The notes beneath the pieces are model-generated. The model did not search any database, had not been told where the DNA came from, and saw only the letters and a program-made list of their open reading frames with translations. Source: Terripilifer ovatus (GTDB lineage Bacteria; Pseudomonadota; Alphaproteobacteria; Rhizobiales; Beijerinckiaceae). Taken from it: a DNA stretch of 64,000 bases. The translations under genes were made by a program, and so were the position numbers. Below, in pieces: positions 1 to 64,000 of this stretch (positions within the stretch are counted from its first letter, which is position 1; every line of letters starts with the position of its first letter). The DNA is taken from positions 1-64,000 of the forward strand of contig JARHVB010000023.1 of assembly GCA_029222685.1 (NCBI GenBank), written 5' to 3'.

Positions 1-139
1 GAACCACACCCCGACGCCCAGACAGAAAAATCTCCTCCCGCCCAAAAAACCAAAAATAGCTCAATGGCGCTGAGTTGGAGAGTTTTTCAGCAACCTGCTA
101 GCGATGTTGGCCGGCTATCCTTCGAGCGTCAGAAGGACC

Positions 140-580
140 CTAGTTCTGGCGGATTCCAGCGCCGCGCGCGGCGCATTCGCGGGCGAATTCGCGCCAGCTT
201 TTGCCTGATGCGCTGCCGTCCATCTTCATCTGCTGCCATTGCGTCCCGCAACTCCGGATCGCTTCGCGATCGAGCAGAATGTCGGGCGGAGGGCTGGCGT
301 TCGTCCCGGTCGTGGAAGGCGGCGTCGCGGCGTTGGAGCCACCGGCCGGCGGTATCGGGCCTGCGCCAGGCGTGGTTTGCGGCGGTGGCGTGGGCTGGCC
401 GCCGAGCTCGGCCGGCCGCGGCGGCGGCATGGGCGACGTGCGAGGCAGGGAGGACCTGGCCTCTTGAGCCTTGGCTTCGCCAACGCGTGGGCATGACATG
501 AGACAACCGGCGGCCAGGCCGATGAGCAGCGTCGCTCCCGCTTTGAAGGCTCGACACTGGCAGGTGTATTCGCGGCTCAT
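140..580 (-). CDS. Hypothetical secreted protein, proline-rich
   Basis: A 146-residue protein of unknown function. The N-terminus has a basic start, a hydrophobic stretch (TLLIGLAAGCLM) and Ala-Gln-Ala near residue 38, consistent with a signal peptide; the LAAGC segment could also be a lipobox. A low-complexity Pro/Gly/Ala/Thr-rich linker follows, then a short C-terminal motif with two Cys (CGTQWQQMK ... WREFARECAAR). That Cys-Trp-Cys tail resembles small secreted proteins that I recall as common in Hyphomicrobiales. Two other long overlapping frames here lack any secretion signal or recognisable motif, which favours this one. The gene stands alone, 150 bp from the hydratase gene. Confidence 0.6.
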   Translation of the reverse strand: MSREYTCQCRAFKAGATLLIGLAAGCLMSCPRVGEAKAQEARSSLPRTSPMPPPRPAELGGQPTPPPQTTPGAGPIPPAGGSNAATPPSTTGTNASPPPDILLDREAIRSCGTQWQQMKMDGSASGKSWREFARECAARGAGIRQN

Positions 581-730
581 CTATATTTCAGGCCATAGGA
601 ATGCGGCCTGCACAAGGCCTTACACCCGGCCTTGTATTTCGCTCTCCGACAGATCGCGCCGATGTAGAGCCGATCCGAGGTCTGGACAGGAGGCGCGAGT
701 TGCGCCGCCTGTCTCCGTTGCCGACCTGGT

Positions 731-1561
731 TCAGCGGACGTAATTGCCGAGGCCGGGGCGGAATTTCTTTTCGTCGAGGAATTGTTTAAGGGATTCCTCG
801 CGGCCGCCTTCGGCGTCGTTGAAACGCAAGGCATCGGACTTGGCGGCGAGATAATCGGCAGCCTGAGCTTCCGACATGCCGCGAACGGCGCGGATGCCTT
901 CCTTCGTGTAGCGCACGGTCGCCGGGTTCTTGGCGGCGAGCTTACGCGCCAGCTTCAGGGTCTCCTCGCGCAGTTGCGCCGCCGGCACGGAATAGTTGAC
1001 GAGGCCCATGCGCGCCGCCTCCTTCCCGGTGAACGTGTCGCCGGTGATGGCGTAGAACATGGCGTCGCGGGAGTTCATGGCGTTGACGACGTTCCAGCTC
1101 ACGATGCCGCCGGGGATGATGCCCCAGTTGACTTCCGACAGACCGAAGGTCGCGTCGTCGGCCGCGACCGCAAGGTCGCAGGCGATGAGCTGGGTGAAGC
1201 CGCCGCCGAAGCAAAAGCCATTGACCATGGCGATGGTCGCCTTGGGAAATTTCGACAGCCGCGTCCAGCGCCAGTTGTGGGAATTCTCGCCGGCGGCAAA
1301 CCGCTCGGCAGGCTTGCTGTCATTGGCGCGGAAGAACAGCCGCAGGTCCTGGCCGGCGCAGAAGGCATCACCCGCGCCCGTCAGGATGAGGACCTTCACA
1401 TCCTTGTCGGTAGCGAGGTGATAGAGTGCGTCGCTGCAATCGGCATGCAGCTGCGGGCTCATGGCGTTGCGCTTCTCCGGACGGTTCATGATGAGCCATG
1501 TAACGCCGTCCGGATCTTTTTGAATCTTGATCGTTTCGTATTCGTATTTGTCCTTGGCCAT
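731..1561 (-). CDS. Enoyl-CoA hydratase/isomerase family, close to p-hydroxycinnamoyl-CoA hydratase/lyase
   Basis: A 276-residue crotonase-fold protein. The closest resemblance I recall is to feruloyl/p-coumaroyl-CoA hydratase-lyase (HCHL), which turns feruloyl-CoA into vanillin and acetyl-CoA. Shared features are NRPEKRNAMSP near the N-terminus, the oxyanion-hole segment NGFCFGGGF (residues 114-122), FGLSEVNWGI with a Glu at 143, and the C-terminal block EGGREESLKQFLDEK. From memory HCHL uses Tyr75, Ser123, Glu143 and Tyr239; here the first two positions appear as Phe76 and Thr123, so the substrate may differ. A GGGAGA ribosome site precedes the ATG. The gene diverges from the Rieske gene at 1801 across about 240 bp. 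A general enoyl-CoA hydratase remains possible. Confidence 0.82.
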   Translation of the reverse strand: MAKDKYEYETIKIQKDPDGVTWLIMNRPEKRNAMSPQLHADCSDALYHLATDKDVKVLILTGAGDAFCAGQDLRLFFRANDSKPAERFAAGENSHNWRWTRLSKFPKATIAMVNGFCFGGGFTQLIACDLAVAADDATFGLSEVNWGIIPGGIVSWNVVNAMNSRDAMFYAITGDTFTGKEAARMGLVNYSVPAAQLREETLKLARKLAAKNPATVRYTKEGIRAVRGMSEAQAADYLAAKSDALRFNDAEGGREESLKQFLDEKKFRPGLGNYVR

Positions 1562-1800
1562 TCTGTTCTCCCGATGTGTGCAGCCTCGAAACGGACTGAT
1601 CGTCGAGCATATTCACCATCAGGCTACCTGACAACTTGCTCGTTTATCGCACAACTCACGGCGCCCCTGTTTCGCGCGCTTCTACTTGTCCTCCGGAAGA
1701 CAAGCACAGGCATGCACTTGCGCAACCCGCCGACGAGAGTACGATTGGAAAAAACCGCCGCTTGTGTGCAACGCAACCGGCGCAAGACAGGGAGTATGAA

Positions 1801-3072
1801 ATGCTCAGGCCGGAAGAGAACGACAGGTTGACGCGTGTGGGGCCTGGAACTCCGGCCGGCGATATGCTGCGGCGCTACTGGCAACCCGTTCTGTTGTCGC
1901 AGGAGCTGCCGGAAGCCGATGGTGCACCGCTGCGGGTGCGCGTGCTCGGCGAAGACCTGATCGCCTTCCGCGACAGCAACGGCGACATCGGCGTGGTCGA
2001 TGCGTTCTGCCCGCACCGGCGCGCGCCGCTGTTCTTCGGACGCAACGAAGAGTGCGGCCTGCGCTGCGTCTATCACGGCTGGAAGTTCGACCGCCACGGC
2101 GATTGCGTCGACATGCCGTCGGAGCCTGCCGGCTCGCCACTGCAGGCGCGGGTGAAGCTCACCGCCTATCCGGCCATCGACAAGGGCGGATTGATCTGGA
2201 CCTATATGGGCCCCAGGGAGAGCGTGCCGCCGGCGCCGGACTATGAATGGCTGCGGGCACCTGCGACCCATCGCTACGTGTCCAAGACGTACGAGGATTG
2301 CAATTTCCTGCAGGCGCTCGAAGGCGGGCTGGATACGGCGCATTCGTCGTTCGCCCACAACAACGATCTCGGCAATCGCTCGATGCCGCGCAGTCGCGAT
2401 ACGGCGCCGCGCCTCGACGTGGAAACCACCGACTACGGCTATCGCTATATCTCGACGCGCAAGGGCGACGGCAGGGAGGATTATGTCCGGGTCTATCAAT
2501 ACATCATGCCGGCCCAGCAGATGCGCGGCAGCCTGATCAAGATCGAAGGCGGCAAGTCGAACAAGCCGCGCTTCGATGGCCATATCTGGGTGCCGATCGA
2601 CGATTACAGCACCCATGTCTACAACATGATGTATGGCTACGACGAGAACGTGCCGCTGGAGCCGGACTTCGTCCTCGATCAGGAATCGCGCGCCGGCCGC
2701 GGCCCCGAGCATCACATCCCAGGCACGTTCCGCCTGAAGCAGAATGCCTCCAACGACTATCTCATCGACCGGCAGGTGCAGAAGACGAAGACGTTCACCG
2801 GCATCGAAGGCGTCAACACCCAGGACTATGCCTTGCAGGAAGGCATGGGCCCCATCACCGATCGCTCGAAAGAGTTTCTCGGCACGTCGGACAAGGCCAT
2901 CGTCACCATGCGCCGGCTGCTGATGCAGGCGATCGACACGGTCGCCGAGGGCGGCACGCCGCCGGGCGTCGACCCGCTATCGCATGGCCGCGTCCGGCCG
3001 CACGACGGCTATGTGCCTGCGGGGCGCGAATGGCGGCAGCACTTCGAGACGGAACTGATCGCCAAATGGTGA
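1801..3072 (+). CDS. Rieske non-heme iron oxygenase, large subunit (phthalate-4,5-dioxygenase-like)
   Basis: A 423-residue aromatic-ring oxygenase alpha subunit. The Rieske [2Fe-2S] ligands are Cys70-Pro-His72 and Cys89-Val-Tyr-His92. The mononuclear iron motif EGGLDTAHSSFAH gives Asp178, His181 and His186, the usual bridging Asp and two His ligands. Length and layout fit the phthalate/phenoxybenzoate dioxygenase branch. The reading frame is open upstream to 1636, but the ATG at 1801 has a GGAG box 7 bases before it and begins where the family normally begins. A MetE-like gene follows after 38 bp. No ferredoxin or reductase lies nearby, so electrons must come from proteins encoded elsewhere. 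The substrate is unknown. Confidence 0.9.
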   Translation: MLRPEENDRLTRVGPGTPAGDMLRRYWQPVLLSQELPEADGAPLRVRVLGEDLIAFRDSNGDIGVVDAFCPHRRAPLFFGRNEECGLRCVYHGWKFDRHGDCVDMPSEPAGSPLQARVKLTAYPAIDKGGLIWTYMGPRESVPPAPDYEWLRAPATHRYVSKTYEDCNFLQALEGGLDTAHSSFAHNNDLGNRSMPRSRDTAPRLDVETTDYGYRYISTRKGDGREDYVRVYQYIMPAQQMRGSLIKIEGGKSNKPRFDGHIWVPIDDYSTHVYNMMYGYDENVPLEPDFVLDQESRAGRGPEHHIPGTFRLKQNASNDYLIDRQVQKTKTFTGIEGVNTQDYALQEGMGPITDRSKEFLGTSDKAIVTMRRLLMQAIDTVAEGGTPPGVDPLSHGRVRPHDGYVPAGREWRQHFETELIAKW

Positions 3073-3110
3073 GACCTGCCGTCAGGCAGGACAAAGGGGA
3101 ACCGGTGGCG

Positions 3111-4211
3111 ATGGAGTTCAGATGCGATCAGATCGGCAGTCTCGTGCGACCGCCAGAACTTCTGGATGCACGCGACGACTACAAGGCCGGCAGGATCGAT
3201 CTGGCGGCGCTGCGGGCGGTCGAGGACGCGGCTGTCCTCGATGCCCTGAAGATGCAGCGCGAAGCCGGGATGGCCATCTTCACCGATGGCGAGATGCGCC
3301 GCGATTCCTGGCAGACGGTGTTCAGCGAGGCCGTTGACGGCTTCGAGGACGCCTATCCGGTTCGCGAGATGACCGGGACGGATGGCAAGCGGATCAGCCT
3401 GCGCATGCACACCAAGGCGATCTGCCGCCGGCTGGAGCGCAACCGCCGGTTGGCGCAGACAGACGCGGATTTTCTCAGGAAGCATTCTCCCGGTCCTTAC
3501 AAGATCACCATGCCGAGCCCGGCAATGATCGCGCGAGCAAGTTCCCGCAAGGGCGTGACCGACAAGGCCTATCCCGACAGCGGCGAGCTGCGGCACGACA
3601 TCGGCGAGATCGTAAGGGGCGAAATGCTGGCGCTGGCAGGCGAAGGCGCCGCCTACCTTCAGCTCGACGAAGGCTTCACTATCTATGCCGATCCGGCGCG
3701 CATGGTCGCTCTGGCCGAGGAGGGGCTGGATGCGGAACAGGCGCTGGAAGAAGACATCGAAGCGGAGAACGCCTGCTACGATGCCGTGCGAAGGCCCGGG
3801 CTGACGCTCGCGATGCATCTGTGCCGCGGCAGCCGCTCGGGCTTCCTGCGCGGCCGCGGCGGCTATGACTGGCTGGCCGAGCGCCTGTTCGACCGGCTGC
3901 ACGTCGATCGCTATCTGCTCGAATACGACAGCGACAGGGTCGGCGGCTTCGAGCCGCTGCGGCATGTGCCCAAAGGCAAGGTCGCCGTTCTGGGCCTGGT
4001 GAGCAGCACCGATCCGCTGCTGGAAAATCGCGACGACCTGCTGCGCAAGATGGAGGCGGCGAGCAAATTCTGCCCTATCGATCAACTGGCCATCAGCAGC
4101 CAGTGCGGTTTCCAGGGAGCCGCAACCCGCGACGGCGCGCATATGACGATCGAGCAACAACGGCGCAAGCTCGACATCATCGGGAGCGTCGCCAGGGAGG
4201 TATGGGGCTAG
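3111..4211 (+). CDS. MetE-like zinc protein (cobalamin-independent methionine synthase family, single C-terminal-type domain)
   Basis: A 366-residue protein with only the catalytic TIM-barrel half of MetE; true MetE is about 750 residues. The zinc-ligand pattern is intact: His236-x-Cys238 (MHLCRG), Glu271 (LLEYDS) and Cys332 (SSQCGF). Known members of this fold move a methyl group to homocysteine or, in epoxyalkane:coenzyme M transferase, attack an epoxide with a thiol. Which applies here cannot be read from the sequence. GTG at 3105 is an alternative start; ATG at 3111 has GGGGA about 10 bases upstream. Close linkage to the Rieske gene suggests a role in the same catabolic step series. A decayed copy of its 5' third lies at 12635, and an intact paralogue at 56549. 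Confidence 0.85.
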   Translation: MEFRCDQIGSLVRPPELLDARDDYKAGRIDLAALRAVEDAAVLDALKMQREAGMAIFTDGEMRRDSWQTVFSEAVDGFEDAYPVREMTGTDGKRISLRMHTKAICRRLERNRRLAQTDADFLRKHSPGPYKITMPSPAMIARASSRKGVTDKAYPDSGELRHDIGEIVRGEMLALAGEGAAYLQLDEGFTIYADPARMVALAEEGLDAEQALEEDIEAENACYDAVRRPGLTLAMHLCRGSRSGFLRGRGGYDWLAERLFDRLHVDRYLLEYDSDRVGGFEPLRHVPKGKVAVLGLVSSTDPLLENRDDLLRKMEAASKFCPIDQLAISSQCGFQGAATRDGAHMTIEQQRRKLDIIGSVAREVWG

Positions 4212-4236
4212 ATTGTTTGCATCGGGGGAGGGGATC

Positions 4237-5214
4237 ATGCGGGCAAGAGTGTTTGCGTTGCTGGCGGCTTGCGCCGCTGCGGCGTCCGGACTGATGCAGG
4301 TGTCGCCCGCACGGGCCGCCTATCCGGATCATCCGATCAAGATCATCTGCGCCTATGCGGCTGGCGGCGGCGGCGACCTGATGGTGCGCTACTATGCGCG
4401 CGCCCTGCAGGAGCTTGCCGGGCAATCCGTCATCGTCGAGAACAAGGTCGGCGCCAACGGCCATATCGGCAACCAGGCGGCAATGGATGCCAGGCCCGAC
4501 GGCTATACGATGATCATTACAGGGGCGTCCGCCTATGTCGGCAATCCGTTGCTGATGCAGGGCGTCGATTACGATCCGGCGACGGCATTGAAGCCGGTGG
4601 CGACGCTCAACGAACTGGGCCTGGCGCTGGTCGTCAGTCCCAAGCTCGACATCCACTCGGTCGCCGATCTCACCGCCTTCATCAAGAGCAAGAACGGCAT
4701 GGCGCGCTATGGCGTGCAGACGTCGAGCGCGCTGGTGGCGACCAATCTCTATCTGCAGACGATCGGGGCGCAAGCCACCCGCGTCAACTACAAGAGCGCC
4801 GGCGATGCGGCGGCCGATACGACGGCCGGGCTGATCGATTTCTTTTTCCCGGATATCACGCTTGCCATGGCGCAGGCCTCGCAGGGGCGCATACGCATGC
4901 TGGCGTCCTCGACGGCAAAGCGGGTGTCGGTGGCGCCGGATCTGCCGAGCATGCAGGAGGCCGGCGTGCCCGGCTTCGCCTATTCGGTGGTCTGGGGCGC
5001 CTGGTTTCCCAAGGGCACGCCGGACGACATCGTCATGCGGATGCACGGCTGGCTGAACGAGATCGTCAAGCGGCCGGAAACGAAAAAATTCGTGTTCGAC
5101 GTGGGAGCGGAATCCAAGGTGTCGGAGACGCCGGCCGACATGGCGGGCATGATCGCCGGCGAATATGCAAAGTGGCGCAAGATCGTCGATGCGGCGAAGA
5201 TCGGGAAGGAATAG
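4237..5214 (+). CDS. Tripartite tricarboxylate transporter receptor (Bug/TctC family)
   Basis: A 325-residue periplasmic solute-binding protein. It has a cleavable signal peptide ending near ARAAYP, then the Bug hallmarks: PIKIICAYAAGGGGD, VIVENKVGANGHIG and NQAAMDARPDGYT. Bug proteins bind carboxylates and other organic anions and deliver them to TctAB permeases. No TctA or TctB gene occurs in the window, so the permease must be elsewhere. The ATG at 4237 follows a GGGGGAGGGG box; an upstream in-frame codon at 4213 would spoil the signal peptide. It sits 25 bp after the MetE-like gene and converges with the LysR gene, with 8 bp between the stops. Confidence 0.9.
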   Translation: MRARVFALLAACAAAASGLMQVSPARAAYPDHPIKIICAYAAGGGGDLMVRYYARALQELAGQSVIVENKVGANGHIGNQAAMDARPDGYTMIITGASAYVGNPLLMQGVDYDPATALKPVATLNELGLALVVSPKLDIHSVADLTAFIKSKNGMARYGVQTSSALVATNLYLQTIGAQATRVNYKSAGDAAADTTAGLIDFFFPDITLAMAQASQGRIRMLASSTAKRVSVAPDLPSMQEAGVPGFAYSVVWGAWFPKGTPDDIVMRMHGWLNEIVKRPETKKFVFDVGAESKVSETPADMAGMIAGEYAKWRKIVDAAKIGKE

Positions 5215-5222
5215 GCGAGATT

Positions 5223-6155
5223 CTACTCCGCCGCCGGCTTCTTCCTGGGCAGGTAGTATTCATTCATTTCAGCCTCGATGACCTTGCAGATATCGAAGAT
5301 CATGGCTTTGAGCCATCTTTGGGCGATGTCCATTTTCTGCTTGCTCTGGAATATGAAATCGACGTCGATGACAGGCAGGGCGAAGTCCATGTCGGCGATC
5401 TTCACAGCGAAGGTCGCCTCGAACAACTGGCCGAGCCGGGTCGGTACGATGGCGACGAGATCGGAACGGGCCACGACCAGCGGCAGGGAGAGCAGGTCGG
5501 GGCATGTGATGGCATAGGTGAGGGGCGGGTGCCGGAGATTGGCCTCGTAAAGGGAGAAGATCGGGACATCGACCCGGCGGCATGTCGCCAGCAGCGCTGC
5601 GGTGATCGTCTCAGCAGCCAGGGGATGGGTACGGCTGAGGATGATCGAGAAACCGCTGTCGAACAGCGGTTCGCGGGTGAAGTCCTCTCTGATCGTGGAA
5701 GCGACGCCGACGGCGAAGTCAATCTCGCGGGCTGCCATGAGCCGCTGCGCGGTATCGATGTCCATTTGCTCCGGGATGATCTGAACATGGGGCGCTTCGA
5801 CGGCCAAACGCTCCGTCAGAGCCGGCAACAGATAGAAGCCGCTGTAGTTGATCAGCCCGATGCGGAAGCTGCGCCGCAGCTCGGCCGGATCGAACTTCGA
5901 ATAGAAGGTGCTCTTGAGCAGTTCCAAAGCGGCTTCGATGGACGGCGCGATCTCGAGCGCCCGGGCCGTCGGAACCATCCGGTTGCCGACGCGCTGGAAC
6001 AGCGGATCGCCATAATGCTGGCGCAGCCGCGCCAGGGCATGGCTGACGGCGGGCTGGGTCAGGCCAAGCTGCTCAGCGGCGGCGGAGACCGTTCTGTGGA
6101 TCAGCAGCGCGCTGAAGACCGGCATCAGATTAAGATCGATGGCACGGATATGCAT
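5223..6155 (-). CDS. LysR-family transcriptional regulator (NodD/LinR-like)
   Basis: A 310-residue regulator. The N-terminal helix-turn-helix reads RTVSAAAEQLGLTQPAVSHALARLR, followed by YGDPLFQRVGNRMVPT, and then the inducer-binding domain. The start (MHIRAIDLNLM) was chosen because it is the standard beginning for NodD-type members; the frame is open further upstream without family similarity. It diverges from the epimerase gene at 6272, so it probably controls that operon or the Rieske-MetE-Bug genes it faces. A decayed paralogous fragment of its effector domain lies at about 12975-13180. Confidence 0.88.
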   Translation of the reverse strand: MHIRAIDLNLMPVFSALLIHRTVSAAAEQLGLTQPAVSHALARLRQHYGDPLFQRVGNRMVPTARALEIAPSIEAALELLKSTFYSKFDPAELRRSFRIGLINYSGFYLLPALTERLAVEAPHVQIIPEQMDIDTAQRLMAAREIDFAVGVASTIREDFTREPLFDSGFSIILSRTHPLAAETITAALLATCRRVDVPIFSLYEANLRHPPLTYAITCPDLLSLPLVVARSDLVAIVPTRLGQLFEATFAVKIADMDFALPVIDVDFIFQSKQKMDIAQRWLKAMIFDICKVIEAEMNEYYLPRKKPAAE

Positions 6156-6190
6156 GAAATTTATTCTATTGATGATAATTATGAATTTCA
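6155..6190. promoter_or_regulatory. Candidate LysR operator in the divergent promoter region
   Basis: In an A/T-rich stretch between the LysR gene and the epimerase gene there are two inverted pairs: TGAAATT (6155-6161) with AATTTCA (6184-6190), and TTAT (6161-6164) with ATAA (6175-6178). Interrupted dyads next to the regulator's own start are typical of LysR binding regions. The two dyads have different centres, so either may be coincidental. Confidence 0.3.
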
Positions 6191-6271
6191 ACGCCCCCGA
6201 GGCAGCCCGTAGGTTGCGCGCCAATGATGCTGCCAATGGAGGGAACGCGCGATGCCGGTTCTGCGTGAGCA

Positions 6272-7252
6272 ATGAAGGTTCTGATCACGGGGGGCATGGG
6301 CGTTATCGGAGCCGAGGCGACGCGCAAGTTCGTACTCGAAGGGCACCGGCCCATCATCTTCGCGCGCCATCGGGATGAAAGTCTCTTGTCGGACGTCATC
6401 GACCGCGTCGATATCGAACTCGGCGACGTGATGGACATGCCGCGCCTGCTGCAGGTCATCAAGAAGCATAGCATCACCCACATCGTGCATATCGCGGCCT
6501 TTGTAGGGGCCGTATCCGCCGCCAATCCGGCGCTGTCGGTCCAGGTCAACGTGATGGGCATGGTCAATGTCCTGGAGGCTGCGCGCGCCTTCGACATCCG
6601 GAAGGTCGTCTACACCAGCGCCAAGGGCATCTATGGGCCGATCGAGGGTATCTACGGACACCCCTCGTATCAGCCGATACCGGAGGAGATGCCGAAATAT
6701 CCAAAACGGATTTACGATTCCGCCAAGCTGATGGGTGAGCAGACCGGCGTCTATTACGCTGACAATTTCGGCCTCGATGTCGTTGTCCTGCGCTTCGCGA
6801 CCACCTACGGACCCGGCAAGACCGCTCGCCATGGCAATATGGGCATCACCAGCCAGATCGTCGAAGCCCCGTTCCTCGGCAGGCCGTTCGTCCACCCGCA
6901 GGGCGGGGACCAGAAGGATGATTTCATTTACAACAAGGATTCAGCGCTCGGCATCTACCTGGCCACGGTGACCAACAAGACCAAAAGCCGAATCTTCAAT
7001 ATCGGCACCGGAGTCGGATGCACGCTGAACGACATGGCAGCAGCCATTCGCCGCCATATCCCCGGCGCTCAGATCGATATCGGCCCCGGGCTCAACTTCC
7101 TGCAGACGCCTTATGCCGCGGCCGGAGTCTATGACATCAGCAGGGCGCGAGAGGAACTGGGATATCGTCCGCAGTTCGATATCGACCGTGGCGTCGCCGA
7201 CTATATTCACAGCCTGAAACGGCTGCATGGGGGAGTGCCGCCTGATGCGTGA
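6272..7252 (+). CDS. NAD-dependent epimerase/dehydratase (extended SDR)
   Basis: A 326-residue extended short-chain dehydrogenase. The NAD-binding glycine motif is TGGMGVIG at residues 6-13. Asp and His-rich strands follow (IVHIAAFVGA), and the catalytic Tyr-x-x-x-Lys appears as IYDSAKLMGE. Family members act on nucleotide sugars, but catabolic relatives also reduce or dehydrate other hydroxylated compounds. It is the first gene of a run ending at 12631 and overlaps the next gene by 8 bp, so it is likely translated together with it. The first ATG of the frame was used. The catabolic neighbourhood makes a nucleotide-sugar role uncertain. Confidence 0.82.
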   Translation: MKVLITGGMGVIGAEATRKFVLEGHRPIIFARHRDESLLSDVIDRVDIELGDVMDMPRLLQVIKKHSITHIVHIAAFVGAVSAANPALSVQVNVMGMVNVLEAARAFDIRKVVYTSAKGIYGPIEGIYGHPSYQPIPEEMPKYPKRIYDSAKLMGEQTGVYYADNFGLDVVVLRFATTYGPGKTARHGNMGITSQIVEAPFLGRPFVHPQGGDQKDDFIYNKDSALGIYLATVTNKTKSRIFNIGTGVGCTLNDMAAAIRRHIPGAQIDIGPGLNFLQTPYAAAGVYDISRAREELGYRPQFDIDRGVADYIHSLKRLHGGVPPDA

Positions 7253-8465
7253 TCATCTGGAGCTGCCGCGGTTGTCCCTGGCCGAGCGAGACCGGCGCTG
7301 GGAGCTGACGCGGGCGGAGATGAAGCGGCGCGGCATCGATTGCCTGGTGCTATGGGGATGGCCGCTGATGTGGGATTTCTGCACCGCCAACGCGCGGTGG
7401 CTTTGCCCCATCGGCGGAAACGCCGAGAACAATACATTGGTGTTCCCGCTTGACGGCGAGCCGACGTCTTTCGTCTTCTCGTCGACCTTCAACGAATACT
7501 GGAAGCGCGCGCAGGACTGGGTCGGTGACGTGCGCTGGCGGCGCGGCACCTGGGCCGAGACCGTCGTCAACCAACTCAAGGACCTGAAGCTGGAGACGGG
7601 CGTCATCGGCGTAGACGGTCTGGCAGGGCCGCTCGATCCGGACGGTTGGCTTCCTCACAGCGTCTTCGAGGCGATGAAGGCGGCGCTGCCGGCGGCGAGA
7701 TTCGAGAATCTCGGCGACCTGATGGAGACGGCGCGTACGGTCAAATCCGCCGAAGAGATCGGCATGCTGCGCCGCGCGGCGAGCCTCGGCGACCATATGC
7801 TCGAGACCTGCGCGAGGACGGCCAAAGTCGGCGTGCGTGAATCCGAGGTCTACGGTGCGATGATGGGCGCCATGCTGGCGGAAGGGGGCGAAGAGCCGAC
7901 CCTGTTCCTGTGGGCCTGTGACCAATATCCGTTTCCTCATCCTTTCCGGGTGCCGACCACGCGGGCGATGAATGCGCGGGATCTGATCACCTGCGAGATC
8001 CACCCGAAGATCGGGGGCTACTTCACCCATGTCGAGCGGACGTTCTGCCTCGGCGAGCCCGATGCCAACACGCGGCGCATCTACGACGGCTGCATCGCCG
8101 CTTTCGATGCGGGGCTGGCCGCTTTTGCGCCGGGCAAGTCCATATCGCAGGCGATGAACGAAGTTAAACGCGTCATCGACGACAGGGGCCTCGGCATCTG
8201 CGAGACCGGCATCCACGGGCATGGCCTCGCTTCGCTCGAATATCCCCGCTACCGCTTCCATGCGTTGAAAGCCGATCAGGCGGCGCTGAGCATGATGGAG
8301 GACAAATTCCTGCCGGGCATGACCTTTGCCTTCAACATCAATCTCTTCGATCCGAAATGGCGCAACGGGGAAACCGGCGCCGTCTTCGCCGACACAGTGC
8401 TCATCACCGAGACGGGGGCGGAGCCGCTGCATCGCTTTCCGCGGGAATTTCAGGTGATCGGCTGA
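7245..8465 (+). CDS. M24 (creatinase / Xaa-Pro peptidase) family protein, metal site altered
   Basis: A 406-residue pita-bread-fold protein with an N-terminal creatinase domain and a C-terminal M24 domain. Metal-using aminopeptidases carry Asp-x-Gly ... Ser-Asp-x-Thr-Arg in the middle of the M24 domain; here the region reads CEIHPKIGGYFTHVERTF, so both Asp ligands are replaced. His in GIHGHGLASLEYPR is kept. Loss of the metal pair is known in creatinase, which hydrolyses creatine without metal, so this protein is more likely a non-peptidase hydrolase or a binding protein. The ATG at 7245 has GGGGGAG 10 bases upstream and overlaps the epimerase stop. A related protein lies at 40002. Confidence 0.82.
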   Translation: MRDHLELPRLSLAERDRRWELTRAEMKRRGIDCLVLWGWPLMWDFCTANARWLCPIGGNAENNTLVFPLDGEPTSFVFSSTFNEYWKRAQDWVGDVRWRRGTWAETVVNQLKDLKLETGVIGVDGLAGPLDPDGWLPHSVFEAMKAALPAARFENLGDLMETARTVKSAEEIGMLRRAASLGDHMLETCARTAKVGVRESEVYGAMMGAMLAEGGEEPTLFLWACDQYPFPHPFRVPTTRAMNARDLITCEIHPKIGGYFTHVERTFCLGEPDANTRRIYDGCIAAFDAGLAAFAPGKSISQAMNEVKRVIDDRGLGICETGIHGHGLASLEYPRYRFHALKADQAALSMMEDKFLPGMTFAFNINLFDPKWRNGETGAVFADTVLITETGAEPLHRFPREFQVIG

Positions 8466-8989
8466 TGAAAGAGGAACAGCGGATGTCGATGGAAAGCCTC
8501 ATGAAGCCGGTGTTTCGCCGCGTTGTGACGGGACATGACGCGAACGGTAACGTCATCGTTCTCAGCGACGGCCTTGCGGAGAACCAGAAATTCCCGGACG
8601 CCAAGGTGTCTTCGACCATGATGTGGTCGACTGTGGCGACACCGACGGACTTCAGCGGCGACGAAGACGAGGGCGCGCGCGTTCTCGGGACCGCGCCACC
8701 CGCGGGCGGCAGCCGCTTCACCATGATGGAGTTCCTGCCCGGTCATGATTACCACGGCATGCACCGCACCGATACGGTCGACTACGTCATCTGTCTTGAG
8801 GGAGAGATCGACATGTTCGTCAACGAGGCCGATTTCGTCACCCTGAAAGCAGGGGATGTTCTCATTCAGCGCGGCACCTACCATGGCTGGGCGAACCGGT
8901 CGTCGGCGCGCTGCCGGCTGGCGGTTGTTCTCCTCGATGCGGTGCCGAAGCGCAGCGGCTCCATTGGGGGCGGCGCCAACGCGCGCTGA
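8465..8989 (+). CDS. Cupin-domain protein
   Basis: A 174-residue protein with one C-terminal cupin barrel. Visible cupin motifs are HGMHRTDTVDYVICLEGE (motif 1, with His, His/Thr and a final Glu) and LKAGDVLIQRGTYHGWAN (motif 2, with the late His). A metal site is plausible. Such proteins serve as small dioxygenases, isomerases or sensors; none can be assigned. The start at 8465 overlaps the previous stop (ATGA) and is preceded by AGGTGATC; an internal ATG at 8483 with AGAGG in front is also credible. It lies within the epimerase-to-GST operon. Confidence 0.78.
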   Translation: MKEEQRMSMESLMKPVFRRVVTGHDANGNVIVLSDGLAENQKFPDAKVSSTMMWSTVATPTDFSGDEDEGARVLGTAPPAGGSRFTMMEFLPGHDYHGMHRTDTVDYVICLEGEIDMFVNEADFVTLKAGDVLIQRGTYHGWANRSSARCRLAVVLLDAVPKRSGSIGGGANAR

Positions 8990-9080
8990 CGTGGATGCGC
9001 CGACCGTGGCAACGGCGGCGCGGGACCCAAAGATACAGAATGCTGCCGCTTTGGAGACGAGAGCGGTCTTGGGGGGATCT

Positions 9081-10781
9081 ATGACGGAAGCCAAGACTTT
9101 CAGAGGCGACTTCATTTCACCGCCACCCGCCTTCCAGGCGGAAGGCGTCGTCTGCGACAAGGACGTGCTGGTTTCCATGCGCGATGGCGTTCAACTCGCA
9201 TGCGATGTCTACCGGCCTGCGCAGCCTGGCCCGTATCCGGTGCTCTTCGCGACGAGCCGCTACATCAAGGACATGGTCCATCTCGAAGCGCTGGCCTGCC
9301 GGCGGTGGCGGGAAACCGGAGACATCGTCGGCTGGGTCCGGCGGGGCTATGTCTATGTGCTTGGCGACGTGAGAGGGTCCGGGAAATCGGGCGGCCAATA
9401 TGGATTCCTTGACGAGACCGAGCAGCATGACCTCTACGACATGATCGAATGGGCTGCCGTTCAGACGTGGTCGTCCGGCAAAGTCGGGATGATCGGAGAA
9501 TCCTACTTCGGTCTGGTGCAATGGGCCGCAGCGCTTCAGAATCCGCCTCACCTGGCCTGTATCGCTCCTTACGACGCCTGCTCGGACCTGTATCGGGATT
9601 TGGTCTACAAAGGCGGCATCTATTACAACGCGTTCCACGAATATTGGGACGACGACACCAGGGCGCGGACGCTTCTGCATTACCCGCAGCGCGGGGAGCG
9701 GGACGACTACTTCCGTATCGATGTCCTGCGCCAGTTACTGCTTCATCCCTGGTATGACGACTTCTGGGCCGTACGGTCGTTCGATCTCTCCAAGGTGAAG
9801 GTGCCGGCCTTCTCCATCGGAAACTGGGGCGCGCTGAACGCGCACCTGCGCAGTAACCTGCTGGCTTTCGAAAAGATGCGCGGACCCAGGAAGCTGCTCG
9901 TCAACAGCGGCGATGCACAACATCTGTTCCATTCGCCGCCGGTGGAGGCGGCGCTTGCCAGTTGGTATGACTACTGGCTGAAGGGCGTCGACAACGGCGT
10001 CATGGATGAACCTCCGGTCAAGATCGCGGTCCGCGACGCGGCGGGGTTCCAATACAGGGTCGAGCAGGACTGGCCACTTGCCCGCGCGATGGTGCGACCG
10101 CTCTTCCTGTCTCCCGTCCCCGCAGGCGCGGTCGAATCCGTCAACGACGGGTCGCTGTCCTGGATGCCGCCCGACGGCGGCCCGGATCAAACCAGCTACA
10201 GCTATCCTCATCCCAAATGGAGCGTGCCGCCGCTCGGTGGCGCCATGGTGTCGGGCAAGTATCAGTTGCCGCACGCAACACGCACCCGCCTGACATTCTC
10301 AACCGCGCCCCTGGATCGCGATCTGGAAGTCTGCGGCCCGATCGTCCTGAAGCTATGGGCATCCTCCAGCGCGACGGACACGCAGTTCGTCGCGCAGATC
10401 TTCGACCAGCCGCCGCTCTCGGAGGAAATGGCCAGGGCGATATCGCTGCTCGACGTCGCACCACCGGCGCATCGGGTGACGGCAGGATGGCTGAAAGCCT
10501 CGCACCGCGCGGTCGATAAGGCCCGTAGCACGCAGATGCAGCCGTTTCACCCGCATGACGCGCCCGAGCCGCTTGAACCTGGAAAAATCTACGAATTCGA
10601 GATCGAGATCTGGCCGACGTCGTGGATCTTCAGGCCCGGGCATCGCATCCGTTTGGACCTCGCCGCGACCGATGGGCTCTATTTCCTCGGACACATGGAG
10701 GCGACGGACACCATTTATCACGATGCAGCTCATCAAAGCCATCTGTTGCTGCCCGTGATCGAAAGCGAGGGGGCGACGTGA
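9081..10781 (+). CDS. CocE/NonD family hydrolase (X-Pro dipeptidyl-peptidase-like)
   Basis: A 566-residue alpha/beta hydrolase followed by a C-terminal jelly-roll domain typical of cocaine esterase, glutaryl-7-ACA acylase and X-Pro dipeptidyl peptidases. The N-terminal signature MRDGVQLACDVYRP and the DVRGSGKSGG turn are present, and the nucleophile is Ser141 in GESYFG. In cocaine esterase the acid residue sits in a GGWYDG-type loop; the matching stretch here appears to be SIGNWGAL, with no Asp, so the triad may be rearranged. His in GDAQHLFH is a candidate base. It probably cleaves an ester or amide in the pathway served by this operon. ATG at 9081 has GGGGGGA upstream. Confidence 0.85.
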   Translation: MTEAKTFRGDFISPPPAFQAEGVVCDKDVLVSMRDGVQLACDVYRPAQPGPYPVLFATSRYIKDMVHLEALACRRWRETGDIVGWVRRGYVYVLGDVRGSGKSGGQYGFLDETEQHDLYDMIEWAAVQTWSSGKVGMIGESYFGLVQWAAALQNPPHLACIAPYDACSDLYRDLVYKGGIYYNAFHEYWDDDTRARTLLHYPQRGERDDYFRIDVLRQLLLHPWYDDFWAVRSFDLSKVKVPAFSIGNWGALNAHLRSNLLAFEKMRGPRKLLVNSGDAQHLFHSPPVEAALASWYDYWLKGVDNGVMDEPPVKIAVRDAAGFQYRVEQDWPLARAMVRPLFLSPVPAGAVESVNDGSLSWMPPDGGPDQTSYSYPHPKWSVPPLGGAMVSGKYQLPHATRTRLTFSTAPLDRDLEVCGPIVLKLWASSSATDTQFVAQIFDQPPLSEEMARAISLLDVAPPAHRVTAGWLKASHRAVDKARSTQMQPFHPHDAPEPLEPGKIYEFEIEIWPTSWIFRPGHRIRLDLAATDGLYFLGHMEATDTIYHDAAHQSHLLLPVIESEGAT

Positions 10782-10827
10782 TCGCGACGTTTGCGGCCGC
10801 GGTGTTCTGTTGACGAGGGAGGTAATG

Positions 10828-11796
10828 ATGAAGAGATACTGGAGAACAGGGCTTCTGGCCGCGCTGACCGTGGCGGCCGGTACAGGCGGGCCGGCATGGG
10901 CGCAGCAGTTTCCAAGCGGCAACGTCCGCTTCATCGTCAATGTCAACGCCGGCGGCGTCACCGATACGCTCGCGCGGGTCGTGGGGCAGGGGCTTAACGA
11001 ACTCTGGGGCAAGCCGGTCATCGTCGAGAACCGGGCGGGCGGCAACTCCGCCATCGCGGCGCAGGCGGTGCTGCGCGAGCCGCCGGACGGCCATACCCTT
11101 TTGGTGACGGCCGACAACACCTTCACGGCGAACCCGTTCATGGTGAAGGACCTGAACTATCGCGTCGAAGACTTTGTGCCGATCTTCATCATCTGCCGGT
11201 CGACGCCCGTGCTGGTCGTCAACAAGTCGGTTCCAGCCACGACGGTGAAGGAGTTCATCGAACTCGCCCGACAAAAGCCCGGCACCCTGAATTACGGGTC
11301 GCAGGGTCCGGGCTCCTATGCTCATCTGGGTATGGAAGATTTCAAACGCCGGACCGGGACCGAACTCGTCCACGTTCCCTACCGTGGCGGCGCCCCTCAG
11401 GTGGAAGGTCTTCTGCGCGGCGACGTCTCCAGCATCATCGTCAATTTCTCGAGCGCCGAACCCTACGAGGAGTCTGGCATGCGCATCCTCGCCGTCGCGG
11501 GGGACAAGCGCTATTCGGGACGGCCCGAATTGCCGACCGTGGCTGAATCCGTGCCCGGCTATTCGGTGAGCACCTGGTTCGGCATTTTCGGTCCTGCAAA
11601 GCTGCCCGGCGAGACCGTGCAGAAATTGCAGGACGGTATCCGCACGGTTCTCGATACACCGAAATCAAAAGAGTTCTTTGCCAGGAACAGCTGCGAGCGC
11701 ACCGACTTGTCTTCGTCCGAGATGGCAAAGCTCATCGTCGAGGATGGCAAGCACTGGGGCGGGCTGATCCGGTCCGCCGGGATCAAGGTCGAATGA
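10828..11796 (+). CDS. Tripartite tricarboxylate transporter receptor (Bug/TctC family)
   Basis: A 322-residue secreted Bug receptor with a signal peptide ending at AWAQQ. Conserved segments include VRFIVNVNAGGVTDTLAR, KPVIVENRAGGNSAIAA and LREPPDGHTLLV. Two in-frame ATGs occur at 10825 and 10828; the second is better spaced from the GGGAGG box. The gene sits between the CocE-type hydrolase and the GST in the same orientation, which suggests that it binds the operon's substrate. There is no TctAB partner in the window. The mature protein carries Cys residues (IICRST, NSCERT), which are unusual for the family. Confidence 0.9.
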   Translation: MKRYWRTGLLAALTVAAGTGGPAWAQQFPSGNVRFIVNVNAGGVTDTLARVVGQGLNELWGKPVIVENRAGGNSAIAAQAVLREPPDGHTLLVTADNTFTANPFMVKDLNYRVEDFVPIFIICRSTPVLVVNKSVPATTVKEFIELARQKPGTLNYGSQGPGSYAHLGMEDFKRRTGTELVHVPYRGGAPQVEGLLRGDVSSIIVNFSSAEPYEESGMRILAVAGDKRYSGRPELPTVAESVPGYSVSTWFGIFGPAKLPGETVQKLQDGIRTVLDTPKSKEFFARNSCERTDLSSSEMAKLIVEDGKHWGGLIRSAGIKVE

Positions 11797-11836
11797 AGCG
11801 GCCGCGATCAAACGCCTCACATGGAGTTCGCGCCAC

Positions 11837-12631
11837 ATGACGAATGCCAAATCCGACTCTTCGCTTCTCCTGTACAATTGGCCGACGTCGACCTGCAGCC
11901 AGAAGGTGAGGATGTGCCTCAACTTCAAGGGCCTGTCCTGGGATGAGAAAATTCTTGATTGGAAGAACGACGAGCATCTCAGCCCCTGGTATCTGAAATT
12001 GAATCCCAATGGAGTGGTTCCGACGCTCGTTCATGCGGGCGCCGTCGTGACGGACTCCTCCGTCATCAACGAGTATCTGGAGGACGTATTCCCGGAGCCG
12101 GGGCTGCTGCCAAAGGATGCGGTGGGACGAGCCCGGGTCCGAGCCTGGCGTCAGTTCATCGATGAGGTGCCCACCCCGGCCATTCGCGTTCCGTCGATGA
12201 ACAATCGCGTCGCGCCGGTTTTGGCGCAACTGAGCGAAGACGAATATCAGGATCGTGTGCGGCGGCGAACGATCCGCCGCCACTTCTACGCCCGCATGGG
12301 CAAGACCGGATTCTCGGAAATGGAGGTCATCGAATCTCTCGAACGCCTCCGCGACACCGTTCAAAGGATGGAAGCGGCGCTGGAGACCTCCCTCTGGCTG
12401 GCAGGCAATGGAATGACGATTGCCGACATCAGCATTGCGCCGACGATCGTGAGAATGGAAGACACCGGCCTTCATGCTCTGTGGGAGGACTGTCCGCGCG
12501 TCGTCCAATGGTATGCCCGTATTCAGGCCGAACCTTGCTTCAAAGCCACTTTCCACGCCGGGGCCAGGCATGAGGGAACGACCTATCGTCCAGACCTGCT
12601 GGCTGCGGTGCTCCGGAATGTCGATACGTAG
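11837..12631 (+). CDS. Glutathione S-transferase family protein, LigF-like
   Basis: A 264-residue GST. The N-terminal thioredoxin-like domain contains NWPTSTCSQKVRMCL, with Ser/Cys where glutathione is activated, and LNPNGVVPTLVHAGAVVTDSSVINEYLED, which includes the cis-Pro and the glutathione-binding Ser. From memory, this second block closely resembles the beta-aryl etherase LigF of lignin-degrading sphingomonads. The all-alpha C-terminal domain follows from about residue 95, with GMTIADISIAPTI near the end. It could open an ether, epoxide or halide bond with glutathione. It closes the operon that starts at 6272. Confidence 0.85.
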   Translation: MTNAKSDSSLLLYNWPTSTCSQKVRMCLNFKGLSWDEKILDWKNDEHLSPWYLKLNPNGVVPTLVHAGAVVTDSSVINEYLEDVFPEPGLLPKDAVGRARVRAWRQFIDEVPTPAIRVPSMNNRVAPVLAQLSEDEYQDRVRRRTIRRHFYARMGKTGFSEMEVIESLERLRDTVQRMEAALETSLWLAGNGMTIADISIAPTIVRMEDTGLHALWEDCPRVVQWYARIQAEPCFKATFHAGARHEGTTYRPDLLAAVLRNVDT

Positions 12632-12634
12632 CGT

Positions 12635-12972
12635 GTCTGCGGGCCGTCAAAGATGAGGTTATCCTCGACGCCCTCGACATGCAGAGCAAAGCCGGAATGG
12701 CCGTCTTCACCGATGGCGAGATGCGCCGCGATTCACAGCGAGGCGGTCGACGGTTTCGAGGATACCTATCCGGCGAAATGATGCCGCTCGACGGCACGCG
12801 CTTGAGCCTGCGCATGCACACCAAGGCGATCTGCGGCAAGCTCAAGCAGCAGCGCCGGCTGGCGCAGAGCGATGCCTATTTTCTTTAAGCTTACTCGCCA
12901 AGGCCCCTACAAGATCACCATGCCGAGCCCGGCGATGATCGCGCGGGCGAGTTCCCGCAAAGGCGCGCGAAG
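12635..12972 (+). pseudogene. Relic of a MetE-like gene (5' third only)
   Basis: This stretch aligns with bases about 3212-3550 of the intact MetE-like gene, covering codons for roughly residues 34-147. Shared words include MAVFTDGEMRRDS, LSLRMHTKAIC and the DNA of KITMPSPAMIARASS. Compared with the intact copy there is a 14-base loss just after the ATGCGCCGCGATTC word and a further 4-base shortening about 40 bases later, so the frame is lost and then regained. A TAA follows the YFL codons. The N-terminus and all zinc ligands are missing. It starts right after the GST stop codon and is joined at its 3' end to a LysR relic. Confidence 0.85.
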
Positions 12973-12974
12973 TC

Positions 12975-13180
12975 TGATCGGGGCATGTGGTGGCATAGGT
13001 GACGCGCGATGCCTGAGGTTCATCTCGTAAAGAGCGAAGATCGGCGCGTTCACCCTGCGGCATGTTGTAAGCGGTGCCTGAGTGATCGTCGTGTTGGCCA
13101 GGGCGTGTGTGCGGCTCATGATGATCGAGAACAGCTGTCGAAGAAAGGTTCGCGGGTAAAATCGTTCCGTTCAACGGACC
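12975..13180 (-). pseudogene. Relic of a LysR regulator (effector-domain fragment)
   Basis: On the minus strand this matches about bases 5494-5700 of the intact LysR gene. MSRTHALANTTITQA, CRRVNAPIFALYEMNLRH and NDFTREPFFDS correspond to ILSRTHPLAAETITAA, CRRVDVPIFSLYEANLRH and EDFTREPLFDS. The pieces are in different frames and lack the DNA-binding domain and the C-terminus, so no functional product is expected. Its direct fusion to the MetE-like relic means that the gene order of the 3.1-6.2 kb locus is echoed here with the middle deleted. Confidence 0.82.
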
Positions 13181-13257
13181 AGAAGCGCGCTGATTGACAG
13201 CTCTTTGCGCACATTACAAGATGCAGACATAGAACATGAAGTTTTGGGGAGAAAGCG

Positions 13258-14283
13258 ATGTTGTTGACGCGCCGCCATGCGACTATTGCACTGGCAACTT
13301 CCGGGATCGCTTCGTCTTTCAGCGTGCGAGCGGCATCACCAACACGTGTTTCCTTTGGCTCGATCAACGCTACGTCCGATGCTGGCGCATACCTCGCAGA
13401 TGCATTCGGTTATTGTCGCGAAGAGGGGCTGGAGATTGCTTTTCAGGTCATCCAAAATGCGCCGGCGATCATCGCAGCAGTGGCGACGAGCCAGCTGGAC
13501 GTTGGCGGCCTGTCCGTCACGCCGGGTCTTTTCACCGCTCCCCAGCAGGGAATCGATCTGCGCATAGTGGGGGACAAGCAAAGTTTTTCCCGTGGTTTCG
13601 GAAGTACAAAAATCGTTGTCGGAAAGACCTCCTTGAGGCCAACTGAGGCGGAGACCGTTCAAGGGCTCAAGGGCAAAACCGTGGCGATCAACTCGAAAGG
13701 TGCCATCACGTTTTATCTAGTGGCTAAACTCCTCGAAAAGCATGGCATGTCATTGCGCGATATCAACCTCGTCGAGCAGTCTTATGCGAATATCAGCGTG
13801 GGGATCATTACCGGTAACATCGACGCGGGAACGTTAATCGAGCCCTTTGTCACGAAGGCCATCGAACAAGCCGGCGCGCAACTCGTGGATCCCGATCTGC
13901 TCGACCTTATACCGGACGGCCAAATGTCGGTTACGCCTCTTGTCTACAGCGAGAAATTCCGGGCGCGCAAGGACGTCGCGAATGCATTCATGCGAGCCTA
14001 CGTGCGCGGCGTGCGTGCCTATAACGACGCCTTCGTCAAAGGTATCAGAAAGGATGAGGTCATCGCGATTATCGCCAAACGCACGGATGTCGATGCGAAA
14101 CTCATCGAAAAGAGCTATCTGCCGGGGCTCGACCCCAATCAGAAACTTAATCTCGCGGGTTTCGAGGCCGTTCAGGCGTTCTATGCAAGTCAAGGGCTTG
14201 TGCGGAAACCTATCAAAGTCGCCGATGTCGTCGATGACAGCTTTGCAAAGGCCGCCGTCCAAAGCCTGGGGGAGTATAAGTGA
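13258..14283 (+). CDS. ABC transporter substrate-binding protein (NMT1/SsuA-like), orphan
   Basis: A 341-residue periplasmic binding protein. The N-terminus (LLTRRHATIALATSG ... SVRAAS) is a signal peptide with a twin-arginine-like start. The core has the NMT1/THI5 layout: AFGYCREEGLEIAFQ, LDVGGLSVTPGLFTAPQQG, then LKGKTVAINSKGA. Relatives bind sulfonates, aromatic acids or pyrimidine precursors. No permease or ATPase is adjacent. It stands between gene relics on both sides and is visibly richer in A/T than its surroundings (one hand-counted line, 13741-13800, is 30/60 G+C), which hints at separate acquisition. Confidence 0.88.
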   Translation: MLLTRRHATIALATSGIASSFSVRAASPTRVSFGSINATSDAGAYLADAFGYCREEGLEIAFQVIQNAPAIIAAVATSQLDVGGLSVTPGLFTAPQQGIDLRIVGDKQSFSRGFGSTKIVVGKTSLRPTEAETVQGLKGKTVAINSKGAITFYLVAKLLEKHGMSLRDINLVEQSYANISVGIITGNIDAGTLIEPFVTKAIEQAGAQLVDPDLLDLIPDGQMSVTPLVYSEKFRARKDVANAFMRAYVRGVRAYNDAFVKGIRKDEVIAIIAKRTDVDAKLIEKSYLPGLDPNQKLNLAGFEAVQAFYASQGLVRKPIKVADVVDDSFAKAAVQSLGEYK

Positions 14284-14350
14284 TCATGGAGGTCGCCGCT
14301 CGCGCGGCCCAGTGATGGCGCGCTCGGCGGCGAGCTGCATCTTGCGGGCT

Positions 14351-14453
14351 CTAGAGCTTTTTCGGTTCTGATGGAATCAGAACCGAGCTCTATGTTTTTG
14401 TTTTGACGCATTTTCTTCACGCGAACCGGCAGCCACTTCGCTCGAAAATGCTC
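14351..14453. repeat. Intergenic hairpin repeat, copy 1
   Basis: A repeat whose other near-identical copy is at 36446-36551. It opens with a perfect 10-bp stem, CGGTTCTGAT / ATCAGAACCG around GGA (14363-14385), and ends with a GACGCATTTTC ... GAAAATGCTC inverted pair. Shorter relatives of the second part are at 24779 and 61064. Such extragenic palindromes are common in Hyphomicrobiales; no function is claimed. Confidence 0.85.
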
Positions 14454-14510
14454 TCGGCCAGCCGGCAAATGTCCGGCCAGACTGCTGTTGGATCGGCAGC
14501 TCACATTAGC

Positions 14511-14645
14511 TAGACGACGACCGACTCGAAAAACCTCGGCGACAGTTCCGGTTCCCATTGGGCGAGGTTCTCCTGCGTCGCCGGATAATCGCCGGGCTTT
14601 ACGCTGGCGTTGAGCAGGTCGCCATCGGCGTAGTGCTCCTTGATG
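14511..14645 (-). pseudogene. Relic of an extradiol dioxygenase gene (3' end only)
   Basis: This fragment is a close copy of bases about 17454-17580, the last 41 or so codons of the intact extradiol dioxygenase gene. It encodes ADGDLLNASV-like and PRFFESVVV-stop sequence in the same order, including the natural stop codon at 14511-14513. Similarity ends abruptly just before the codon for the last metal ligand (Glu273 in the intact protein). The relic abuts the 3' end of the gene at 14672. It is too short to encode an enzyme. Confidence 0.82.
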
Positions 14646-14671
14646 CCGGCATCGATGCGCAGAGGTTCGCA

Positions 14672-15304
14672 CTATGCCATTTGGGCGGATCCAATGATGT
14701 GGACCCCAGGGGCGCCTGTGATCGCGGCCTCGATCAACAGCGCTGCCACCCTGGGGACAGAGCTCACCCTGGCTGACCGTGGCAGCAGCGGACCCGCAAA
14801 GCGCAGAAGAGCCCCGGCCATCTGTTCGAAAGGCCGGCTTTCAGCCCTCTCGCCATCCAGAAAGCCCGGCCGCAGAATTGTCAGCGATGGAAAGGCGAGA
14901 CTGTTGATGGCCGCCTCCACCTCGCCTTTGGTGCGGGTATAGAGAAAGTGCGAGCGGGGATCGGCGCCCAGTGAGGAGACGAGTGCGAAACGTTCTACCC
15001 CGGCTTCGCGGAGCCTTCGGGTAATCGCGAGCACCAGGTCGTGATCGACGGCGCGGAAGGCCGCGACGGACCCCGCTATGGCCCGCGTGGCTCCCAGGGC
15101 GCAGATCGCGCCGTCGGCACGCCAGCCGTCGGACCGGGCATCGTCAAGCAGCTCGTTCAGCCGCGGATTTTCCAGCCGTGGGTGTGGCGGTATCAGACGC
15201 CGCGTCGGCGCGATGACGCGCGTGACGCGCGTATCGGCCAGTGCCAGCGTCAGTGCGTGGCCGCCGACCAGCCCGGTCGCGCCTGCGATGAACAGCGTCG
15301 TCAT
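14672..15304 (-). CDS. NAD(P)-binding protein, atypical SDR (oxidoreductase HTATIP2/YbjT-like)
   Basis: A 210-residue Rossmann protein starting TTLFIAGATGLVGGHAL, with the GxxGxxG loop at residues 8-13. It continues with AICALGATRAIAGS, FALVSSLGADP and FLYTRTKGEVE, the last matching the Tyr-x-x-x-Lys position of HTATIP2/YbjT-like proteins. These bind NADPH and act as redox sensors or reductases. The frame is open further upstream, but the ATG at 15304 overlaps the stop of the upstream gene by 4 bp and begins the domain exactly. It is the last gene of a three-gene operon. Confidence 0.78.
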   Translation of the reverse strand: MTTLFIAGATGLVGGHALTLALADTRVTRVIAPTRRLIPPHPRLENPRLNELLDDARSDGWRADGAICALGATRAIAGSVAAFRAVDHDLVLAITRRLREAGVERFALVSSLGADPRSHFLYTRTKGEVEAAINSLAFPSLTILRPGFLDGERAESRPFEQMAGALLRFAGPLLPRSARVSSVPRVAALLIEAAITGAPGVHIIGSAQMA

Positions 15305-15891
15305 CGGCGTCGCTTCCAAAGCCGGATGGTGGCGATGGACGCTTGCGCATAGCCGGGCGGGTCGCTCTGCCCGCCGAAGGCCGCGGCGCTGGTGATCGTG
15401 TTGGTTGTCAGGAGCCCGCCAATATAGGGGACGGGGAGGTTGCTCAGAATCAACTGGCAGCGAACCGGAAACAGGCCCTTCTCCGGCACATCGAGTTGAA
15501 GCGCCTGGCATTCGCCACGGCCTGTCATGGTGAGATCGCCGAGCGCGATGTCGGCATGAAAGTTCTGGCGTGCTGGCGTATCCGTCGCACCGAAACAGCC
15601 GCGAAGCGTTGCCACGCGGGCGTGGCGGGCATCGATGACCTTGCCGGTGCGATCGGTCTGCACGCTCCAGAAGGCGAAGTGGCGTTCCGCATCTGCAGCA
15701 AATGGGGCGAACCCGATGCGGTCCGGCCGGCAATATTCTGGCTCCTGGGTTGCGGGCTCGCGGATGCTCCGAAGAATATGAATTTCCTCAACGCCGTCAG
15801 CCTCCGGCAAAGGCTGCCCCGTGGTGGCGCCGCTTGTCGTCAACAGGGCGACAAGAAGTGGACCGACAGCAGGGCGCGCGAGACGGTTCAT
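15301..15891 (-). CDS. Hypothetical secreted protein
   Basis: A 196-residue protein with no family that I recognise. The first 25 residues (NRLARPAVGPLLVALLTTSGATTGQP) look like a signal peptide. The mature part contains three Cys (EYCRPDR, LRGCFGAT, GECQAL) plus VRCQ, which could form disulfides in the periplasm. Both ends overlap neighbouring genes by 4 bp (ATGA-type), so it is translationally coupled to the SMP-30-like gene upstream and the Rossmann protein downstream. This tight packing is the main reason to accept it as real. Confidence 0.72.
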   Translation of the reverse strand: MNRLARPAVGPLLVALLTTSGATTGQPLPEADGVEEIHILRSIREPATQEPEYCRPDRIGFAPFAADAERHFAFWSVQTDRTGKVIDARHARVATLRGCFGATDTPARQNFHADIALGDLTMTGRGECQALQLDVPEKGLFPVRCQLILSNLPVPYIGGLLTTNTITSAAAFGGQSDPPGYAQASIATIRLWKRRR

Positions 15892-16991
15892 AGGGGTAAC
15901 CAGCCAATGGTGGGGGCATGCAGGCTATGGATGTAGAGGCGTCCTGCCGCTTCGGTTGCGCCTGTGGTCTCGGGATATGCGCCCGCCGGGTCCTGCAGAC
16001 TAGCGACGATCCGGCCCTGTTCATCGAACGCGAAGACATGGCCGTAGGGCTTACCAAGCGGCAGCATCCATCGCGGCAGGCGCAACAGCACTTTTCGCAC
16101 GAAAGGATAGGGGGCAAGGCTGTCCGCCGCCGGATTGCGCGGGCGGAACAAGCCCAGCCACAGCCGGCCTTCGCTGCCGCGCGTCAGATTGTCGGGATAG
16201 CCGGGCAGATTGTCGAGCAGCACGCTGGCCTGGGGCGATCCGCTGGCGACATCGACATCGCGGGCATCGGTCGCGATCTTCCACACACGATAGCGGCCGG
16301 TCTCGCTGACGAACAGCCAGCGGCCATCGGTGGAAAGCGCGATGCCATTGGCGAAGGACAGCCCGTGCGCGACAATGCGAACCTTGCCGGTGCCCGGGTC
16401 GTAAGCGAGCACGCGGCCGGTACCCGATTGTTCCATGATGTCGAGCACGCTGGCGCGATAGGTATCACCCCATTCCCGTGGTGAGAAACGCGTCGATGAA
16501 TCGGAGAGGTAAACGGTGCCGTCCGGGCCGACCGTCAACGCATTGGCATAGCGGATCGGATCATCCGGGGTGACATGATCGGCAAGCACGGTGATCTGTC
16601 CCTCGGCACCCACCGCCAGCAGGCCGCGCATCGCATCGGCAACGATCATCCGGCCGCCGGGGTCGAAAGCGATGCCAAGCACGCGTCCGTCCGTGTTGGC
16701 GACAGGCTGCTGATTGCCGCCATCCGCTTCGAAACGGAGCAATGCGCCGCTGGTCATTGCCGCATAGAATTTTCCGTCCGGTCCCAGCGCGATGTGTTCA
16801 GGCCCGTATTCCTTGCCGATGGGGATCATCCTCAGGCCGGCGAGACGCTGATTGGGTGCGAATGGCCCTTCGAACCCTGGTGCCTTAGACGCAGACCATG
16901 CGACTGGCGAAGCGGGCACCGGCCACAGCGCCAGATAGCCGGCAACCAGCAGGATCAATCCCGTCAGGACGATGATCGCTCTGCGCAGCAC
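15888..16991 (-). CDS. SMP-30/gluconolactonase or strictosidine-synthase-like beta-propeller
   Basis: A 367-residue protein with an N-terminal membrane anchor or signal (IIVLTGLILLVAGYLALW) and a six-bladed beta-propeller. The strictosidine-synthase-like signature is clear: GPEHIALGPDGKFYAAMTSG, GIAFDPGGRMIVADAMRGL, VYLSDSSTRFSPREW, GLSFANGIALSTDGRWLFVSE and LPGYPDNLTRGSEGRLWLGL. Family members are calcium-dependent lactonases or arylesterases such as paraoxonase-like enzymes. The exported location suggests action in the periplasm. It heads the operon 16991-14672. Confidence 0.85.
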   Translation of the reverse strand: MLRRAIIVLTGLILLVAGYLALWPVPASPVAWSASKAPGFEGPFAPNQRLAGLRMIPIGKEYGPEHIALGPDGKFYAAMTSGALLRFEADGGNQQPVANTDGRVLGIAFDPGGRMIVADAMRGLLAVGAEGQITVLADHVTPDDPIRYANALTVGPDGTVYLSDSSTRFSPREWGDTYRASVLDIMEQSGTGRVLAYDPGTGKVRIVAHGLSFANGIALSTDGRWLFVSETGRYRVWKIATDARDVDVASGSPQASVLLDNLPGYPDNLTRGSEGRLWLGLFRPRNPAADSLAPYPFVRKVLLRLPRWMLPLGKPYGHVFAFDEQGRIVASLQDPAGAYPETTGATEAAGRLYIHSLHAPTIGWLPL

Positions 16992-17453
16992 TTTGCACCC
17001 CCTTGGCCATCGCTCGGGCTCGCATGGATCTCGCGCGCCCGGAACAGAACGATTGGACGCGAATGCCTTATGTCAGCTTTTTCAAATAGAGGTCCAAGTG
17101 CACGGAACGCGTCGTTCCCGGAGACTTCTGCGATAAAGTTTATGCCGCAATCCCAAGTATCTCAACATGCTTGGGGTATTTGACAGTCATAAGTCATCGT
17201 CACCCTAAACCTGAGCGATCGGCGCAGGGACCGCGCCGAGCCTATCGCCAAAGCCAACGTCACCGGGGGCCGCGATAAAGCTCCACCGTGGCCATGCGAT
17301 GCGGAAGATGAAGGGCCCCGTGGTGAGGATGGCTGATGCCCTCAACACCTATCTTCGAACTGACGACGGCGCGGACCGCAACGCCCACGCGCTTCAGGTA
17401 AGGCTGCCGGACGCCGATGTCGTCTCCAAGACAGAGAAGGCTCGTGGTTGCGT
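16992..17453. other. Intergenic stretch without a recognised gene
   Basis: About 460 bases between the start of the propeller gene and the stop of the extradiol dioxygenase gene. I see no convincing gene. A short plus-strand frame near 17308-17457 (KGPVVRMADALNTYLRTDDG...) ends at the dioxygenase stop but matches no family I know; it may be a further relic. The part near the propeller start should hold its promoter. Confidence 0.5.
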
Positions 17454-18398
17454 CTAGACGACGACGGATTCAAAAAATCTCGGCGACAGTTCAGGCCCCC
17501 ATTGGGCGAGGTTTTCCTGCGTCGCCGGATAATCGCCCGGCTTGACGCTGGCGTTGAGCAGATCGCCATCGGCGTAATGTTCGAAGATATGGCCCCAGGG
17601 GCTGCGCCAGTAGTCGAAGACCTGGCTGCCGAGCAGGTGGCGGCCGACACCCCATTCCTGCTTCCAGCCCTTGCCGTGCAGCCAGTAATGGCCGATCTGC
17701 ACGGCGTCCGGGTCCTGCACTTCGAACGAGACATGGTGGACGTTGATGTCGCCCGGCGCATGCAGCGCGAAGATGGTGTGGTGATCGGCCGGCTTGTCGC
17801 CGCGGTCGCAGCGCATGAAGGAGCCGAGCGTGACCTTCGGATCGTCGGGCACGTGCAGGCGGTCGGTCACCAACATGCCGAGCGTGTCCTGCAGCCATTT
17901 GCGTGCGGCATCGCCGTCGCTGAACTTGAGCACGCAATGGCCGAGGCGGACGATCTTGGCGGATTCGTTGGCCGGCCGCTGCAGTTCGAAGAGCCGGTTC
18001 TTCTCCCAGCCGAAATTGATCGCCAGCGGCTTGCGGATGTCGATCTTCTCGACCGGGGCGATGCCGTGAACGAGATCGATGCGATAGCCGTCCGGGCCTT
18101 TCAGCCTGACACGCTTGCCGCCGCCGGGCGCGTCGATGTCCTCGATCGCCGAGGAGCCGGGCAGGCGGGCGGCCTCTTCGAGTTCGTCGGCCGACCCCGC
18201 CAGCATGCCGACGGCGACGAAGCCGGGCTCGCCCTTCTCGGTCACATGAATATAGGGATAGGTGCCGGCGCCACGCATGAACATGCGGTTCTCGTCGCGC
18301 GTCACCGGATACATGCCGAAATCGACGAGGAAGTTCGCCATCTTGTCGAGATCGGGCGCGCGATAGATGACGTAAACGATATCCTGGACCTTGATCAT
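17454..18398 (-). CDS. Type I extradiol ring-cleavage dioxygenase (VOC superfamily)
   Basis: A 314-residue two-domain vicinal-oxygen-chelate protein of the 2,3-dihydroxybiphenyl/catechol 2,3-dioxygenase type. The three Fe(II) ligands of the C-terminal domain are visible: His154 (RLGHCVLKF), His222 (VHHVSFEV) and Glu273 (HIFEHYAD). It would open a catechol-like ring next to the hydroxyls. The frame runs further upstream, but the ATG at 18398 has GGAGGG before it and starts the first VOC module. It diverges from the lyase gene at 18566. A copy of its last 41 codons lies at 14511. Confidence 0.85.
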   Translation of the reverse strand: MIKVQDIVYVIYRAPDLDKMANFLVDFGMYPVTRDENRMFMRGAGTYPYIHVTEKGEPGFVAVGMLAGSADELEEAARLPGSSAIEDIDAPGGGKRVRLKGPDGYRIDLVHGIAPVEKIDIRKPLAINFGWEKNRLFELQRPANESAKIVRLGHCVLKFSDGDAARKWLQDTLGMLVTDRLHVPDDPKVTLGSFMRCDRGDKPADHHTIFALHAPGDINVHHVSFEVQDPDAVQIGHYWLHGKGWKQEWGVGRHLLGSQVFDYWRSPWGHIFEHYADGDLLNASVKPGDYPATQENLAQWGPELSPRFFESVVV

Positions 18399-18565
18399 TG
18401 CGTTTCCCTCCGCGGCCATTTCAGGCCACCGCGATGGAGCGTAAATTTCCACTTTTTCGGCCGGTTGGGAAGCCCTTCCTGCGCGCCGCGGGCTGGTCAA
18501 TCCGGACGGAGTTTGCGACTGTGAGTCAGAAACACAAATCTTGAATGCAAATCCTGGAGAAACGC

Positions 18566-19567
18566 ATGAGCGACGGCTTCGAACATCCCGAAAAGCGCAA
18601 ACGGCGGGCGTTCCGGGCGCTTTTGGCGAAGAACGGCCTGTCGGTCATGCCGGGCGGCTTCAGCCCGATCTATGCAAAGGTTGCAGCCAAGGCCGGGTTC
18701 GAATGCTTCTTCGTCGCCGGATCGCAGATGTCGGCCTTTCTGCTGGGCGTGCCGGACACCGGCGTTATCGGCCTGCGCGATATTGCCGATCATGCCCGGC
18801 ATGTCGCGGCACGATCGGACATCCCGATCCTGCTCGATGGCGACACCGGCTTCGGCAATGCAGTGAACGTGCATTTCACGGTCCAGGAGATCGTGCGTTC
18901 CGGCGTCGCCGGCCTGTCGATCGAAGACCAGGAAGCGCCGAAGAAATCCGGTACCAGCGCCGGGCGTCGCGTTATTTCAACGGACGAGATGGTCGGCAAG
19001 CTGCGGGCCGCCGTCGCCGCCCGTGACGAGATCGATCCGGATTTCGTCATCTGCGCGCGCTGCGATGCGCTGGGCGCCGAAGGCTGTTCGCCGGAAGACG
19101 CCATCGCGCGCTGCATCGCCTATGCGCGCGATGGCGGCGCCGATCTCGTCTGGCTCAACTCGGCGCAGTCGCTGGAGCAGTTGCGTGAGGTCTGCGCCGC
19201 AACGCCAGCGCCCGTGCTGATGATCTGGGGCGGCACGCCACCGGGACCGTCCTTCGCCGAACTCGAAAAGACCGGCCTGCGCATCGCGCTCTATCCAACT
19301 CTGGCGGCGTCCGCCGGCATGCACGCGGCCTGGCATCTGCTGGCCGATTTCCATGCGCGCGGCGTGGAGGCGCTGACCGATTGGCGGCGTTCGATCGCTG
19401 CCAATCCCTATGGCACAATCGATTTCGCGCAGATGACCGGCTACAGCGGGGTCCGCGACCTCGAGGCTGAATATCTGCCGAAGGAGGCACAGCGCGATTA
19501 CGTATCAACCTGGGGCCATCAGCCACCGCTCAGCGGCGGCGATCCGTCCGACCGGAAGAAGGATTGA
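18566..19567 (+). CDS. Isocitrate lyase / PEP mutase superfamily enzyme
   Basis: A 333-residue alpha/beta barrel. The superfamily metal-binding and catalytic signature is present: LLDGDTGFGNAVN and LSIEDQEAPKKSGTSAGR. True isocitrate and methylisocitrate lyases carry Lys-Lys/Arg-Cys-Gly-His on the mobile loop; here it is KKSG, so those reactions are unlikely. Oxaloacetate decarboxylase, 2,3-dimethylmalate lyase and carboxyphosphonoenolpyruvate mutase types are better candidates. The ATG at 18566 has GGAGA 6 bases upstream. It is divergent from the extradiol dioxygenase, with 167 bp between the starts, and could process its downstream products. Confidence 0.83.
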   Translation: MSDGFEHPEKRKRRAFRALLAKNGLSVMPGGFSPIYAKVAAKAGFECFFVAGSQMSAFLLGVPDTGVIGLRDIADHARHVAARSDIPILLDGDTGFGNAVNVHFTVQEIVRSGVAGLSIEDQEAPKKSGTSAGRRVISTDEMVGKLRAAVAARDEIDPDFVICARCDALGAEGCSPEDAIARCIAYARDGGADLVWLNSAQSLEQLREVCAATPAPVLMIWGGTPPGPSFAELEKTGLRIALYPTLAASAGMHAAWHLLADFHARGVEALTDWRRSIAANPYGTIDFAQMTGYSGVRDLEAEYLPKEAQRDYVSTWGHQPPLSGGDPSDRKKD

Positions 19568-19741
19568 AGGCGATACGTGCGGTGCGAAGTCCAACGTCCC
19601 GATGCATGTCGAAACGGCCGCGTGTTGGACAAGGCCTTCAAGCTTCGGTACCTAAGTCTGTGACTACGGGAGCAGTCAGCAAGCCTAGGCATCTGACATG
19701 AGCGCTTAGGGCTTTTTGACGCTGAAACAGGTGAGGATTCA

Positions 19742-20428
19742 ATGCTGCTTGCCCGGATTGATCGGCGTCATCAGCTGAAATGGTCTCTAATGGCCATTTG
19801 CGTCGCCTTAGAAGTCTCTAACCCTGCATTTGCTTTAGACCCCGCATCGATTGCCCGAAGTGGTAATGGCGATGCTGCGACAGCCTGCTCGTCTTGCCAT
19901 GGGGATCACGGCGAAGGCCTTCCAGATAATGGCTTCCCCCGTTTGGCCGGTCTGGATTCGCGGTATCTCCGTACACAGCTTGAGGCCTTTGCGAGTGGAT
20001 CCCGCGCAAACGAAATCATGCATCCGATCGCAAAAGCCTTGTCCTCAGATGAGCGCCAAAGCCTGGCCAGCTATTATTCCGGCTTGATCGCGCCAAAAGC
20101 GCCGCAGCAGGCGGTCGACGACGACAAGCTAATTGCCGATGGCAAGAGTATTGCTCTGGACGGAATCTGGAATAAAGGACTTCCCGGCTGCAGCCAGTGC
20201 CATGCCAAGTTAGGTTTGGGTGTCGGTGCGAGCTTTCCGCGACTGGCCGGACAATCCTCGACGTATATCGGTAATTCACTTGCAGCATGGAAAGATGGGT
20301 CGCGCGGGAACGATCCTCTGAGCCTGATGGCTGGCATCGCCAGCAAGCTCGATCAGTCGCAGATAGACGCAGTCGCTGCCTATTACGGATCATTGCCAGT
20401 TGATCAGCCTGAAGGAAAAACACCATGA
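19742..20428 (+). CDS. tsdB: Diheme cytochrome c4-like protein, probable TsdB partner
   Basis: A 228-residue periplasmic protein with a signal segment ending near PAFALDP. It has two class I haem c domains: Cys49-Ser-Ser-Cys-His53 and Cys150-Ser-Gln-Cys-His154. Met residues in EIMHPIA and LSLMAGI are likely distal ligands, the pattern of cytochrome c4. Its stop overlaps the start of the TsdA-like gene by 4 bp. In several bacteria a c4-like TsdB accepts electrons from TsdA, so I infer that role. The gene pair is visibly richer in A/T than its flanks. Confidence 0.78.
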   Translation: MLLARIDRRHQLKWSLMAICVALEVSNPAFALDPASIARSGNGDAATACSSCHGDHGEGLPDNGFPRLAGLDSRYLRTQLEAFASGSRANEIMHPIAKALSSDERQSLASYYSGLIAPKAPQQAVDDDKLIADGKSIALDGIWNKGLPGCSQCHAKLGLGVGASFPRLAGQSSTYIGNSLAAWKDGSRGNDPLSLMAGIASKLDQSQIDAVAAYYGSLPVDQPEGKTP

Positions 20429-21405
20429 GCGACATCGCTTCTGATCCAAAGACGTGGTTCGCTGGCGTGTTGTTTCTCGCTGCTGCCGGCTTCGCCGGCT
20501 ATTCAATTGGCTCTTATCCCGTCGAGCCTGTCAAAGTCGTAACAGCGCCTCAACCGGCGACCGGCGCGCTCCCGCAAACTCCAAAGGACAGCAAATTTAG
20601 TCCACCGGGCGATGATAAGATTCCAGATAGCGAGTTCGGCAAGTCGGTTCGACTGGGCCAGGCTATTTTTTACGATACACAGAATAACGCGGAGGAATTC
20701 ATCGGCAATTCCCTTCAATGTTCGAATTGCCATCTCGACAAAGGCCGTCAACCGGATTCCGCGCCGCTATGGGCTGCATACCTTGTCTATCCGGCATATC
20801 GTGCAAAAAATGGCCATGTGAATACCTTTCAGGAGCGCCTGCAAGGATGCTTTGAATACAGCATGAACGGAAAGGCGCCGCCACTTGGCGACAAGACCCT
20901 CGTGGCTCTCGAGAGTTACGCATATTTCCTGGCCAAGGGCGCTCCGACAGGTACGGTTCTGCCTGGCCAAGGATACCCGAAACTACCGAGGCCGGACAAA
21001 TTCGATTTCGCTAATGGCAAAGAAGTTTACAGTCAGAAGTGTGCCCTTTGCCATGGCGCTGATGGGGCAGGGCAGCAGTCGCCAGATGGTCAAACCGTGT
21101 TTCCTCCGCTGTGGGGCCCCAAGTCTTACAACTGGGGAGCGGGAATGAGTTCGATCAACAATGCAGCGGGCTTCATCAAGGCAAACATGCCCTTTAGTCA
21201 GGGGAATACCCTAACCGACAAGCAAGCCTGGGACGTTGCTGCGTACATTGATAGCCATGAGCGTCCGCAGGATCCCCGATTTAAGGGATCGCTGGCAGAA
21301 ACCCAAAAAGAACATCACGGGGGTGCCTATGATCTCTACGGGACAACCGTTGGGGGCGTTACCCTGGGAAAAGACTCGGTGCCTTCGGGGCCACTGCCGC
21401 AATGA
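20425..21405 (+). CDS. tsdA: Thiosulfate dehydrogenase (tetrathionate-forming), TsdA family
   Basis: A 326-residue diheme cytochrome c, exported by an N-terminal hydrophobic segment (WFAGVLFLAAAGFAGYSIG). Haem sites are Cys99-Ser-Asn-Cys-His103 and Cys206-Ala-Leu-Cys-His210. Between them NTFQERLQGCFEYSMNG places Cys142 where TsdA uses a cysteine as axial ligand of the active-site haem, a rare mark of this enzyme. TsdA oxidises two thiosulfate to tetrathionate and passes two electrons to a cytochrome. Overlap with the c4-like gene supports a tsdBA unit. One hand-counted line (20641-20700) is 28/60 G+C, against 43/60 at 19081-19140. A related diheme cytochrome with another role is possible. Confidence 0.82.
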   Translation: MSDIASDPKTWFAGVLFLAAAGFAGYSIGSYPVEPVKVVTAPQPATGALPQTPKDSKFSPPGDDKIPDSEFGKSVRLGQAIFYDTQNNAEEFIGNSLQCSNCHLDKGRQPDSAPLWAAYLVYPAYRAKNGHVNTFQERLQGCFEYSMNGKAPPLGDKTLVALESYAYFLAKGAPTGTVLPGQGYPKLPRPDKFDFANGKEVYSQKCALCHGADGAGQQSPDGQTVFPPLWGPKSYNWGAGMSSINNAAGFIKANMPFSQGNTLTDKQAWDVAAYIDSHERPQDPRFKGSLAETQKEHHGGAYDLYGTTVGGVTLGKDSVPSGPLPQ

Positions 21406-21459
21406 TCGCTTAAGGCGATGTACTCATCCTCCGCTTGTCGAAAGCAGCGACCCCTTAGT

Positions 21460-22269
21460 TTAGCGCCCCGCCGACGTGACGAGCGTGCGCGCGAGGTTCT
21501 GTTCGCTGACGATGTGGCTGGAAATTTCGCGCGCCGTATCGAGCAGGAGGTCCTTGAAGCGGCCGGACATGTCAGCCTGGGTGACGCTGCCGTCGACCGT
21601 CGTCACATTGATCGCGGCGACGATGGTGCCGTTGTTGTCGCGCACGGGCGCTGCGATGGCGCTGACGCCGCGCTCGAAGAACGACTGGCTGACGGCGTAG
21701 CCGCGGGCACGATCCTCCTTCAGCAGCTTCTTCAGGGCCGCCAGCGTCTTCGGCGTCTGCTCGCTGAAGCGCGGCAGGGTTGCTTCAGGGAACAGTTCTT
21801 TGAGTTCGGCGTCGCTCAGTTCACAGATCAGCATGCGGCCGAGGATCGTGCCGTGGACGGGAAAGCGGGTGCCGACCTGGACGCTGCTCGCCATGGTGGA
21901 GCGGGCGGGAAAGCGGGCGAGATAAAGCACGTCGCGGCCGTCGCGAATGGCGAGGTGGGAGGACATGCCGGCTTCGTCGCGCAGGCGGCGCAGGGCGGGC
22001 TGGGCGACCTCGACGAGGTCGAGCGAGGCCAGATAGGCGAAGCCGCGTCCGAGCACGGCCGGACCCAGACGATACTGCCGGTCGCCGTCCTCGCGCTGGA
22101 CATAGCCCATGGTCTCGAGCGTATGCAGGAGGCGAAACACCGTGGCGCGCGACAGGCCGAGTTCCCGCGCGATGTCGGGCGGCGTCAACGCCGGCCGCTC
22201 GCGCGAGAACAGGCCGAGCAGGGTGAGCCCCTGCGTCAGCGCGGGAACGATATAGCGGCCTTCCGGCAT
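21460..22269 (-). CDS. IclR-family transcriptional regulator
   Basis: A 269-residue regulator: winged helix-turn-helix (LTPPDIARELGLSRATVFRLLHTLETMGYVQRE) and then the IclR effector domain (YLARFPARSTMASSVQVGTRFPVHGTILGRMLI; ERGVSAIAAPVRDNNGTIVAAINVTT). The frame is open upstream through the 12-bp tandem repeat, so the start is uncertain. ATG at 22269 directly precedes the conserved YIVPALTQGL block; a GTG at about 22287 is an alternative. It lies 10 bp after the hydrolase gene at the 3' end of the long minus-strand gene set and probably controls it. Confidence 0.87.
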   Translation of the reverse strand: MPEGRYIVPALTQGLTLLGLFSRERPALTPPDIARELGLSRATVFRLLHTLETMGYVQREDGDRQYRLGPAVLGRGFAYLASLDLVEVAQPALRRLRDEAGMSSHLAIRDGRDVLYLARFPARSTMASSVQVGTRFPVHGTILGRMLICELSDAELKELFPEATLPRFSEQTPKTLAALKKLLKEDRARGYAVSQSFFERGVSAIAAPVRDNNGTIVAAINVTTVDGSVTQADMSGRFKDLLLDTAREISSHIVSEQNLARTLVTSAGR

Positions 22270-22279
22270 GGTCTCGACG

Positions 22280-23110
22280 TCACCCACGCTGCTGCCCCAA
22301 GTGCTGCCCCAAGTGCTGCCCCAAGTGCTGCCCCAAGAAATTCTCCACGATCGTGTTGAACGCCTGCGGCGCCTCGACATAGAGGGCGTGGCCGGCATCC
22401 TTGATCGTCGCGACGGGCGTGCCCGGCCGCACCGCTGCGGCGCGCAGGTTGACGGCTTCCGGCGTGATGACGTCGGCCGTGCCGTAGACGATCTGCAAGG
22501 GCAGGCCGACCGGCAGTTCGGCGAGATCGCCGAGCATATCGCCCTGCGAGAGCATGCGCGCCGCCTGGGCATAGCCGGCCGGTTCGACCTCGGCCATGAC
22601 ATCGACGACCTTGCGCACGTCTTCCGCCGTGGCGTTGGGGCCAAGCAGGCGCGGTCCGCGTTTCTCGGCCATGCCGCGCGGCCCGAGGTTCGTCACATCG
22701 TCGACACGGCTCAGCAGCAGGCGCTGGCGCTCTTCGAGCGGCAGTTGCGCATGGCCGATGGCGCAGGAGGCCAGCGTCAGGGTGCGGATGCGTCCGGGCG
22801 CGCCGGCGGCGAAGCGGGCGGCCATCAGGGCGCCGAGCGAATGGCCGACCACATGGGCGCTGTCGATCTTCAAGGCATCGAGGAACTGGGCCAGAACGTC
22901 CGCATAGTCCTGCGGCGTCGGCGCATGGTCCTTCAGATGTGATGAGCCACCGTAACCCGGCGCATTCCAGGCGACAACGCGATGACGGCGGCCAAAATGT
23001 TCGATCTGCGCGGTCCACGACTTTGCCGACGAGCCGATGCCGTGCAGCAGCACCAGCGGGTCGCCGCTGCCTGCCTCGCGCCAGCTCATCTCCCCATGCG
23101 TCAATTGCAT
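22280..23110 (-). CDS. Alpha/beta hydrolase (meta-cleavage-product-hydrolase-like)
   Basis: A 276-residue serine hydrolase: oxyanion segment LLHGIGSSAKSW, nucleophile Ser91 in GHSLGA, acid Asp in VYGTADVITPE and His in DAGHALYVEAP. Size and motifs fit carbon-carbon hydrolases of meta-cleavage pathways and esterases alike. Position in a set with a Rieske oxygenase and an extradiol dioxygenase favours the former. The C-terminus is odd: a 12-bp tandem repeat adds three LGQH units and a fourth, partial LGQ, just before the stop. ATG at 23110 with AAGAGA upstream was preferred over an ATG at 23143 inside the SDR gene. Confidence 0.82.
   Translation of the reverse strand: MQLTHGEMSWREAGSGDPLVLLHGIGSSAKSWTAQIEHFGRRHRVVAWNAPGYGGSSHLKDHAPTPQDYADVLAQFLDALKIDSAHVVGHSLGALMAARFAAGAPGRIRTLTLASCAIGHAQLPLEERQRLLLSRVDDVTNLGPRGMAEKRGPRLLGPNATAEDVRKVVDVMAEVEPAGYAQAARMLSQGDMLGDLAELPVGLPLQIVYGTADVITPEAVNLRAAAVRPGTPVATIKDAGHALYVEAPQAFNTIVENFLGQHLGQHLGQHLGQQRG
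22291..22337. repeat. 12-bp tandem repeat, about 3.9 copies
   Basis: GCTGCCCCAAGT is repeated in perfect tandem at 22291, 22303 and 22315, with a further nearly complete unit from 22327. It lies in the 3' end of the hydrolase gene (encoding LGQH units on the minus strand) and just upstream of the IclR start. Copy-number change would keep the hydrolase frame. Confidence 0.95.
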
Positions 23111-23120
23111 CGACGTCTCT

Positions 23121-23879
23121 TCAGTTGAATACAAAACCGCCATTCACCGGGATCACCTGTCCGGTCACGAATCCCGCACCGGGACCGAGAAGATAGACGA
23201 CGGGGCCCGTCACGTCCTCGGGCATCTGCTGCCGCGGGATGGCGCGGCCGTTGACGTAAAGATCGTGCCGCTCCCGCGGCACATATTCGGTCGATTCGCC
23301 GATGACGATGCCCGGCGCGATGGCGTTGATGGCGATGCCGTCCGCGCCGAGCTCGCGCGCGAGCGACCGTGTCATCGCCATGATGGCGCCCTTGCTGGAA
23401 ATGTAATGCAGCAGGCGAGGGGCGCCCCACAGGGACGTGTCGGAAGCGAGATTGACGATGCGGCCGCCGAGCGTCGATTTTTTCAGCAGGGGGGCGAGCG
23501 CCTTGATCAGCAGCCAGACGCCGCGGACATTGACGTTCATCACCTTGTCCCAGGTCTCGATGTCGATCTCGTCGTAGAGCTTGCCGCCGATGCCGGTGGC
23601 GATCGCGGCATTGTTGACCAGGCCGTCGATGTGGCCGAAGCGGCGGGACAGTTCGGCTGCAAAGGCCTCGATCGATTTCGGATCGCCCTGATCATAGGCG
23701 ACGAAATGCGCTTCGACGCCGCGCTTGCGGATGTCGGCGGCGCAGCCCTCGCCGGTTCCGGCGTCGATATCGGCGACGATGATCATCGCCGCGCCGTCGT
23801 CGGCGCAGGCCTCCGCGAAGGCGCGGCCCAGGCCACGGCCCGCCCCGGTGACGACGATCCTGCGTCCATTCAGATTCAC
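23121..23879 (-). CDS. Short-chain dehydrogenase/reductase
   Basis: A 252-residue classical SDR. The cofactor motif is TGAGRGLG (residues 11-18), NNAAIA follows, the catalytic Ser lies in VNLASDTS, and YISSK supplies Tyr-x-x-x-Lys. The C-terminal PVNGGFVFN is typical. An Asp at the end of the second strand (VADIDAG) suggests NAD rather than NADP. It likely oxidises or reduces a hydroxyl/keto intermediate, or a cis-dihydrodiol made by the Rieske enzyme. Spacing is 40 bp from the permease gene upstream and 10 bp to the hydrolase downstream. Confidence 0.88.
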   Translation of the reverse strand: MNLNGRRIVVTGAGRGLGRAFAEACADDGAAMIIVADIDAGTGEGCAADIRKRGVEAHFVAYDQGDPKSIEAFAAELSRRFGHIDGLVNNAAIATGIGGKLYDEIDIETWDKVMNVNVRGVWLLIKALAPLLKKSTLGGRIVNLASDTSLWGAPRLLHYISSKGAIMAMTRSLARELGADGIAINAIAPGIVIGESTEYVPRERHDLYVNGRAIPRQQMPEDVTGPVVYLLGPGAGFVTGQVIPVNGGFVFN

Positions 23880-23919
23880 GGTCTGCCTCTTTCTCGTTCA
23901 GGCCGCGCCAGGCGCTGTA

Positions 23920-24714
23920 TCAGGATGCGCGGCGGGCGCGGCCGGGTAGCCAGTGGAGGACCCTGTTCTCGATCAGCACGATGGCGCCATAGAGCAGGAT
24001 GCCGATCACCGTCAGCATGATGATGGTGACGAAGACCATCGGCGTATTGCCGGCGCCTTCGCCGAAGGTCAGCAGATAGCCCAGGCCCTGGTTGCCGCCG
24101 ACGAGTTCGCCGACGACGACGCCGATGACGGCAAGCGTTGCCGCGATGCGCAGGCCGGCGAAGAACGGCGGCAGGGAGGCTGGAAATTCGATCTTCCAGA
24201 AGATCTGCAATTTGCTGGCATTGAACGACCTCGCCAGCCGCACGATGTCCGGATCGATGGCGCGCACGGCGCCGAGCACATTGATCATGATGGGGAAGAA
24301 CACGATCAATATGGCGACCAGTATCTTTGGATAGACCGTATAGCCGAACCAGATGACGAACAGCGGTGCGAATGCGACTTTCGGCGCGATCTGCAGCGCG
24401 AGGATATAGGGCGACAGGACGAACTCAGCCGTTGGCGACATGCCGAGCAGGAAGCCGACGAGCATGCCGAGGATCATGCCCAGCACGAAGCCGACCACAA
24501 CCTGCATGGCGGTGATGCCGGTATGAAACATGAGCCTGTCGCGCGTCAGCATGCGCAGGAATTCGTCCCAGACCTTGGAGGCCGGCGGGATGATGAATTG
24601 CGGGATGCCGAAGGCCGCCGGCCCCCATTCCCACACAGCGAGAAAGACGATCGCCAGCAGGAAACTGCCGATCATCATGCGCTGCGTTGCCGGATTGCTC
24701 AGTTCGCTACCCAT
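23920..24714 (-). CDS. ABC transporter permease (SsuC/TauC type)
   Basis: A 264-residue inner-membrane protein with about six hydrophobic segments. The coupling-helix region RLARSFNASKLQIFWKIEFPASLPPFFAGLRIA is the EAA-like loop that contacts the ATPase, and VVVGELVGGNQGLGYLL is the typical nitrate/sulfonate/taurine-family tail. It belongs with the binding protein at 24835 and the ATPase at 25875. The frame extends upstream to 24798, but that extra part is polar and overlaps a hairpin repeat, so ATG 24714 was chosen. Confidence 0.87.
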   Translation of the reverse strand: MGSELSNPATQRMMIGSFLLAIVFLAVWEWGPAAFGIPQFIIPPASKVWDEFLRMLTRDRLMFHTGITAMQVVVGFVLGMILGMLVGFLLGMSPTAEFVLSPYILALQIAPKVAFAPLFVIWFGYTVYPKILVAILIVFFPIMINVLGAVRAIDPDIVRLARSFNASKLQIFWKIEFPASLPPFFAGLRIAATLAVIGVVVGELVGGNQGLGYLLTFGEGAGNTPMVFVTIIMLTVIGILLYGAIVLIENRVLHWLPGRARRAS

Positions 24715-24778
24715 AGTCCCACCACTCACGCCTTCCGATCCGACCGGCCCGGAAGGACGCGTCTCGCATTTGAATAAG

Positions 24779-24823
24779 AGAGCATTTTCTTGACGCAACC
24801 GGTGACCGTTTCGAAAATGCTCC
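24779..24823. repeat. Intergenic inverted repeat, short relative of the 14351 element
   Basis: AGAGCATTTTC and GAAAATGCTC face each other around a short spacer in the 120-bp gap between the ABC binding-protein gene and the permease gene. The arms match those in the elements at 14351, 36446 and 61064. A stem here inside an operon could trim or stabilise the transcript, giving more binding protein than permease; this is inference. Confidence 0.65.
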
Positions 24824-24834
24824 CGCCCCGTCGC

Positions 24835-25839
24835 TTACTGAATGAACTGGTTCGTGTAGAGTTCTTTCACCGGCGTCTTCTTCTCGATGATGCCTTCCTT
24901 CGCGTAGAAGTCCTGCAGGGCGGAGAGACGCGCTTCATCCATCTCGCCGAGCACCTTCTGGCCGGGATAGACATAGGTGTTGTAGCCCTTGAAGATTTCC
25001 GTCAGGTCGGCTTCCTGGCCTTTGAATTCCGGCACCGCCTTGGCGTAGTCGGCGGCGGCCGCCGCCGGGTCATCCATGATGCCCTTCATGCCCTTGAGCG
25101 TGGCGCGGACGATCTTGCGGATCAATTCGGGGTTCTTCTGGATCGTCTCGTCGGAGGCGACGATGGCCTGAGCCATGCTCTTGAACACGGTGTCGGAGGG
25201 GATGATCTCCATGTTCATCTTCGGAACTTCCTTGGCGACGGCGAAGTTCCAGTCGGGCGTCGAGGCCATGGCGTCGGACTGGCCGGCGGCGAAGAGCTTC
25301 CAGATGTTGGTCGGACCGACGGCCTGGGCGTTGACGTCGTTCTTGGTCATGCCCTGGGTGGAGAGCATGCCGAGGAGCGAGAAGAACGTCGTATCCTGAT
25401 AGGCCATGACCGTGATCGTCTTGCCCTTGAGATCCTTGATCGAGCTGATGCCCTTGTCCTTGTTGACGACAAGCTGCATCAGCGAACGGCCGCCGAGTAC
25501 GGCGACAGCCTTCACGGGCACGCCGTTGCTGCGGACGATGATCGGCGTGTCGCCGATGGCGCCGCCGATCACCGCATTGCCGGCGCCGACCTGCTTGGCA
25601 ACATCGACGCCGCCGCGCGCCACCTGGAAGGTGACGTTGAGGCCTTCAGCGGCAAAATAGCCGCGCTGCTTGGCGAGCATCCACGGGCCGAACGCGGGCA
25701 GGGAGGCCGGGGCCGGCAGCAGGTAGAGAATATCCTGCATGGGGGCCTGCGCCTGGGCGGCGGGCAGATTTTGAAACAATGCGGCAGAACCCGCCATGCC
25801 GGCGAGCGTCAGACCTATCAGTTTGTGATGAAATGCCAT
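24835..25839 (-). CDS. ABC transporter substrate-binding protein (NMT1/SsuA-like)
   Basis: A 334-residue periplasmic receptor. The signal peptide ends near AQAQAP. The binding fold shows PAFGPWMLAKQRGYFAAEGLNVTFQ, VGAGNAVIGGAIGDTPIIVRSNG and ISSIKDLKGKTITVMAYQ, as in sulfonate, taurine and aromatic-acid receptors. It is encoded between its ATPase (25875) and permease (23920) genes. Linkage to ring-degradation genes suggests that the aromatic growth substrate, or a precursor, is the ligand. Confidence 0.9.
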   Translation of the reverse strand: MAFHHKLIGLTLAGMAGSAALFQNLPAAQAQAPMQDILYLLPAPASLPAFGPWMLAKQRGYFAAEGLNVTFQVARGGVDVAKQVGAGNAVIGGAIGDTPIIVRSNGVPVKAVAVLGGRSLMQLVVNKDKGISSIKDLKGKTITVMAYQDTTFFSLLGMLSTQGMTKNDVNAQAVGPTNIWKLFAAGQSDAMASTPDWNFAVAKEVPKMNMEIIPSDTVFKSMAQAIVASDETIQKNPELIRKIVRATLKGMKGIMDDPAAAAADYAKAVPEFKGQEADLTEIFKGYNTYVYPGQKVLGEMDEARLSALQDFYAKEGIIEKKTPVKELYTNQFIQ

Positions 25840-25874
25840 GACCCTTCTCCTGTTACTTCTTTTGACGTGATTTT

Positions 25875-26660
25875 CTAATGAACTTCCTCGCCGATGTGCA
25901 GCAGACTCATGAGCTGGGCGATATAGGGCCCCGTCTTCGGGCTCTTGCGCCGCTCCATCGGATTGTCGCGGCCGGGAATATCGACGACGATTTCCTCGAT
26001 GATGGTGCCGGGACGCTGGCTCATGACGAGCACCCGATCGGAGAGCGCGATCGCTTCGACGAGATCGTGTGTCACGAACAGCGCGGTCTTGCCGGTTTCG
26101 GCCAGGGTGCGGCCGAGATCCTGCTGCAGCACCATCTTCGTCTGCGCGTCGAGCGCCGAGAACGGTTCGTCCATCAGCAGCACGGCCGGATCGACGGCGA
26201 GCGTGCGGGCCAATGCAGCACGCTGGCGCATGCCGCCGGACAATTGATGGGGATAATGATCGGCGAAATCAGGCAGGCGGCACTTCTTCAACAGGCCGAG
26301 TGCGGTTGCTTTGCGTTCCGAGGCGGGGACGCCGCGGATTTCCAAGCCGAATTCCACGTTCTGGCGGATCGTGCGCCAGGGCAGCAGAAGATCCTTCTGC
26401 AGCATGAAGGCGACGTGCTCGTTGGGCTTGATCACCTTCTCGCCGTCGACCATCACCTCGCCGTCGCTGGCGGGATCAAGGCCGGAGCCCATGTTGAGCA
26501 GGGTGCTCTTGCCGCAACCCGAGGGGCCGATGAGCGAGACCACCTCGCCGTCAGCGATTTTGAAGTTGAGGTTCTGGACGGCGACGATCGGCGCCTCGCC
26601 CTTGCGCTGGGCCGCGAAGCGCTTGGTGACATTGCGGCATTCGAGGCGGATCGTCTTCAT
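25875..26660 (-). CDS. ABC transporter ATP-binding protein (SsuB/TauB type)
   Basis: A 261-residue ATPase with Walker A GPSGCGKST, Q-loop FMLQKDLLLPW, signature LSGGMRQR, Walker B VLLMDEPFSALD and switch His in FVTHDLVEA. It energises the importer formed with the permease at 23920 and the receptor at 24835. Only 3 bp separate it from the extradiol dioxygenase gene upstream, which ties uptake and ring cleavage into one transcript. Confidence 0.93.
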   Translation of the reverse strand: MKTIRLECRNVTKRFAAQRKGEAPIVAVQNLNFKIADGEVVSLIGPSGCGKSTLLNMGSGLDPASDGEVMVDGEKVIKPNEHVAFMLQKDLLLPWRTIRQNVEFGLEIRGVPASERKATALGLLKKCRLPDFADHYPHQLSGGMRQRAALARTLAVDPAVLLMDEPFSALDAQTKMVLQQDLGRTLAETGKTALFVTHDLVEAIALSDRVLVMSQRPGTIIEEIVVDIPGRDNPMERRKSPKTGPYIAQLMSLLHIGEEVH

Positions 26661-26663
26661 CGC

Positions 26664-27632
26664 TCAGGACCGCTTTTCGGTGATGAACTTGCCGTCCGCG
26701 GCAGGCGTCGGCGCGGTCGATTTCTGGCGGCGCGTCTTGCCGTCGATGCCGCCGGCGATCGCCCATTCGGCGAAGACATCGGGGCCAGGCTCGAAATCGC
26801 GCGGCGTCCAGGCTTCGGTCACGACGTCTTCGTCGGCGTAGTATTCCGCCAGCGCGCCGGCCGGATTCTTGAAGTACCAGAAGATCGCCGAGGAAACGGG
26901 GTGCTTGCCCGGTCCGAGCTGCGTTTCCCAGCCGCAGCGCGACATATGCATGCCGCCTCCGAAAACCTCGTGGATGTCGCGCACTGCAAAGGCGACGTGG
27001 TTGAGGCCCGGCTTGCTGTCGGGCGTCTGCAGCAGGAACATGTCGTGATGGCCGCCGCGCGGCGCGGTGCGCAGGAAATGACCACGTCCGGGGTAGCGAT
27101 CGGAGATGCAGAAGCCGATGTCCTCGTAGAACTTCGTCGTCTCTTCGAGCTTGTTGGTGAAGAAGACGACATGGCCGACTTCAATGGGTGTGGCGCGCTC
27201 GTAGATGGGGCTCGCGGCATTGACTCGCGAGGCCTTGTCCCAGGTATTGGTCTGCGCGCCATGGATATCGATCGGACGCTTGCGGCTGACTCTCACGCCG
27301 ACGGCGAGGCCGTTCGGATCGGTGCAGAGCAAGGTGCCGTCGTCTTCGTGGAAGCCTTTGGCGTTGCGCATCTTCTCGCGGCTTGCGACGATGTCGGCTT
27401 CGCTCTCCGCGCTCCAGATGACTTCGCGCACCGTCGGACCCGCTTCGATCGCTGCGGGCAAGGCCGCATCGTCGCTGCGGCGCACGAAGACTTCGCAACC
27501 GTTCAGGGTTTCGAAATCGAGCGCGGTGCCGGTTTCCTTCACCAGCTTCAGTCCCCAGTCGAGGAAGAATTTGCGGCTCAGCGCGATGTCCTCGACGCCG
27601 AATGTGACGCGGTCGATGCCCGATATGCTCAC
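26664..27632 (-). CDS. Type I extradiol dioxygenase-like VOC protein
   Basis: A 322-residue two-module VOC protein. The C-terminal module carries the iron-ligand set of extradiol dioxygenases: His154 (EVGHVVFFT), His212 (LNHVAFAV) and Glu263 (LAEYYADE). The first module is degenerate, as usual for the class. It would cleave a catechol-like ring made by the neighbouring Rieske oxygenase. The C-terminal 30 residues (KTRRQKSTAPTPAADGKF...) are a polar extension not expected for the fold. It shows only distant similarity to the dioxygenase at 17454. Confidence 0.84.
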   Translation of the reverse strand: MSISGIDRVTFGVEDIALSRKFFLDWGLKLVKETGTALDFETLNGCEVFVRRSDDAALPAAIEAGPTVREVIWSAESEADIVASREKMRNAKGFHEDDGTLLCTDPNGLAVGVRVSRKRPIDIHGAQTNTWDKASRVNAASPIYERATPIEVGHVVFFTNKLEETTKFYEDIGFCISDRYPGRGHFLRTAPRGGHHDMFLLQTPDSKPGLNHVAFAVRDIHEVFGGGMHMSRCGWETQLGPGKHPVSSAIFWYFKNPAGALAEYYADEDVVTEAWTPRDFEPGPDVFAEWAIAGGIDGKTRRQKSTAPTPAADGKFITEKRS

Positions 27633-27659
27633 GGTACTCTCCGGATAAAACGCTGACGT

Positions 27660-28100
27660 CTAGGCGCCCGCATTATGCAAATTGACGGCCAGATTGGCGA
27701 AGGCGTCGATCTCGACCAGGAGATCTGGAAAGGCGAAGCCGTTCACGCCGACGAAAGTCGAGGCAGGATAGAGCGGCTGAAAGGCCGCGGCCCGCATCGC
27801 ATTGATGTCGTCCTTGAACCGCATGTCTGTGACGTAGATGACGAGCTTGTAGACATTGCAGAGATCGCCGCCGGCCGCGTTCAATTGCGCGGCGATGCGA
27901 TTGAAAATCGCCTTCGCCTGCAAGCCGGCGTTGGCGCCCCCGATGGGTGCTCCATCGGTGCCGCGCGCCGTTACGCCCGACATGACCACTTCCTGGCCGA
28001 TGACCATGCAATTCGTCCACGACGCGCCGGGCGGCTCGATGAGGCCCGGCGTCGTGACGCGGCGAACGCAGACAGGCGCGCTGGCGGCGATATCAGGCAA
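27660..28100 (-). CDS. RidA (YjgF/YER057c/UK114) family protein
   Basis: A 146-residue protein of the Rid family: IEPPGASWTNCMVIGQEVVMSGVTAR, QAKAIFNRIAAQLNAAGGDLCNVYKLVIYVTDM and FAFPDLLVEIDAFA. RidA hydrolyses reactive enamines/imines to ketones and ammonia; the catalytic Arg of archetypal RidA lies in a C-terminal ARxxLP-type segment that is replaced here by FAFPDLLVEID, so it belongs to a different subgroup that may act on other imines or on aminomuconate-like compounds. Its start overlaps the end of the Rieske gene by 8 bp. Pairing with a Rieske oxygenase hints at a nitrogen-containing aromatic substrate. Confidence 0.83.
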   Translation of the reverse strand: MPDIAASAPVCVRRVTTPGLIEPPGASWTNCMVIGQEVVMSGVTARGTDGAPIGGANAGLQAKAIFNRIAAQLNAAGGDLCNVYKLVIYVTDMRFKDDINAMRAAAFQPLYPASTFVGVNGFAFPDLLVEIDAFANLAVNLHNAGA

Positions 28101-29127
28101 CTTGACGGCCCGCTTCGGCCAGAGCCGTGAGCTGCTGCACGGCCTGGTTCTTCATGACGCGGCGCAGGCGCACGAGGCCCATGTCATGGGAATAGAGGTT
28201 CTCGTGCTTGTTGGCGTCCGGGTCGCACTGCTCGAGCATGGTGCGGTCCTGTTCCAGCACGTGCCAGTGGCGGGCTTCGAGGCGGTTCTTGTAGAGGAAG
28301 CGCCAGGTGTCGCGATGCCAGCCGTCGACCTTGCGGCAGCGCCAGTGAATGACGACGGCCTTGTTTTCCGAAATCGGCGTGTACATGCCGATGATGTGGA
28401 AGTTGCCGCCGGGGCCGCCGCTCTTGGGGTATGGAATCTCGAGGCGCAGCCACAGGGCGTTGGTGTTGGCGTATTCGGTCCAGTCGAAATTGACGTTGCG
28501 CTGGCCCTCCTTCTCGAAGACGAATCCAGTCTGCGTGTCGCGAATGCGGAAATTCGCCTGGGTGTCGCCGAACGACATCGAATGCGACTGCTTGTGCAGG
28601 AAGGTGCCGTGCATCGGGTCCATCACATTGTCGATGACATAGCGATAGTCGCCGTTCCATTCCGCATAGCACAGGAACGAGCTGAATTCCGGCGAGGACA
28701 GCTCTTCCGGCAGGATCAGTTCCGGCGCTTCGGGATGCAGTTCATCGCCGACATAGGCGAAAATAACTCCATTGCGTTCCTGCAAGGGAAAGGTCTTCGT
28801 CGCCTTCGAGCCTTCCAGCTTGCTGCCCGGTGCACCGGGCACGACGACCGCGACGCCGTTCTTGTCGACCTGAACGCCATGATAGCCGCAGGCGATGCGG
28901 TCGTTCATCAGGATGCCGCATGACAACGGCACGCCGCGGTGGGGGCAGCGATCTTCGAGCGCGTAGGGCGTGCCGTCAATGCCACGCCAGAAGACCATTC
29001 GGTAGCCGCAGCGGCGCAGCGATACCGGCTTTTCGGTGACGAAATGGGACGGGCACATCGCATACCACTGGTTGCGGGCGCCAATGCTCATGAGTTTTTC
29101 GACGGCATGTTCTGAAACGGCGGTCAT
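28093..29127 (-). CDS. Rieske non-heme iron oxygenase, oxygenase component (VanA-like)
   Basis: A 344-residue oxygenase. Rieske ligands are Cys61-Pro-His63 and Cys80-Gly-Tyr-His83; the mononuclear site is NVMDPMHGTFLH with Asp170, His173 and His178. Length and the opening RNQWYAMCPSHFVTEKPVSLRRCG resemble vanillate O-demethylase and related monooxygenases, which use a separate flavin/ferredoxin reductase not found in the window. The frame extends upstream to 29235, but ATG 29127 gives the standard N-terminus. It lies in a tight set with two small genes upstream and RidA downstream. Confidence 0.9.
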   Translation of the reverse strand: MTAVSEHAVEKLMSIGARNQWYAMCPSHFVTEKPVSLRRCGYRMVFWRGIDGTPYALEDRCPHRGVPLSCGILMNDRIACGYHGVQVDKNGVAVVVPGAPGSKLEGSKATKTFPLQERNGVIFAYVGDELHPEAPELILPEELSSPEFSSFLCYAEWNGDYRYVIDNVMDPMHGTFLHKQSHSMSFGDTQANFRIRDTQTGFVFEKEGQRNVNFDWTEYANTNALWLRLEIPYPKSGGPGGNFHIIGMYTPISENKAVVIHWRCRKVDGWHRDTWRFLYKNRLEARHWHVLEQDRTMLEQCDPDANKHENLYSHDMGLVRLRRVMKNQAVQQLTALAEAGRQVA

Positions 29128-29159
29128 CGTTACGCTCCTTGCTTCAGGTGCTAATGGCT

Positions 29160-29384
29160 TCACGCCCCGAGGCGCTTCATTTCCTGTTGAAACAATTCCG
29201 GCGTCCACGGTTTGCCGCCGGGAGAGGGGACGCAATCCTCATTCAGCAATGCGCAGATGCCCGGCAGATCATGAATGCCTGCAGCGTAGGCCTTTTCGAT
29301 GCCATCGCCGAGAAGATTTTCATAATCGGTCGGTTCGCGATCTCTCGTCTGATGGGCGTTGAGATATTGTTGCTGCTCCATCAC
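29160..29384 (-). CDS. Small protein with recombinase-like helix-turn-helix segment
   Basis: A 74-residue protein. The C-terminal half (GICALLNEDCVPSPGGKPWTPELFQQEMKRLG) resembles the recombinase domain of large serine recombinases, where a similar ALNxxGVPTPxGKxW stretch occurs, but no catalytic recombinase domain is present. I recall similar stand-alone proteins beside Rieske oxygenase genes. It overlaps the 118-residue gene upstream by 4 bp and lies 32 bp from the Rieske gene. It may be a small partner or regulator of the oxygenase; the function is unknown. Confidence 0.7.
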   Translation of the reverse strand: MMEQQQYLNAHQTRDREPTDYENLLGDGIEKAYAAGIHDLPGICALLNEDCVPSPGGKPWTPELFQQEMKRLGA

Positions 29385-29737
29385 TTGCCTCCTTTGCGCA
29401 CGCGCTCACGGATCATTTCACGCACCGGCACGAAGTCATAGGCCGGATAGCATTCGGTCTTGAAAACGCCCCAGGCGGAGCGTTCGAGTTCGACGTTGAC
29501 GGCGGCGAGTTTGGATGGCGGCAGGCGCAAGGTGACGATCTGGCCAAAACCCATCGCCACATACCACGAGACGACATCCACGCCTTCCGGGGGAAACCGT
29601 TCCCACCAGTCGGCTTCCTTCAATTTGGTCTGCACGGCGTCGAGATTGTTGGACTGGTCGTGGCGCAGAAAAACGGTCATCAAAATCTTGTCCGCACTCG
29701 CTGTGCCCGCCTCGATTTTCGGTTCCGCTTGTGCCAT
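29381..29737 (-). CDS. Conserved small protein of unknown function beside a Rieske oxygenase
   Basis: A 118-residue soluble protein with no signal peptide. It reads as one alpha/beta domain: ILMTVFLRHDQSNNLDAVQTKLKEADWWERFPPEGVDVVSWYVAMGFGQIVTLRLPP, which resembles a ferredoxin-like barrel such as dimeric muconolactone-isomerase-like domains. No catalytic residues can be assigned. As first gene of the minus-strand set and coupled to the next by a 4-bp overlap, it probably works with the Rieske system. It diverges from the cupin gene at 29981. Confidence 0.72.
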   Translation of the reverse strand: MAQAEPKIEAGTASADKILMTVFLRHDQSNNLDAVQTKLKEADWWERFPPEGVDVVSWYVAMGFGQIVTLRLPPSKLAAVNVELERSAWGVFKTECYPAYDFVPVREMIRERVRKGGK

Positions 29738-29980
29738 GTGAGACCTGCGCCAGGTTGTTTTATAAGTAAAACGTCATTTCATATTTGCAACACGCTAAAA
29801 CGTCGTGTAGAAATTGTCAAAATAAAATTCTGTGCCTGCGCCGGTGTTGCGGTTCGGCGAAGCACAGCCTGTGCCAGTGCTTTTTTGAAGTTGCGGCTTT
29901 TTGGAAAGCATCGGCGTTGGCGCAGCGGCTTTTTTTGAACGGCGGAGATATTCCGCCAATGGCAGTGAGGAGATGGCGTC
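29738..29980. promoter_or_regulatory. Divergent promoter region of the central catabolic locus
   Basis: About 240 bases separate the 118-residue gene (minus) and the cupin gene (plus). The segment is clearly A/T-rich compared with its flanks and contains an ACGTCATTT ... AAACGTCGT pair of related words near 29769-29812. It must hold promoters for both arms. No exact operator can be defined by eye. Confidence 0.5.
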
Positions 29981-30529
29981 ATGAACCAGCATGTCAAAGA
30001 GGAAATTCTTCCGGAAGACGTGAAGATCCCGGAAGGCAAAACGCTCGCTCAATGGCTCGAGTCGCGCACGGCGCGCTTCAGCACCCGCGAGCTCGACTGG
30101 AATGCCCTCAAGTTCCAGGCCGATTTCGATCCGAAATACAAGCGCGCGCAGATGCGCTATGTCGGCACCGGCGCCACCGGGGTCAATGCTGACAGCAACA
30201 CGGTGCCGGCCGAGAATTTCACCTTCTCGACGATGGTTCTGCCCGCCGGCTGCGAGGGACCTTTGCATCTTCATACCGATGCGGAAGAAGTGTTCTTCAT
30301 CATGCGCGGCGAGCGCATCCGCATCATGATCGAGCACAACGGCCAGCATGAAGATCTCATCCTGGGCAACCGCGATCTCATTTCGGTTCCGCCGGGCGTC
30401 TATCGCGGTCTCGTCAACGAGGGACGCGAGGAAGCTTTGATGTGCGTGATGATCGGCAGCACCAAGCCGGAAACGCCGAGCTATCCGGCCGATCATCCGC
30501 TGTCCAAGGTCAAGCGCAACAAAGCCTGA
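29981..30529 (+). CDS. Cupin-domain protein
   Basis: A 182-residue protein with a single central cupin barrel. Motif 1 is GPLHLHTDAEEVFFIMRGE (two His and a Glu in the metal positions) and motif 2 is ISVPPGVYRGLVNEG, in which the usual final His is absent. Metal binding is plausible but incomplete. A GAGGAGA box precedes the ATG. As first gene of the plus-strand arm it could act on a ring-cleavage product or sense a ligand. Confidence 0.8.
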   Translation: MNQHVKEEILPEDVKIPEGKTLAQWLESRTARFSTRELDWNALKFQADFDPKYKRAQMRYVGTGATGVNADSNTVPAENFTFSTMVLPAGCEGPLHLHTDAEEVFFIMRGERIRIMIEHNGQHEDLILGNRDLISVPPGVYRGLVNEGREEALMCVMIGSTKPETPSYPADHPLSKVKRNKA

Positions 30530-30557
30530 TCGGTTCTGATCGTAACGGGGAAGCGAG

Positions 30558-31349
30558 ATGGATCTCGGACTTTCAGGACGCACCGTCGTCATCACCGGCG
30601 GTACGTCCGGCATCGGCCTGGCTGCCGCCGGCATCTTTCTCGATGAAGGCGCGCGCGTTGCGATCTGTGGGCGCAACGCCGAGCGGCTGGACAAGGTCGC
30701 CGCCGACCTGTGCGACCGCTTCGGTGCCGCCAATGTTCTGGCGCGCCGCTGCGACGTGACGAAGCAGGACGATGTCGCGGCCTTCGCCCGCGACGTCGAA
30801 GCCTGGAGCGGCCGCGTCGACATTCTGATCAACAATGCGGGGCAGGGGCAGATGACCACCTTTGCCTCGACCACCGACGAGCAGTGGCGCCACGAGCTCG
30901 ACTTGAAATTCTTCAGCCAGATCTATCCGGTGCGGGCGTTCCAGGCGCTTTTGGAAAAGAGCGACGCGGCGGCGATCCTCGCCGTCAATTCGCTGCTTGC
31001 CTATCAGCCGGAGCCTTACATGGTGGCCACGTCGGCGGCGCGCGCCGGCGTGCAGAGCCTGGTCAAATCATTGGCAACCGAGTTTGCACCGCGTATCCGC
31101 GTCAATTCGGTCGTGCTCGGCCTCATCGATTCCGGCCAGTGGGAGCGCCGCTTCCAGGCGCGCGAGAATAAGGCGCAGTCGCGCGACGAATGGATCGAGG
31201 TGCTGGCGAAGTCCAAGCACATTCCGTTCGGCCGTCTCGGTAATCCGGCGGAAGTGGCGCGTGCCATCGTGTTCCTGGCCTCGCCCGCCGCCAGTTATGT
31301 CACCGGCTCGGCGCTTGAAATTTCCGGCGGGATCTCCCGCTTCATCTGA
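30558..31349 (+). CDS. SDR-family protein with atypical active site
   Basis: A 263-residue SDR with normal cofactor motifs (TGGTSGIG at 13-20, NNAGQGQ) and a normal C-terminal SGGISRFI. The Ser of the active site is present in VNSLLAY. Where Tyr-x-x-x-Lys is expected, the protein reads MVATSAARAGVQSL, so Thr and Arg appear to occupy the Tyr and Lys positions. It may use another acid-base residue, or bind NAD without classic dehydrogenation. It lies 28 bp after the cupin gene and 15 bp before the ThDP gene. Confidence 0.85.
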   Translation: MDLGLSGRTVVITGGTSGIGLAAAGIFLDEGARVAICGRNAERLDKVAADLCDRFGAANVLARRCDVTKQDDVAAFARDVEAWSGRVDILINNAGQGQMTTFASTTDEQWRHELDLKFFSQIYPVRAFQALLEKSDAAAILAVNSLLAYQPEPYMVATSAARAGVQSLVKSLATEFAPRIRVNSVVLGLIDSGQWERRFQARENKAQSRDEWIEVLAKSKHIPFGRLGNPAEVARAIVFLASPAASYVTGSALEISGGISRFI

Positions 31350-31364
31350 CTTTGAGAGGATGCG

Positions 31365-33053
31365 ATGAACATCGCCACCGCTGCCCCATCCGTCGCCACC
31401 CGTGAAGAGCCGGTCGGCGATCTCATCGCCCGCACCCTGGCGGAAGCCGGCGTCAAATATGCCTTCGGGGTGATTTCTATCCACAATATGCCGATCCTCG
31501 ATGCCATTCTGCGGCAGGGGCTCATCACCTTCATTCCGGCGCGCGGCGAAGCCGGTGCCATGAACATGGCGGATGCCTACGCGCGCGTGTCGAAATCGCT
31601 CGGCGTCGTCATCACCAGCACGGGCACGGCCGCAGGCAATGCGGCGGGCTCGCAGGTCGAGGCGCTGACAGCCGGTTCGCCGGTGCTGCACATCACCACG
31701 CAGATCGATACGCCGTGGATGGACCGCGACCGCGCCGCCATCCATGACGTGCCGCGCCAGCCCGACATGCTGAAAGCGGTCTCGAAGGCCTACTTCCGGC
31801 TGTGGGACGCCAATGCCACCGTACCGATGGTGCAAGCGGCGATGACGGCTGCACTGTCGGCGCCGAGCGGGCCGGTCAGCCTGGAAATTCCTGTCGACGT
31901 GCAGCGCATGCCGGCGGTCATTCCCTTCCGCATCGGCCTGCCGCCAGTGGCGCGTCTTGCGCCCGATCCGCAGCAGCTCGATACCCTGGCGGACCTGGTG
32001 AAGAAGGCGAAGCGACCGATGCTTTATCTTGGCGGCGGGTCGCGCAACGCCACGGCGGCAGCGACCGCATTGGTCGAGCGCGGCCTCTGCGCCGTCACCA
32101 GCACCAACGGCCGCGCCTGCGTGGCGGAAGATCATCCGCGCAATCTCGGTGCCTTCAACATGACGCCGCAGGCGCAGGCGGTCTACGACCGCTGCGACCT
32201 GATGATCGTCGTCGGCTCGCGCCTGCGCGGCAACGAGACGCGCAACAATGCGCTGCGCCTCGGCAAGCCGCTCGTGCAGATCGATGCCGAGGCGAGCCAG
32301 GGCGGCCGCAATTATCCGGTCGATCTGTTCGTGCACGGAGATGCGGCGCTTGCCCTCGAAGGCCTGCTGGAGCGGCTGCCGCAGTCGCTTGGCACCGACG
32401 AGGCGTTCGCCGCGGAGGTTCTTGCGGCCAGGGTCAAGGGCGAAGAGGGTATTTCGCGCGGTCTCGGTGTCTATTCCGTTCTGGCCGACGCGCTGCGCGA
32501 CCGGGTGCACAAGGGGGCTCTGCCGTTCGTGCGGGATGTGACGATCGGCAATTCGACCTTCGGCAACCGCTATGTTCGCCTCGCCGCGCCGCATCTGGGC
32601 GTGCATGCGCTCGGCGGCGGCATCGGCCAGGGCATCGCCATGGCGGTCGGCGCCACATTGGCCGCGCCCGGCAAGAAGACCGTGGCGCTCCTCGGCGACG
32701 GCGGCGCCATGGTCAACATCGGCGAGCTGGCGACCATCGTCGACAATGCCTGCGACACGGTCTTCGTGATGATGAACGACAAGGCCTACGGGGTCATCGC
32801 CAACATCCAGGATGCGCAATATGCCAACCGGCAGGCCTATTGCCGGCTGCATACGCCTGACTTCGGCCTGCTGGCCGAGAGCATGGGCCTGCCGCATGTG
32901 CGCATTACCAACATCGATGCGTTCGAGGCCGCCTTCGACAAGGCGCTGGCCGAAGCGGGCCCCGTTCTCATCGAGGTCGATATGACGGTGATCGGTCCCT
33001 ATGCGGAGGCCTTCGGCGGACCGCCGGCGGGTGCGGCCGGAGGCGCGCGTTGA
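31365..33053 (+). CDS. Thiamine diphosphate-dependent enzyme (acetolactate synthase/benzoylformate decarboxylase superfamily)
   Basis: A 562-residue three-domain ThDP enzyme. The N-terminal Pyr domain has the cofactor-activating Glu62 in RGEAGAMNMADAYAR; a central domain follows; the C-terminal PP domain has LLGDGGAMVNIGEL and MMNDKAYGVI (Gly-Asp-Gly ... Asn), which bind the diphosphate and Mg2+. The exact reaction is open: 2-oxoacid decarboxylation or carboligation are the family options. The position after ring-cleavage genes suits decarboxylation of an oxo-acid product. It overlaps the next gene by 4 bp. Confidence 0.88.
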   Translation: MNIATAAPSVATREEPVGDLIARTLAEAGVKYAFGVISIHNMPILDAILRQGLITFIPARGEAGAMNMADAYARVSKSLGVVITSTGTAAGNAAGSQVEALTAGSPVLHITTQIDTPWMDRDRAAIHDVPRQPDMLKAVSKAYFRLWDANATVPMVQAAMTAALSAPSGPVSLEIPVDVQRMPAVIPFRIGLPPVARLAPDPQQLDTLADLVKKAKRPMLYLGGGSRNATAAATALVERGLCAVTSTNGRACVAEDHPRNLGAFNMTPQAQAVYDRCDLMIVVGSRLRGNETRNNALRLGKPLVQIDAEASQGGRNYPVDLFVHGDAALALEGLLERLPQSLGTDEAFAAEVLAARVKGEEGISRGLGVYSVLADALRDRVHKGALPFVRDVTIGNSTFGNRYVRLAAPHLGVHALGGGIGQGIAMAVGATLAAPGKKTVALLGDGGAMVNIGELATIVDNACDTVFVMMNDKAYGVIANIQDAQYANRQAYCRLHTPDFGLLAESMGLPHVRITNIDAFEAAFDKALAEAGPVLIEVDMTVIGPYAEAFGGPPAGAAGGAR

Positions 33054-33877
33054 GACTTGCTATTATCGGCTATGGCACGATTGCCAGACAGGCGTTGAAC
33101 GTGCTGGCCCGCGACCTTGCGCGGCCGCTCGATGCCATCGTTTGTCTGGCGCGGGCGGACGGAGCCGGGCGCGCGCAGGACCTGCTCGAGTCGCTCGGTG
33201 CCGGGCTTGCCGGCGAGCGTCTTGTCGTCGGGACCGTGAGCGAGCTTCTCAGCCATCGCCCGGATTTCGTTGCCGAGGCTGCCGGACACAAAGCTCTGCA
33301 GGACTATGGCGCGCCGATTCTGGCCGCGGGCAAGCATCTGCTGGTGACATCGGCCGGTGCCCTGGCCGATGACGACTTGCGCGCAGGACTTGATGCCGCT
33401 GCGCAGCAGTCCGGCGCCAGATATCGCATTTGCCCTGGTGCAGTCGGCGGCCTCGATATTCTCGCGGCGGCGAAACTCTCCGGTCTTCAGGATGTGCTCT
33501 ACACATCGCGCAAGCCGCCGAAAGCCTGGGCCGGCACGCCGGCCGAACGGCTCGTCGATCTCGCCGCGCTGAAGGCCGCGCATGTGTTCTACGAGGGCAG
33601 TGCGGGCGCCGCGGCGCGCGATTATCCCCAGAACGCCAATGTGGCTGCGACGATCGCGCTTCTCGGCGCCGGCTTTGCAGCGACGCGCGTGCGCCTGATT
33701 GCCGATCCTGCGGTTTCGCGCAATGTTCACGAACTGTCGGTGCGATCGTCCTGCGCTGATTTCGACATCCGCATCTCGGGCCAGCCGTCGCCGGAAAATC
33801 CCAAGACGTCGCTGACGACCGGATATGCACTGGCCAACCAGATTCTGGATTTATGGCCCCATTCGCGCGGCGCGTAG
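33050..33877 (+). CDS. nadX: Aspartate dehydrogenase-like protein
   Basis: A 275-residue NAD(P)-dependent amino-acid dehydrogenase. The Rossmann start is RLAIIGYGTIARQAL. Family landmarks are AEAAGHKALQDYG, TSAGALADDDLR, GAVGGLDILAAAKLSG, SRKPPKAWAGTPAE, YPQNANVAATIALLGAG, and RNVHELSV with the catalytic His. NadX oxidises L-aspartate to iminoaspartate, in NAD synthesis or amino-acid catabolism. The start is a TTG overlapping the ThDP stop (TTGA), so translation is coupled. In this locus it may instead act on an amine made from the aromatic substrate, with RidA hydrolysing the imine. Confidence 0.84.
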   Translation: MRLAIIGYGTIARQALNVLARDLARPLDAIVCLARADGAGRAQDLLESLGAGLAGERLVVGTVSELLSHRPDFVAEAAGHKALQDYGAPILAAGKHLLVTSAGALADDDLRAGLDAAAQQSGARYRICPGAVGGLDILAAAKLSGLQDVLYTSRKPPKAWAGTPAERLVDLAALKAAHVFYEGSAGAAARDYPQNANVAATIALLGAGFAATRVRLIADPAVSRNVHELSVRSSCADFDIRISGQPSPENPKTSLTTGYALANQILDLWPHSRGA

Positions 33878-34047
33878 GTCATTTTCACAGGTTTTCCCTT
33901 TCCGGCTGCGAAAAGTGGGGTAATTGCCTGATATTTCAGCCTGGCGGCGTCATTTGAATTGACGCAACAGTGGAAATTCGGCGCGAGCAGCGCTATATCG
34001 CCAGCCTTGCCACGAGAATCTTGCCACGAACATGAGAGAATCCAACA

Positions 34048-34449
34048 TTGAGTAGTTTCAGAGATCCGGGTCTTGACGAGCGGCGCAGTGCCGCGGAACT
34101 GGCCAGGAAAGCGGCATTGGAGAAGTTCCGGGCGGCGCAGAATGTAGATGACCCGGCTGCCATCGCCCGCCGCAATGAGCGTGCCGCCATCGTGCAGGCC
34201 CGCAAGGAGCGCGAAGAAAAGCGTGCTGCCGAGAAGAAAGCCGAAATGGAACGTCTGGCCGCTGAAGCCGCCGAGAAGGCGCGGGCGGAAGAGGCTGCGC
34301 GTCTTGAGGCAGAAGCCGCTAAAGTCGCCGAGGAAAACGCCCGCAAGGCATCGCGCGCCGATCAGGTCGCCCGGCTGCTGGCCGATGAGGCCGAGCGCAA
34401 GGCGAAGCGTGACGCAAAATATGCCGCTCGCAAGGCGCGCGCGAGATAG
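34048..34449 (+). CDS. DUF6481-type charged coiled-coil protein
   Basis: A 133-residue protein made almost entirely of Ala, Lys, Arg and Glu after the opening SSFRDPGLDERRSAAELARKA. From about residue 50 it is a long uninterrupted charged helix or coiled coil. It fits the DUF6481 family that I recall from Hyphomicrobiales; the function is unknown. The start is TTG because the nearby ATG at 34032 leads straight to a stop. It stands alone and is followed by a clear hairpin terminator. Confidence 0.78.
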   Translation: MSSFRDPGLDERRSAAELARKAALEKFRAAQNVDDPAAIARRNERAAIVQARKEREEKRAAEKKAEMERLAAEAAEKARAEEAARLEAEAAKVAEENARKASRADQVARLLADEAERKAKRDAKYAARKARAR

Positions 34450-34479
34450 GTCTGTTGTCCAGTCGGTAAAGACCTTCTC

Positions 34480-34507
34480 CCGGCGCCCAACGGCGCCGGA
34501 GGCTTTT
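34480..34507 (+). terminator. Rho-independent terminator
   Basis: A perfect 8-bp stem, CCGGCGCC / GGCGCCGG (34480-34487 and 34492-34499) with a CAAC loop, followed shortly by a short T-run. It lies 30 bp after the stop of the charged coiled-coil gene. The remaining bases up to 34765 hold no gene that I can see and should contain the promoter of the cyclase gene. Confidence 0.75.
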
Positions 34508-34765
34508 CTGGCGGCGTCTTTATCGCGGTTATCGCAGGCCCAGCCGGGGCCGGATCGGGGCGGCTGCCTTTTGCGGCAGCTCGATTTTACGTAACCTCTT
34601 GTGTTCGCTCTATGGTTTGGAGCTGAACCTTTCCTTCGCCGCGACATCCTGCCGGCGGGTAAAGTCCCTTAAGCATAAACAGGGTTTACCTGGATGTTCG
34701 CCCGCCGTGCACAGTGCGTAAACCATGCGACGCATAGATTTTGAGACTCTAGTGAGGTCTCGTGC

Positions 34766-36316
34766 ATGATATTTTCCGGTGTCCGCCGCAAATTGAGTGA
34801 CCCGGACAGATCCTGGTCGATTCTGGCGATCAAGATTCTGGCCCCGCTCGCCTGCGTCGGGGTTCTGTCTCTATTCGCGCAAGTCCTGTCCGGCGCCCGC
34901 AGTGATGCGCATCGCAACGCAAGTGCGGCCGCCCTGAACCTTGCAACTGCGTTGTCGCAGGACGTCGCGCGAAACTTCGAGCTTTACGACCTGTCCTTGC
35001 AGGGCGTCGTCAAGGCAATGGCGGATCCGGGAATAAGTACGGCGACACCCTCGATCAAACAATTGGCGCTCTTCGATCACGCATCCGGAGCGCGGTATCT
35101 CAACCGGACGATCGTGATGGATGCGGACGGAAACGTGATCGCCGAATCGCGGCCGGGCTCATCCCGACCGGAAAAGCTCTCGGATCGCGAGTACTTTACC
35201 GTGCACCGGGACAATCTGGTCGACGGTCTGTTTATCAGCAAGCCTATCCAGTCGCGATACGATGGAGACTGGATCATCACGCTCAGCCGGCGGTACAACC
35301 GCCCCGACGGATCCTTCGGGGGCGTCGTGGTCGGCAGTCTCAGCCTGGGATATTTTCAATCCCTCTTCATGAACCTGAAAACAGACAAGGACGACCTCTT
35401 TCGCATCCTGGCGACCGACGGCACGTTGATCATGCGCCAGCCTTATCGGCTGACGGAGATCGGCAAGGACTTCTCCCGCAGCGACTTGTTCAATTATTTC
35501 CCCGCCGAACAATCAGGGGTTCACGACCGGAAGTCCTCGCTGGATGGGGTGGACCGCATCTATGCCTTCGCCCGCGTGCCAAATTTTCCGTTCATCCTGA
35601 CCGTCTCGGCGTCCAAGGCGCAGATCGAAATGGCGTGGAAGGACAAAACCGTCAGCCTCGGATTGATGATGCTCTCCCTGGCTGTCGTCATCCTGGCGCT
35701 GGGTGTTTCGCTGGCGCGCGAATTCAGCCTGCGGCGCAAGACCGAAGGCAAACTTGCAGCCACCGCGTCGCGGCTCGAATTCATGTCGCGGACAGACCGG
35801 TTGACCGGCCTGAACAATCGGTGGGCGTTCGATGAACTGGTGGCCAAGGAATGGAAGCGCGCCATTCGTGAACAAACCGAATTCTCGATCCTGATGATCG
35901 ATGTCGACCATTTCAAACGCTACAACGACGAGTATGGCCATCTGCGGGGCGATGCCGCCTTGATCCAGGTGGCGGAATGTATCGGCAAGCATATCAAGCG
36001 GCCGGCCGACGTGAGCGCGCGTTTCGGCGGCGAGGAATTCGCAGTGATTTTGCCGGCGACCGCGGCGGCGGGTGCGATGAAAGTCGCAGAGGATATCCGC
36101 AATTCGGTCGCGCTGGTGCATCTCGGCAATCCCGGCATTCCGAGCCTGACGGTCAGCATCGGCGTCACCAGCACGATACCGACGAGGACGGCCTCATTCG
36201 ATGAGGCTTTCAACACTGCCGATAGAGCTCTCTACCAGGCAAAAAGCGGCGGCAGAAACCGGGCGGTGTATCAGGCGCCCGAGACAGCCAATGAACCGCA
36301 GAGATCGAGCGCCTAA
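34766..36316 (+). CDS. Diguanylate cyclase with periplasmic sensor domain
   Basis: A 516-residue inner-membrane enzyme making c-di-GMP from two GTP. A transmembrane helix (about 18-40) leads to a periplasmic double-Cache-like sensor (about 45-290), a second helix (about 296-316), and a GGDEF domain from about 335. The active-site motif is GGEEF at 421-425. The product-inhibition I-site Arg412-x-x-Asp415 is spaced exactly five residues before it, so feedback control is likely. MIDVDHFKRYNDEYGH is the metal and GTP-binding segment. It is a monocistronic gene. The ligand sensed is unknown; small acids are common for Cache domains. Confidence 0.93.
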   Translation: MIFSGVRRKLSDPDRSWSILAIKILAPLACVGVLSLFAQVLSGARSDAHRNASAAALNLATALSQDVARNFELYDLSLQGVVKAMADPGISTATPSIKQLALFDHASGARYLNRTIVMDADGNVIAESRPGSSRPEKLSDREYFTVHRDNLVDGLFISKPIQSRYDGDWIITLSRRYNRPDGSFGGVVVGSLSLGYFQSLFMNLKTDKDDLFRILATDGTLIMRQPYRLTEIGKDFSRSDLFNYFPAEQSGVHDRKSSLDGVDRIYAFARVPNFPFILTVSASKAQIEMAWKDKTVSLGLMMLSLAVVILALGVSLAREFSLRRKTEGKLAATASRLEFMSRTDRLTGLNNRWAFDELVAKEWKRAIREQTEFSILMIDVDHFKRYNDEYGHLRGDAALIQVAECIGKHIKRPADVSARFGGEEFAVILPATAAAGAMKVAEDIRNSVALVHLGNPGIPSLTVSIGVTSTIPTRTASFDEAFNTADRALYQAKSGGRNRAVYQAPETANEPQRSSA

Positions 36317-36445
36317 AGCATCGCGCGAAAAAGTGGACACTGGGTCTTCGCAAAAAGCGATGTGGCGTCAAAAGAATCAAGGGGCATCGGGCGATTCTGA
36401 AAGAACACACGATGCTCCAGATCATGATGCGATGAGACGGAATCG

Positions 36446-36551
36446 CTAGGGCTTTTTCGGTTCTGATGGAATCAGAACCGAGCTCTAGGTTGTTGTTTTG
36501 ACGCATTTTCTTCACGCGAACCGGCATCCACTTCGCTCGAAAATGCTCTAG
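36446..36551. repeat. Intergenic hairpin repeat, copy 2
   Basis: Near-identical to the element at 14351-14453: the same CGGTTCTGAT / ATCAGAACCG stem (36458-36480) and the same GACGCATTTTCTTCACGCGAACC block ending in GAAAATGCTC. It overlaps the 3' end of the Rnk-like gene (stop at 36548) and could serve as its transcript end. The preceding 130 bp after the cyclase gene look like further decayed repeat sequence. Confidence 0.87.
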
Positions 36552-36961
36552 TGAGACGAGCTTTGGTTCTGTTCAACCGATAGAATCGTCAGAGCGTGGG
36601 AGCGTTCGTCCAGCGTTGTCCAGTCGATTGTCTGACCGACGGACAGGCCTATCAATGCGGCGCCGATCGGGGTCAGAATCGAGATCCTGCCTTGCGCAAT
36701 ATCGGCTTCCGCGGGATAGACGAGTGTCACCGCTCTCTCGCTTCCATCGTCAGTCTGGTAGCGCACGGTTGAGCCCATTCTGACGACATCGTCGGGTAGT
36801 TTGTCAGGGGCAAGTACGGTCGCACGCTCCAACTCGGCGAGCAGGGTTTCAGCCACATCCGGCACACGGTCGCTGGCCTCGAGCGCGAGACGTCCAAGAC
36901 GATCGCAATCAACATCGTTGAGGATAATGTGCGGCTTCAGCGGCGCATTCGCGTTATGCAT
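36548..36961 (-). CDS. rnk: Rnk/GreA-type RNA polymerase-binding protein (nucleoside diphosphate kinase regulator)
   Basis: A 137-residue protein. The C-terminal FKBP-like domain of the GreA/GreB family is clear: MGSTVRYQTDDGSERAVTLVYPAEADIAQGRISILTPIGAALIGLSVGQTIDW. The N-terminal part is a short helical segment, not the long Gre coiled coil, which fits Rnk. Rnk binds RNA polymerase and competes with Gre factors. ATG 36961 has AAGGA upstream; a TTG at 36967 is an alternative. It has its own promoter region upstream. Confidence 0.85.
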   Translation of the reverse strand: MHNANAPLKPHIILNDVDCDRLGRLALEASDRVPDVAETLLAELERATVLAPDKLPDDVVRMGSTVRYQTDDGSERAVTLVYPAEADIAQGRISILTPIGAALIGLSVGQTIDWTTLDERSHALTILSVEQNQSSSH

Positions 36962-37414
36962 ATTCAAATCCTTTTTTCATGGCGAACAGGTTTGCTGCAA
37001 TCGCTTGCAGGAATTCCTGGCAACCACGGCAGTTCTTCAGCAGGGAAAATCCATTCCTGTCATGGAACAGCCGAATCCAGGCGATGCGCCGGCGATCCGG
37101 AATCAATTGCAATGACAGGAAGTCTTCGCGCCCCGGTCTCGGGGCAAAGCAAACCGAGCCGGGGCTAGTGTTCCACGATCGGGAATGCCCGATTGGTCGA
37201 GAAAAACTGGATATGGCTAAGCGACGTTTGCATCATGCTAAGATGGGGGTTCTGACTGCCATGTCAAGTTTTGGATGAATTACTTGTAAAAACAACGTGC
37301 CGTCATACGCGCTGGCGTTTGGGAAAGCTGCAAATATCAATGGAGTGATCGCGGCTCAAAATGTACTCGGCAGTGGCCTCCGAACGATGGCCGGAGGTGA
37401 CGCGGAGTATCATC
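36962..37414. other. Intergenic stretch with two short hairpins
   Basis: About 450 bases between the start of the Rnk-like gene and the stop of an ABC binding-protein gene. I see no gene. Two perfect short stems are present: GCCCCG/CGGGGC (37130-37145) and ATCGGG/CCCGAT (37178-37193). The right part should contain the transcript end of the ABC gene, the left part the rnk promoter. Confidence 0.5.
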
Positions 37415-38443
37415 CTACTCGGCTGACACGCGGCCCAGGATGCCTTGGGCCTGATCCAGGATATTCTGGTCCAGCATCTTTTCCAGGTCCACGTTCGACA
37501 CGTCGGACCCCATCGTCCGGTACCAGGACTGCTGGTCGCGCAGGCCTTCGCGCGGAATGTCGGCGTTGGGGTCCATGTAGCTCCATTCGATCTGGTCGTA
37601 GAGGGCAGGATCCTTCAACGTCGTGTATTTGAGGCCGATGTCAACGACGGCCTTCCGGTTTGGACCGCGCTTCATGGCCTCGTAATAATCACGCAGCCCC
37701 TTGATGTAGGCGACGGTGAAGCCCAGGGCCTGTTTCGGGTTGCGGTCCATCCAGTCCTTGTTGAACAGTACGACGGAGGATTCGAGCGAAGGCTTCGACA
37801 GTTCCTGGGAGGCACGGCGGAACACGTAGGCGGTCTTCTGGGCGCCGTAGAGCGCAACGAAAGGTTCCACGACAATGCCGGCATCGATCGCCTTGGATTC
37901 CATGGCGGCGCCCATCGACGGCCAGGGCATGTAGACGACCTCGACATCCTTCAGGGTCAGGTCGACGCTCTTGAGCATGCGGCCGAGCATATATTCCAGC
38001 GAAGAGGCCGGCGCGTTGATGGCGATCTTCCGTCCTTTCAGGGACACCAGTTCGTTCTTGCCGTCATTCAGGTCGCCCCGCATGATCAGCGTGTCGCTCG
38101 AAAAGCCCTGTTCATCGCGCGTTCGGCCCATGACGATGCGGACCGGCCAGTCGCGGGCAAAGGCGTTGAAGAGAGCGGCGCTGACGCTGCCGCCGACGAC
38201 CTGAACCTGATTTGTCGAGAGCGGAAGCGTCGCCGCCGCGCCGGATCCGATGCGCTGAATGGTGACGTCAATGCCCTGCTGTTTGAAGTAGCCCTTGTCG
38301 AGCGCGATGTAGATGGGCAGGTCCGCGATGATGCCCTGATCGCCGACGACCATCTGCTGCGCCAGTGCCGCGCTGGAGAAAACGGCAGCCAGGCCGCAGG
38401 CCAGGGCCAGTTGCACGCGACACTTGAAACTCGATTTGGCCAT
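37415..38443 (-). CDS. ABC transporter substrate-binding protein (NMT1/SsuA-like)
   Basis: A 342-residue receptor with a signal peptide (VQLALACGLAAVFSSAALAQQ). Fold landmarks are LPIYIALDKGYFKQQGIDVTIQ, VQVVGGSVSAALFNA, VSLKGRKIAINAPASS and AGIVVEPFVALYG. No permease or ATPase is adjacent; the closest complete importer is at 43030-46353, which already has a receptor, so this could be an alternative receptor for it. It diverges from the Rieske gene at 38695 over a region with a candidate operator. ATG 38443 with GGGAA upstream was chosen over 38467. Confidence 0.88.
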   Translation of the reverse strand: MAKSSFKCRVQLALACGLAAVFSSAALAQQMVVGDQGIIADLPIYIALDKGYFKQQGIDVTIQRIGSGAAATLPLSTNQVQVVGGSVSAALFNAFARDWPVRIVMGRTRDEQGFSSDTLIMRGDLNDGKNELVSLKGRKIAINAPASSLEYMLGRMLKSVDLTLKDVEVVYMPWPSMGAAMESKAIDAGIVVEPFVALYGAQKTAYVFRRASQELSKPSLESSVVLFNKDWMDRNPKQALGFTVAYIKGLRDYYEAMKRGPNRKAVVDIGLKYTTLKDPALYDQIEWSYMDPNADIPREGLRDQQSWYRTMGSDVSNVDLEKMLDQNILDQAQGILGRVSAE

Positions 38444-38626
38444 TGCAATTCCCGACGATTGAGCCAACGATAGTCTTCATGATTGGGTGGAAGCAAAACG
38501 TTGCCTGGCGTAGTTGTCAATAGCAACAGGTTGAAAAGTATATCGAGTGGGCATCTGCACTCAATGGAAGCGCGCCTGGATTCGTTTTGGGCAGGTCGAT
38601 ACTTCAGGCATTTGCGTATGGTCGTT

Positions 38627-38658
38627 GTAGTTGACAACTACATCTAATTGTATATTAC
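38627..38658 (+). promoter_or_regulatory. Sigma-70-type promoter overlapping a perfect operator dyad
   Basis: GTAGTTG-A-CAACTAC (38627-38641) is a perfect inverted repeat, extended by one base on each side. It contains TTGACA (38631-38636), followed after 16 bases by TATTAC (38653-38658), a good -35/-10 pair pointing to the Rieske gene start at 38695. A partial second half-site, GTAGTTG, is at 38510-38516. A protein bound to the dyad would block the promoter; the MarR protein at 41285 is the likely candidate. Confidence 0.6.
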
Positions 38659-38694
38659 AATCCAAAACTACGGCTGAGTTTGGAGCAGGTTCAT

Positions 38695-39990
38695 ATGCAG
38701 ACGGCGGAACCGATCAGGTTGTCCACTCTCTCGACCGATTATGCCCGCACCGGCCATGATACGCTGGCCGGCCGCTATCTTCGCCGCTTCTGGCAGCCCG
38801 TCTATCATTCCGCCGATCTCAAGCTCGGCCGGCCCGTTCCCATTCAGATCATGGGAACGAACTATACGCTTTATCGCGGCAATAGCGGCAGCGCGGTCCT
38901 CACCGATTCCCGCTGTCCGCATCGGGGCACGCAACTCTCCAGCGGCTGGATCGAGGGAGATGATCTTCGCTGCTTCTACCATGGCTGGAAATTCGCGAAG
39001 GACGGCGCCTGCGTCGAACAGCCGGCGGAAGAGTCGAAATTCTGCGATCGGGTCAAACTGCAGCCACGGCCGGTGCGGGAATATCTCGGGCTGATCTTTG
39101 CCTATCTGGGCGAGGGCGAGCCGCCGGCGTTTCCGCTGTATCCGCAGTTCGAGAAATTCGAAGGCCTGCTTGAGGTCGACTCTTATTTCCGTCACTGTAA
39201 CTACTTTCAGAATGTCGAGAACGCGCTCGACATGAGCCATGTGGCGTTCACGCATGCCAACAACAGCGCCTCGTTTCAGTCGATCGGGCTTGGCAGCAAC
39301 CTGAAGGCGCTGGAATCGGAGTGGGGCGTCGCCTACACGTTCCGCCGCGACGACGGCGAGTTGCGTGTTCAGCAATTCGGAATGCCGAACATTTTCTATA
39401 TGACCGCCTTGCCGACGGACCCGGAGATCGGCTGGCAGGAATCCCTGTTCTGGTGGGTGCCTATCGATGACGAGCGGCACCTGCAGTTCAGCCTGCACCG
39501 CGTGCCGGTTTCGGGCAGTGCTGCGGAGACGATCGACGCGCGTCGGCAGAAGCGGCGGACCGAAATCGATATCCCGCATCAGGAGGCCTGCCGGCAGATT
39601 CTGCGCGGCGAGAAGCGGATCGAGGATTTCGACGAGCGGCGTGTCGACATCGTCCGGTTGCAGGATGACGTCGCGCAGATCGGCCAGGGCATCTTCGCTG
39701 ATCGCAATCAAGAGCAGATGGGGCGCGCCGATGTAGGTGTGGTCGCCATTCGCAGGCTGTGGCGGCGCGAGCTGGAAGCCCTGGCGAACGGCGCCGGCCT
39801 GAAGGAGTGGCGCCTGACAGACGACCTCCGGCCGCGCGCCTGGGGCATTGCCAATACATTGTCGCGCGTCGGTCACGACGATAACGGCGTCAGCGCGCAG
39901 GCTCTGGCGCGGATCATCGACATCAGGCCTCATATCGAGATCGATATCCAGCTCAAGGCTCTGCACAGCGCCGACGCGACCTATCGATAG
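38695..39990 (+). CDS. Rieske non-heme iron oxygenase, large subunit
   Basis: A 431-residue oxygenase alpha subunit. Rieske ligands are Cys74-Pro-His76 and Cys93-Phe-Tyr-His96; the mononuclear site is NALDMSHVAFTH with Asp179, His182 and His187. It resembles the phthalate-dioxygenase branch more than the naphthalene branch. ATG 38695 follows GGAGCAGG; a TTG at 38680 would only add five residues. The M24-type gene follows after 11 bp. It shares the general layout of the protein at 1801 but is clearly a different enzyme. No reductase is in the window. Confidence 0.9.
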   Translation: MQTAEPIRLSTLSTDYARTGHDTLAGRYLRRFWQPVYHSADLKLGRPVPIQIMGTNYTLYRGNSGSAVLTDSRCPHRGTQLSSGWIEGDDLRCFYHGWKFAKDGACVEQPAEESKFCDRVKLQPRPVREYLGLIFAYLGEGEPPAFPLYPQFEKFEGLLEVDSYFRHCNYFQNVENALDMSHVAFTHANNSASFQSIGLGSNLKALESEWGVAYTFRRDDGELRVQQFGMPNIFYMTALPTDPEIGWQESLFWWVPIDDERHLQFSLHRVPVSGSAAETIDARRQKRRTEIDIPHQEACRQILRGEKRIEDFDERRVDIVRLQDDVAQIGQGIFADRNQEQMGRADVGVVAIRRLWRRELEALANGAGLKEWRLTDDLRPRAWGIANTLSRVGHDDNGVSAQALARIIDIRPHIEIDIQLKALHSADATYR

Positions 39991-40001
39991 CAGTGCCAGA
40001 T

Positions 40002-41279
40002 ATGAATGAGCCCACCGCCCCCTTTCATGGCGGCTTGCAGCCGGACGGATCGCCGCCGGTTCTGTCGCTGGCGGAAAGAGACCGGCGCTGGAGCGGGCTG
40101 CAAGCGCTGATGCGGGCGCGCGCGCTTGGGGCGATCGTCGTCGGCAGCTTTCAGGGACGCGAACGGCTCGAGAGCTATCTGATCGATGATTTCCTGGATT
40201 GCGTGGTCGTCCTGCCCCAGGCCGGCGAGGCGATCCTGATCTCGTTTTCCGGCAGCCGCATCTCGCGCATGTATGAAAGCCAGGATCGCGGCTGCGATGT
40301 CTGGGTCAACGACGTGCGGGTCGGCGCCGGCGGCAAGTATGTCGGTGAGGTGCTGGATGGGCTGGGCCTCGCGACAGCGCATATCGGCATCGTTGGCTAT
40401 GGCCCGACCGCGCCGGGCGAGATGGAGGGGTTGCTTCCTGCGGGCTTCGAGCGGTCGCTGCGGCAGCGGCTTCCGCGAGCCGTGCTCGAGGATTTCACCC
40501 AGGATCTGACCGATTTCATCCTGGTCAAGAGCGACGAGGAGCTGGCGCTGCTGCGGTATGCGGCGGGCGTCAGCGAGCAGGCCTGCCGGGCGATGATCGC
40601 GGCCTGCAAGCCAGGTGTCAGCGAAGCCGAAGTCTATGCCTCGATCATGTACGAGATACACCGTCGCGGCTGCGATACGCGCTATCCTTTCCTGAGCCTG
40701 CAATCGGGGCCAAGCAATATCGCCTGGGGCGCGCCGCGCTGGAGCCTGCGGGCAGAGCCGCCGCGCATTCTGCAGACGGGCGATCTCGTCCAGGCTGAAA
40801 TCCACACGATGTATGGCGCCCAGGAATCGCAAGTGCAGATGTCGGTGGCTTTAGCGCCCGTCGATGATACAATCCGCACATGCGAGGAGGTGGCGCGCCT
40901 TTCCTATGCCCGCGGCCTGGAAGCCGTGCGGCCCGGCGTGACGTTTGCCGATGTCGTCCATGCCATGGCGGCGCCGATCAGGGATGCCGGGTGCTGGAGC
41001 AAGACGCCGCTCTTGCATACGCTGACGTTTGGGGCGACCGGCTTCACCAACGTCAATCGCGATCAGATCGCGGGAACCAGGGAAGGTTCGATCGAGGGAA
41101 AGATTGCAGCCGGCATACGGCGGGGCGATCTGGTGCTGGAAAAAGGGATGTCCCTTCAGCTCGAGCCGAACGCCTGCATCGGGATGCGCAGGGTCAATAT
41201 CGGTGGCTCCGTCGTGGTCACGGAAGACGGCTGCGAGGCTCTCAACGTCATTCCTACTCGGGTCCACTATGTCGGGTAG
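40002..41279 (+). CDS. M24 (creatinase / Xaa-Pro peptidase) family protein, metal site altered
   Basis: A 425-residue creatinase-like protein with an N-terminal domain (LSLAERDRRWSGLQALMRARALGAIVV) and a pita-bread domain. The segment holding the two Asp ligands in peptidases reads QAEIHTMYGAQESQVQMSVAL, without them. EIH matches the protein at 7245, so both belong to one non-canonical group. A hydrolytic role on a small C-N compound, as in creatinase, is more likely than peptidase action. GTG 39993 is an alternative start. The stop is 5 bp from the converging MarR gene. Confidence 0.82.
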   Translation: MNEPTAPFHGGLQPDGSPPVLSLAERDRRWSGLQALMRARALGAIVVGSFQGRERLESYLIDDFLDCVVVLPQAGEAILISFSGSRISRMYESQDRGCDVWVNDVRVGAGGKYVGEVLDGLGLATAHIGIVGYGPTAPGEMEGLLPAGFERSLRQRLPRAVLEDFTQDLTDFILVKSDEELALLRYAAGVSEQACRAMIAACKPGVSEAEVYASIMYEIHRRGCDTRYPFLSLQSGPSNIAWGAPRWSLRAEPPRILQTGDLVQAEIHTMYGAQESQVQMSVALAPVDDTIRTCEEVARLSYARGLEAVRPGVTFADVVHAMAAPIRDAGCWSKTPLLHTLTFGATGFTNVNRDQIAGTREGSIEGKIAAGIRRGDLVLEKGMSLQLEPNACIGMRRVNIGGSVVVTEDGCEALNVIPTRVHYVG

Positions 41280-41284
41280 GACAT

Positions 41285-41866
41285 CTATTTGCTGGCCGAA
41301 ACCTTCTTGCGCTTTCCATCGGCGGCTGTCTTGCGCGCGCCGACAGGGGCTATGGCGCGCACGCGGCGCGATGAAGAGGTTGCCGGTTTCGGCGGTTCGG
41401 CGGCTTTGCGGAGCGACTGTTCAACCTGATCCAGTGTGGCAAACAGATCGCGTTGCGCCTTTGCGCTCAGGCCGCCAAAGATCTTGGTCTGGATGGCCTG
41501 CATCTCGTGCATCATTTCCACATAGAGATCGCGGCCGCTATCTTTCAGGATCACGAATATGGAGCCGCTCATGGGGTCGAGCGTGCGGTCGATGAATCCC
41601 AGTTCCAGCAGGCCGATGACGGCGCGCGAGATGGCGGCCTTGTCGAGCGTGACAAGTTCGGTGATGCGCGAGGCAGAAATGGGCGGGCGCCGGTAGAGGA
41701 CGCTGAGGACTTTCCATTGATGCGACGTCAACCCGCGAGACATATAAATGCCGGTCGTCTGGCGGCCGATCAGAGCGTGAAGGATGGAAATACGATAGGA
41801 AAAATTAAGTTCCAGCGGCAAATCACCGGCGGCCTTGGCAACGCGTTTCATTGCAGCTCTTTTCAT
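41285..41866 (-). CDS. MarR-family transcriptional regulator
   Basis: A 193-residue regulator. The winged helix-turn-helix is YMSRGLTSHQWKVLSVLYRRPPISASRITELVTLDKAAISRAVIGLLELGFIDR, a standard MarR core. The C-terminal 35 residues are unusual: a disordered, basic Ser/Arg/Lys/Ala tail (SSSRRVRAIAPVGARKT...). MarR proteins of aromatic pathways are usually repressors released by a CoA thioester or phenolic ligand. It lies inside the third Rieske cluster and diverges from the class II aldolase gene; the dyad at 38627 is a candidate target. Confidence 0.88.
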   Translation of the reverse strand: MKRAAMKRVAKAAGDLPLELNFSYRISILHALIGRQTTGIYMSRGLTSHQWKVLSVLYRRPPISASRITELVTLDKAAISRAVIGLLELGFIDRTLDPMSGSIFVILKDSGRDLYVEMMHEMQAIQTKIFGGLSAKAQRDLFATLDQVEQSLRKAAEPPKPATSSSRRVRAIAPVGARKTAADGKRKKVSASK

Positions 41867-42069
41867 AGGATGTCCTCAGACGAAGCAGCGACGTGCTTGA
41901 CGACAGGCATACGCGCTCGTTTGGCGACGATCAATTTAAATTACGCTTGACCGGCGGCATTCGCCGCAGTTTAGAAGGTTTGGAAACGCCAAACAAAACG
42001 ACCGCCGTCAGACACGACGCAATGCAGCCCGGCGGCTCGATCGCGACAACCCGAAACAGCAGGAAGGCA

Positions 42070-42846
42070 ATGACTATGACGCTCGATGAGATCAAGCATA
42101 GCGTGGCTGTCGGTAGCCAGATTCTTTCGATCACCGGATTGGCTGCGGGCATTCGCTCATCCATGGGACATGTCAGCCTGCGGGATCCGAACAACCCTGA
42201 TCGGTTCGTGGTCAAGGGACGCGGCTATCCCATCGACGCCATTCATCGCATGCGGGCCAAGGACATGGTTGTCTGCGATCTCGACGGCAGGCTGCTTGAA
42301 GGGCCGCCCGGCGTCGTTCAATGCAATGAAGTGATGATCCATGCTTGCGTGATGAAAGCCCGGCCGGAGGTCAATTCCGTGGTCCATGTCCATCCGCCCT
42401 TCAGCGTCATGCTGACCGTTATGGGCATCACGATCAGGCCGGTGGTTCTGGAAGGCATCAAACTCGTCCGCAAGCCGCTGCCGGTCTATCCGAAGACGGC
42501 GCTGATCACGTCGGTCGAGCGCGGCCGGGACATGGTCGCGGCTCTTGGCGATGCAGATGCCGTGCATCTGCTCGGCCATGGCGTGACGACCGTCGGCAAG
42601 ACGATGGAAGAGGCGGTGATGAACGCGTGGCAGCTCGAGCACCAGGCGCAGATGAACTATTACGCGACGACAGCCGCAGGTCCCGATCATCCGCAGATCG
42701 CCGATCACCTGATCGAGGAATTCCTGCAATGGAAGCCTCTCGCGGAGCCGCATTTCCAGGAGGCCGTAGCGAAAGTCGGCAAGGTCAACACGGGCGGCAG
42801 CATGTGGAGCGACCTCGTCGCAAAGGCGGAAGAAGCCATGCGGTGA
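42070..42846 (+). CDS. Class II aldolase/adducin family protein
   Basis: A 258-residue zinc aldolase-type protein. Metal ligands are His106 and His108 in VVHVHPPFSV and His170 in LLGHGVTT; Glu87 in CNEVMIH is the catalytic acid. GHVSLRDP and DGRLLEG match the phosphate-site region. Relatives include fuculose-phosphate aldolase and, in catabolic clusters, 4-hydroxy-2-oxo acid aldolases or decarboxylases of hydroxylated aromatic acids. It could split a ring-cleavage product of the Rieske pathway. AGGAAGG precedes the ATG; a second ATG lies two codons later. Confidence 0.85.
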   Translation: MTMTLDEIKHSVAVGSQILSITGLAAGIRSSMGHVSLRDPNNPDRFVVKGRGYPIDAIHRMRAKDMVVCDLDGRLLEGPPGVVQCNEVMIHACVMKARPEVNSVVHVHPPFSVMLTVMGITIRPVVLEGIKLVRKPLPVYPKTALITSVERGRDMVAALGDADAVHLLGHGVTTVGKTMEEAVMNAWQLEHQAQMNYYATTAAGPDHPQIADHLIEEFLQWKPLAEPHFQEAVAKVGKVNTGGSMWSDLVAKAEEAMR

Positions 42847-42928
42847 CTGCTCATGCGCCTATGCCGTGCTGCACAACGACCAAGCATGTTTGCCTAAAGA
42901 GTGGACTTGCGCTTACGGCGGCGATGGT

Positions 42929-42960
42929 GATGTAGACATCAACGTGGTGTCGATGTCGAC
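42929..42960. promoter_or_regulatory. Two adjacent inverted repeats upstream of the ABC importer genes
   Basis: GATGT-AG-ACATC (42929-42940) and GTCGA-TG-TCGAC (42949-42960) are perfect short dyads, 20 bases centre to centre, about 70 bp before the ATPase start. Tandem dyads at about two helical turns are typical of cooperative regulator binding. They are unlike the 38627 dyad, so another regulator may act here. Confidence 0.4.
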
Positions 42961-43029
42961 TTGACGGGCGAGTCCATTGATAGATAGGCTCGCCCTGGTG
43001 GCGAACCGGCCGGAGGCTAGGTAGTTTTA

Positions 43030-43845
43030 ATGGCTGTGATCCAGGCCACGAAGATCTCCAAGACATTCTACAACCCGTCGGAAAGTCGCGCCGTTAAGAC
43101 GCTGGACGATGTGAGTTTCAGCGCCGATAAAGACGAGTTCGTGGTTCTGCTCGGCCCCAGCGGATGCGGCAAGTCGACGTTCCTGAACATTCTCGCCGGC
43201 CTGACGTCGCATGATCGCGACGGCGGCAAGGTGACCGTTCACGGCAGAACGGTGCTGGCGCCGCAGCCCGATCTCATCGCCTACATGTTTCAGGATTCCA
43301 TTCTCTATCCCTGGAGAACGGTGATCAAGAACGTTGAGCTTGGTCTTGAAACACGCGCGATGTCGCGCGCCGAACGGCGCGAGCGCGCCTTCAAATATCT
43401 CGATCTCGTCGGCCTGCGCGCTTATGCCGATCACTACCCGCGGCAGATCTCCGGCGGCATGGCGCAGCGCGTCGCTCTGTGTCGCTCCCTGGCGCTCGAG
43501 ACAGAGATCATCCTGATGGATGAGCCATTCGGCGCGCTCGACGAGCAGACCCGCGCGACGCTCGGCTCCGAACTCGCATCCATCTGCCGGGAGCTGAAGC
43601 GGACGGTTGTTTTCGTCACCCACAGTCTCGCCGAAGCAGCCTTTCTCGGCGATCGCATCGCCGTCTTCAGCGCCCAGCCCGGACGCATCAAGATCGACAT
43701 CAAGAACAACCTGCCGCGCCCGCGCGTGATGGGGTCGCCGGAGTTCAGGAACTTCGTCGACGAGCTGTGGCTGCATCTGCAAGACGCGAAACAGCAGGCT
43801 GGGGCCGCGCCGGACAGGCAGGGCTCGCCCCTGGGGGCGACATGA
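43030..43845 (+). CDS. ABC transporter ATP-binding protein (SsuB/TauB type)
   Basis: A 271-residue ATPase: Walker A GPSGCGKST, Q-loop YMFQDSILYPW, signature ISGGMAQR, Walker B IILMDEPFGALD, switch His in FVTHSLAEA. It powers the importer with two different permeases encoded next (43842 and 44588) and the receptor at 45385. Its stop overlaps the first permease start by 4 bp. Confidence 0.93.
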   Translation: MAVIQATKISKTFYNPSESRAVKTLDDVSFSADKDEFVVLLGPSGCGKSTFLNILAGLTSHDRDGGKVTVHGRTVLAPQPDLIAYMFQDSILYPWRTVIKNVELGLETRAMSRAERRERAFKYLDLVGLRAYADHYPRQISGGMAQRVALCRSLALETEIILMDEPFGALDEQTRATLGSELASICRELKRTVVFVTHSLAEAAFLGDRIAVFSAQPGRIKIDIKNNLPRPRVMGSPEFRNFVDELWLHLQDAKQQAGAAPDRQGSPLGAT

Positions 43846-44591
43846 TCTCGCCTGCCGCGGCCAGGGCGGCGCTCATCGTTGCGCTGCTGGCGATCTGGGA
43901 ATTGTCGATCTATCTGTCGGGCGCCAGCAACATCCTTATTGCGCGGCCGTCGCAGATTGCCGTTGCCGCATGGAACATGATTGTCGGCGCGAGTTCGGCG
44001 CCGGACTTCTACCTGAACATCGGGCTGACCATCTTTGAACTGGTTGTCGCCTATGCGGTCGCAGTCGTCATCGGGCTGTCGATTGGGACGGTGGTCGCCA
44101 ACTGGAAGGTGTTGGGCGACGCGCTCGAGCCCTTGCTGCTGGCCCTCTATGCGCTACCCAAAGTCATCCTTTATCCGATCATCGTGCTGACGGCGGGAGC
44201 GGGCTTGGCCGGCAAGGCGTTCTTCGGCGTGCTGGTGGGCATCTTTGTCATCATCTTCAACACGTCGGCCGGGTTGCGGCAGATCGATCCCAATTACCTG
44301 CGGCTTTCGGACTCGCTCGGCTTCGGGCCGCGGCGGCGGTTTTTCTCGGTCATCCTGCCCGCAGCCGCACCGACGGTGCTCGCCGGGCTGCGCCTGGGCT
44401 TCGGCTATACGTTGATCGGCGTTCTCACGGCGGAACTGCTCACCGTCAACTCGGGCCTGGGGCGGCTCATCGACTGGGCATCGTTCAACTTCTACACGCC
44501 GGATCTGTTTGCCCTCATCTTCCTGGCCATTGGCTTGGGGATTTTGGGCAATATGGCGTTTTCGTCGCTTGAGAGGCGGTGGGTCCGGTGA
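43842..44591 (+). CDS. ABC transporter permease (SsuC/TauC type), first of two
   Basis: A 249-residue membrane protein with about six hydrophobic helices. The coupling loop reads RLSDSLGFGPRRRFFSVILPAAAPTVLAGLRLGFG, and LTVNSGLGRLIDWA is the family tail. ATG 43842 overlaps the ATPase stop (ATGA); the frame extends upstream without hydrophobic character. It probably pairs with the second permease as a heterodimer, whereas most relatives use a single permease gene. Confidence 0.88.
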   Translation: MISPAAARAALIVALLAIWELSIYLSGASNILIARPSQIAVAAWNMIVGASSAPDFYLNIGLTIFELVVAYAVAVVIGLSIGTVVANWKVLGDALEPLLLALYALPKVILYPIIVLTAGAGLAGKAFFGVLVGIFVIIFNTSAGLRQIDPNYLRLSDSLGFGPRRRFFSVILPAAAPTVLAGLRLGFGYTLIGVLTAELLTVNSGLGRLIDWASFNFYTPDLFALIFLAIGLGILGNMAFSSLERRWVR

Positions 44592-45361
44592 GCGCCGCAT
44601 CGTCGTCCGCGACGAGAACCGTTATCGCCATTCGCCTGGCCTGCGGCGTGTTGGCACTGCTCGCCTGGGATCTCAGTCTTCGCCTCGGCCTCATCGATCC
44701 GCTTTTCCTGGCGACGCCGCTGCAGACGTTCCAGGCCTTGCCGAAGACGGCGGTGGCCTCGCTGCCGCATATTGCCGTAAGCTTTCTCTCGTTCTTTCAG
44801 GCGCTGGCATTGGGCGTCGGAGCCGCCGTCGTCGTCGGCTATCTCGTCAATACGTCCACCTATGCCTCGCGCATGTTCATGCCGATTTTCCAGGCCGGCG
44901 TGACCTTGCCGAAGGTGACGCTGCTGCCCGTACTGGTTCTGTGGCTCGGCATCGAGAAGACGACGATCATCACCTACGGCGCGCTCTCGGCATTTTTCCC
45001 GATGATCGTCAATGTCGCGGCCGCGATGCAGGAAGTGAAGCCCAATCAGATCACGTTGGCGCGTTCGCTCGGCCTGTCCCGCGCGGCGATCATGCGCAAG
45101 GCGGTCATTCCGGCGATGCTGCCGGTGCTGGCATCCGGCCTCTTCTACGCCTGCAACGCGGCAATGATGGGCGTGTTCATCGTCGAACTCGCAGTCGCCA
45201 GAGTCGGTGTGGGCGCCTATGTGCACGATCTGGCGGTGACGTTCCGGACGCCGGAGCTTTACGCCGCGGTGGTTCTGACATCATTGATGACGATCGCGAT
45301 CAATCTGGCGATCTGGTACGCCGCCCGGCATCTCAGCAAATGGCGAACGGTTGATATCTGA
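44588..45361 (+). CDS. ABC transporter permease (SsuC/TauC type), second of two
   Basis: A 257-residue membrane protein, related to the one before it: LARSLGLSRAAIMRKAVIPAMLPVLASGLFYACNAAMMG is the coupling loop. The start is GTG at 44588, overlapping the upstream stop (GTGA) with GAGAGG 11 bases before; GTG 44579 is too close to that box. It likely forms the translocation channel together with the product of 43842. Confidence 0.87.
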   Translation: MSAASSSATRTVIAIRLACGVLALLAWDLSLRLGLIDPLFLATPLQTFQALPKTAVASLPHIAVSFLSFFQALALGVGAAVVVGYLVNTSTYASRMFMPIFQAGVTLPKVTLLPVLVLWLGIEKTTIITYGALSAFFPMIVNVAAAMQEVKPNQITLARSLGLSRAAIMRKAVIPAMLPVLASGLFYACNAAMMGVFIVELAVARVGVGAYVHDLAVTFRTPELYAAVVLTSLMTIAINLAIWYAARHLSKWRTVDI

Positions 45362-45384
45362 CTGCTCAAGCAAGGGGGCTTATT

Positions 45385-46353
45385 ATGACATTGTCTTTCC
45401 ATAAAGCTGCTTTCGTCGGTTTGGCGATGGCTTTCCACGCCGGGGCGTCCGGTGCCGCTATCGCACAGGAGACATTCAAATACGGCTCGCCGGTGAACAC
45501 GCCGAATTTCTATCTGCCGGTTCTGGCGGCGCAGGAGCAGGGGTTCTTCAAGAAGAACGGCGTCAAGGTCGAATGGCTGCCGTCGCAAAGCGGGCCGGAC
45601 ATGCAACGAGCCATGGCGGCGGGCGCGATCAAGATCGCGTCCTCGCAGACCATTCCGGATCTGCTGTCGATCGCGCGCGGCGTCCCGCTCGTCATCGTCG
45701 GGCAGATGCAGACCTATGACGATTTCGCGCTCTGGGTGAATACGAACGGAAAGGTGAAAAAGCCCGAAGATCTCAAGGGCGCTCGCATCGGCGTCTCGCG
45801 CTTCGGCGGAACCGAGCATTCCTACGCGCAACTGATCGCGTCGAAGCTGGGTTATGAAAAGGACATTCAGTTCGTCGCCACCGGCGGCATTCGCGAAAGC
45901 CTCGCCATGCTGACGACCGGCGGTATCGATGCCGTGGTCCTGACGGTCAGCAATCTGACCGATCTGAAACTGCAGGGCCGTGTGACGGAAATCCTGAAAG
46001 TGAAGGATTATCTGCCGCAGAGCTGGCTGGCTTATACAATTCTGGCCACCCGCGACTTCGTCAATAAAGATCCGGAGACGGCCAGGAAGATCGTCCAGTC
46101 GCTTCTCGAGGCAAACCGCTATCTGATGGACAAGGGTTCAAAGGACTGGGCGGTCGCCAAGATCAAGGAATTGAGCGGTTATTCCACCGAGGCGGCCGAA
46201 CTCATCTACGGGGCGCTCGACCTGAGCACCGACGGGAAGGTCACCAAGACAGCGCTCGACAATGTCGCGCAGTATATGGTCGAGCATCAGCAGTTGAAAG
46301 CCGGCGAAGTGCCTGGCATGGAGAAGGCATTTACGGATAAGCTGCTGCAGTAG
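45385..46353 (+). CDS. ABC transporter substrate-binding protein (NMT1/SsuA-like)
   Basis: A 322-residue periplasmic receptor with a signal peptide ending at GAAIAQETF. Landmarks are YLPVLAAQEQGFFKKNGVKVEWL, AMAAGAIKIASSQTIPDLLSIARG and KKPEDLKGARIGVSRFGG. It completes the importer 43030-45361. Within the third Rieske cluster it presumably binds the aromatic or amine substrate. AGGGGG precedes the ATG. Confidence 0.9.
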   Translation: MTLSFHKAAFVGLAMAFHAGASGAAIAQETFKYGSPVNTPNFYLPVLAAQEQGFFKKNGVKVEWLPSQSGPDMQRAMAAGAIKIASSQTIPDLLSIARGVPLVIVGQMQTYDDFALWVNTNGKVKKPEDLKGARIGVSRFGGTEHSYAQLIASKLGYEKDIQFVATGGIRESLAMLTTGGIDAVVLTVSNLTDLKLQGRVTEILKVKDYLPQSWLAYTILATRDFVNKDPETARKIVQSLLEANRYLMDKGSKDWAVAKIKELSGYSTEAAELIYGALDLSTDGKVTKTALDNVAQYMVEHQQLKAGEVPGMEKAFTDKLLQ

Positions 46354-46365
46354 ACCGAGGCCGCA

Positions 46366-47370
46366 TTGCCACTGGACGAGACGAACGAATGGGCCACGCT
46401 GACGCAGCGGATGGCGGCGGCCGGCCTGGAATTGGGTGGGTTTGGATTTTCGCCGGCTCTGGCGCCGGAGGAAGTCGCATTCATGACCCGTGCGGGCGGC
46501 GGGCGGCACGCAGGTTTGTTTCCGGCGATCGCTGTAGAGCTCTCGACGGCGATCGATGAGGTCTTGGGAGACTTCAGAGGCCGGGTCCTCCATGCGATTG
46601 ATCTGCTGGCACCGTATCTTGCCAGCTATGCGATGCTGTCGCCCTTCGCGCTGAAGTTCAACATGAGCGATGCCGGGGGCGCCGGCGCACTATCGTTCGA
46701 TAGGCCCGAGGGCAGCGACTGGCCGCTATGTCCGGACATGTATCTGCTCGAACTGCCGACGAAGGCTGCGGACATCAATGCCGGGATCGACTTCCGTGAT
46801 CGAAAGCCCGTCGTTTTCTGGCGCGGCTCCACGACGGGCGGCGGCTGGTTCCGGTCCACGGCCGATCTCTTGGCCAGCTACCGCGTGGAATCCTGTCTTC
46901 GCGTGCACGCGGCGCTGGGCGAGCGGGCCGACTGCCGCATATCCAGGATCGTGCAATTGCTGGGCCCTACGGAGGCGGAGGCCGTCGCCGCGCTCGGCGA
47001 AGCAGACGTGTTCGCGGACGTCGTGCCCGAAAGCGCCTTCGGCGCCTGTCAGATGGTTCTCGATCTGCCAGGCAATGCAGCGGCCTGGGGCGCATGCTTC
47101 AAATATCTTGCCGGATGCCTGGTCCTCAAACCACCGTCGGGCCGCGAATTGTCCTATTCGCACCTGCTGCGGCCCTGGACGCATTATATTCCCGTCGCCC
47201 GCGACATGAGCGATATCGCCGACCGCGTGACATGGGTGGACGACCATCCTGATGAAGCGGCGGCGATCGCAGCGACCGGGCAGGCGAAGATGCGCGCCGT
47301 CGCGCAGGACGTTGCCGTTCAAATGCTGCGCGCCTTCGAGGCGAACAACAGGACCGGCGAGCTCAGGTGA
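46366..47370 (+). CDS. GT90 / CAP10-like glycosyltransferase-family protein
   Basis: A 334-residue protein. The C-terminal two thirds match the CAP10/GT90 (lipopolysaccharide-modifying) family: KPVVFWRGSTTGGGW, DLPGNAAAWGACFKYLAGCLVLKPPSGRELSYSHLLRPWTHYIPVARDMSDIADRVTWVDDH. Members move xylose or other sugars to surface polysaccharides or proteins. The start is TTG, 5 bases after GAGG and 12 bp after the ABC receptor stop. A sugar-transferring enzyme at the end of an importer operon is unexpected; it could modify a catabolite, or simply be placed there. No signal peptide is visible. Confidence 0.78.
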   Translation: MPLDETNEWATLTQRMAAAGLELGGFGFSPALAPEEVAFMTRAGGGRHAGLFPAIAVELSTAIDEVLGDFRGRVLHAIDLLAPYLASYAMLSPFALKFNMSDAGGAGALSFDRPEGSDWPLCPDMYLLELPTKAADINAGIDFRDRKPVVFWRGSTTGGGWFRSTADLLASYRVESCLRVHAALGERADCRISRIVQLLGPTEAEAVAALGEADVFADVVPESAFGACQMVLDLPGNAAAWGACFKYLAGCLVLKPPSGRELSYSHLLRPWTHYIPVARDMSDIADRVTWVDDHPDEAAAIAATGQAKMRAVAQDVAVQMLRAFEANNRTGELR

Positions 47371-47387
47371 GGACCAGGAACTAGTGT

Positions 47388-47500
47388 GTCATTCCCGACG
47401 CGCCGCAGGCGCGAGCGGGAATCCAGGAGGCGAGGGCCGCATTGAGTCGTTATGTTGCCTCTGGATTCCCGCTCTGCGCTTCGCTGGGCGGGAATGACAG
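47388..47500. repeat. Large imperfect inverted repeat between convergent genes
   Basis: GTCATTCCCG ... CGGGAATCCAG on the left (about 47388-47427) faces CTGGATTCCCG ... CGGGAATGAC on the right (about 47460-47499); each arm is itself a small hairpin. Such elements are frequent between genes in alphaproteobacteria. Placed between converging genes, it may serve as a two-way terminator. Confidence 0.8.
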
Positions 47501-47512
47501 ACCCACGCAAGC

Positions 47513-47899
47513 TCAGTAGGCGTCGATCTCCTTGAGCGCGGCAGTGGCCTGGCCCCAACTGTCGGCTGCCGCCGGCAGGCCGTAATACAGCACCGCGTGA
47601 AGCAGGATCTCGCGGATCTCTTCCTTGGTAACGCCGTTGGCGATGGCGCCCTTCACGTGGTTCTTCAACTGGGCGGGGCGCGACTGGCCGGCGAGCATGG
47701 CGATGGTCAGCATGCTGCGCAGTTTGAGCGACAGCTCGGGTCGGCTCCACACTTCGCCGAAGCAGATGCGGGTGACGGCATCCTGAAGCGGCATCTGGAA
47801 GTCGTCGGCGTTGTCTAGGGCGCGCATGCCTTCGGGGCCGAAGATCTGTTCGCGCAGCGCGCGTCCACGCGCTGCGGCATCGTTGGCGGATTCGCTCAT
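47513..47899 (-). CDS. Carboxymuconolactone decarboxylase family protein
   Basis: A 128-residue all-helical protein of the CMD/AhpD fold. The core reads ELSLKLRSMLTIAMLAGQSRPAQLKNHVKGAIANGVTKEEIREILLHAVLYYG, close to PcaC, which decarboxylates 4-carboxymuconolactone in the protocatechuate branch. The AhpD-type Cys-x-x-Cys is absent, which argues against a peroxidase. It is the last gene of an operon with a flavin monooxygenase and a hydrolase; the substrate may be a lactone related to the PcaC substrate. Confidence 0.85.
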   Translation of the reverse strand: MSESANDAAARGRALREQIFGPEGMRALDNADDFQMPLQDAVTRICFGEVWSRPELSLKLRSMLTIAMLAGQSRPAQLKNHVKGAIANGVTKEEIREILLHAVLYYGLPAAADSWGQATAALKEIDAY

Positions 47900-47932
47900 G
47901 CTGGTTTCCGGTCTGGCTGGGGTTGGATCATG

Positions 47933-49123
47933 TCAGGCAAATACCTGCGCACGGATGTCTGGGGAAGGGGCCGTAAGGCCGGCCAGCCGAGGTGTCACCT
48001 CCCGCGCGAAGAGCGTCAGGTTCTCGACGGTCTCGGCGTGGCCGAGCGTGCCGGCCTGACCCATCATCAGGAGATTGCCGAAGCCGCCGACCTCGCCGTG
48101 GAACTGCCGGATCTGTGCGAAGACGTCGTCGGGCGTGCCGACGAACATCAGGCCGGCGTCGATATATTGCTCGATCGTCGGGTTGGCGGGCAGCGGCTTG
48201 CCGTCGCGGGTGCGGGGACGGACGGCGGCGGAGCCGGCCTGCAGCATACGGACATTGTCGCGCACGGAGTTGAAGCCAGCGGGATTGGAGAAGTGCGGTT
48301 CGAGCCGCGCGGCCGTGGAAAAATAGGCCTTCATCTCTTCGGCGCGGGCGAAGGCCGTGGCGCGGTCGTTGGCGACCGACACGAGCGCGAGATAAGCGAG
48401 CCGGTCGTCTGAGGGCTGCCGGCCATGTGCTTCGAGATAGGCCTGGCGATAGCCGGCGAACACCGAGCGCGCGACGGCGCCGGAGAGGAAGGTGCCGCAG
48501 GTATAATCGAGGCGGGCATGTTGCGCGGCGCTGCCGGCGCTCGACGCCGTCATCCAGATCGGAGGGCATGGCTGCTGCAACGGGCGGGGCCAGAGGCTGA
48601 CGACGCGGTAGTGATAATGCTCACCGTTCCAGGAGAAATTCTCCTCCGTATTGGTCAGCGCCGCGACCACCAGGTCATGGGCCTCCCAGAAGCGGTCCAT
48701 GAAGCCGTTCGACTGCTGGTTCGACATATAGACTTCATAGCCGGCGCCCTTGACCAGGCCGACTTCGAGACGGCCGCCAGACAGGACGTCTACCATGGCG
48801 ATCTCTTCGGCGACGCGCACCGGATTGGAGCGGTGCGCGAGCGGGATGCCGAGCGCGAGCAGCCGCGCGTTCTTCGTCTGCCGCGCCAGGATCGCCAGGG
48901 TGGTCATGCATGAGGTCGACATGCAGGTCGCCGAAGCATGATGCTCGTTGACCATGATGTTGTAGCCGAGCTCGTCGGCCAGCATATATTCGTCGAGATA
49001 GCGGTTGAGCAGAGCCTGCGCCTCGCGCGGGTCGCAATGCCTCTGGGGCAGGGTGACGCGCATCGAGCCTTGCACATCGAAGGCGGGATAATAGGCCTGT
49101 TCGCTGAACTGCCAGACTTTCAT
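47933..49123 (-). CDS. Luciferase-like (bacterial LLM class) flavin-dependent monooxygenase
   Basis: A 396-residue TIM-barrel monooxygenase using reduced flavin from a separate reductase. Landmarks are LADELGYNIMVNEHHASATCMSTS (the loop with conserved Asn-Glu-His-His), RLLALGIPLAHRSNPVRVAEEIAMVDVLSGGRLEVGLVKG and PTIEQYIDAGLMFVGTPDDVFAQI. The frame is open upstream, but ATG 49123 has GAGGAG about 10 bases before and starts the barrel. It lies 13 bp after the hydrolase gene. It may hydroxylate or oxidatively cleave an aromatic or lactone intermediate. Confidence 0.87.
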   Translation of the reverse strand: MKVWQFSEQAYYPAFDVQGSMRVTLPQRHCDPREAQALLNRYLDEYMLADELGYNIMVNEHHASATCMSTSCMTTLAILARQTKNARLLALGIPLAHRSNPVRVAEEIAMVDVLSGGRLEVGLVKGAGYEVYMSNQQSNGFMDRFWEAHDLVVAALTNTEENFSWNGEHYHYRVVSLWPRPLQQPCPPIWMTASSAGSAAQHARLDYTCGTFLSGAVARSVFAGYRQAYLEAHGRQPSDDRLAYLALVSVANDRATAFARAEEMKAYFSTAARLEPHFSNPAGFNSVRDNVRMLQAGSAAVRPRTRDGKPLPANPTIEQYIDAGLMFVGTPDDVFAQIRQFHGEVGGFGNLLMMGQAGTLGHAETVENLTLFAREVTPRLAGLTAPSPDIRAQVFA

Positions 49124-49136
49124 GGGGATGTGCTCC

Positions 49137-49964
49137 TCAGGCTGCGGCGGCGGCGGATGATACGCCGGCGAATTCGATGATCGCGCGGGCTGCCGGCTCG
49201 GCGCCGTCGACATGGATGCGGTGCCCGCACCCCGGCAGAACCTGCAGAGTGGCGTCGGGCAGCGCCGCCGTGATCTCCTGCGCATAGTCGCACGGGACGA
49301 TGGCATCGGCATCGCCCCAGAGGATCAGCGCCGGGAGCCTGGCGCGGTGCAAGCGCTGCCGCAATTTCGGATTGTGGAGATAGGGCGACCAGCCGAACAG
49401 GCTGAGCGCGGCCCTGTTGTGCGCCGCCCGTTCCAGCACCTCGACTGGCTGGGCCGCGGGGTCGACGCGCGGCGGAAGCGGGCTCGTCTGCATCTTCTGT
49501 TCGACCTCGGCCGCCGACAGCATGAAGATGTCGACGACCCGCTGCGTGCGGCGATCTCCGGTACTGAGGCCGAGCGGCGCTCCGAGCACGGTGCGCGATA
49601 TGCGGCGGGGCTCCTTCACCAGCATTTCGAGCGCGATCCAGCCGCCGAGCGACAGGCCCACCAGGGTCACAGCGTCGAGATGCAGATGATCGAGCAGGTC
49701 GAGATAGAAATAGCCGAGATCATCGGCCGTGGTGATGCCCGGCGGCAGGTCCGAGGCGCCGAAGCCCGGATGCGACGGCGCATAGACGGTGAATGTCTCG
49801 GCCAGCCGGTCGACCAGGCCCGCCGCGGCCTCGAGCCCGTCCATCCCGTGCAGAAACAGCAACGGCGGCCCATCGCCCTTGCGGACGATCTCGACGGCGG
49901 ACCCGCGCATGTCGAGCGTATCGGCGCCTTTAAGGAATGTTTCCCGGACGGTTTCCTCGCTCAA
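49137..49964 (-). CDS. Alpha/beta hydrolase
   Basis: A 275-residue serine hydrolase: oxyanion segment FLHGMDGLEAAAG, nucleophile Ser105 in GLSLGG, Asp in LWGDADAIVP, and His in PGCGHRIHVDG. It fits enol-lactone hydrolases and meta-cleavage hydrolases. It is first in the operon with the flavin monooxygenase and the CMD protein, and diverges from the LysR gene at 50085, which probably controls it. The C-terminus ends in an Ala run (SSAAAAA). Confidence 0.87.
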   Translation of the reverse strand: MSEETVRETFLKGADTLDMRGSAVEIVRKGDGPPLLFLHGMDGLEAAAGLVDRLAETFTVYAPSHPGFGASDLPPGITTADDLGYFYLDLLDHLHLDAVTLVGLSLGGWIALEMLVKEPRRISRTVLGAPLGLSTGDRRTQRVVDIFMLSAAEVEQKMQTSPLPPRVDPAAQPVEVLERAAHNRAALSLFGWSPYLHNPKLRQRLHRARLPALILWGDADAIVPCDYAQEITAALPDATLQVLPGCGHRIHVDGAEPAARAIIEFAGVSSAAAAA

Positions 49965-50084
49965 ACTTGCCTCCTCAGCGCGGCCCGGTCATCGCCGGAC
50001 GCTGACAGATCAATCGTGGAATGCGGGCCGATGGTCCAATTCTTTGCACTTGCCAGACTGATGCCTCGCTGGCATTGAAGTTTC

Positions 50085-50975
50085 ATGGAACTGCGTCATT
50101 TACGCTATTTTCAGGCTGTCGCCCGCGAGGAGCATTTCGGACGCGCGGCCCGCAACATCCGCATCGCGCAGCCGGCGCTGACCCGCCAGATCCGCGATCT
50201 CGAGGTCGAACTGGGCGTCACGCTGTTCGAACGCCTGCCGCGCGGCGTCCGTCTTTCGGCGGCCGGCGCCAGCTTCCTGCGCGATGTCGACGTTATCCTG
50301 GGGCAGGTCCAGCATTCGGTCGACCATGTGCGCGCCTTCGCCCACGGGCATGTTGGCACGGTGCGCATCGGCTTCAGCGAAATCGCCTCGCGGCATCGCG
50401 CGATCGCCTCGAAGATCCTCGCCTTCCGGCTGAGCGAGCCGCGCATCGAGCTCAATCTCTTGCCGATGGGATCGCTGGCGCAGCTCGACGGCCTGCGCAG
50501 CGGCAGCGTCGATGTCGGCATCGTCTATGATGTGCACCACAACGACGACGATCTTCAGCATTTCGACTGCATCGATCTCGGTGGCAGCGATATCGTGCTC
50601 GCGCTCTATCCCGGCCACCGGCTGGCGCAGCAGCGTGAGATCCGCGTGCGCGACCTCGCCGGCGAGCCCTTCCTGTTCGGCATCCGCAAGGCGGGGCCGC
50701 TCTATCATGACCGGCTGATGCAGGCGCTGCTCGCCCATGGCGTTTCGCCCAACATCATCCAGGAGACGGCGACCCATTCGATCCTGCTGAGTCTCGTCTC
50801 GGTCGGCATGGGGATCGGGTTTACCGAATATTCGGACGAGACCTCGTCCTCCAACGTACTGCTGCGCCAGGTCAAGGATCTCGACCTGGCGTTCCGCCTG
50901 CACCTGTTGTGGCGCAAGTCCAACCCGTCGCCCGCCGTCCAGCGCTTCGTCGATGCGCTGCGGCCGGAGCGCTAG
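50085..50975 (+). CDS. LysR-family transcriptional regulator (BenM/CatM-like)
   Basis: A 296-residue regulator starting MELRHLRYFQAVAREEHFGRAARNIRIAQPALTRQIRDLE, the form typical of BenM, CatM and ClcR-type regulators of aromatic degradation. The effector domain includes VRIGFSEIAS, GSVDVGIVYDV and THSILLSLVSVGMGIGF. It diverges from the hydrolase-monooxygenase-CMD operon and its stop overlaps the end of the converging AAHS permease by 4 bp, so both may be targets. Confidence 0.9.
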   Translation: MELRHLRYFQAVAREEHFGRAARNIRIAQPALTRQIRDLEVELGVTLFERLPRGVRLSAAGASFLRDVDVILGQVQHSVDHVRAFAHGHVGTVRIGFSEIASRHRAIASKILAFRLSEPRIELNLLPMGSLAQLDGLRSGSVDVGIVYDVHHNDDDLQHFDCIDLGGSDIVLALYPGHRLAQQREIRVRDLAGEPFLFGIRKAGPLYHDRLMQALLAHGVSPNIIQETATHSILLSLVSVGMGIGFTEYSDETSSSNVLLRQVKDLDLAFRLHLLWRKSNPSPAVQRFVDALRPER

Positions 50976-52348
50976 TGGGCGAGCACTGTCTCGTCAGGCC
51001 TGGCGTCGGCGCCGGTATCGTGCAGGAAGACCATGACGATGCAGGCGATGACAGAGATGACCAAGGGCGCCGCGGCGATGAGGTAGAGATGCTCGAGCGG
51101 CAGGTTCATGCCGATAAGCATGCCACCCAGGGCCGGGCCGCCGAACGCGCCGAAGCGTCCGATGCCGAAGGCATAACCGACGCCGAGCGAGCGCACATGG
51201 GTCGGATACAGGATGCCCGCCGTCGCGTTGAGGCCGAACTGGATTCCGAGCAGGCAGAACCCTGATGCGAAGGCGATCCACACCAGCCATGGCGTCGTCG
51301 CCAGATAGCCGATCGCTGCCGTCGAAGGGATGCCCAGCAGGATGAGCAGGATGACCGGCCGCAAGCCCATCTTGTCGATGAACCGGCACATGACGAGGCC
51401 GCACACGGAGCCGCCGAGCTGGAACATGAGGCCGGCATTCTGCGCCGTGGCGGCGCTGCCGCCGGCTTTGACCAGGGCCGGGGTGATGATCGTCTGCAGC
51501 CAGATGTTGACGAAGTAGAACACCATCAGGTTGATCGCGAACAGCAGCCAGACGAGCGGCGTGATCACCGCAAACCTGCCGGCGAACAGATCGGCGAAGC
51601 GCGCCTTCGACCGGTTGTGGCTGGCCGAAACGATGACCTCATCGGGTGCGATCACCGCTCCCATGCGGGCGGCCAGACGTACGGTCTCGTGGCGCCGCGC
51701 CGGCACCAGGCTGAGATATTTGATCGACTCGGGCAGGATGAAGATCGAGAGGAAGGCGATCACCAGCGGCGCGATGCCGCCGATCCAGAAGATGATCGGC
51801 CAGTCGTATGTCGCCGCCAGCGTGTTGGCGACGATGGGCGGAAAAATGCCGCCGAGCGTGTTGCCGATGAACATCAGGATGATGAAGGTTGCGCGGACGC
51901 GGCGCGGCGCCATTTCGGCGTTCAGGGAGATGGTATTCGAAATCACGCCGCCGACCCCGAAGCCGGTGAGAAACCGCGCCCAGGTGAGATGCTCGGGGGA
52001 GTTCGCCAGCGCGACCAGCATGGTGAACAGGCCGAAGACGACGAGCGACAGGATGATCGCGATCTTGCGGCCGTAGCGGTCGCCGATCCAGCCGAAGAGC
52101 GGCGCGCCGAACAGGACGCCGAAATTGGTCGCGCTGAAGGCAAATGTCAGTGCGGCAGGCGAGGCGAGGTGCCAGTCCCGCACGAAGAACGGCCCGGCGG
52201 CGGGCGCCGCCGAAATATCGTAGCCGTCGATGAGCGTGATGACGAAACACCAGAATACCAGAAGCCAGTTGAAGCCGGTGATTTTCTGGTTGTCGACGAG
52301 ATCGTCGATGTCGACTGTCTGGGCCGGGGGTGTTGCGGCTTGAGGCAT
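50972..52348 (-). CDS. MFS transporter, aromatic acid:H+ symporter (AAHS/PcaK-like)
   Basis: A 458-residue inner-membrane protein with twelve predicted helices. The AAHS mark is an Asp-Gly-Tyr/Phe-Asp in helix 1 (LIDGYDISAAP), followed by GWIGDRYGRKIAI in the loop between helices 2 and 3. Relatives take up 4-hydroxybenzoate, protocatechuate, gallate and similar acids with protons. N- and C-termini are cytoplasmic. It is next to a BenM-like regulator and a CMD-type operon, in keeping with uptake of an aromatic acid feeding that pathway. Confidence 0.92.
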   Translation of the reverse strand: MPQAATPPAQTVDIDDLVDNQKITGFNWLLVFWCFVITLIDGYDISAAPAAGPFFVRDWHLASPAALTFAFSATNFGVLFGAPLFGWIGDRYGRKIAIILSLVVFGLFTMLVALANSPEHLTWARFLTGFGVGGVISNTISLNAEMAPRRVRATFIILMFIGNTLGGIFPPIVANTLAATYDWPIIFWIGGIAPLVIAFLSIFILPESIKYLSLVPARRHETVRLAARMGAVIAPDEVIVSASHNRSKARFADLFAGRFAVITPLVWLLFAINLMVFYFVNIWLQTIITPALVKAGGSAATAQNAGLMFQLGGSVCGLVMCRFIDKMGLRPVILLILLGIPSTAAIGYLATTPWLVWIAFASGFCLLGIQFGLNATAGILYPTHVRSLGVGYAFGIGRFGAFGGPALGGMLIGMNLPLEHLYLIAAAPLVISVIACIVMVFLHDTGADARPDETVLAH

Positions 52349-52586
52349 GGGGCGTCCTTCCTGGGTATGTGCTGGCCGGGCGCTTTGGCGTCGCAGCCGG
52401 GATATGGCGCAGGCTTAACCGCCAGACCTGGAGCTGTCACCCCGGATTCGCTCACCAGGCTGTGAGTGGAGGGCCAGCCTTGACCCGCCGGCGGCACCTT
52501 TAAAGAAATCTGATATCCCTTGTCGGATCGGCAAAGCCCCGTTCGTCCTTGAGGCGTGGATTGGCACTTCATAAGGAGAGACGAAT

Positions 52587-53030
52587 ATGCCCAGCACCGT
52601 ACGTTTGCACCGCGTTCTGGCCACGAGCCCGGAGAAAGTCTACCGCGCGTTCATCGAAGCAGACGCGCTGGCGAAATGGCTTCCGCCGAATGGCTTTATG
52701 TGCACCGTGCATCATCTGGAGCCGAAAGTGGGCGGCACCTTCAAAATGTCGTTCCGAAACTTTACGACGGGCAACAGCCACTCTTTCGGCGGCGAATATG
52801 TCGAACTCGTCCCCGGCGAACGTCTGCGCTACACGGACAGATTCGACGATCCCAACCTGCCGGGCGAGCTGCAGGTGACCGTGACGTTGAAGAAAGTGTC
52901 GGTCGGCACCGAACTGGATATCACGCAGGCCGGCATACCGGACGCCATTCCGGCCGAGGCCTGCTATCTCGGCTGGCAGGAGTCGCTGAAAAATCTGGCA
53001 AGGCTCGTCGAGCCTGAGATCAATCAGTAG
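52587..53030 (+). CDS. SRPBCC/AHSA1-domain protein
   Basis: A 147-residue protein of the activator-of-Hsp90-like START fold: VRLHRVLATSPEKVYRAFIEADALAKWLPPNGF, VGGTFKMSFRNFTTG, YVELVPGERLRYTDRF and a closing AEACYLGWQESLKNLARLVEP helix. Such proteins bind hydrophobic ligands or act as toxin-antidote or stress proteins; no enzyme motif is visible. It is a single gene upstream of the tRNA on the opposite strand. Confidence 0.87.
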   Translation: MPSTVRLHRVLATSPEKVYRAFIEADALAKWLPPNGFMCTVHHLEPKVGGTFKMSFRNFTTGNSHSFGGEYVELVPGERLRYTDRFDDPNLPGELQVTVTLKKVSVGTELDITQAGIPDAIPAEACYLGWQESLKNLARLVEPEINQ

Positions 53031-53075
53031 TGTCGGGATTGAAACGCCTTCCTCCGCTGCTAAAGCTTCGGAGGG

Positions 53076-53135
53076 CATCCTGCTTCGAACTTTGTCGATG
53101 CTAATCCTGCGAAGCGCGCAGCGCGAAGCAGGATG
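53076..53135. repeat. Inverted repeat at the 3' end of the tRNA-Ser gene
   Basis: CATCCTGCTTCG (53076-53087) and CGAAGCAGGATG (53124-53135) form a perfect 12-bp stem with a 36-base loop that itself can fold. The right arm reaches the encoded CCA of the tRNA. It may end the tRNA transcript; it could also be a dispersed hairpin repeat of the kind often found next to tRNA genes in this group. Confidence 0.7.
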
Positions 53136-53227
53136 GCGGAGACGGAGGGATTCGAACCCTCGATAGGGCTTTACAACCCTATAACGGTTTAGCAAACCGC
53201 CGCCTTCAGCCTCTCGGCCACATCTCC
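53134..53227 (-). tRNA. tRNA-Ser (anticodon GCU)
   Basis: On the minus strand the sequence folds as a class II tRNA with a long variable arm: acceptor GGAGATG paired with CGTCTCC, the anticodon loop TTTGCTAA giving GCU, and a T arm with GGGTTCGAATCCC. CCA is encoded at 53134-53136. The variable stem around TATAGGGTTGTAAAGCCCTA is typical of serine tRNA. It is about 100 bp after the converging SRPBCC gene. Confidence 0.95.
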
Positions 53228-53317
53228 GGCGTCCGGGCGCGAATTTTAGAGTTCGGCGCGGAATGGACGGGGTGTCTCCCGTACCAATGCGGCTTCCATA
53301 TGCATGACATGGATTTG

Positions 53318-53357
53318 GTTTGCAAGCCGGGTTTGCAAGCCGGGTTTGCGAGGGGAT
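53318..53357. repeat. Short tandem repeat, 13-bp unit
   Basis: GTTTGCAAGCCGG occurs twice in tandem followed by a partial third copy, within the 275-bp gap between the tRNA and the BON-like gene. Each unit holds the palindrome TTGCAA. The rest of the gap shows no gene and should include the promoters of both neighbours. Confidence 0.75.
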
Positions 53358-53502
53358 TTGGGGGAATTTCCAAGCTGGACGTAACGGCCTGTTGCAAATT
53401 CAGATTTGGCGATTCGGCGTACAAATCACGGCATATTTCGATTGGAATCTGAGCCTTGGGCGATAGGATCGGCCAAATTGGCCGGCAGCGCACGGGGTCG
53501 AG

Positions 53503-54411
53503 ATGTTGCAACCGGGGAAATGGTGGATCGGCCTGCTGCCGCTGGCGATCATGTGGATTGCCGCCAACTGCATCAAGGCCTACGCGGTCGAGCGCGATAT
53601 CGCGACGCCGGTCGGCGCTACGGTCGAAAGCCGCGCGCGTCTGGCGCAGGCCGATATCATTGCGCCTGAGGTCAAGCCCTATGTCTGGAGCGCCCAAAGC
53701 GACGGCCGCACGATTACGCTTGGCGGCGTGGTTCCCGATGGAACGGCCAAGGCAGCCGTGCTTGCGGCGGCTGCCAAGGCGTTTCCCACAGCCACCGTCG
53801 ACGACGGCACGCAGATTGCGCGGGGCGCGCCGCAGGGCGATTTCGAGAAGGTCACGCGTTTCGCGCTCGACACTCTGGCGCAACTGGTCAGCGGCAAGGC
53901 GACCCTGAGCGACCAGACATTGTCCATTGAAGGCATCGGCCAGCGCGAGGTCACTATCGAGACGATCGCCAGGGACGCCAGGGCAGGGCTGCCCTCGGGC
54001 TTCAACCTGATTGTCGACGGCGTCGTGCCGGCGCCGGTGCAGCCTTTCACCTTGCGGATGGAAAAGACCGCCGGAGGGATTTCGGCTGTCGGCTTCGCGC
54101 CCACCATTCCGGCGCGCAATGCGGTGATTGCCGCCGTGCGCAATTTCAACCTGACCACCATCGTCGATCTGAAGCTGGCGTCGGGTCTCCCGACCGGCGT
54201 CGATTACAGCGCTGCAATCAGTTACGCGCTGGGTCAGCTTGCCGCGATGAAGACAGGGGTCGCCGTGTTCACGGATGGCGAGTTGTCGATCAGTGGCGAG
54301 GCTGCTGACACGAGTGCGGAAGCGGCGCTCGCGCGGCTGCGCAGTACGGTGCCGGCCGGCGTGAAACTTGGCGTGCTCGACATCAAGTCTTCGCAGGTGC
54401 AGACCAAGTGA
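53503..54411 (+). CDS. BON-domain-like envelope protein
   Basis: A 302-residue protein with an N-terminal membrane segment (WWIGLLPLAIMWIAANCIKAYAV) and then repeated BON-like units: KPYVWSAQSDGRTITLGGVVPDGTAKAAVLAAA, FTLRMEKTAGGISAVGFAP, MKTGVAVFTDGELSISGEAADTSAEAALARLR. BON units bind phospholipid membranes. Related proteins in this order often carry a C-terminal OmpA peptidoglycan-binding domain, which is lacking here because a natural stop follows the third unit. Whether this is a shortened form or a separate subgroup cannot be told. Confidence 0.75.
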   Translation: MLQPGKWWIGLLPLAIMWIAANCIKAYAVERDIATPVGATVESRARLAQADIIAPEVKPYVWSAQSDGRTITLGGVVPDGTAKAAVLAAAAKAFPTATVDDGTQIARGAPQGDFEKVTRFALDTLAQLVSGKATLSDQTLSIEGIGQREVTIETIARDARAGLPSGFNLIVDGVVPAPVQPFTLRMEKTAGGISAVGFAPTIPARNAVIAAVRNFNLTTIVDLKLASGLPTGVDYSAAISYALGQLAAMKTGVAVFTDGELSISGEAADTSAEAALARLRSTVPAGVKLGVLDIKSSQVQTK

Positions 54412-54516
54412 TCTCGTCTCGCAGTATCGGCCCTGGCCAGGCTAGTCATCGGCTTGCCACCCTCATCCGACCCCTGCTGCGCAAGGGCCACCTTTCCCGC
54501 AGAGCGGGCGAAGGGT

Positions 54517-55419
54517 TTAGGGGGTGTCCACCGCAGCAACGAACTGCACGATCCGCCGGATGGTCGGTTCATCCAGCAGCAGCGGCGCATGGCCTTGTCC
54601 GTCGACCTGGTGGAATTCGCATTTGTCATGCCGCGCCATCATTTCGGTGACGGTCGCCTGCGACAACAGATCGGAATTCTCGCCGCGCAGCAGCAGCAGC
54701 GGCACGTCGCGCAGCCCTTCGAATTGCGGCCAGGCGTTGGGCAGCGGCGCTTCGAGGTCGATGGCGGCGAGAGTCTTGAACAGGTTGCTGTCGTAGCGCG
54801 CGTGAAAGCGGCCGTCCTTCTCCTCGAATGTCAGGCGGGCGAAGGCTTCCCAGTCGGCTTCGCTCAACGACGTGAATTGCGCGCTCATCAGGCTTTTGGC
54901 GATGTCGATTGCGTCGCTCCAATTGCGCGGCTGCGGCAACTTGCCGATATAGCCGCGCAGGCGCGCGAGGCCCTTGGTCTCGATGACGGGGCCGATGTCG
55001 TTGAGAACGGCGGCATGCAGCAAGGTCGGACGCATCGCCGCCAGCACCATGATGTGCAGGCCGCCGCGCGATGTGCCGACAAAAATGGCGCGGTCGATAC
55101 CGGCGGCCGTCAGCACTTCGAGAATATCGGCGCTCTCGATGCGCAGATCGTAATTCTGCCAGGTCTTGTCCCAGTCCGAGAGGCCGCGACCGCGATAGTC
55201 GAGGGCGACGACGCGTCGCGGAGCATTGGCAGCGCCATTCGCGATCGCACCGGCCAACCTGCCGAAATCGGCGGAGGTGCGCGCCAGGCCCGGCAGACAG
55301 ACGACGGGCATGGCATCGTCGGCACGCGAGCCGAAGTCGAGCATGTGCAGGCGCAAGCCGTCACGCACGGTGTAGAAGCGGCTCTGCGCGACAGCGCCGT
55401 CGTGGTCGGTATCTTTCAT
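54517..55419 (-). CDS. Alpha/beta hydrolase
   Basis: A 300-residue serine hydrolase: CLPGLARTSADFGRLA, LDYRGRGLSDWD, nucleophile Ser117 in GTSRGG, and His in VDGQGHAPLLLDEP. The RGRG(L)SDW segment is common in a proteobacterial group of unassigned hydrolases. It lies on the minus strand 100 bp before the Bug receptor stop, in the same orientation, but the gap leaves co-transcription open. Confidence 0.86.
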   Translation of the reverse strand: MKDTDHDGAVAQSRFYTVRDGLRLHMLDFGSRADDAMPVVCLPGLARTSADFGRLAGAIANGAANAPRRVVALDYRGRGLSDWDKTWQNYDLRIESADILEVLTAAGIDRAIFVGTSRGGLHIMVLAAMRPTLLHAAVLNDIGPVIETKGLARLRGYIGKLPQPRNWSDAIDIAKSLMSAQFTSLSEADWEAFARLTFEEKDGRFHARYDSNLFKTLAAIDLEAPLPNAWPQFEGLRDVPLLLLRGENSDLLSQATVTEMMARHDKCEFHQVDGQGHAPLLLDEPTIRRIVQFVAAVDTP

Positions 55420-55519
55420 GGCAGGTGACGTCCCTTTGCAATCGCCAAGATAGCGAAAGCGGCGCCTGGTGACAAAACCTGTTTCTGCTTTGGCGGGAAA
55501 GCGCCGGCCGTCCGGGCGC

Positions 55520-56506
55520 TCAGCCCAGTGGGGTCAGTTTTGCCAGTTTGACGTAATCCCGCCAATTGCCGATTTCCTCCAGCATCAGCGCCTGCGCCTC
55601 TTTGGGCGTGCTGATGAAAGGGTCGGTCCCGAGGTTGCTCAGGAACTGGCGCGTCTCGTCCGTGCTCACCACGTCGACAAACCATTTGTTGATCTGCTCG
55701 ACGATCGGCCCGGCCGTGCCGGCGGGCACGGTTGCGGACCACCAGCTTGTGACATTCATCGGTATGCCTTGTTCGGTCATGGTGGGAATGTCGGGGGCCG
55801 CTTTAAAACGATCTTTCGCGCCGACGCCCAGAATGCGCAGCTTGCCTTCGCGCTGTTGTGCGAGGGCGAGCACCGGATTGTGAACCGCATAATCGACGGT
55901 ACCGCTGTAAATGTCGTTCATCGAGTCGGCAGCGGTCCGGTAGCTTATTTCAAGCGCTTTCACGCCCGTCCTGGCTTTGTATATTTCTCCGATAACCGTC
56001 GCTTCGAAATTGCTTGTGGCGTAGCTGGCTTTGTCGCCCTTCGCCAACATGGCTTTGGTCAGATCATCGAGTGTCCGATAGGGCGTCTTGGCATCGACAA
56101 CAACCATGAAGGCCTGACGGTTGACGGTGGCGACGACATCGAGCGTCTGGGCGACATCGATGGGCGGCTGCTTGAGTAGGCTCATCATTCCGCCGATATA
56201 GCTGCCGCTCCAGATCAGGATCGTATAGCCATCCGGCTTGGCGCGCGCCACATACTCGATGGCGATATTGCCACCGCCGCCGACGCGGTTGTCGACGATG
56301 ATAGTCTTGCCGGTCTTCTGGCGGATGCGGTCGGCGAGATAGCGGACAATGACGTCACCGCCGCTGCCGGCGGCTGTGCCTGTGACGAAGCGGATATCTT
56401 GTGAAGGATAGGTTTGGGCAATCGCCGGACGGGGGAAACTGTTACCGGACGCGAGTGCGGCTGTTGCCGTCCCGGCCAGGAATGTGCGCCTTGATAACGA
56501 TGCCAT
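55520..56506 (-). CDS. Tripartite tricarboxylate transporter receptor (Bug/TctC family)
   Basis: A 328-residue Bug receptor with a twin-arginine signal (SLSRRTFLAGTATAALASG). Core motifs are IRFVTGTAAGSGGDVIVRYLADRI, KTIIVDNRVGGGGNIA and VARAKPDGYTILIWSG. The Tat signal implies that it folds before export, which is unlike the two Sec-type Bug proteins at 4237 and 10828. It is 42 bp downstream of the MetE-like gene, repeating the MetE-like plus Bug pairing of 3111-5214. No TctAB genes are present. Confidence 0.9.
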   Translation of the reverse strand: MASLSRRTFLAGTATAALASGNSFPRPAIAQTYPSQDIRFVTGTAAGSGGDVIVRYLADRIRQKTGKTIIVDNRVGGGGNIAIEYVARAKPDGYTILIWSGSYIGGMMSLLKQPPIDVAQTLDVVATVNRQAFMVVVDAKTPYRTLDDLTKAMLAKGDKASYATSNFEATVIGEIYKARTGVKALEISYRTAADSMNDIYSGTVDYAVHNPVLALAQQREGKLRILGVGAKDRFKAAPDIPTMTEQGIPMNVTSWWSATVPAGTAGPIVEQINKWFVDVVSTDETRQFLSNLGTDPFISTPKEAQALMLEEIGNWRDYVKLAKLTPLG

Positions 56507-56548
56507 GGAACCCTCCCAGATTTCATATCAGGCTTTCGTATCGTGCTT

Positions 56549-57709
56549 TCAACGCCAGACGTCGCGGGCCACCTCGACAAGTCTCGCCAGCTTCTCCTCC
56601 TGGCGCTCGTCGGTCATGGGGCGGCCGCCGATAGAACTTGCAAAGCCGCATTGCGGACTGATGGCCAATTGATCGAGCGGCGCGGACTTCGCAGCCTCGT
56701 CGATGCGGCGCTTGAGGAAATCAACGCTTTCGAGGTCGGGCGACTTACTCGACATGATGCCGAGAAACGCCGTCTTGCCCTTGGGCAGGCTGCGCAGGGG
56801 CTGAAAGCCGCCGGCGCGCTCGCTGTCATATTCCAGAAAGTAGCCGTCGACATCGATGTCGTTGAACAGCACTTCGGCAACCGGATCGTAGCCGCCTTCA
56901 GCACCCCAGTTGGCTTCGCGATTGCCACGGCATTGATGCAGCATCACCGTGACGTGCGAGGGAACCTTGTTAACAACCTCGTTGAGCTTGCGGGCGTACA
57001 GCTTGAGCAGATCATCGGGCGGCGTACCCCAGCGCGCAACAGTCTCGCGGTGAATCGGATCGCAGAGAAAGGCGATGCTGGTGTCGTCGAACTGGATGTA
57101 GGTGGCCCCTGCTGCGACCAGCGCCTCGACTTCCTTAGTGTAAGCCGCGACGACGGCGTCCCAGAATTGGTCGACATCCTTGTAGTGGCCTTCGAGGATG
57201 CCCTTGTTGCCGCAGGCATACATGTGGACCAGGATAGGTGCGGGCAGGGTAACTTTGGGCACCAGTTTCGTGTTGGCCTTGAGAAATTTGAAGGCCCGCA
57301 CCGTGGCGCTGTCGCGCCATTCGATCGGCCCGTTGACCCAGAGGCGTGAGAACGGCTGCGTTGCGCCACTCTTGTTGCGCCACATCATCTCGGTGGTGCC
57401 CTTGCGGTCGGCCGCGAATCCGCTCCATCCCATGATCAGGTCGAGCCACCAGCTCCGCCGGCGAAACTCGCCGTCGGTTGCGGACTTGAGCCCAGCGCGT
57501 TCCTGCATCGCCACGACGTCGCGGATGCAATCGTCTTCGATCGCTCGCAGCTCCGCATTGTCATGCGGGCCAAGATGCTGGTCCGGTGTTTGCGGGCCGA
57601 GCAGGCGCTCCCTGGCTTCGTTGAGGCGCGTCGGCCGCATGAAACTGCCGACCACGTCGGCACGGAATGGGATTGCTTTTGCAGGTGCGTTGGCTGTCTG
57701 CGGCCGCAT
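56549..57709 (-). CDS. MetE-like zinc protein (single C-terminal-type domain)
   Basis: A 386-residue protein with the MetE catalytic-barrel fold and complete zinc-ligand pattern: His258-x-Cys260 (LHQCRG), Glu293 (FLEYDS) and Cys354 (SPQCGF). YIQFDDTSIAFLCD matches the substrate-side strand of the family. As for the paralogue at 3111, methyl transfer to a thiol or thiol attack on an epoxide or ether are family options, not proofs. It forms a unit with the Bug receptor downstream. The GntR regulator gene ends 95 bp upstream. Confidence 0.86.
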   Translation of the reverse strand: MRPQTANAPAKAIPFRADVVGSFMRPTRLNEARERLLGPQTPDQHLGPHDNAELRAIEDDCIRDVVAMQERAGLKSATDGEFRRRSWWLDLIMGWSGFAADRKGTTEMMWRNKSGATQPFSRLWVNGPIEWRDSATVRAFKFLKANTKLVPKVTLPAPILVHMYACGNKGILEGHYKDVDQFWDAVVAAYTKEVEALVAAGATYIQFDDTSIAFLCDPIHRETVARWGTPPDDLLKLYARKLNEVVNKVPSHVTVMLHQCRGNREANWGAEGGYDPVAEVLFNDIDVDGYFLEYDSERAGGFQPLRSLPKGKTAFLGIMSSKSPDLESVDFLKRRIDEAAKSAPLDQLAISPQCGFASSIGGRPMTDERQEEKLARLVEVARDVWR

Positions 57710-57804
57710 GAAAGCTTCCTCCTCATCATTTTATCAATCATTGTAGGATGAAAGTGTAGGACATTTTGAGGAAGCGTCAAGCCGTGAAATTCGCTCCATT
57801 GCTT

Positions 57805-58545
57805 TCAAGCGGTTAGCAGCGTTGCCTTGGCCAACACGGTCTCCTTCGTCGATCTGATGTGCTGGCGCATCGCTTTTCCCGCACGCATTCCGTCACCGCT
57901 CAGAAGGTGTTCGATGACGATCGCATGTTCGCGGCGCGCACGAGCGATGAAGGTGCGGTCGATAATCGGATACAGCCGCAGCATGACGAGCGGAATCTGG
58001 AGGTCGCGCACCACCCGCTCCAGATAGGCGTTTCTGCTCTGCTCCACGATGAAACCATGAAGGCGTTCGTTATATTCCATGTAGGTTTGTGCGGAGCCGT
58101 CGAATTCCTTGTCGAAGCTCTTTTCTATGTCCACGAGCCCCTTGCGGAATTTCGCATCCTCGAACTGGAGCGCCGCACGTTCCGCGGCGAAGCCTTCGAG
58201 GACTTCCCGCACGTCGTAGAGATGTTCGACCTCGTCGCGCGTCAATGAGCGGACGCGGGCGCCTTTCTGGTGCAGGATTTCGAGCAGACCTTCGGCGCTT
58301 AACCGTCGCATCGCCTCCCGGACCGGACCACGGCTGGCGCCGGTGATCTGCTGCACTTCGGCTTCGATCAGGCGCTGCCCGGGCGCAAAGCCGCCATGGC
58401 GAATGTCGTGCTTGATGCGGCGGATGATGACTTCGACGATAGATTCGGTTTGGGATTCAGTTGTTACGTGCGGCTTTCCTTGCTGCGAATGGGCCGTCTT
58501 CGTTGGCGTACGTCCGGTCGTCAAGCGTGCGTCCTTTCCCGGCAT
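57805..58545 (-). CDS. GntR-family transcriptional regulator (FCD/FadR subfamily)
   Basis: A 246-residue regulator: winged helix (IVEVIIRRIKHDIRHGGFAPGQRLIEAEVQQITGASRGPVREAMRRLSAEGLLEIL) followed by the all-helical FCD domain with metal/ligand residues in DVREVLEGFAAERAA, EYNERLHGFIVEQSRN and RARREHAIVIEHLLSGD. The start is unsure: ATG 58545 and ATG 58587 are both possible and neither has a strong ribosome site. It lies upstream of the MetE-like/Bug pair in the same direction and probably responds to a carboxylate linked to that pair. Confidence 0.85.
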   Translation of the reverse strand: MPGKDARLTTGRTPTKTAHSQQGKPHVTTESQTESIVEVIIRRIKHDIRHGGFAPGQRLIEAEVQQITGASRGPVREAMRRLSAEGLLEILHQKGARVRSLTRDEVEHLYDVREVLEGFAAERAALQFEDAKFRKGLVDIEKSFDKEFDGSAQTYMEYNERLHGFIVEQSRNAYLERVVRDLQIPLVMLRLYPIIDRTFIARARREHAIVIEHLLSGDGMRAGKAMRQHIRSTKETVLAKATLLTA

Positions 58546-58607
58546 CGAAATCTGCCGAATAGGCTTGTTATACGCTTTTTCCGGCATTGCCCATCGGCCG
58601 GGAATTG

Positions 58608-60893
58608 CTAAAGCCGGGCTTCCCGCGCGCGCAGATCCTTCTCCACAAGCTGCGGGCTCTTGTCGCCGGCGTTGAGGCGAGCCCGGTAGATGCCCAGATT
58701 CTCGACCACGCGCTGCACGTAATTGCGCGTTTCCGTAATGGGAATGCGCTCGACCCAATCGATGGGATCGACGCCGGGCTTGCGCGGATCGCCATAGGCG
58801 GCGATCCATTCCTTCACCCTTTTGCCGCCGGCATTATAGGCGGCGAAGGTGAGGATCAGCGATTGTCCCTGTTCGTCCATCAGATCGGCGAGATGCGCGG
58901 CGCCGAGCTGCGCATTGAACGCCGTGTCGCTGAGCAGGCGTTTTTCATCGAAGGCGACGCCGGCGCGCTGTGCCGTGCGCCGCGCCGTCGAGGTCAGCAT
59001 CTGCATCAGGCCTTTGGCGCCGGCGTGAGACACGACATCGCCTTGAAACGCGCTTTCCTGCCGCGCGATCGAATAGACGACCGGCAGTTCGGCCGATCTG
59101 GCCAGCGGCGTGAAATCGGGAACGCCGAAGGTCGGGAAGGCAACATCGTCGAGGGCGACGCCGCGTTGCGAGGCGAGCTTGCCGAGCAGCAGGGTGGCGC
59201 GCGCATCGCGGCTGCGCGCGGTGACGGCGGCGAGCGCGGCGATCTGCGATTTGTCTTCCAGGGTGCGGGCCAGATCGACCGTGAGACGGAACGCCAAATC
59301 CTTTTCACCGACGGACAAAAATGCTTCGACCGCGCGGATCGCTTCGTCGCGCTGGTCGCCGGTGGCGACGGTCGTAGCCTGGCGCAGCGGCGCATCCGGC
59401 AGGCCCAGGCGAGCGCGTGCGAGTTGGCCGTAATAGGTGCTGGATTGCTCGGCGGCGATGGCATAGAGCCGGCCGGCATCTTCCGGCTCCTCGCCGCGCT
59501 CGGCCGCGCGCGCCTGCCAATAAGCGGCCCTGGCGCGCGAGATCGGCGTCTGCGCGATTTCCAGCGCAGCCGCGAAATGTCCGAGCGCCGTGGTCGGGTC
59601 GTTGAGGAAGCGCAATGCGATCCATCCGGCGTGAAATTCCGCCTCGATGCGTGCTTCGTTCGATGTGGCGCGATGGCCGGCAGCGATGCGCCAGGCCATG
59701 GTGGCATCGCCCTCGTCGAGCAGCTTTCGGGCGATGAGCCGGCGTTCGGTCCACCAGTCGTCGCCGCTGACGAGCGCTTCGGCGCTGTCGGGCGCGGTCA
59801 TCATCGCGGCGGCGGCTTCCTGGGTCTTGCCGGCGCGGCGCAGAACCTGGATGCGGGCGAACAGATAGGTCGGGTCCGTGCGCATCGTCTTGGGCACGGC
59901 CTCCATCAGCTTGTCGGAGGCTACCTCATTGGCGACGGCGTTGCGGGCCTTTGCCAGCGCCATGTAATCGGGGGAGACGAATGCCGCCGCGCGCAGCGAG
60001 GCCGGCAGCTTCTCCTTGTAGAACAGACGGTCGGAGCGGAACCGGTGATCCTGCGTAGTCAGCAGGTCGCCGAATTCCTTCTTCAGCGCCGTTTCCGTCC
60101 AGGCGCCGATGTCTTCGTTACGCCAGACCTGCGCGACGAGCGCTGCGGCTTCCTTGGGATGCTTGTCGATGAGAAGCAGCCGCGCTTTGGCGAGCCGGCC
60201 GGAGGCTGAGACAGGCGTGTGACGGCCGAAATAGGCGCGCGCCTGGGCTAAGTTCTTGTCGGCATAGAGCGCATCTTCGGCGCGCCCGCGCATGAAGCTG
60301 TCGGCTGGCCATTGCGGATGCTGGTCGGCGAAGGCGATCAGTCTGGCGAAGCCGGCGGGTCGCGGCTGCAGGCGCAGCGCCGCCCATTCGAGCGCCGTGC
60401 GGGCGAGAGGGTCGCTGGCATTGCGCGCCGCCGCATCGCCGCGCACGAAATCGTTCTTGCGGTAGGCATCGAGCGCCTCGCGGACGGCGGCGGCGTCGGG
60501 ATGGGGCGGAAACAGCACTTCCGCAGGCTTTGGCAGATCGGACTTGGACGCATCGCTTGCCGTGTCGTCGGGCAGGGGGGACGCTGCTTCCGGAGCATAA
60601 GCCAATTCGGGACCTGGTTTGGGCGCCGGCTGCGGAAAAATCGCGTGGGCGAGATTGTGGGCCAAGGCTTCGAGCGCGGTTTTCGGGGAATGTTCGGGCG
60701 GAAATGGCGCGATTGTACCTGGATTCAAGGCAGCCTTGACGGCGGGCGTCAGGACGATTTGGCTGGAAATCGGTTGCGAGCCGGAAATTGAGTGCGCAAC
60801 GGGTCGCCCCGGAATGCCCGCGCCCGTCGGCAACAGCACAATCGCGCCGCCGGCGGCGATTCCAAACAGCGATTGGACGAAGGGAAGGCGCAA
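58608..60893 (-). CDS. slt: Soluble lytic murein transglycosylase
   Basis: A 761-residue periplasmic enzyme that cleaves peptidoglycan glycan strands. The N-terminus has a signal-like segment (LFGIAAGGAIVLLPTGAG), a long helical superhelix of Ala-rich repeats forms the U-shaped domain, and the C-terminal SLT domain carries the catalytic Glu in ARQESAFQGDVVSHAGAKGLMQ plus AAYNAGGKRVKEW. Length fits Slt70-type proteins with an extended N-terminus. It diverges from dapA; the slt-dapA-smpB order is common in Hyphomicrobiales. Confidence 0.92.
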   Translation of the reverse strand: MRLPFVQSLFGIAAGGAIVLLPTGAGIPGRPVAHSISGSQPISSQIVLTPAVKAALNPGTIAPFPPEHSPKTALEALAHNLAHAIFPQPAPKPGPELAYAPEAASPLPDDTASDASKSDLPKPAEVLFPPHPDAAAVREALDAYRKNDFVRGDAAARNASDPLARTALEWAALRLQPRPAGFARLIAFADQHPQWPADSFMRGRAEDALYADKNLAQARAYFGRHTPVSASGRLAKARLLLIDKHPKEAAALVAQVWRNEDIGAWTETALKKEFGDLLTTQDHRFRSDRLFYKEKLPASLRAAAFVSPDYMALAKARNAVANEVASDKLMEAVPKTMRTDPTYLFARIQVLRRAGKTQEAAAAMMTAPDSAEALVSGDDWWTERRLIARKLLDEGDATMAWRIAAGHRATSNEARIEAEFHAGWIALRFLNDPTTALGHFAAALEIAQTPISRARAAYWQARAAERGEEPEDAGRLYAIAAEQSSTYYGQLARARLGLPDAPLRQATTVATGDQRDEAIRAVEAFLSVGEKDLAFRLTVDLARTLEDKSQIAALAAVTARSRDARATLLLGKLASQRGVALDDVAFPTFGVPDFTPLARSAELPVVYSIARQESAFQGDVVSHAGAKGLMQMLTSTARRTAQRAGVAFDEKRLLSDTAFNAQLGAAHLADLMDEQGQSLILTFAAYNAGGKRVKEWIAAYGDPRKPGVDPIDWVERIPITETRNYVQRVVENLGIYRARLNAGDKSPQLVEKDLRAREARL

Positions 60894-61011
60894 GGGCGAT
60901 CTTTCGTTGGCGACAGGTCCGGATGGCTAAGGTGCCGGTTCCGTCTTTAGGAATGCTTAACCACACGTCGGGCAGCACAAACAGGCGGGAAGCTTCAAAT
61001 CAGCCGCCATA

Positions 61012-61098
61012 GCGTTTTCCGATCCACCTGGATCGGAAAACGCGCCTGGGTTTAGAGAGAGCGTTTTCGAAACGGCATCACTTCGCTTGAAAATGCTC
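61012..61098. repeat. Two hairpins in the slt-dapA gap
   Basis: A perfect 14-bp stem, GCGTTTTCCGATCC / GGATCGGAAAACGC (61012-61025 and 61030-61043), is followed by AGAGCGTTTTC ... GAAAATGCTCT (about 61063-61098). The second belongs to the same repeat family as the elements at 14351, 24779 and 36446. They lie 125-200 bp before the dapA start, in the region that must contain its promoter. Confidence 0.85.
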
Positions 61099-61224
61099 TG
61101 GCGTTAACCAAACAGGGTCTTTCCACGTCTAGGGCAAAGAGCTATCAAGTTGTACTTAGGATTGCTGCTAATTGCGGCGTCCGTGCGGCAAAGGTTGCCG
61201 CGTGCGAGGAAGAGGATTTTCGGC

Positions 61225-62139
61225 ATGACCAAGGCCGCCGGACTCAAGGGCTGGATGACTGCACTCGTGACGCCGTTCCGCGACGGCAAGGTCGACGAGG
61301 CCGGCTTCCGCAAACTGGTCGACTGGCAGATCGCCGAGGGCATCCACGGCCTGGTGCCTGTCGGCACCACCGGCGAAAGCCCGACCCTGTCCCATGCCGA
61401 GCATCACCGCGTGGTCGAGATCTGCGTCGCCGAAGCCAGGGGCCGCGTCCCGGTCATCGCCGGCGCCGGCTCCAACAATACGCTCGAGGCCGTGGAACTG
61501 GCCCGCCATGCGGAAAAGGCCGGGGCCAGCGCCGTGCTCGTCGTCACGCCCTATTACAACAAGCCCAATCAGGAGGGCATGTATCGGCACTTCAAGGCGA
61601 TCAACGACGCCATCGGCATTCCGATCATTATGTACAACATTCCGCCGCGCTCGGTGATCGACCTCTCGGTCGAGACGATGCAGCGGCTGTTCGAACTCAA
61701 GAACATCGCCGGCGTGAAGGATGCGACCGGCAATGTCGGCCGCATTTCCATGCAGCGCGCGGCCATGGGGCCTGATTTCGTGCAGTTCTCCGGCGACGAC
61801 ATCACGGCGCTGTCGTGCCTCGCCGCCGGCGCCCACGGCTGCATTTCGGTCGTCTCCAACATCGCGCCAATGGCCTGTTCGCAATTGCAGGAAGCCTGGG
61901 ATCGCGGCGACGCCCGTCAGGCGCTGGCAATCCAGGACCGGCTGACGCCGCTGCATCTGGCGACATTCCTCGAGGCGGGTGTCTCCGGCGCCAAGCATGG
62001 TCTGTCGGTGCTCGGCCGCATGCTCGAAGACGTGCGCCTGCCGCTGGTGCCGATGGTCGATGCCAACAAGGCGAAGCTGCGCGCCGCCATGGTTCATGCC
62101 GGCCTGGTCGAGGCGGCCGGCGTCCGCGCGGCGGAATAG
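61225..62139 (+). CDS. dapA: 4-hydroxy-tetrahydrodipicolinate synthase
   Basis: A 304-residue class I aldolase that condenses pyruvate and aspartate semialdehyde in lysine and diaminopimelate synthesis. Landmarks are [10 protein letters not shown] (Thr48, Thr49), Tyr137 in MYNIPPRS and the Schiff-base Lys165 in GVKDATGN. The length is standard. ATG 61225 follows GAGGAAGAGGA; the longer frame from 61150 has no support. It is a core gene followed by the PaiB-like gene and smpB in the same direction. Confidence 0.96.
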
Positions 62140-62179
62140 CGTTTCCGACGGCGGGCAGCGGGCCCCTGAGTAACAAGCT

Positions 62180-62815
62180 ATGTACCAGCCGGAGCATTTC
62201 AAAGTCGGCGAGGCCGATGCCGTGCGCGCCTTCATCCGTGCGCATCCACTCGGCATGCTGATCACCGGCGGCGGGGGCGGCCTTAGCGCCAATCCGCTGC
62301 CGATGCTGCTGGATACGACGCCGGATGGCGACGTCTTGCGGACGCACATGGCTCGCGCCAACGAGCAATGGCGGGATATCGGCGATGGCGCGTCGGTGAT
62401 GGTTCTCTTTCAGGGGGCCGAGCACTATATCTCGCCTGGATGGTATGCGACCAAGATCGAGACGGGGCAGGTGGTGCCGACCTGGAACTATCTGGTCGCT
62501 GAAGTCCACGGGGTGGCGAAGGTCATGGACGATCCGGCTTGGATCCGGCGGCAGGTCGCGGATTTGACGGCGTCGCAGGAAAGGGCGCGGCCAGTGCCCT
62601 GGGCGCCGGACGACGCGCCGGCGAAATTCATCGATGCGCAATTGCGCGCCATTGTCGGCATCAGCATCGAGGTGACGGCGATGGCAGGCAAATTCAAACT
62701 GTCGCAGAACCGCCCCGAGCGTGATCGCCGGTCGGTTATTGCGCATTTACAAGACGGTGATCACAAAGCGGCCGACATGGCTGCCTTGATCCGATCGCAG
62801 AAATCAGGAGATTGA
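62180..62815 (+). CDS. PaiB-family FMN-binding protein
   Basis: A 211-residue protein of the FMN-binding split-barrel family typified by Bacillus PaiB: YQPEHFKVGEADAVRAFIRAHPLGML, LRTHMARANEQW, VMVLFQGAEHYISPGWYATK, VPTWNYLVAEVHG and a closing GIEI-like strand (VGISIEVTAMAGKFKLSQNR). PaiB is a negative regulator of sporulation and protease genes in Bacillus; in proteobacteria the role is unknown. It sits between dapA and smpB. Confidence 0.9.
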   Translation: MYQPEHFKVGEADAVRAFIRAHPLGMLITGGGGGLSANPLPMLLDTTPDGDVLRTHMARANEQWRDIGDGASVMVLFQGAEHYISPGWYATKIETGQVVPTWNYLVAEVHGVAKVMDDPAWIRRQVADLTASQERARPVPWAPDDAPAKFIDAQLRAIVGISIEVTAMAGKFKLSQNRPERDRRSVIAHLQDGDHKAADMAALIRSQKSGD

Positions 62816-62818
62816 TCC

Positions 62819-63295
62819 TTGGCGTCAAAGCCCGAGCCGCGTTTCAAGATCGCTGCGGAAAACCGCAGGGCGCGGTACGAATTCGAAATCGGCGAGAAGA
62901 TGGAAGCGGGCCTGGCGTTGACGGGCACCGAGGTCAAATCGCTGCGCACCGGTAAGGCGACGATCGCGGAAAGCTATGTCGGCGTAACGCGGAGCGGCGA
63001 GGTCGAATTGATCAACGCCAATATCCCGGAATACCTGCAGGCCAACCGCTTCAATCACGAGCCCAAGCGGGCGCGTAAACTGCTGCTCAAGGCGCGCGAG
63101 ATCGTCAAACTGGCCCAGGGCGTCGAACGCGAGGGCATGACCATCGTGCCATTGAAGCTGTATTTCAACGAGCGCGGGCGGGCGAAGCTTGAAATCGCGC
63201 TCGGTCGCGGCAAGAAGCTGCATGACAAGCGCGAGACCGAGAAGAACCGCGATTGGAACCGGGAGAAAGCCCGCGTGCTGCGCGACCGCGGGTGA
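62819..63295 (+). CDS. smpB: SsrA-binding protein
   Basis: A 158-residue RNA-binding protein needed with tmRNA to rescue stalled ribosomes. Family blocks are [42 protein letters not shown] and [30 protein letters not shown]. The start is TTG with AGGAG 8 bases upstream; no ATG is available at the conserved N-terminus. It starts 3 bp after the PaiB-like stop. The ssrA gene itself is not in this window. Confidence 0.96.
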
Positions 63296-63308
63296 TGGCG
63301 ACGGGATT

Positions 63309-64000
63309 TTAAGGTGCTGCCGGTTTAACTGTTACGCCAGCAGCCTGCAGATCGGCGAGAAGCCGCTTTTTGATCGATTCAGCCATGGCGAAACGATTCA
63401 AGGCGCCGGAAATGTCGGCAGCAAAGCGCGGATATTCGCTGGTCAGATGCGATTTCCATTTCTCCGTCGTCTCGTCATGACCGGCGCGGTGCGAGACGAT
63501 GATGCGTGCGATCAGGCCTAGCGGCGTGCGTGTCGAGGACGTGCGTATGGCGTGCCGGCGCGCCTGAATCTCGTCGCCGTTCAAATAGGAATTGAGGAAA
63601 AAATAGAACTCCAGCCAACTCGCCTTGCTTTCGACCGCGCTGGCGACCTCGTTGAGAAGCGCCATCCCCGGTTCGAATTCGCCGCGGATTACGTAGGCGC
63701 TGCCGACGCGGCTTTTGATTTCCATGGAAAACGGGTTGAGGGCGAGCGCCTGCCGGGCTGATTCGAATGCATCGTCGAAGCGCCTGTCGTAGAAGCGCGC
63801 CATGAACAGGGCCTGATGGGCGCGCGCTGAATGAGGGCTGAGTTCAACGGCTTCATTGGCTGCGGTCAAGGCATCCGTCAGCGGTTGCTGGCCCTCGTTG
63901 ATCAGATAGCCTTTGAGATATCCATCGAGGATGAGGATGGCGAGGACCGCGTAGCCGGAACTGGATTTCGGATCCGACTTCAATGACCGTTCGACACAGC
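63309..64000 (-). CDS. Tetratricopeptide-repeat protein, cut by the window edge
   Basis: The visible C-terminal part has TPR units: ALTAANEAVELSPHSARAHQALFMARFYDRRFDDAFESARQALALNPFSMEIKSRVGSAYVIRGEFEPGMALLNEV. The frame remains open to the last base and reads CVERSLKSDPKSSSGYA, itself the start of another TPR, so the gene begins beyond the window. In this bacterial group such repeats often follow a winged-helix or adenylate-cyclase domain, but nothing here shows which. It converges with smpB, with 13 bp between the stops. Confidence 0.78.
   Translation of the reverse strand, partial: CVERSLKSDPKSSSGYAVLAILILDGYLKGYLINEGQQPLTDALTAANEAVELSPHSARAHQALFMARFYDRRFDDAFESARQALALNPFSMEIKSRVGSAYVIRGEFEPGMALLNEVASAVESKASWLEFYFFLNSYLNGDEIQARRHAIRTSSTRTPLGLIARIIVSHRAGHDETTEKWKSHLTSEYPRFAADISGALNRFAMAESIKKRLLADLQAAGVTVKPAAP

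Follow-up and report, generated by a model that had tools for sequence, protein, structure and literature searches.

Pseudomonads degrade tryptophan in part through an aerobic kynurenate ('quinoline') branch (EC 1.14.99.2, 1.3.1.18 and 1.13.11.10), in which dihydroxylation is followed by diol dehydrogenation, extradiol cleavage, side-chain reduction, 2-oxoacid decarboxylation and aldehyde oxidation. To our knowledge, three enzymes of this pathway were described decades ago without genes and have long been orphans. Gene assignments for the pathway were not found in the literature searched, among the matches listed. The parts of current metabolite lists that were available include 7,8-dihydroxykynurenate and 5-(2'-carboxyethyl)-4,6-dihydroxypicolinate. 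According to the available part of a review, pseudomonads convert kynurenic acid to glutamate, alanine and organic acids (PMC11354673), whilst the accessible sections of two further papers contained nothing on kynurenate ring cleavage (PMC3053476, PMC4938989).

Other described systems share some of these enzyme families. The iad auxin-degradation locus of Variovorax likewise combines a Rieske oxygenase and ABC solute-binding proteins with a tryptophan-derived N-heteroaromatic. However, in the excerpts of its description that were available, IadDE has alpha3beta3 composition and works with a PDR-type reductase, anthranilate is the product and no VOC, ThDP or AspDH core is named. This locus was rejected as the identity of the cluster on the basis of Rieske type (the alpha/beta pair IadDE versus a single alpha subunit). 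The lum operon (lumichrome/riboflavin) of Nocardioides simplex likewise involves thiamin-dependent decarboxylation, a Rieske dioxygenase, an extradiol enzyme and a cupin, but differs in its P450 and xanthine-oxidase steps, its alpha/beta Rieske enzyme, its substrate and its order; aspartate dehydrogenase was not seen in the available portion of that source, and we treat the operon as a parallel only. A Rieske oxygenase acting on a quinolone, 2-oxoquinoline 8-monooxygenase (PDB 1z01), showed weak similarity to the enzyme found here (64 bits, query residues 25-211), and dicamba demethylase scored higher among PDB sequences (77.7 bits).

The window (the whole 64-kb stretch of DNA analysed) carries a divergent locus at 21460-33877. 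All 15 genes assigned to it by the sequence-only reading were confirmed, 11 on the minus strand and four on the plus strand. Neighbouring genes within each arm are separated by -23 to +40 bases, a range that would extend to 120 were the permease to begin at its first ATG (24714), and 243 bases separate the arms. The Rieske oxygenase starts at ATG 29127, as that reading had it (corrected from the ORF start at 29235), and the IclR start was corrected from the sequence to ATG 22269. The features are as follows.

21460..22269, minus strand: IclR-family regulator, 269 aa, PcaR/PobR-like below cut-off (profile; start read from sequence)
22280..23143, minus strand: alpha/beta hydrolase (domain profile)
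23121..23879, minus strand: SDR1, proposed cis-dihydrodiol dehydrogenase (family and K. pneumoniae match)
23920..24798, minus strand: ABC importer permease (start uncertain)
24835..25839, minus strand: NMT1/THI5-type solute-binding protein of the ABC importer (domain profile)
25875..26660, minus strand: ABC importer ATPase (domain profile)
26664..27632, minus strand: VOC extradiol-type ring-cleavage dioxygenase (PF00903; presumed iron ligands H154, H212, E263)
27660..28100, minus strand: Rid-family protein (profile; Ser where RidA is presumed to have its catalytic Arg)
28093..29127, minus strand: Rieske oxygenase of VanA type, alpha subunit of 344 aa, proposed ring dihydroxylase (cluster and iron motifs)
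29160..29384, minus strand: HTH_62 protein, PF20552, 74 aa (Pfam profile)
29381..29737, minus strand: p118, 118-aa protein, no Pfam family (stands at the ferredoxin-gene position in this branch)
29738..29980, no strand: divergent intergenic region, presumed control region (position between the arms)
29981..30529, plus strand: single-domain cupin (conserved residues)
30558..31349, plus strand: SDR2, proposed side-chain reductase (NCBIfam PRK07062, above cut-off)
31365..33053, plus strand: ThDP enzyme, proposed 2-oxoacid decarboxylase (NCBIfam PRK07064, above cut-off)
33050..33877, plus strand: aspartate-dehydrogenase-like (AspDH-like) protein, proposed imine reductase (PF01958, PRK13303 subfamilies)

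This arrangement is not a product of chance, because relatives share both its set of genes and its divergent layout. A search for the gene order in other genomes, suggested previously, recovered largely gene-for-gene equivalent clusters in Klebsiella pneumoniae, Acinetobacter baumannii, Burkholderia, Caballeronia, Novosphingobium and other Alphaproteobacteria, as well as a divergent equivalent in Streptomyces. Carriers were soil bacteria and some clinical bacteria; the K. pneumoniae cluster had no match in 5,426 E. coli genomes (megablast). Identity to K. pneumoniae was 49% for the Rieske oxygenase, 56% for SDR1 (whose counterpart there adjoins the Rieske gene), 48% for the VOC enzyme, 68% for the cupin, 41% for the hydrolase, 50% for SDR2, 42% for the ThDP enzyme and 51% over 184 aa for the AspDH-like protein. 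The whole set formed one run of constant enzyme content in Caballeronia SBC2 and NK8, K. pneumoniae and A. baumannii. Caballeronia and, by homology, Burkholderia arboris (L017) carried the same set as a single run that also includes ferredoxin, FAD reductase and ALDH. The idea of a single conserved catabolic unit for uptake, ring hydroxylation and ring cleavage is supported. That the combination is undescribed also holds, in that no published description of this gene set was found in the literature searched, among the matches listed; it is nevertheless widespread and not unique to this genome.

The cluster is likely a pathway for a bicyclic N-heteroaromatic. From gene families, conservation, motifs and co-occurrence we infer its reactions, regulation and substrate: tentatively, with somewhat less than even confidence, a regulated unit that takes up and degrades a bicyclic N-heteroaromatic acid, for which kynurenate (4-hydroxyquinoline-2-carboxylate) or a close relative such as xanthurenate is the leading candidate. 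The order of the classical chemistry fits the enzyme families step by step. The ABC importer would take up the acid, and the Rieske oxygenase with HTH_62 (plus p118 or a ferredoxin) would form the 7,8-cis-dihydrodiol, which SDR1 would convert to 7,8-dihydroxykynurenate. The VOC enzyme would then cut ring bond 8-8a, giving a picolinate with a 3-carboxy-3-oxopropenyl chain, whose double bond SDR2 may reduce before the 2-oxo acid loses CO2 through the ThDP enzyme and an ALDH (unlinked in the genome of the window) yields 5-(2-carboxyethyl)-4,6-dihydroxypicolinate. Cupin and hydrolase could open the pyridine ring, freeing the N1-C2(COOH)-C3-C4 fragment as an iminosuccinate-like acid, to be reduced by the AspDH-like enzyme or hydrolysed, and leaving a glutarate skeleton. 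IclR would control both arms. Because a nitrogen-bearing C3-C4 fragment and a C5 acid are proposed, the scheme would allow the glutamate, alanine and organic acids reported in the available part of the review (PMC11354673).

The Rieske oxygenase carried cluster (CPHRG, CGYHG) and iron (DPMHGTFLH) motifs. No ring-hydroxylating beta-subunit family was detected among the 15 genes with Pfam profiles; the module comprises a single VanA-type alpha subunit and HTH_62. All three HTH_62 genes of the genome adjoin a Rieske gene, and the protein is probably a dedicated partner of the oxygenase. No PDB sequence matched HTH_62 or p118, even with E values up to 1 allowed. The predicted fold of p118 was ferredoxin-like alpha+beta (mean pLDDT 79), and a structure search of the PDB returned generic matches with low TM-scores and no convincing relative. 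A ferredoxin was ruled out, as p118 has one Cys only. Single relatives of p118 carry the source names 'muconolactone isomerase domain' or 'GYD domain'.

The VOC enzyme, related to homoprotocatechuate dioxygenases, has a glyoxalase domain (PF00903) whose ligand motifs carry His, His and Glu and, judged by these, appears to possess the features of a VOC-type extradiol dioxygenase. In the cupin, H96-x-H98 and E102/E103 were invariant, and Arg142 occupied the second-motif position where cupins usually have His; 76/182 residues of its model fell below pLDDT 70, and structure comparison yielded the fold only. The term 'lower pathway' understated the locus: neither of the enzymes that usually complete meta cleavage (2-hydroxypentadienoate hydratase/aldolase families) is encoded among the 15 genes, and a ThDP decarboxylase stands in their place, with ALDH alongside in most named relatives. 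No ALDH occurred at the window locus, a relative (55%) lying only elsewhere in the genome, beside unrelated genes; relatives at E 1e-120 or better occurred in 3/19 genomes examined. The Asp_DH_C domain (PF01958) scored 99.7 bits. The protein passed two NCBIfam subfamily cut-offs (PRK13303.1-3, 242.6 versus 177 bits; PRK13303.1-4, 187.9 versus 184) but fell below every equivalog cut-off listed (e.g. 213.5 versus 226, 169.3 versus 206.55), and what had been called an aspartate dehydrogenase is therefore named AspDH-like.

Nitrogen in the substrate is likely because of this AspDH-like enzyme and an association with tryptophan 2,3-dioxygenase. The original argument from RidA was weak, and we reject it as proof for an imine: in 6/6 Rid proteins from loci of this type, Ser occupied the position that we take to align with the catalytic Arg of RidA. 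Within the same class, own genome included and with genome size and phylogeny uncorrected, tryptophan 2,3-dioxygenase occurred in 11/17 genomes with the cluster cupin versus 60/370 without (one-sided Fisher, P = 1.9e-5), five of the 11 belonging to one genus. The association held with the own genome left out (11/16, P = 8e-6) and by genus (7/11 versus 45/253, P = 0.0014). The single control gene, homogentisate dioxygenase, was more weakly enriched by genome (7/17 versus 54/370, P = 0.009) and not by genus (3/11 versus 42/253, P = 0.28). Within the window's genus, tryptophan dioxygenase was found in none of 37 genomes tested, own included.

Kynurenate is favoured by the K. pneumoniae conservation, the Caballeronia and Burkholderia runs, the lack of a meta-pathway hydratase/aldolase, the dioxygenase co-occurrence, molybdenum (Mo)-hydroxylase genes in 3/58 stretches scanned (L014, L069, L071) and what was available of PMC11354673. 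Against it stand the patchiness of VOC, cupin, ALDH and SDR1 among relatives, the absence of ferredoxin and reductase genes at the window locus, the lack of tryptophan dioxygenase in the genus and the enrichment of the control gene itself by genome count. In addition, the available part of one study reports that A. baumannii Ab04 requires a separate kynU cluster for growth on kynurenine (PMC9162365). More tentatively still, the cluster may represent the genes so far lacking for the classical aerobic route of kynurenate degradation, with an alpha-only Rieske enzyme that needs HTH_62, exchangeable p118/ferredoxin and an imino-dicarboxylate end handled by an AspDH relative, carried by soil bacteria and human opportunists. 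If so, this would supply genes for these three long-orphaned enzymes of tryptophan catabolism, suggest functions for the HTH_62 and p118 families, allow sequence to predict which soil, plant and clinical bacteria consume kynurenate and imply that human opportunists could consume a host immune metabolite.

Rather unlikely, though next in line, is the same chemistry directed at a different bicyclic N-heteroaromatic (quinaldate, 8-hydroxyquinoline acids, quinolines, fused azines), with kynurenate a side substrate at most. The Mo-hydroxylase genes, from a family often hydroxylating N-heterocycles, would fit, as would a flavin monooxygenase at some loci and a genus without tryptophan dioxygenase and with an importer. 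However, the dioxygenase association is unexpected for a xenobiotic quinoline, and the closest PDB match of the NK8 Mo-hydroxylase was 4-hydroxybenzoyl-CoA reductase, with quinoline 2-oxidoreductase fourth, a comparison that does not discriminate a quinaldate oxidoreductase. With a different substrate, this would still be a widely conserved catabolic operon with no published function found among the matches listed.

Less probable again is that several substrates share one lower pathway (cupin, hydrolase, SDR2, ThDP, AspDH), fed by exchangeable entry modules (Rieske plus SDR1, flavin monooxygenase, VOC, others). Presence of VOC, cupin, SDR1, Rieske and ALDH varied among close relatives: 14/19 same-genus genomes with a close Rieske gene had no close VOC gene, and G022 and G024 had no cupin above 34%. 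In keeping with its proposed role as diol dehydrogenase, SDR1 was absent or fragmentary in 3/3 Rieske-less loci (G001, G007, Vibrio), but it was also not found in the Rieske-bearing stretches L032, L042, L050, L060, L076, L077 and L079 (VOC and AspDH also missing from the last three) or the second, Rieske-bearing NK8 cluster (L014). Absences were accepted only where a second comparison agreed with the presence matrix, which drops genes overlapping neighbours (for the window, e.g. HTH_62 and the hydrolase). A cluster of P. aeruginosa around PA3504-PA3517 presumably has the same core with lyases instead of oxygenases. The constant content of the single runs argues against such modularity. Flavin monooxygenase occurred at G001 and G007, but is not a clean substitute for the Rieske module, as L013, L032 and L044 carry both, and both occur in the genomes of G022 and G024.

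A meta-cleavage operon of the ordinary kind for a monocyclic aromatic (aminobenzoate, catechol-type) is very unlikely. Such operons do contain Rieske, VOC and PcaD-like hydrolase families, and the name given to one relative of p118 would make p118 a possible isomerase, but the 15 genes hold no 2-hydroxypentadienoate hydratase/aldolase family and this reading would leave the ThDP and AspDH-like enzymes without an obvious task.

In Vibrio nigripulchritudo the flavin monooxygenase gene is present as three separate matching pieces that lack a CDS annotation, and the gene for the ThDP enzyme is split; this locus may therefore have decayed.

The 15-gene divergent locus of Rieske oxygenase, extradiol-type dioxygenase (VOC), transport and dehydrogenase families named by the sequence-only reading was confirmed at 21460-33877 of the window. 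With start positions revised to the ATG at 22269 for IclR and to 29127 for the Rieske gene, the 11 genes of the minus-strand arm showed spacings of −23 to +40 bases, with an uncertain permease start whose alternative would leave a gap of 120 bases. The four genes of the plus-strand arm are spaced by −4 to +28 bases, and a 243-base region separates the two arms. Neither a reductase nor a ferredoxin gene was found in the window locus. The locus would encode a pathway of the meta-cleavage type with an unusual lower half, and may supply the genes for a route so far described only biochemically.

The Rieske gene occurred at 67-88% identity in 19 of the 50 other genomes of the genus, and the two divergent arms were mostly kept in the stretches fetched from part of these 19. 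One stretch (L041, from G048) held a partial set, its cupin sitting on a different contig. Close named relatives were the MAG 'Rhizobiales bacterium 62-17' (L028) and Methylocella sp. CPCC 101449 (VOC 83%). The proposal of an undescribed pathway stood insofar as a literature search that covered few subscription papers gave, among the matches listed, no description of the gene set and no genes for kynurenate ring cleavage. The set is not private to this genome, since named records of K. pneumoniae, A. baumannii, Caballeronia, Burkholderia and Novosphingobium carry the same genes, as does Streptomyces at lower similarity. Caballeronia SBC2 and NK8 carry, in this order, ferredoxin, HTH_62 (a 74-aa PF20552 protein), Rieske, SDR, cupin, hydrolase, IclR, SDR, ThDP enzyme, AspDH (aspartate-dehydrogenase-like), ALDH, VOC, FAD reductase and MFS. 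The cupin is a sharp marker of the cluster: at E 1e-30 or better it was found in 17 of 387 genomes of the class (own included), always at 59% identity or more.

Two enzymes usual in meta-cleavage operons, a hydratase and an aldolase, are absent from the gene set. The VOC enzyme with its iron-ligand motifs, the two SDRs and the ThDP enzyme, together with an ALDH in most of the named records, suggest instead that a fused catechol would be cleaved to a 2-oxo-3-enoic side chain, which would then be reduced, decarboxylated and oxidised. This is the order of the kynurenate pathway, in which cleavage is followed by side-chain reduction, decarboxylation and oxidation and the ring left over is a 4,6-dihydroxypicolinate. 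By our own chemical reasoning, hydrolysis and C-C cleavage of that ring would free the fragment N1-C2(COOH)-C3-C4 in the form of an iminosuccinate-like acid; such a product would explain why the cluster has an aspartate-dehydrogenase-like enzyme. Entries in present-day metabolite lists include names of kynurenate-pathway intermediates, and a passage of a review citing Horibata 1961 has pseudomonads converting kynurenic acid to glutamate, alanine and organic acids (PMC11354673).

One sample of 387 class genomes, assumed from matching class, sample size, completeness and genome handles to be the same for all three genes, was used to compare the cupin with tryptophan 2,3-dioxygenase and, as a control for general aromatic catabolism, homogentisate dioxygenase. 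Tryptophan 2,3-dioxygenase occurred in 11/17 cupin-positive (own included) versus 60/370 cupin-negative genomes (one-sided P = 1.9e-5; P = 8e-6 for 11/16 with the own genome left out), in an association test that was picked after the hypothesis, had a single control and gave P values that ignore genome size and phylogeny. Five of these 11 genomes belong to a single genus; counted by genus, the figures were 7/11 versus 45/253 (P = 0.0014). Homogentisate dioxygenase was likewise enriched by genome count (7/17 versus 54/370, P = 0.009), but by genus it stood at 3/11 versus 42/253 (P = 0.28). The six cupin-positive genomes without tryptophan 2,3-dioxygenase were the own genome, G106, G426 and three (G277, G352, G416) of the genus typified by stretch L076. 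Wherever positions are known, the tryptophan dioxygenase gene lies away from the cluster. This gene was missing from all 37 genomes of the window's genus that were tested (own included), where the substrate would therefore need to come in from outside.

Parts of the set are patchy. A close VOC gene (65-84%) was present in only 5 of the 19 Rieske genomes (own excluded), some of the other 14 being incomplete (G011, G016 and G028 below 90%). Thirteen of the 14 carry extradiol genes 27-34% identical to the window VOC, G029 having none at that cut-off; extradiol genes of these genomes are 30-40% identical to that of Vibrio (G011, G016 and G030 left out). Of 30 genus genomes searched, 21 have a close Rieske or VOC gene, and in all of these but G022 and G024 (19 of 21) the cupin occurred at 78% or more; the nine others yielded one 77-residue piece (71%, G020). 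An ALDH relative at E 1e-120 or better was found in 3 of 19 genomes (G011, G016 and G030 left out), adjoining a flavin monooxygenase in G022 and G024, and an amino-acid kinase/PUA gene and a disulphide oxidoreductase in the own genome. SDR1, the proposed cis-dihydrodiol dehydrogenase, VOC and AspDH are absent from L076, L077 and L079, stretches of another alphaproteobacterial genus. Given this patchiness, either ring cleavage is taken over by other enzymes or several substrates feed into the same core. In the same three stretches a haem-oxygenase/TENA-like protein comes after ThDP.

Replacement of the Rieske oxygenase by a flavin monooxygenase at the entry step bore little weight overall. G001 and G007 lack a close Rieske gene, and their loci retain VOC, hydrolase, IclR, cupin, SDR2 (the proposed side-chain reductase), ThDP and AspDH beside a flavin monooxygenase of the 3-hydroxybenzoate/salicylate hydroxylase type, by scores below the cut-offs; the G007 gene extends past the contig end. 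The Vibrio nigripulchritudo locus, examined on the plasmid alone, also has no Rieske gene. It may be decayed, since in L059 (15219-21382) the flavin monooxygenase matches fall in three pieces with no annotated CDS and the ThDP gene is split into two annotated ORFs. SDR1 is missing from the G007 and Vibrio loci, and in G001 (L029 and L055, one genome) fragments of SDR1, the 118-aa protein and the ABC ATPase are left where the Rieske module has gone, a pattern that fits SDR1 as dehydrogenase of the Rieske diol. The pairing is not a strict rule, because SDR1 was not found in the Rieske-bearing L032, L042, L050, L060, L076, L077, L079 and the second NK8 cluster (L014), and Rieske gene and flavin enzyme co-occur in L013, L032, L044, G022 and G024. 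Both the possible Vibrio decay and these SDR1-less loci bear on this argument without shifting the overall odds. A second VOC gene of the own genome (G000:C85:83642-84484, L052; 37% identical) adjoins a flavin monooxygenase and an S15-type hydrolase.

The gene for the 118-aa protein was found in 12 distinct loci (the window locus, L013, L028, L029, which is decayed, L030, L038, L039, L042, L045, L046, L050 and L053) and ferredoxin in 10 clusters (two in NK8 pNK84, L015, L016, L017, L062, L063, L066, L067 and L075), the two never together. They lie directly upstream of HTH_62 in 10/12 loci and 9/10 clusters, respectively. A PDR/VanB reductase is present in L013, L018, L030, L031 and L032. As all three HTH_62 genes of the 7.2-Mb host genome adjoin a Rieske gene, we infer that HTH_62 partners the oxygenase instead of binding DNA.

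The suggestion that RidA hints at nitrogen in the substrate was not borne out: the Rid protein has Pro-x-Ser-Thr where RidA presumably has Pro-x-Arg, the Ser being invariant (6/6), and the protein is no valid argument for an imine. The cupin (29981-30529) keeps H-x-H and E, and its second motif, which in cupins usually has His, has an invariant Arg (34/34 aligned sequences).

Elsewhere in the window, positions 18545-21405 carry a PEP mutase/isocitrate-lyase-like gene and, after it, two cytochrome c genes, of which one has a SoxA/TsdA-type domain. A second heteroaromatic-type cluster (37415-46353) comprises a divergent NMT1 protein, a Rieske oxygenase, an M24 peptidase family protein, a class II aldolase, ABC genes and another NMT1 protein. 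Another probable degradation island (1636-11796) holds a LigXa-type Rieske oxygenase, two TctC receptors, an epimerase, M24 and S15 peptidase-family proteins and a LysR regulator.
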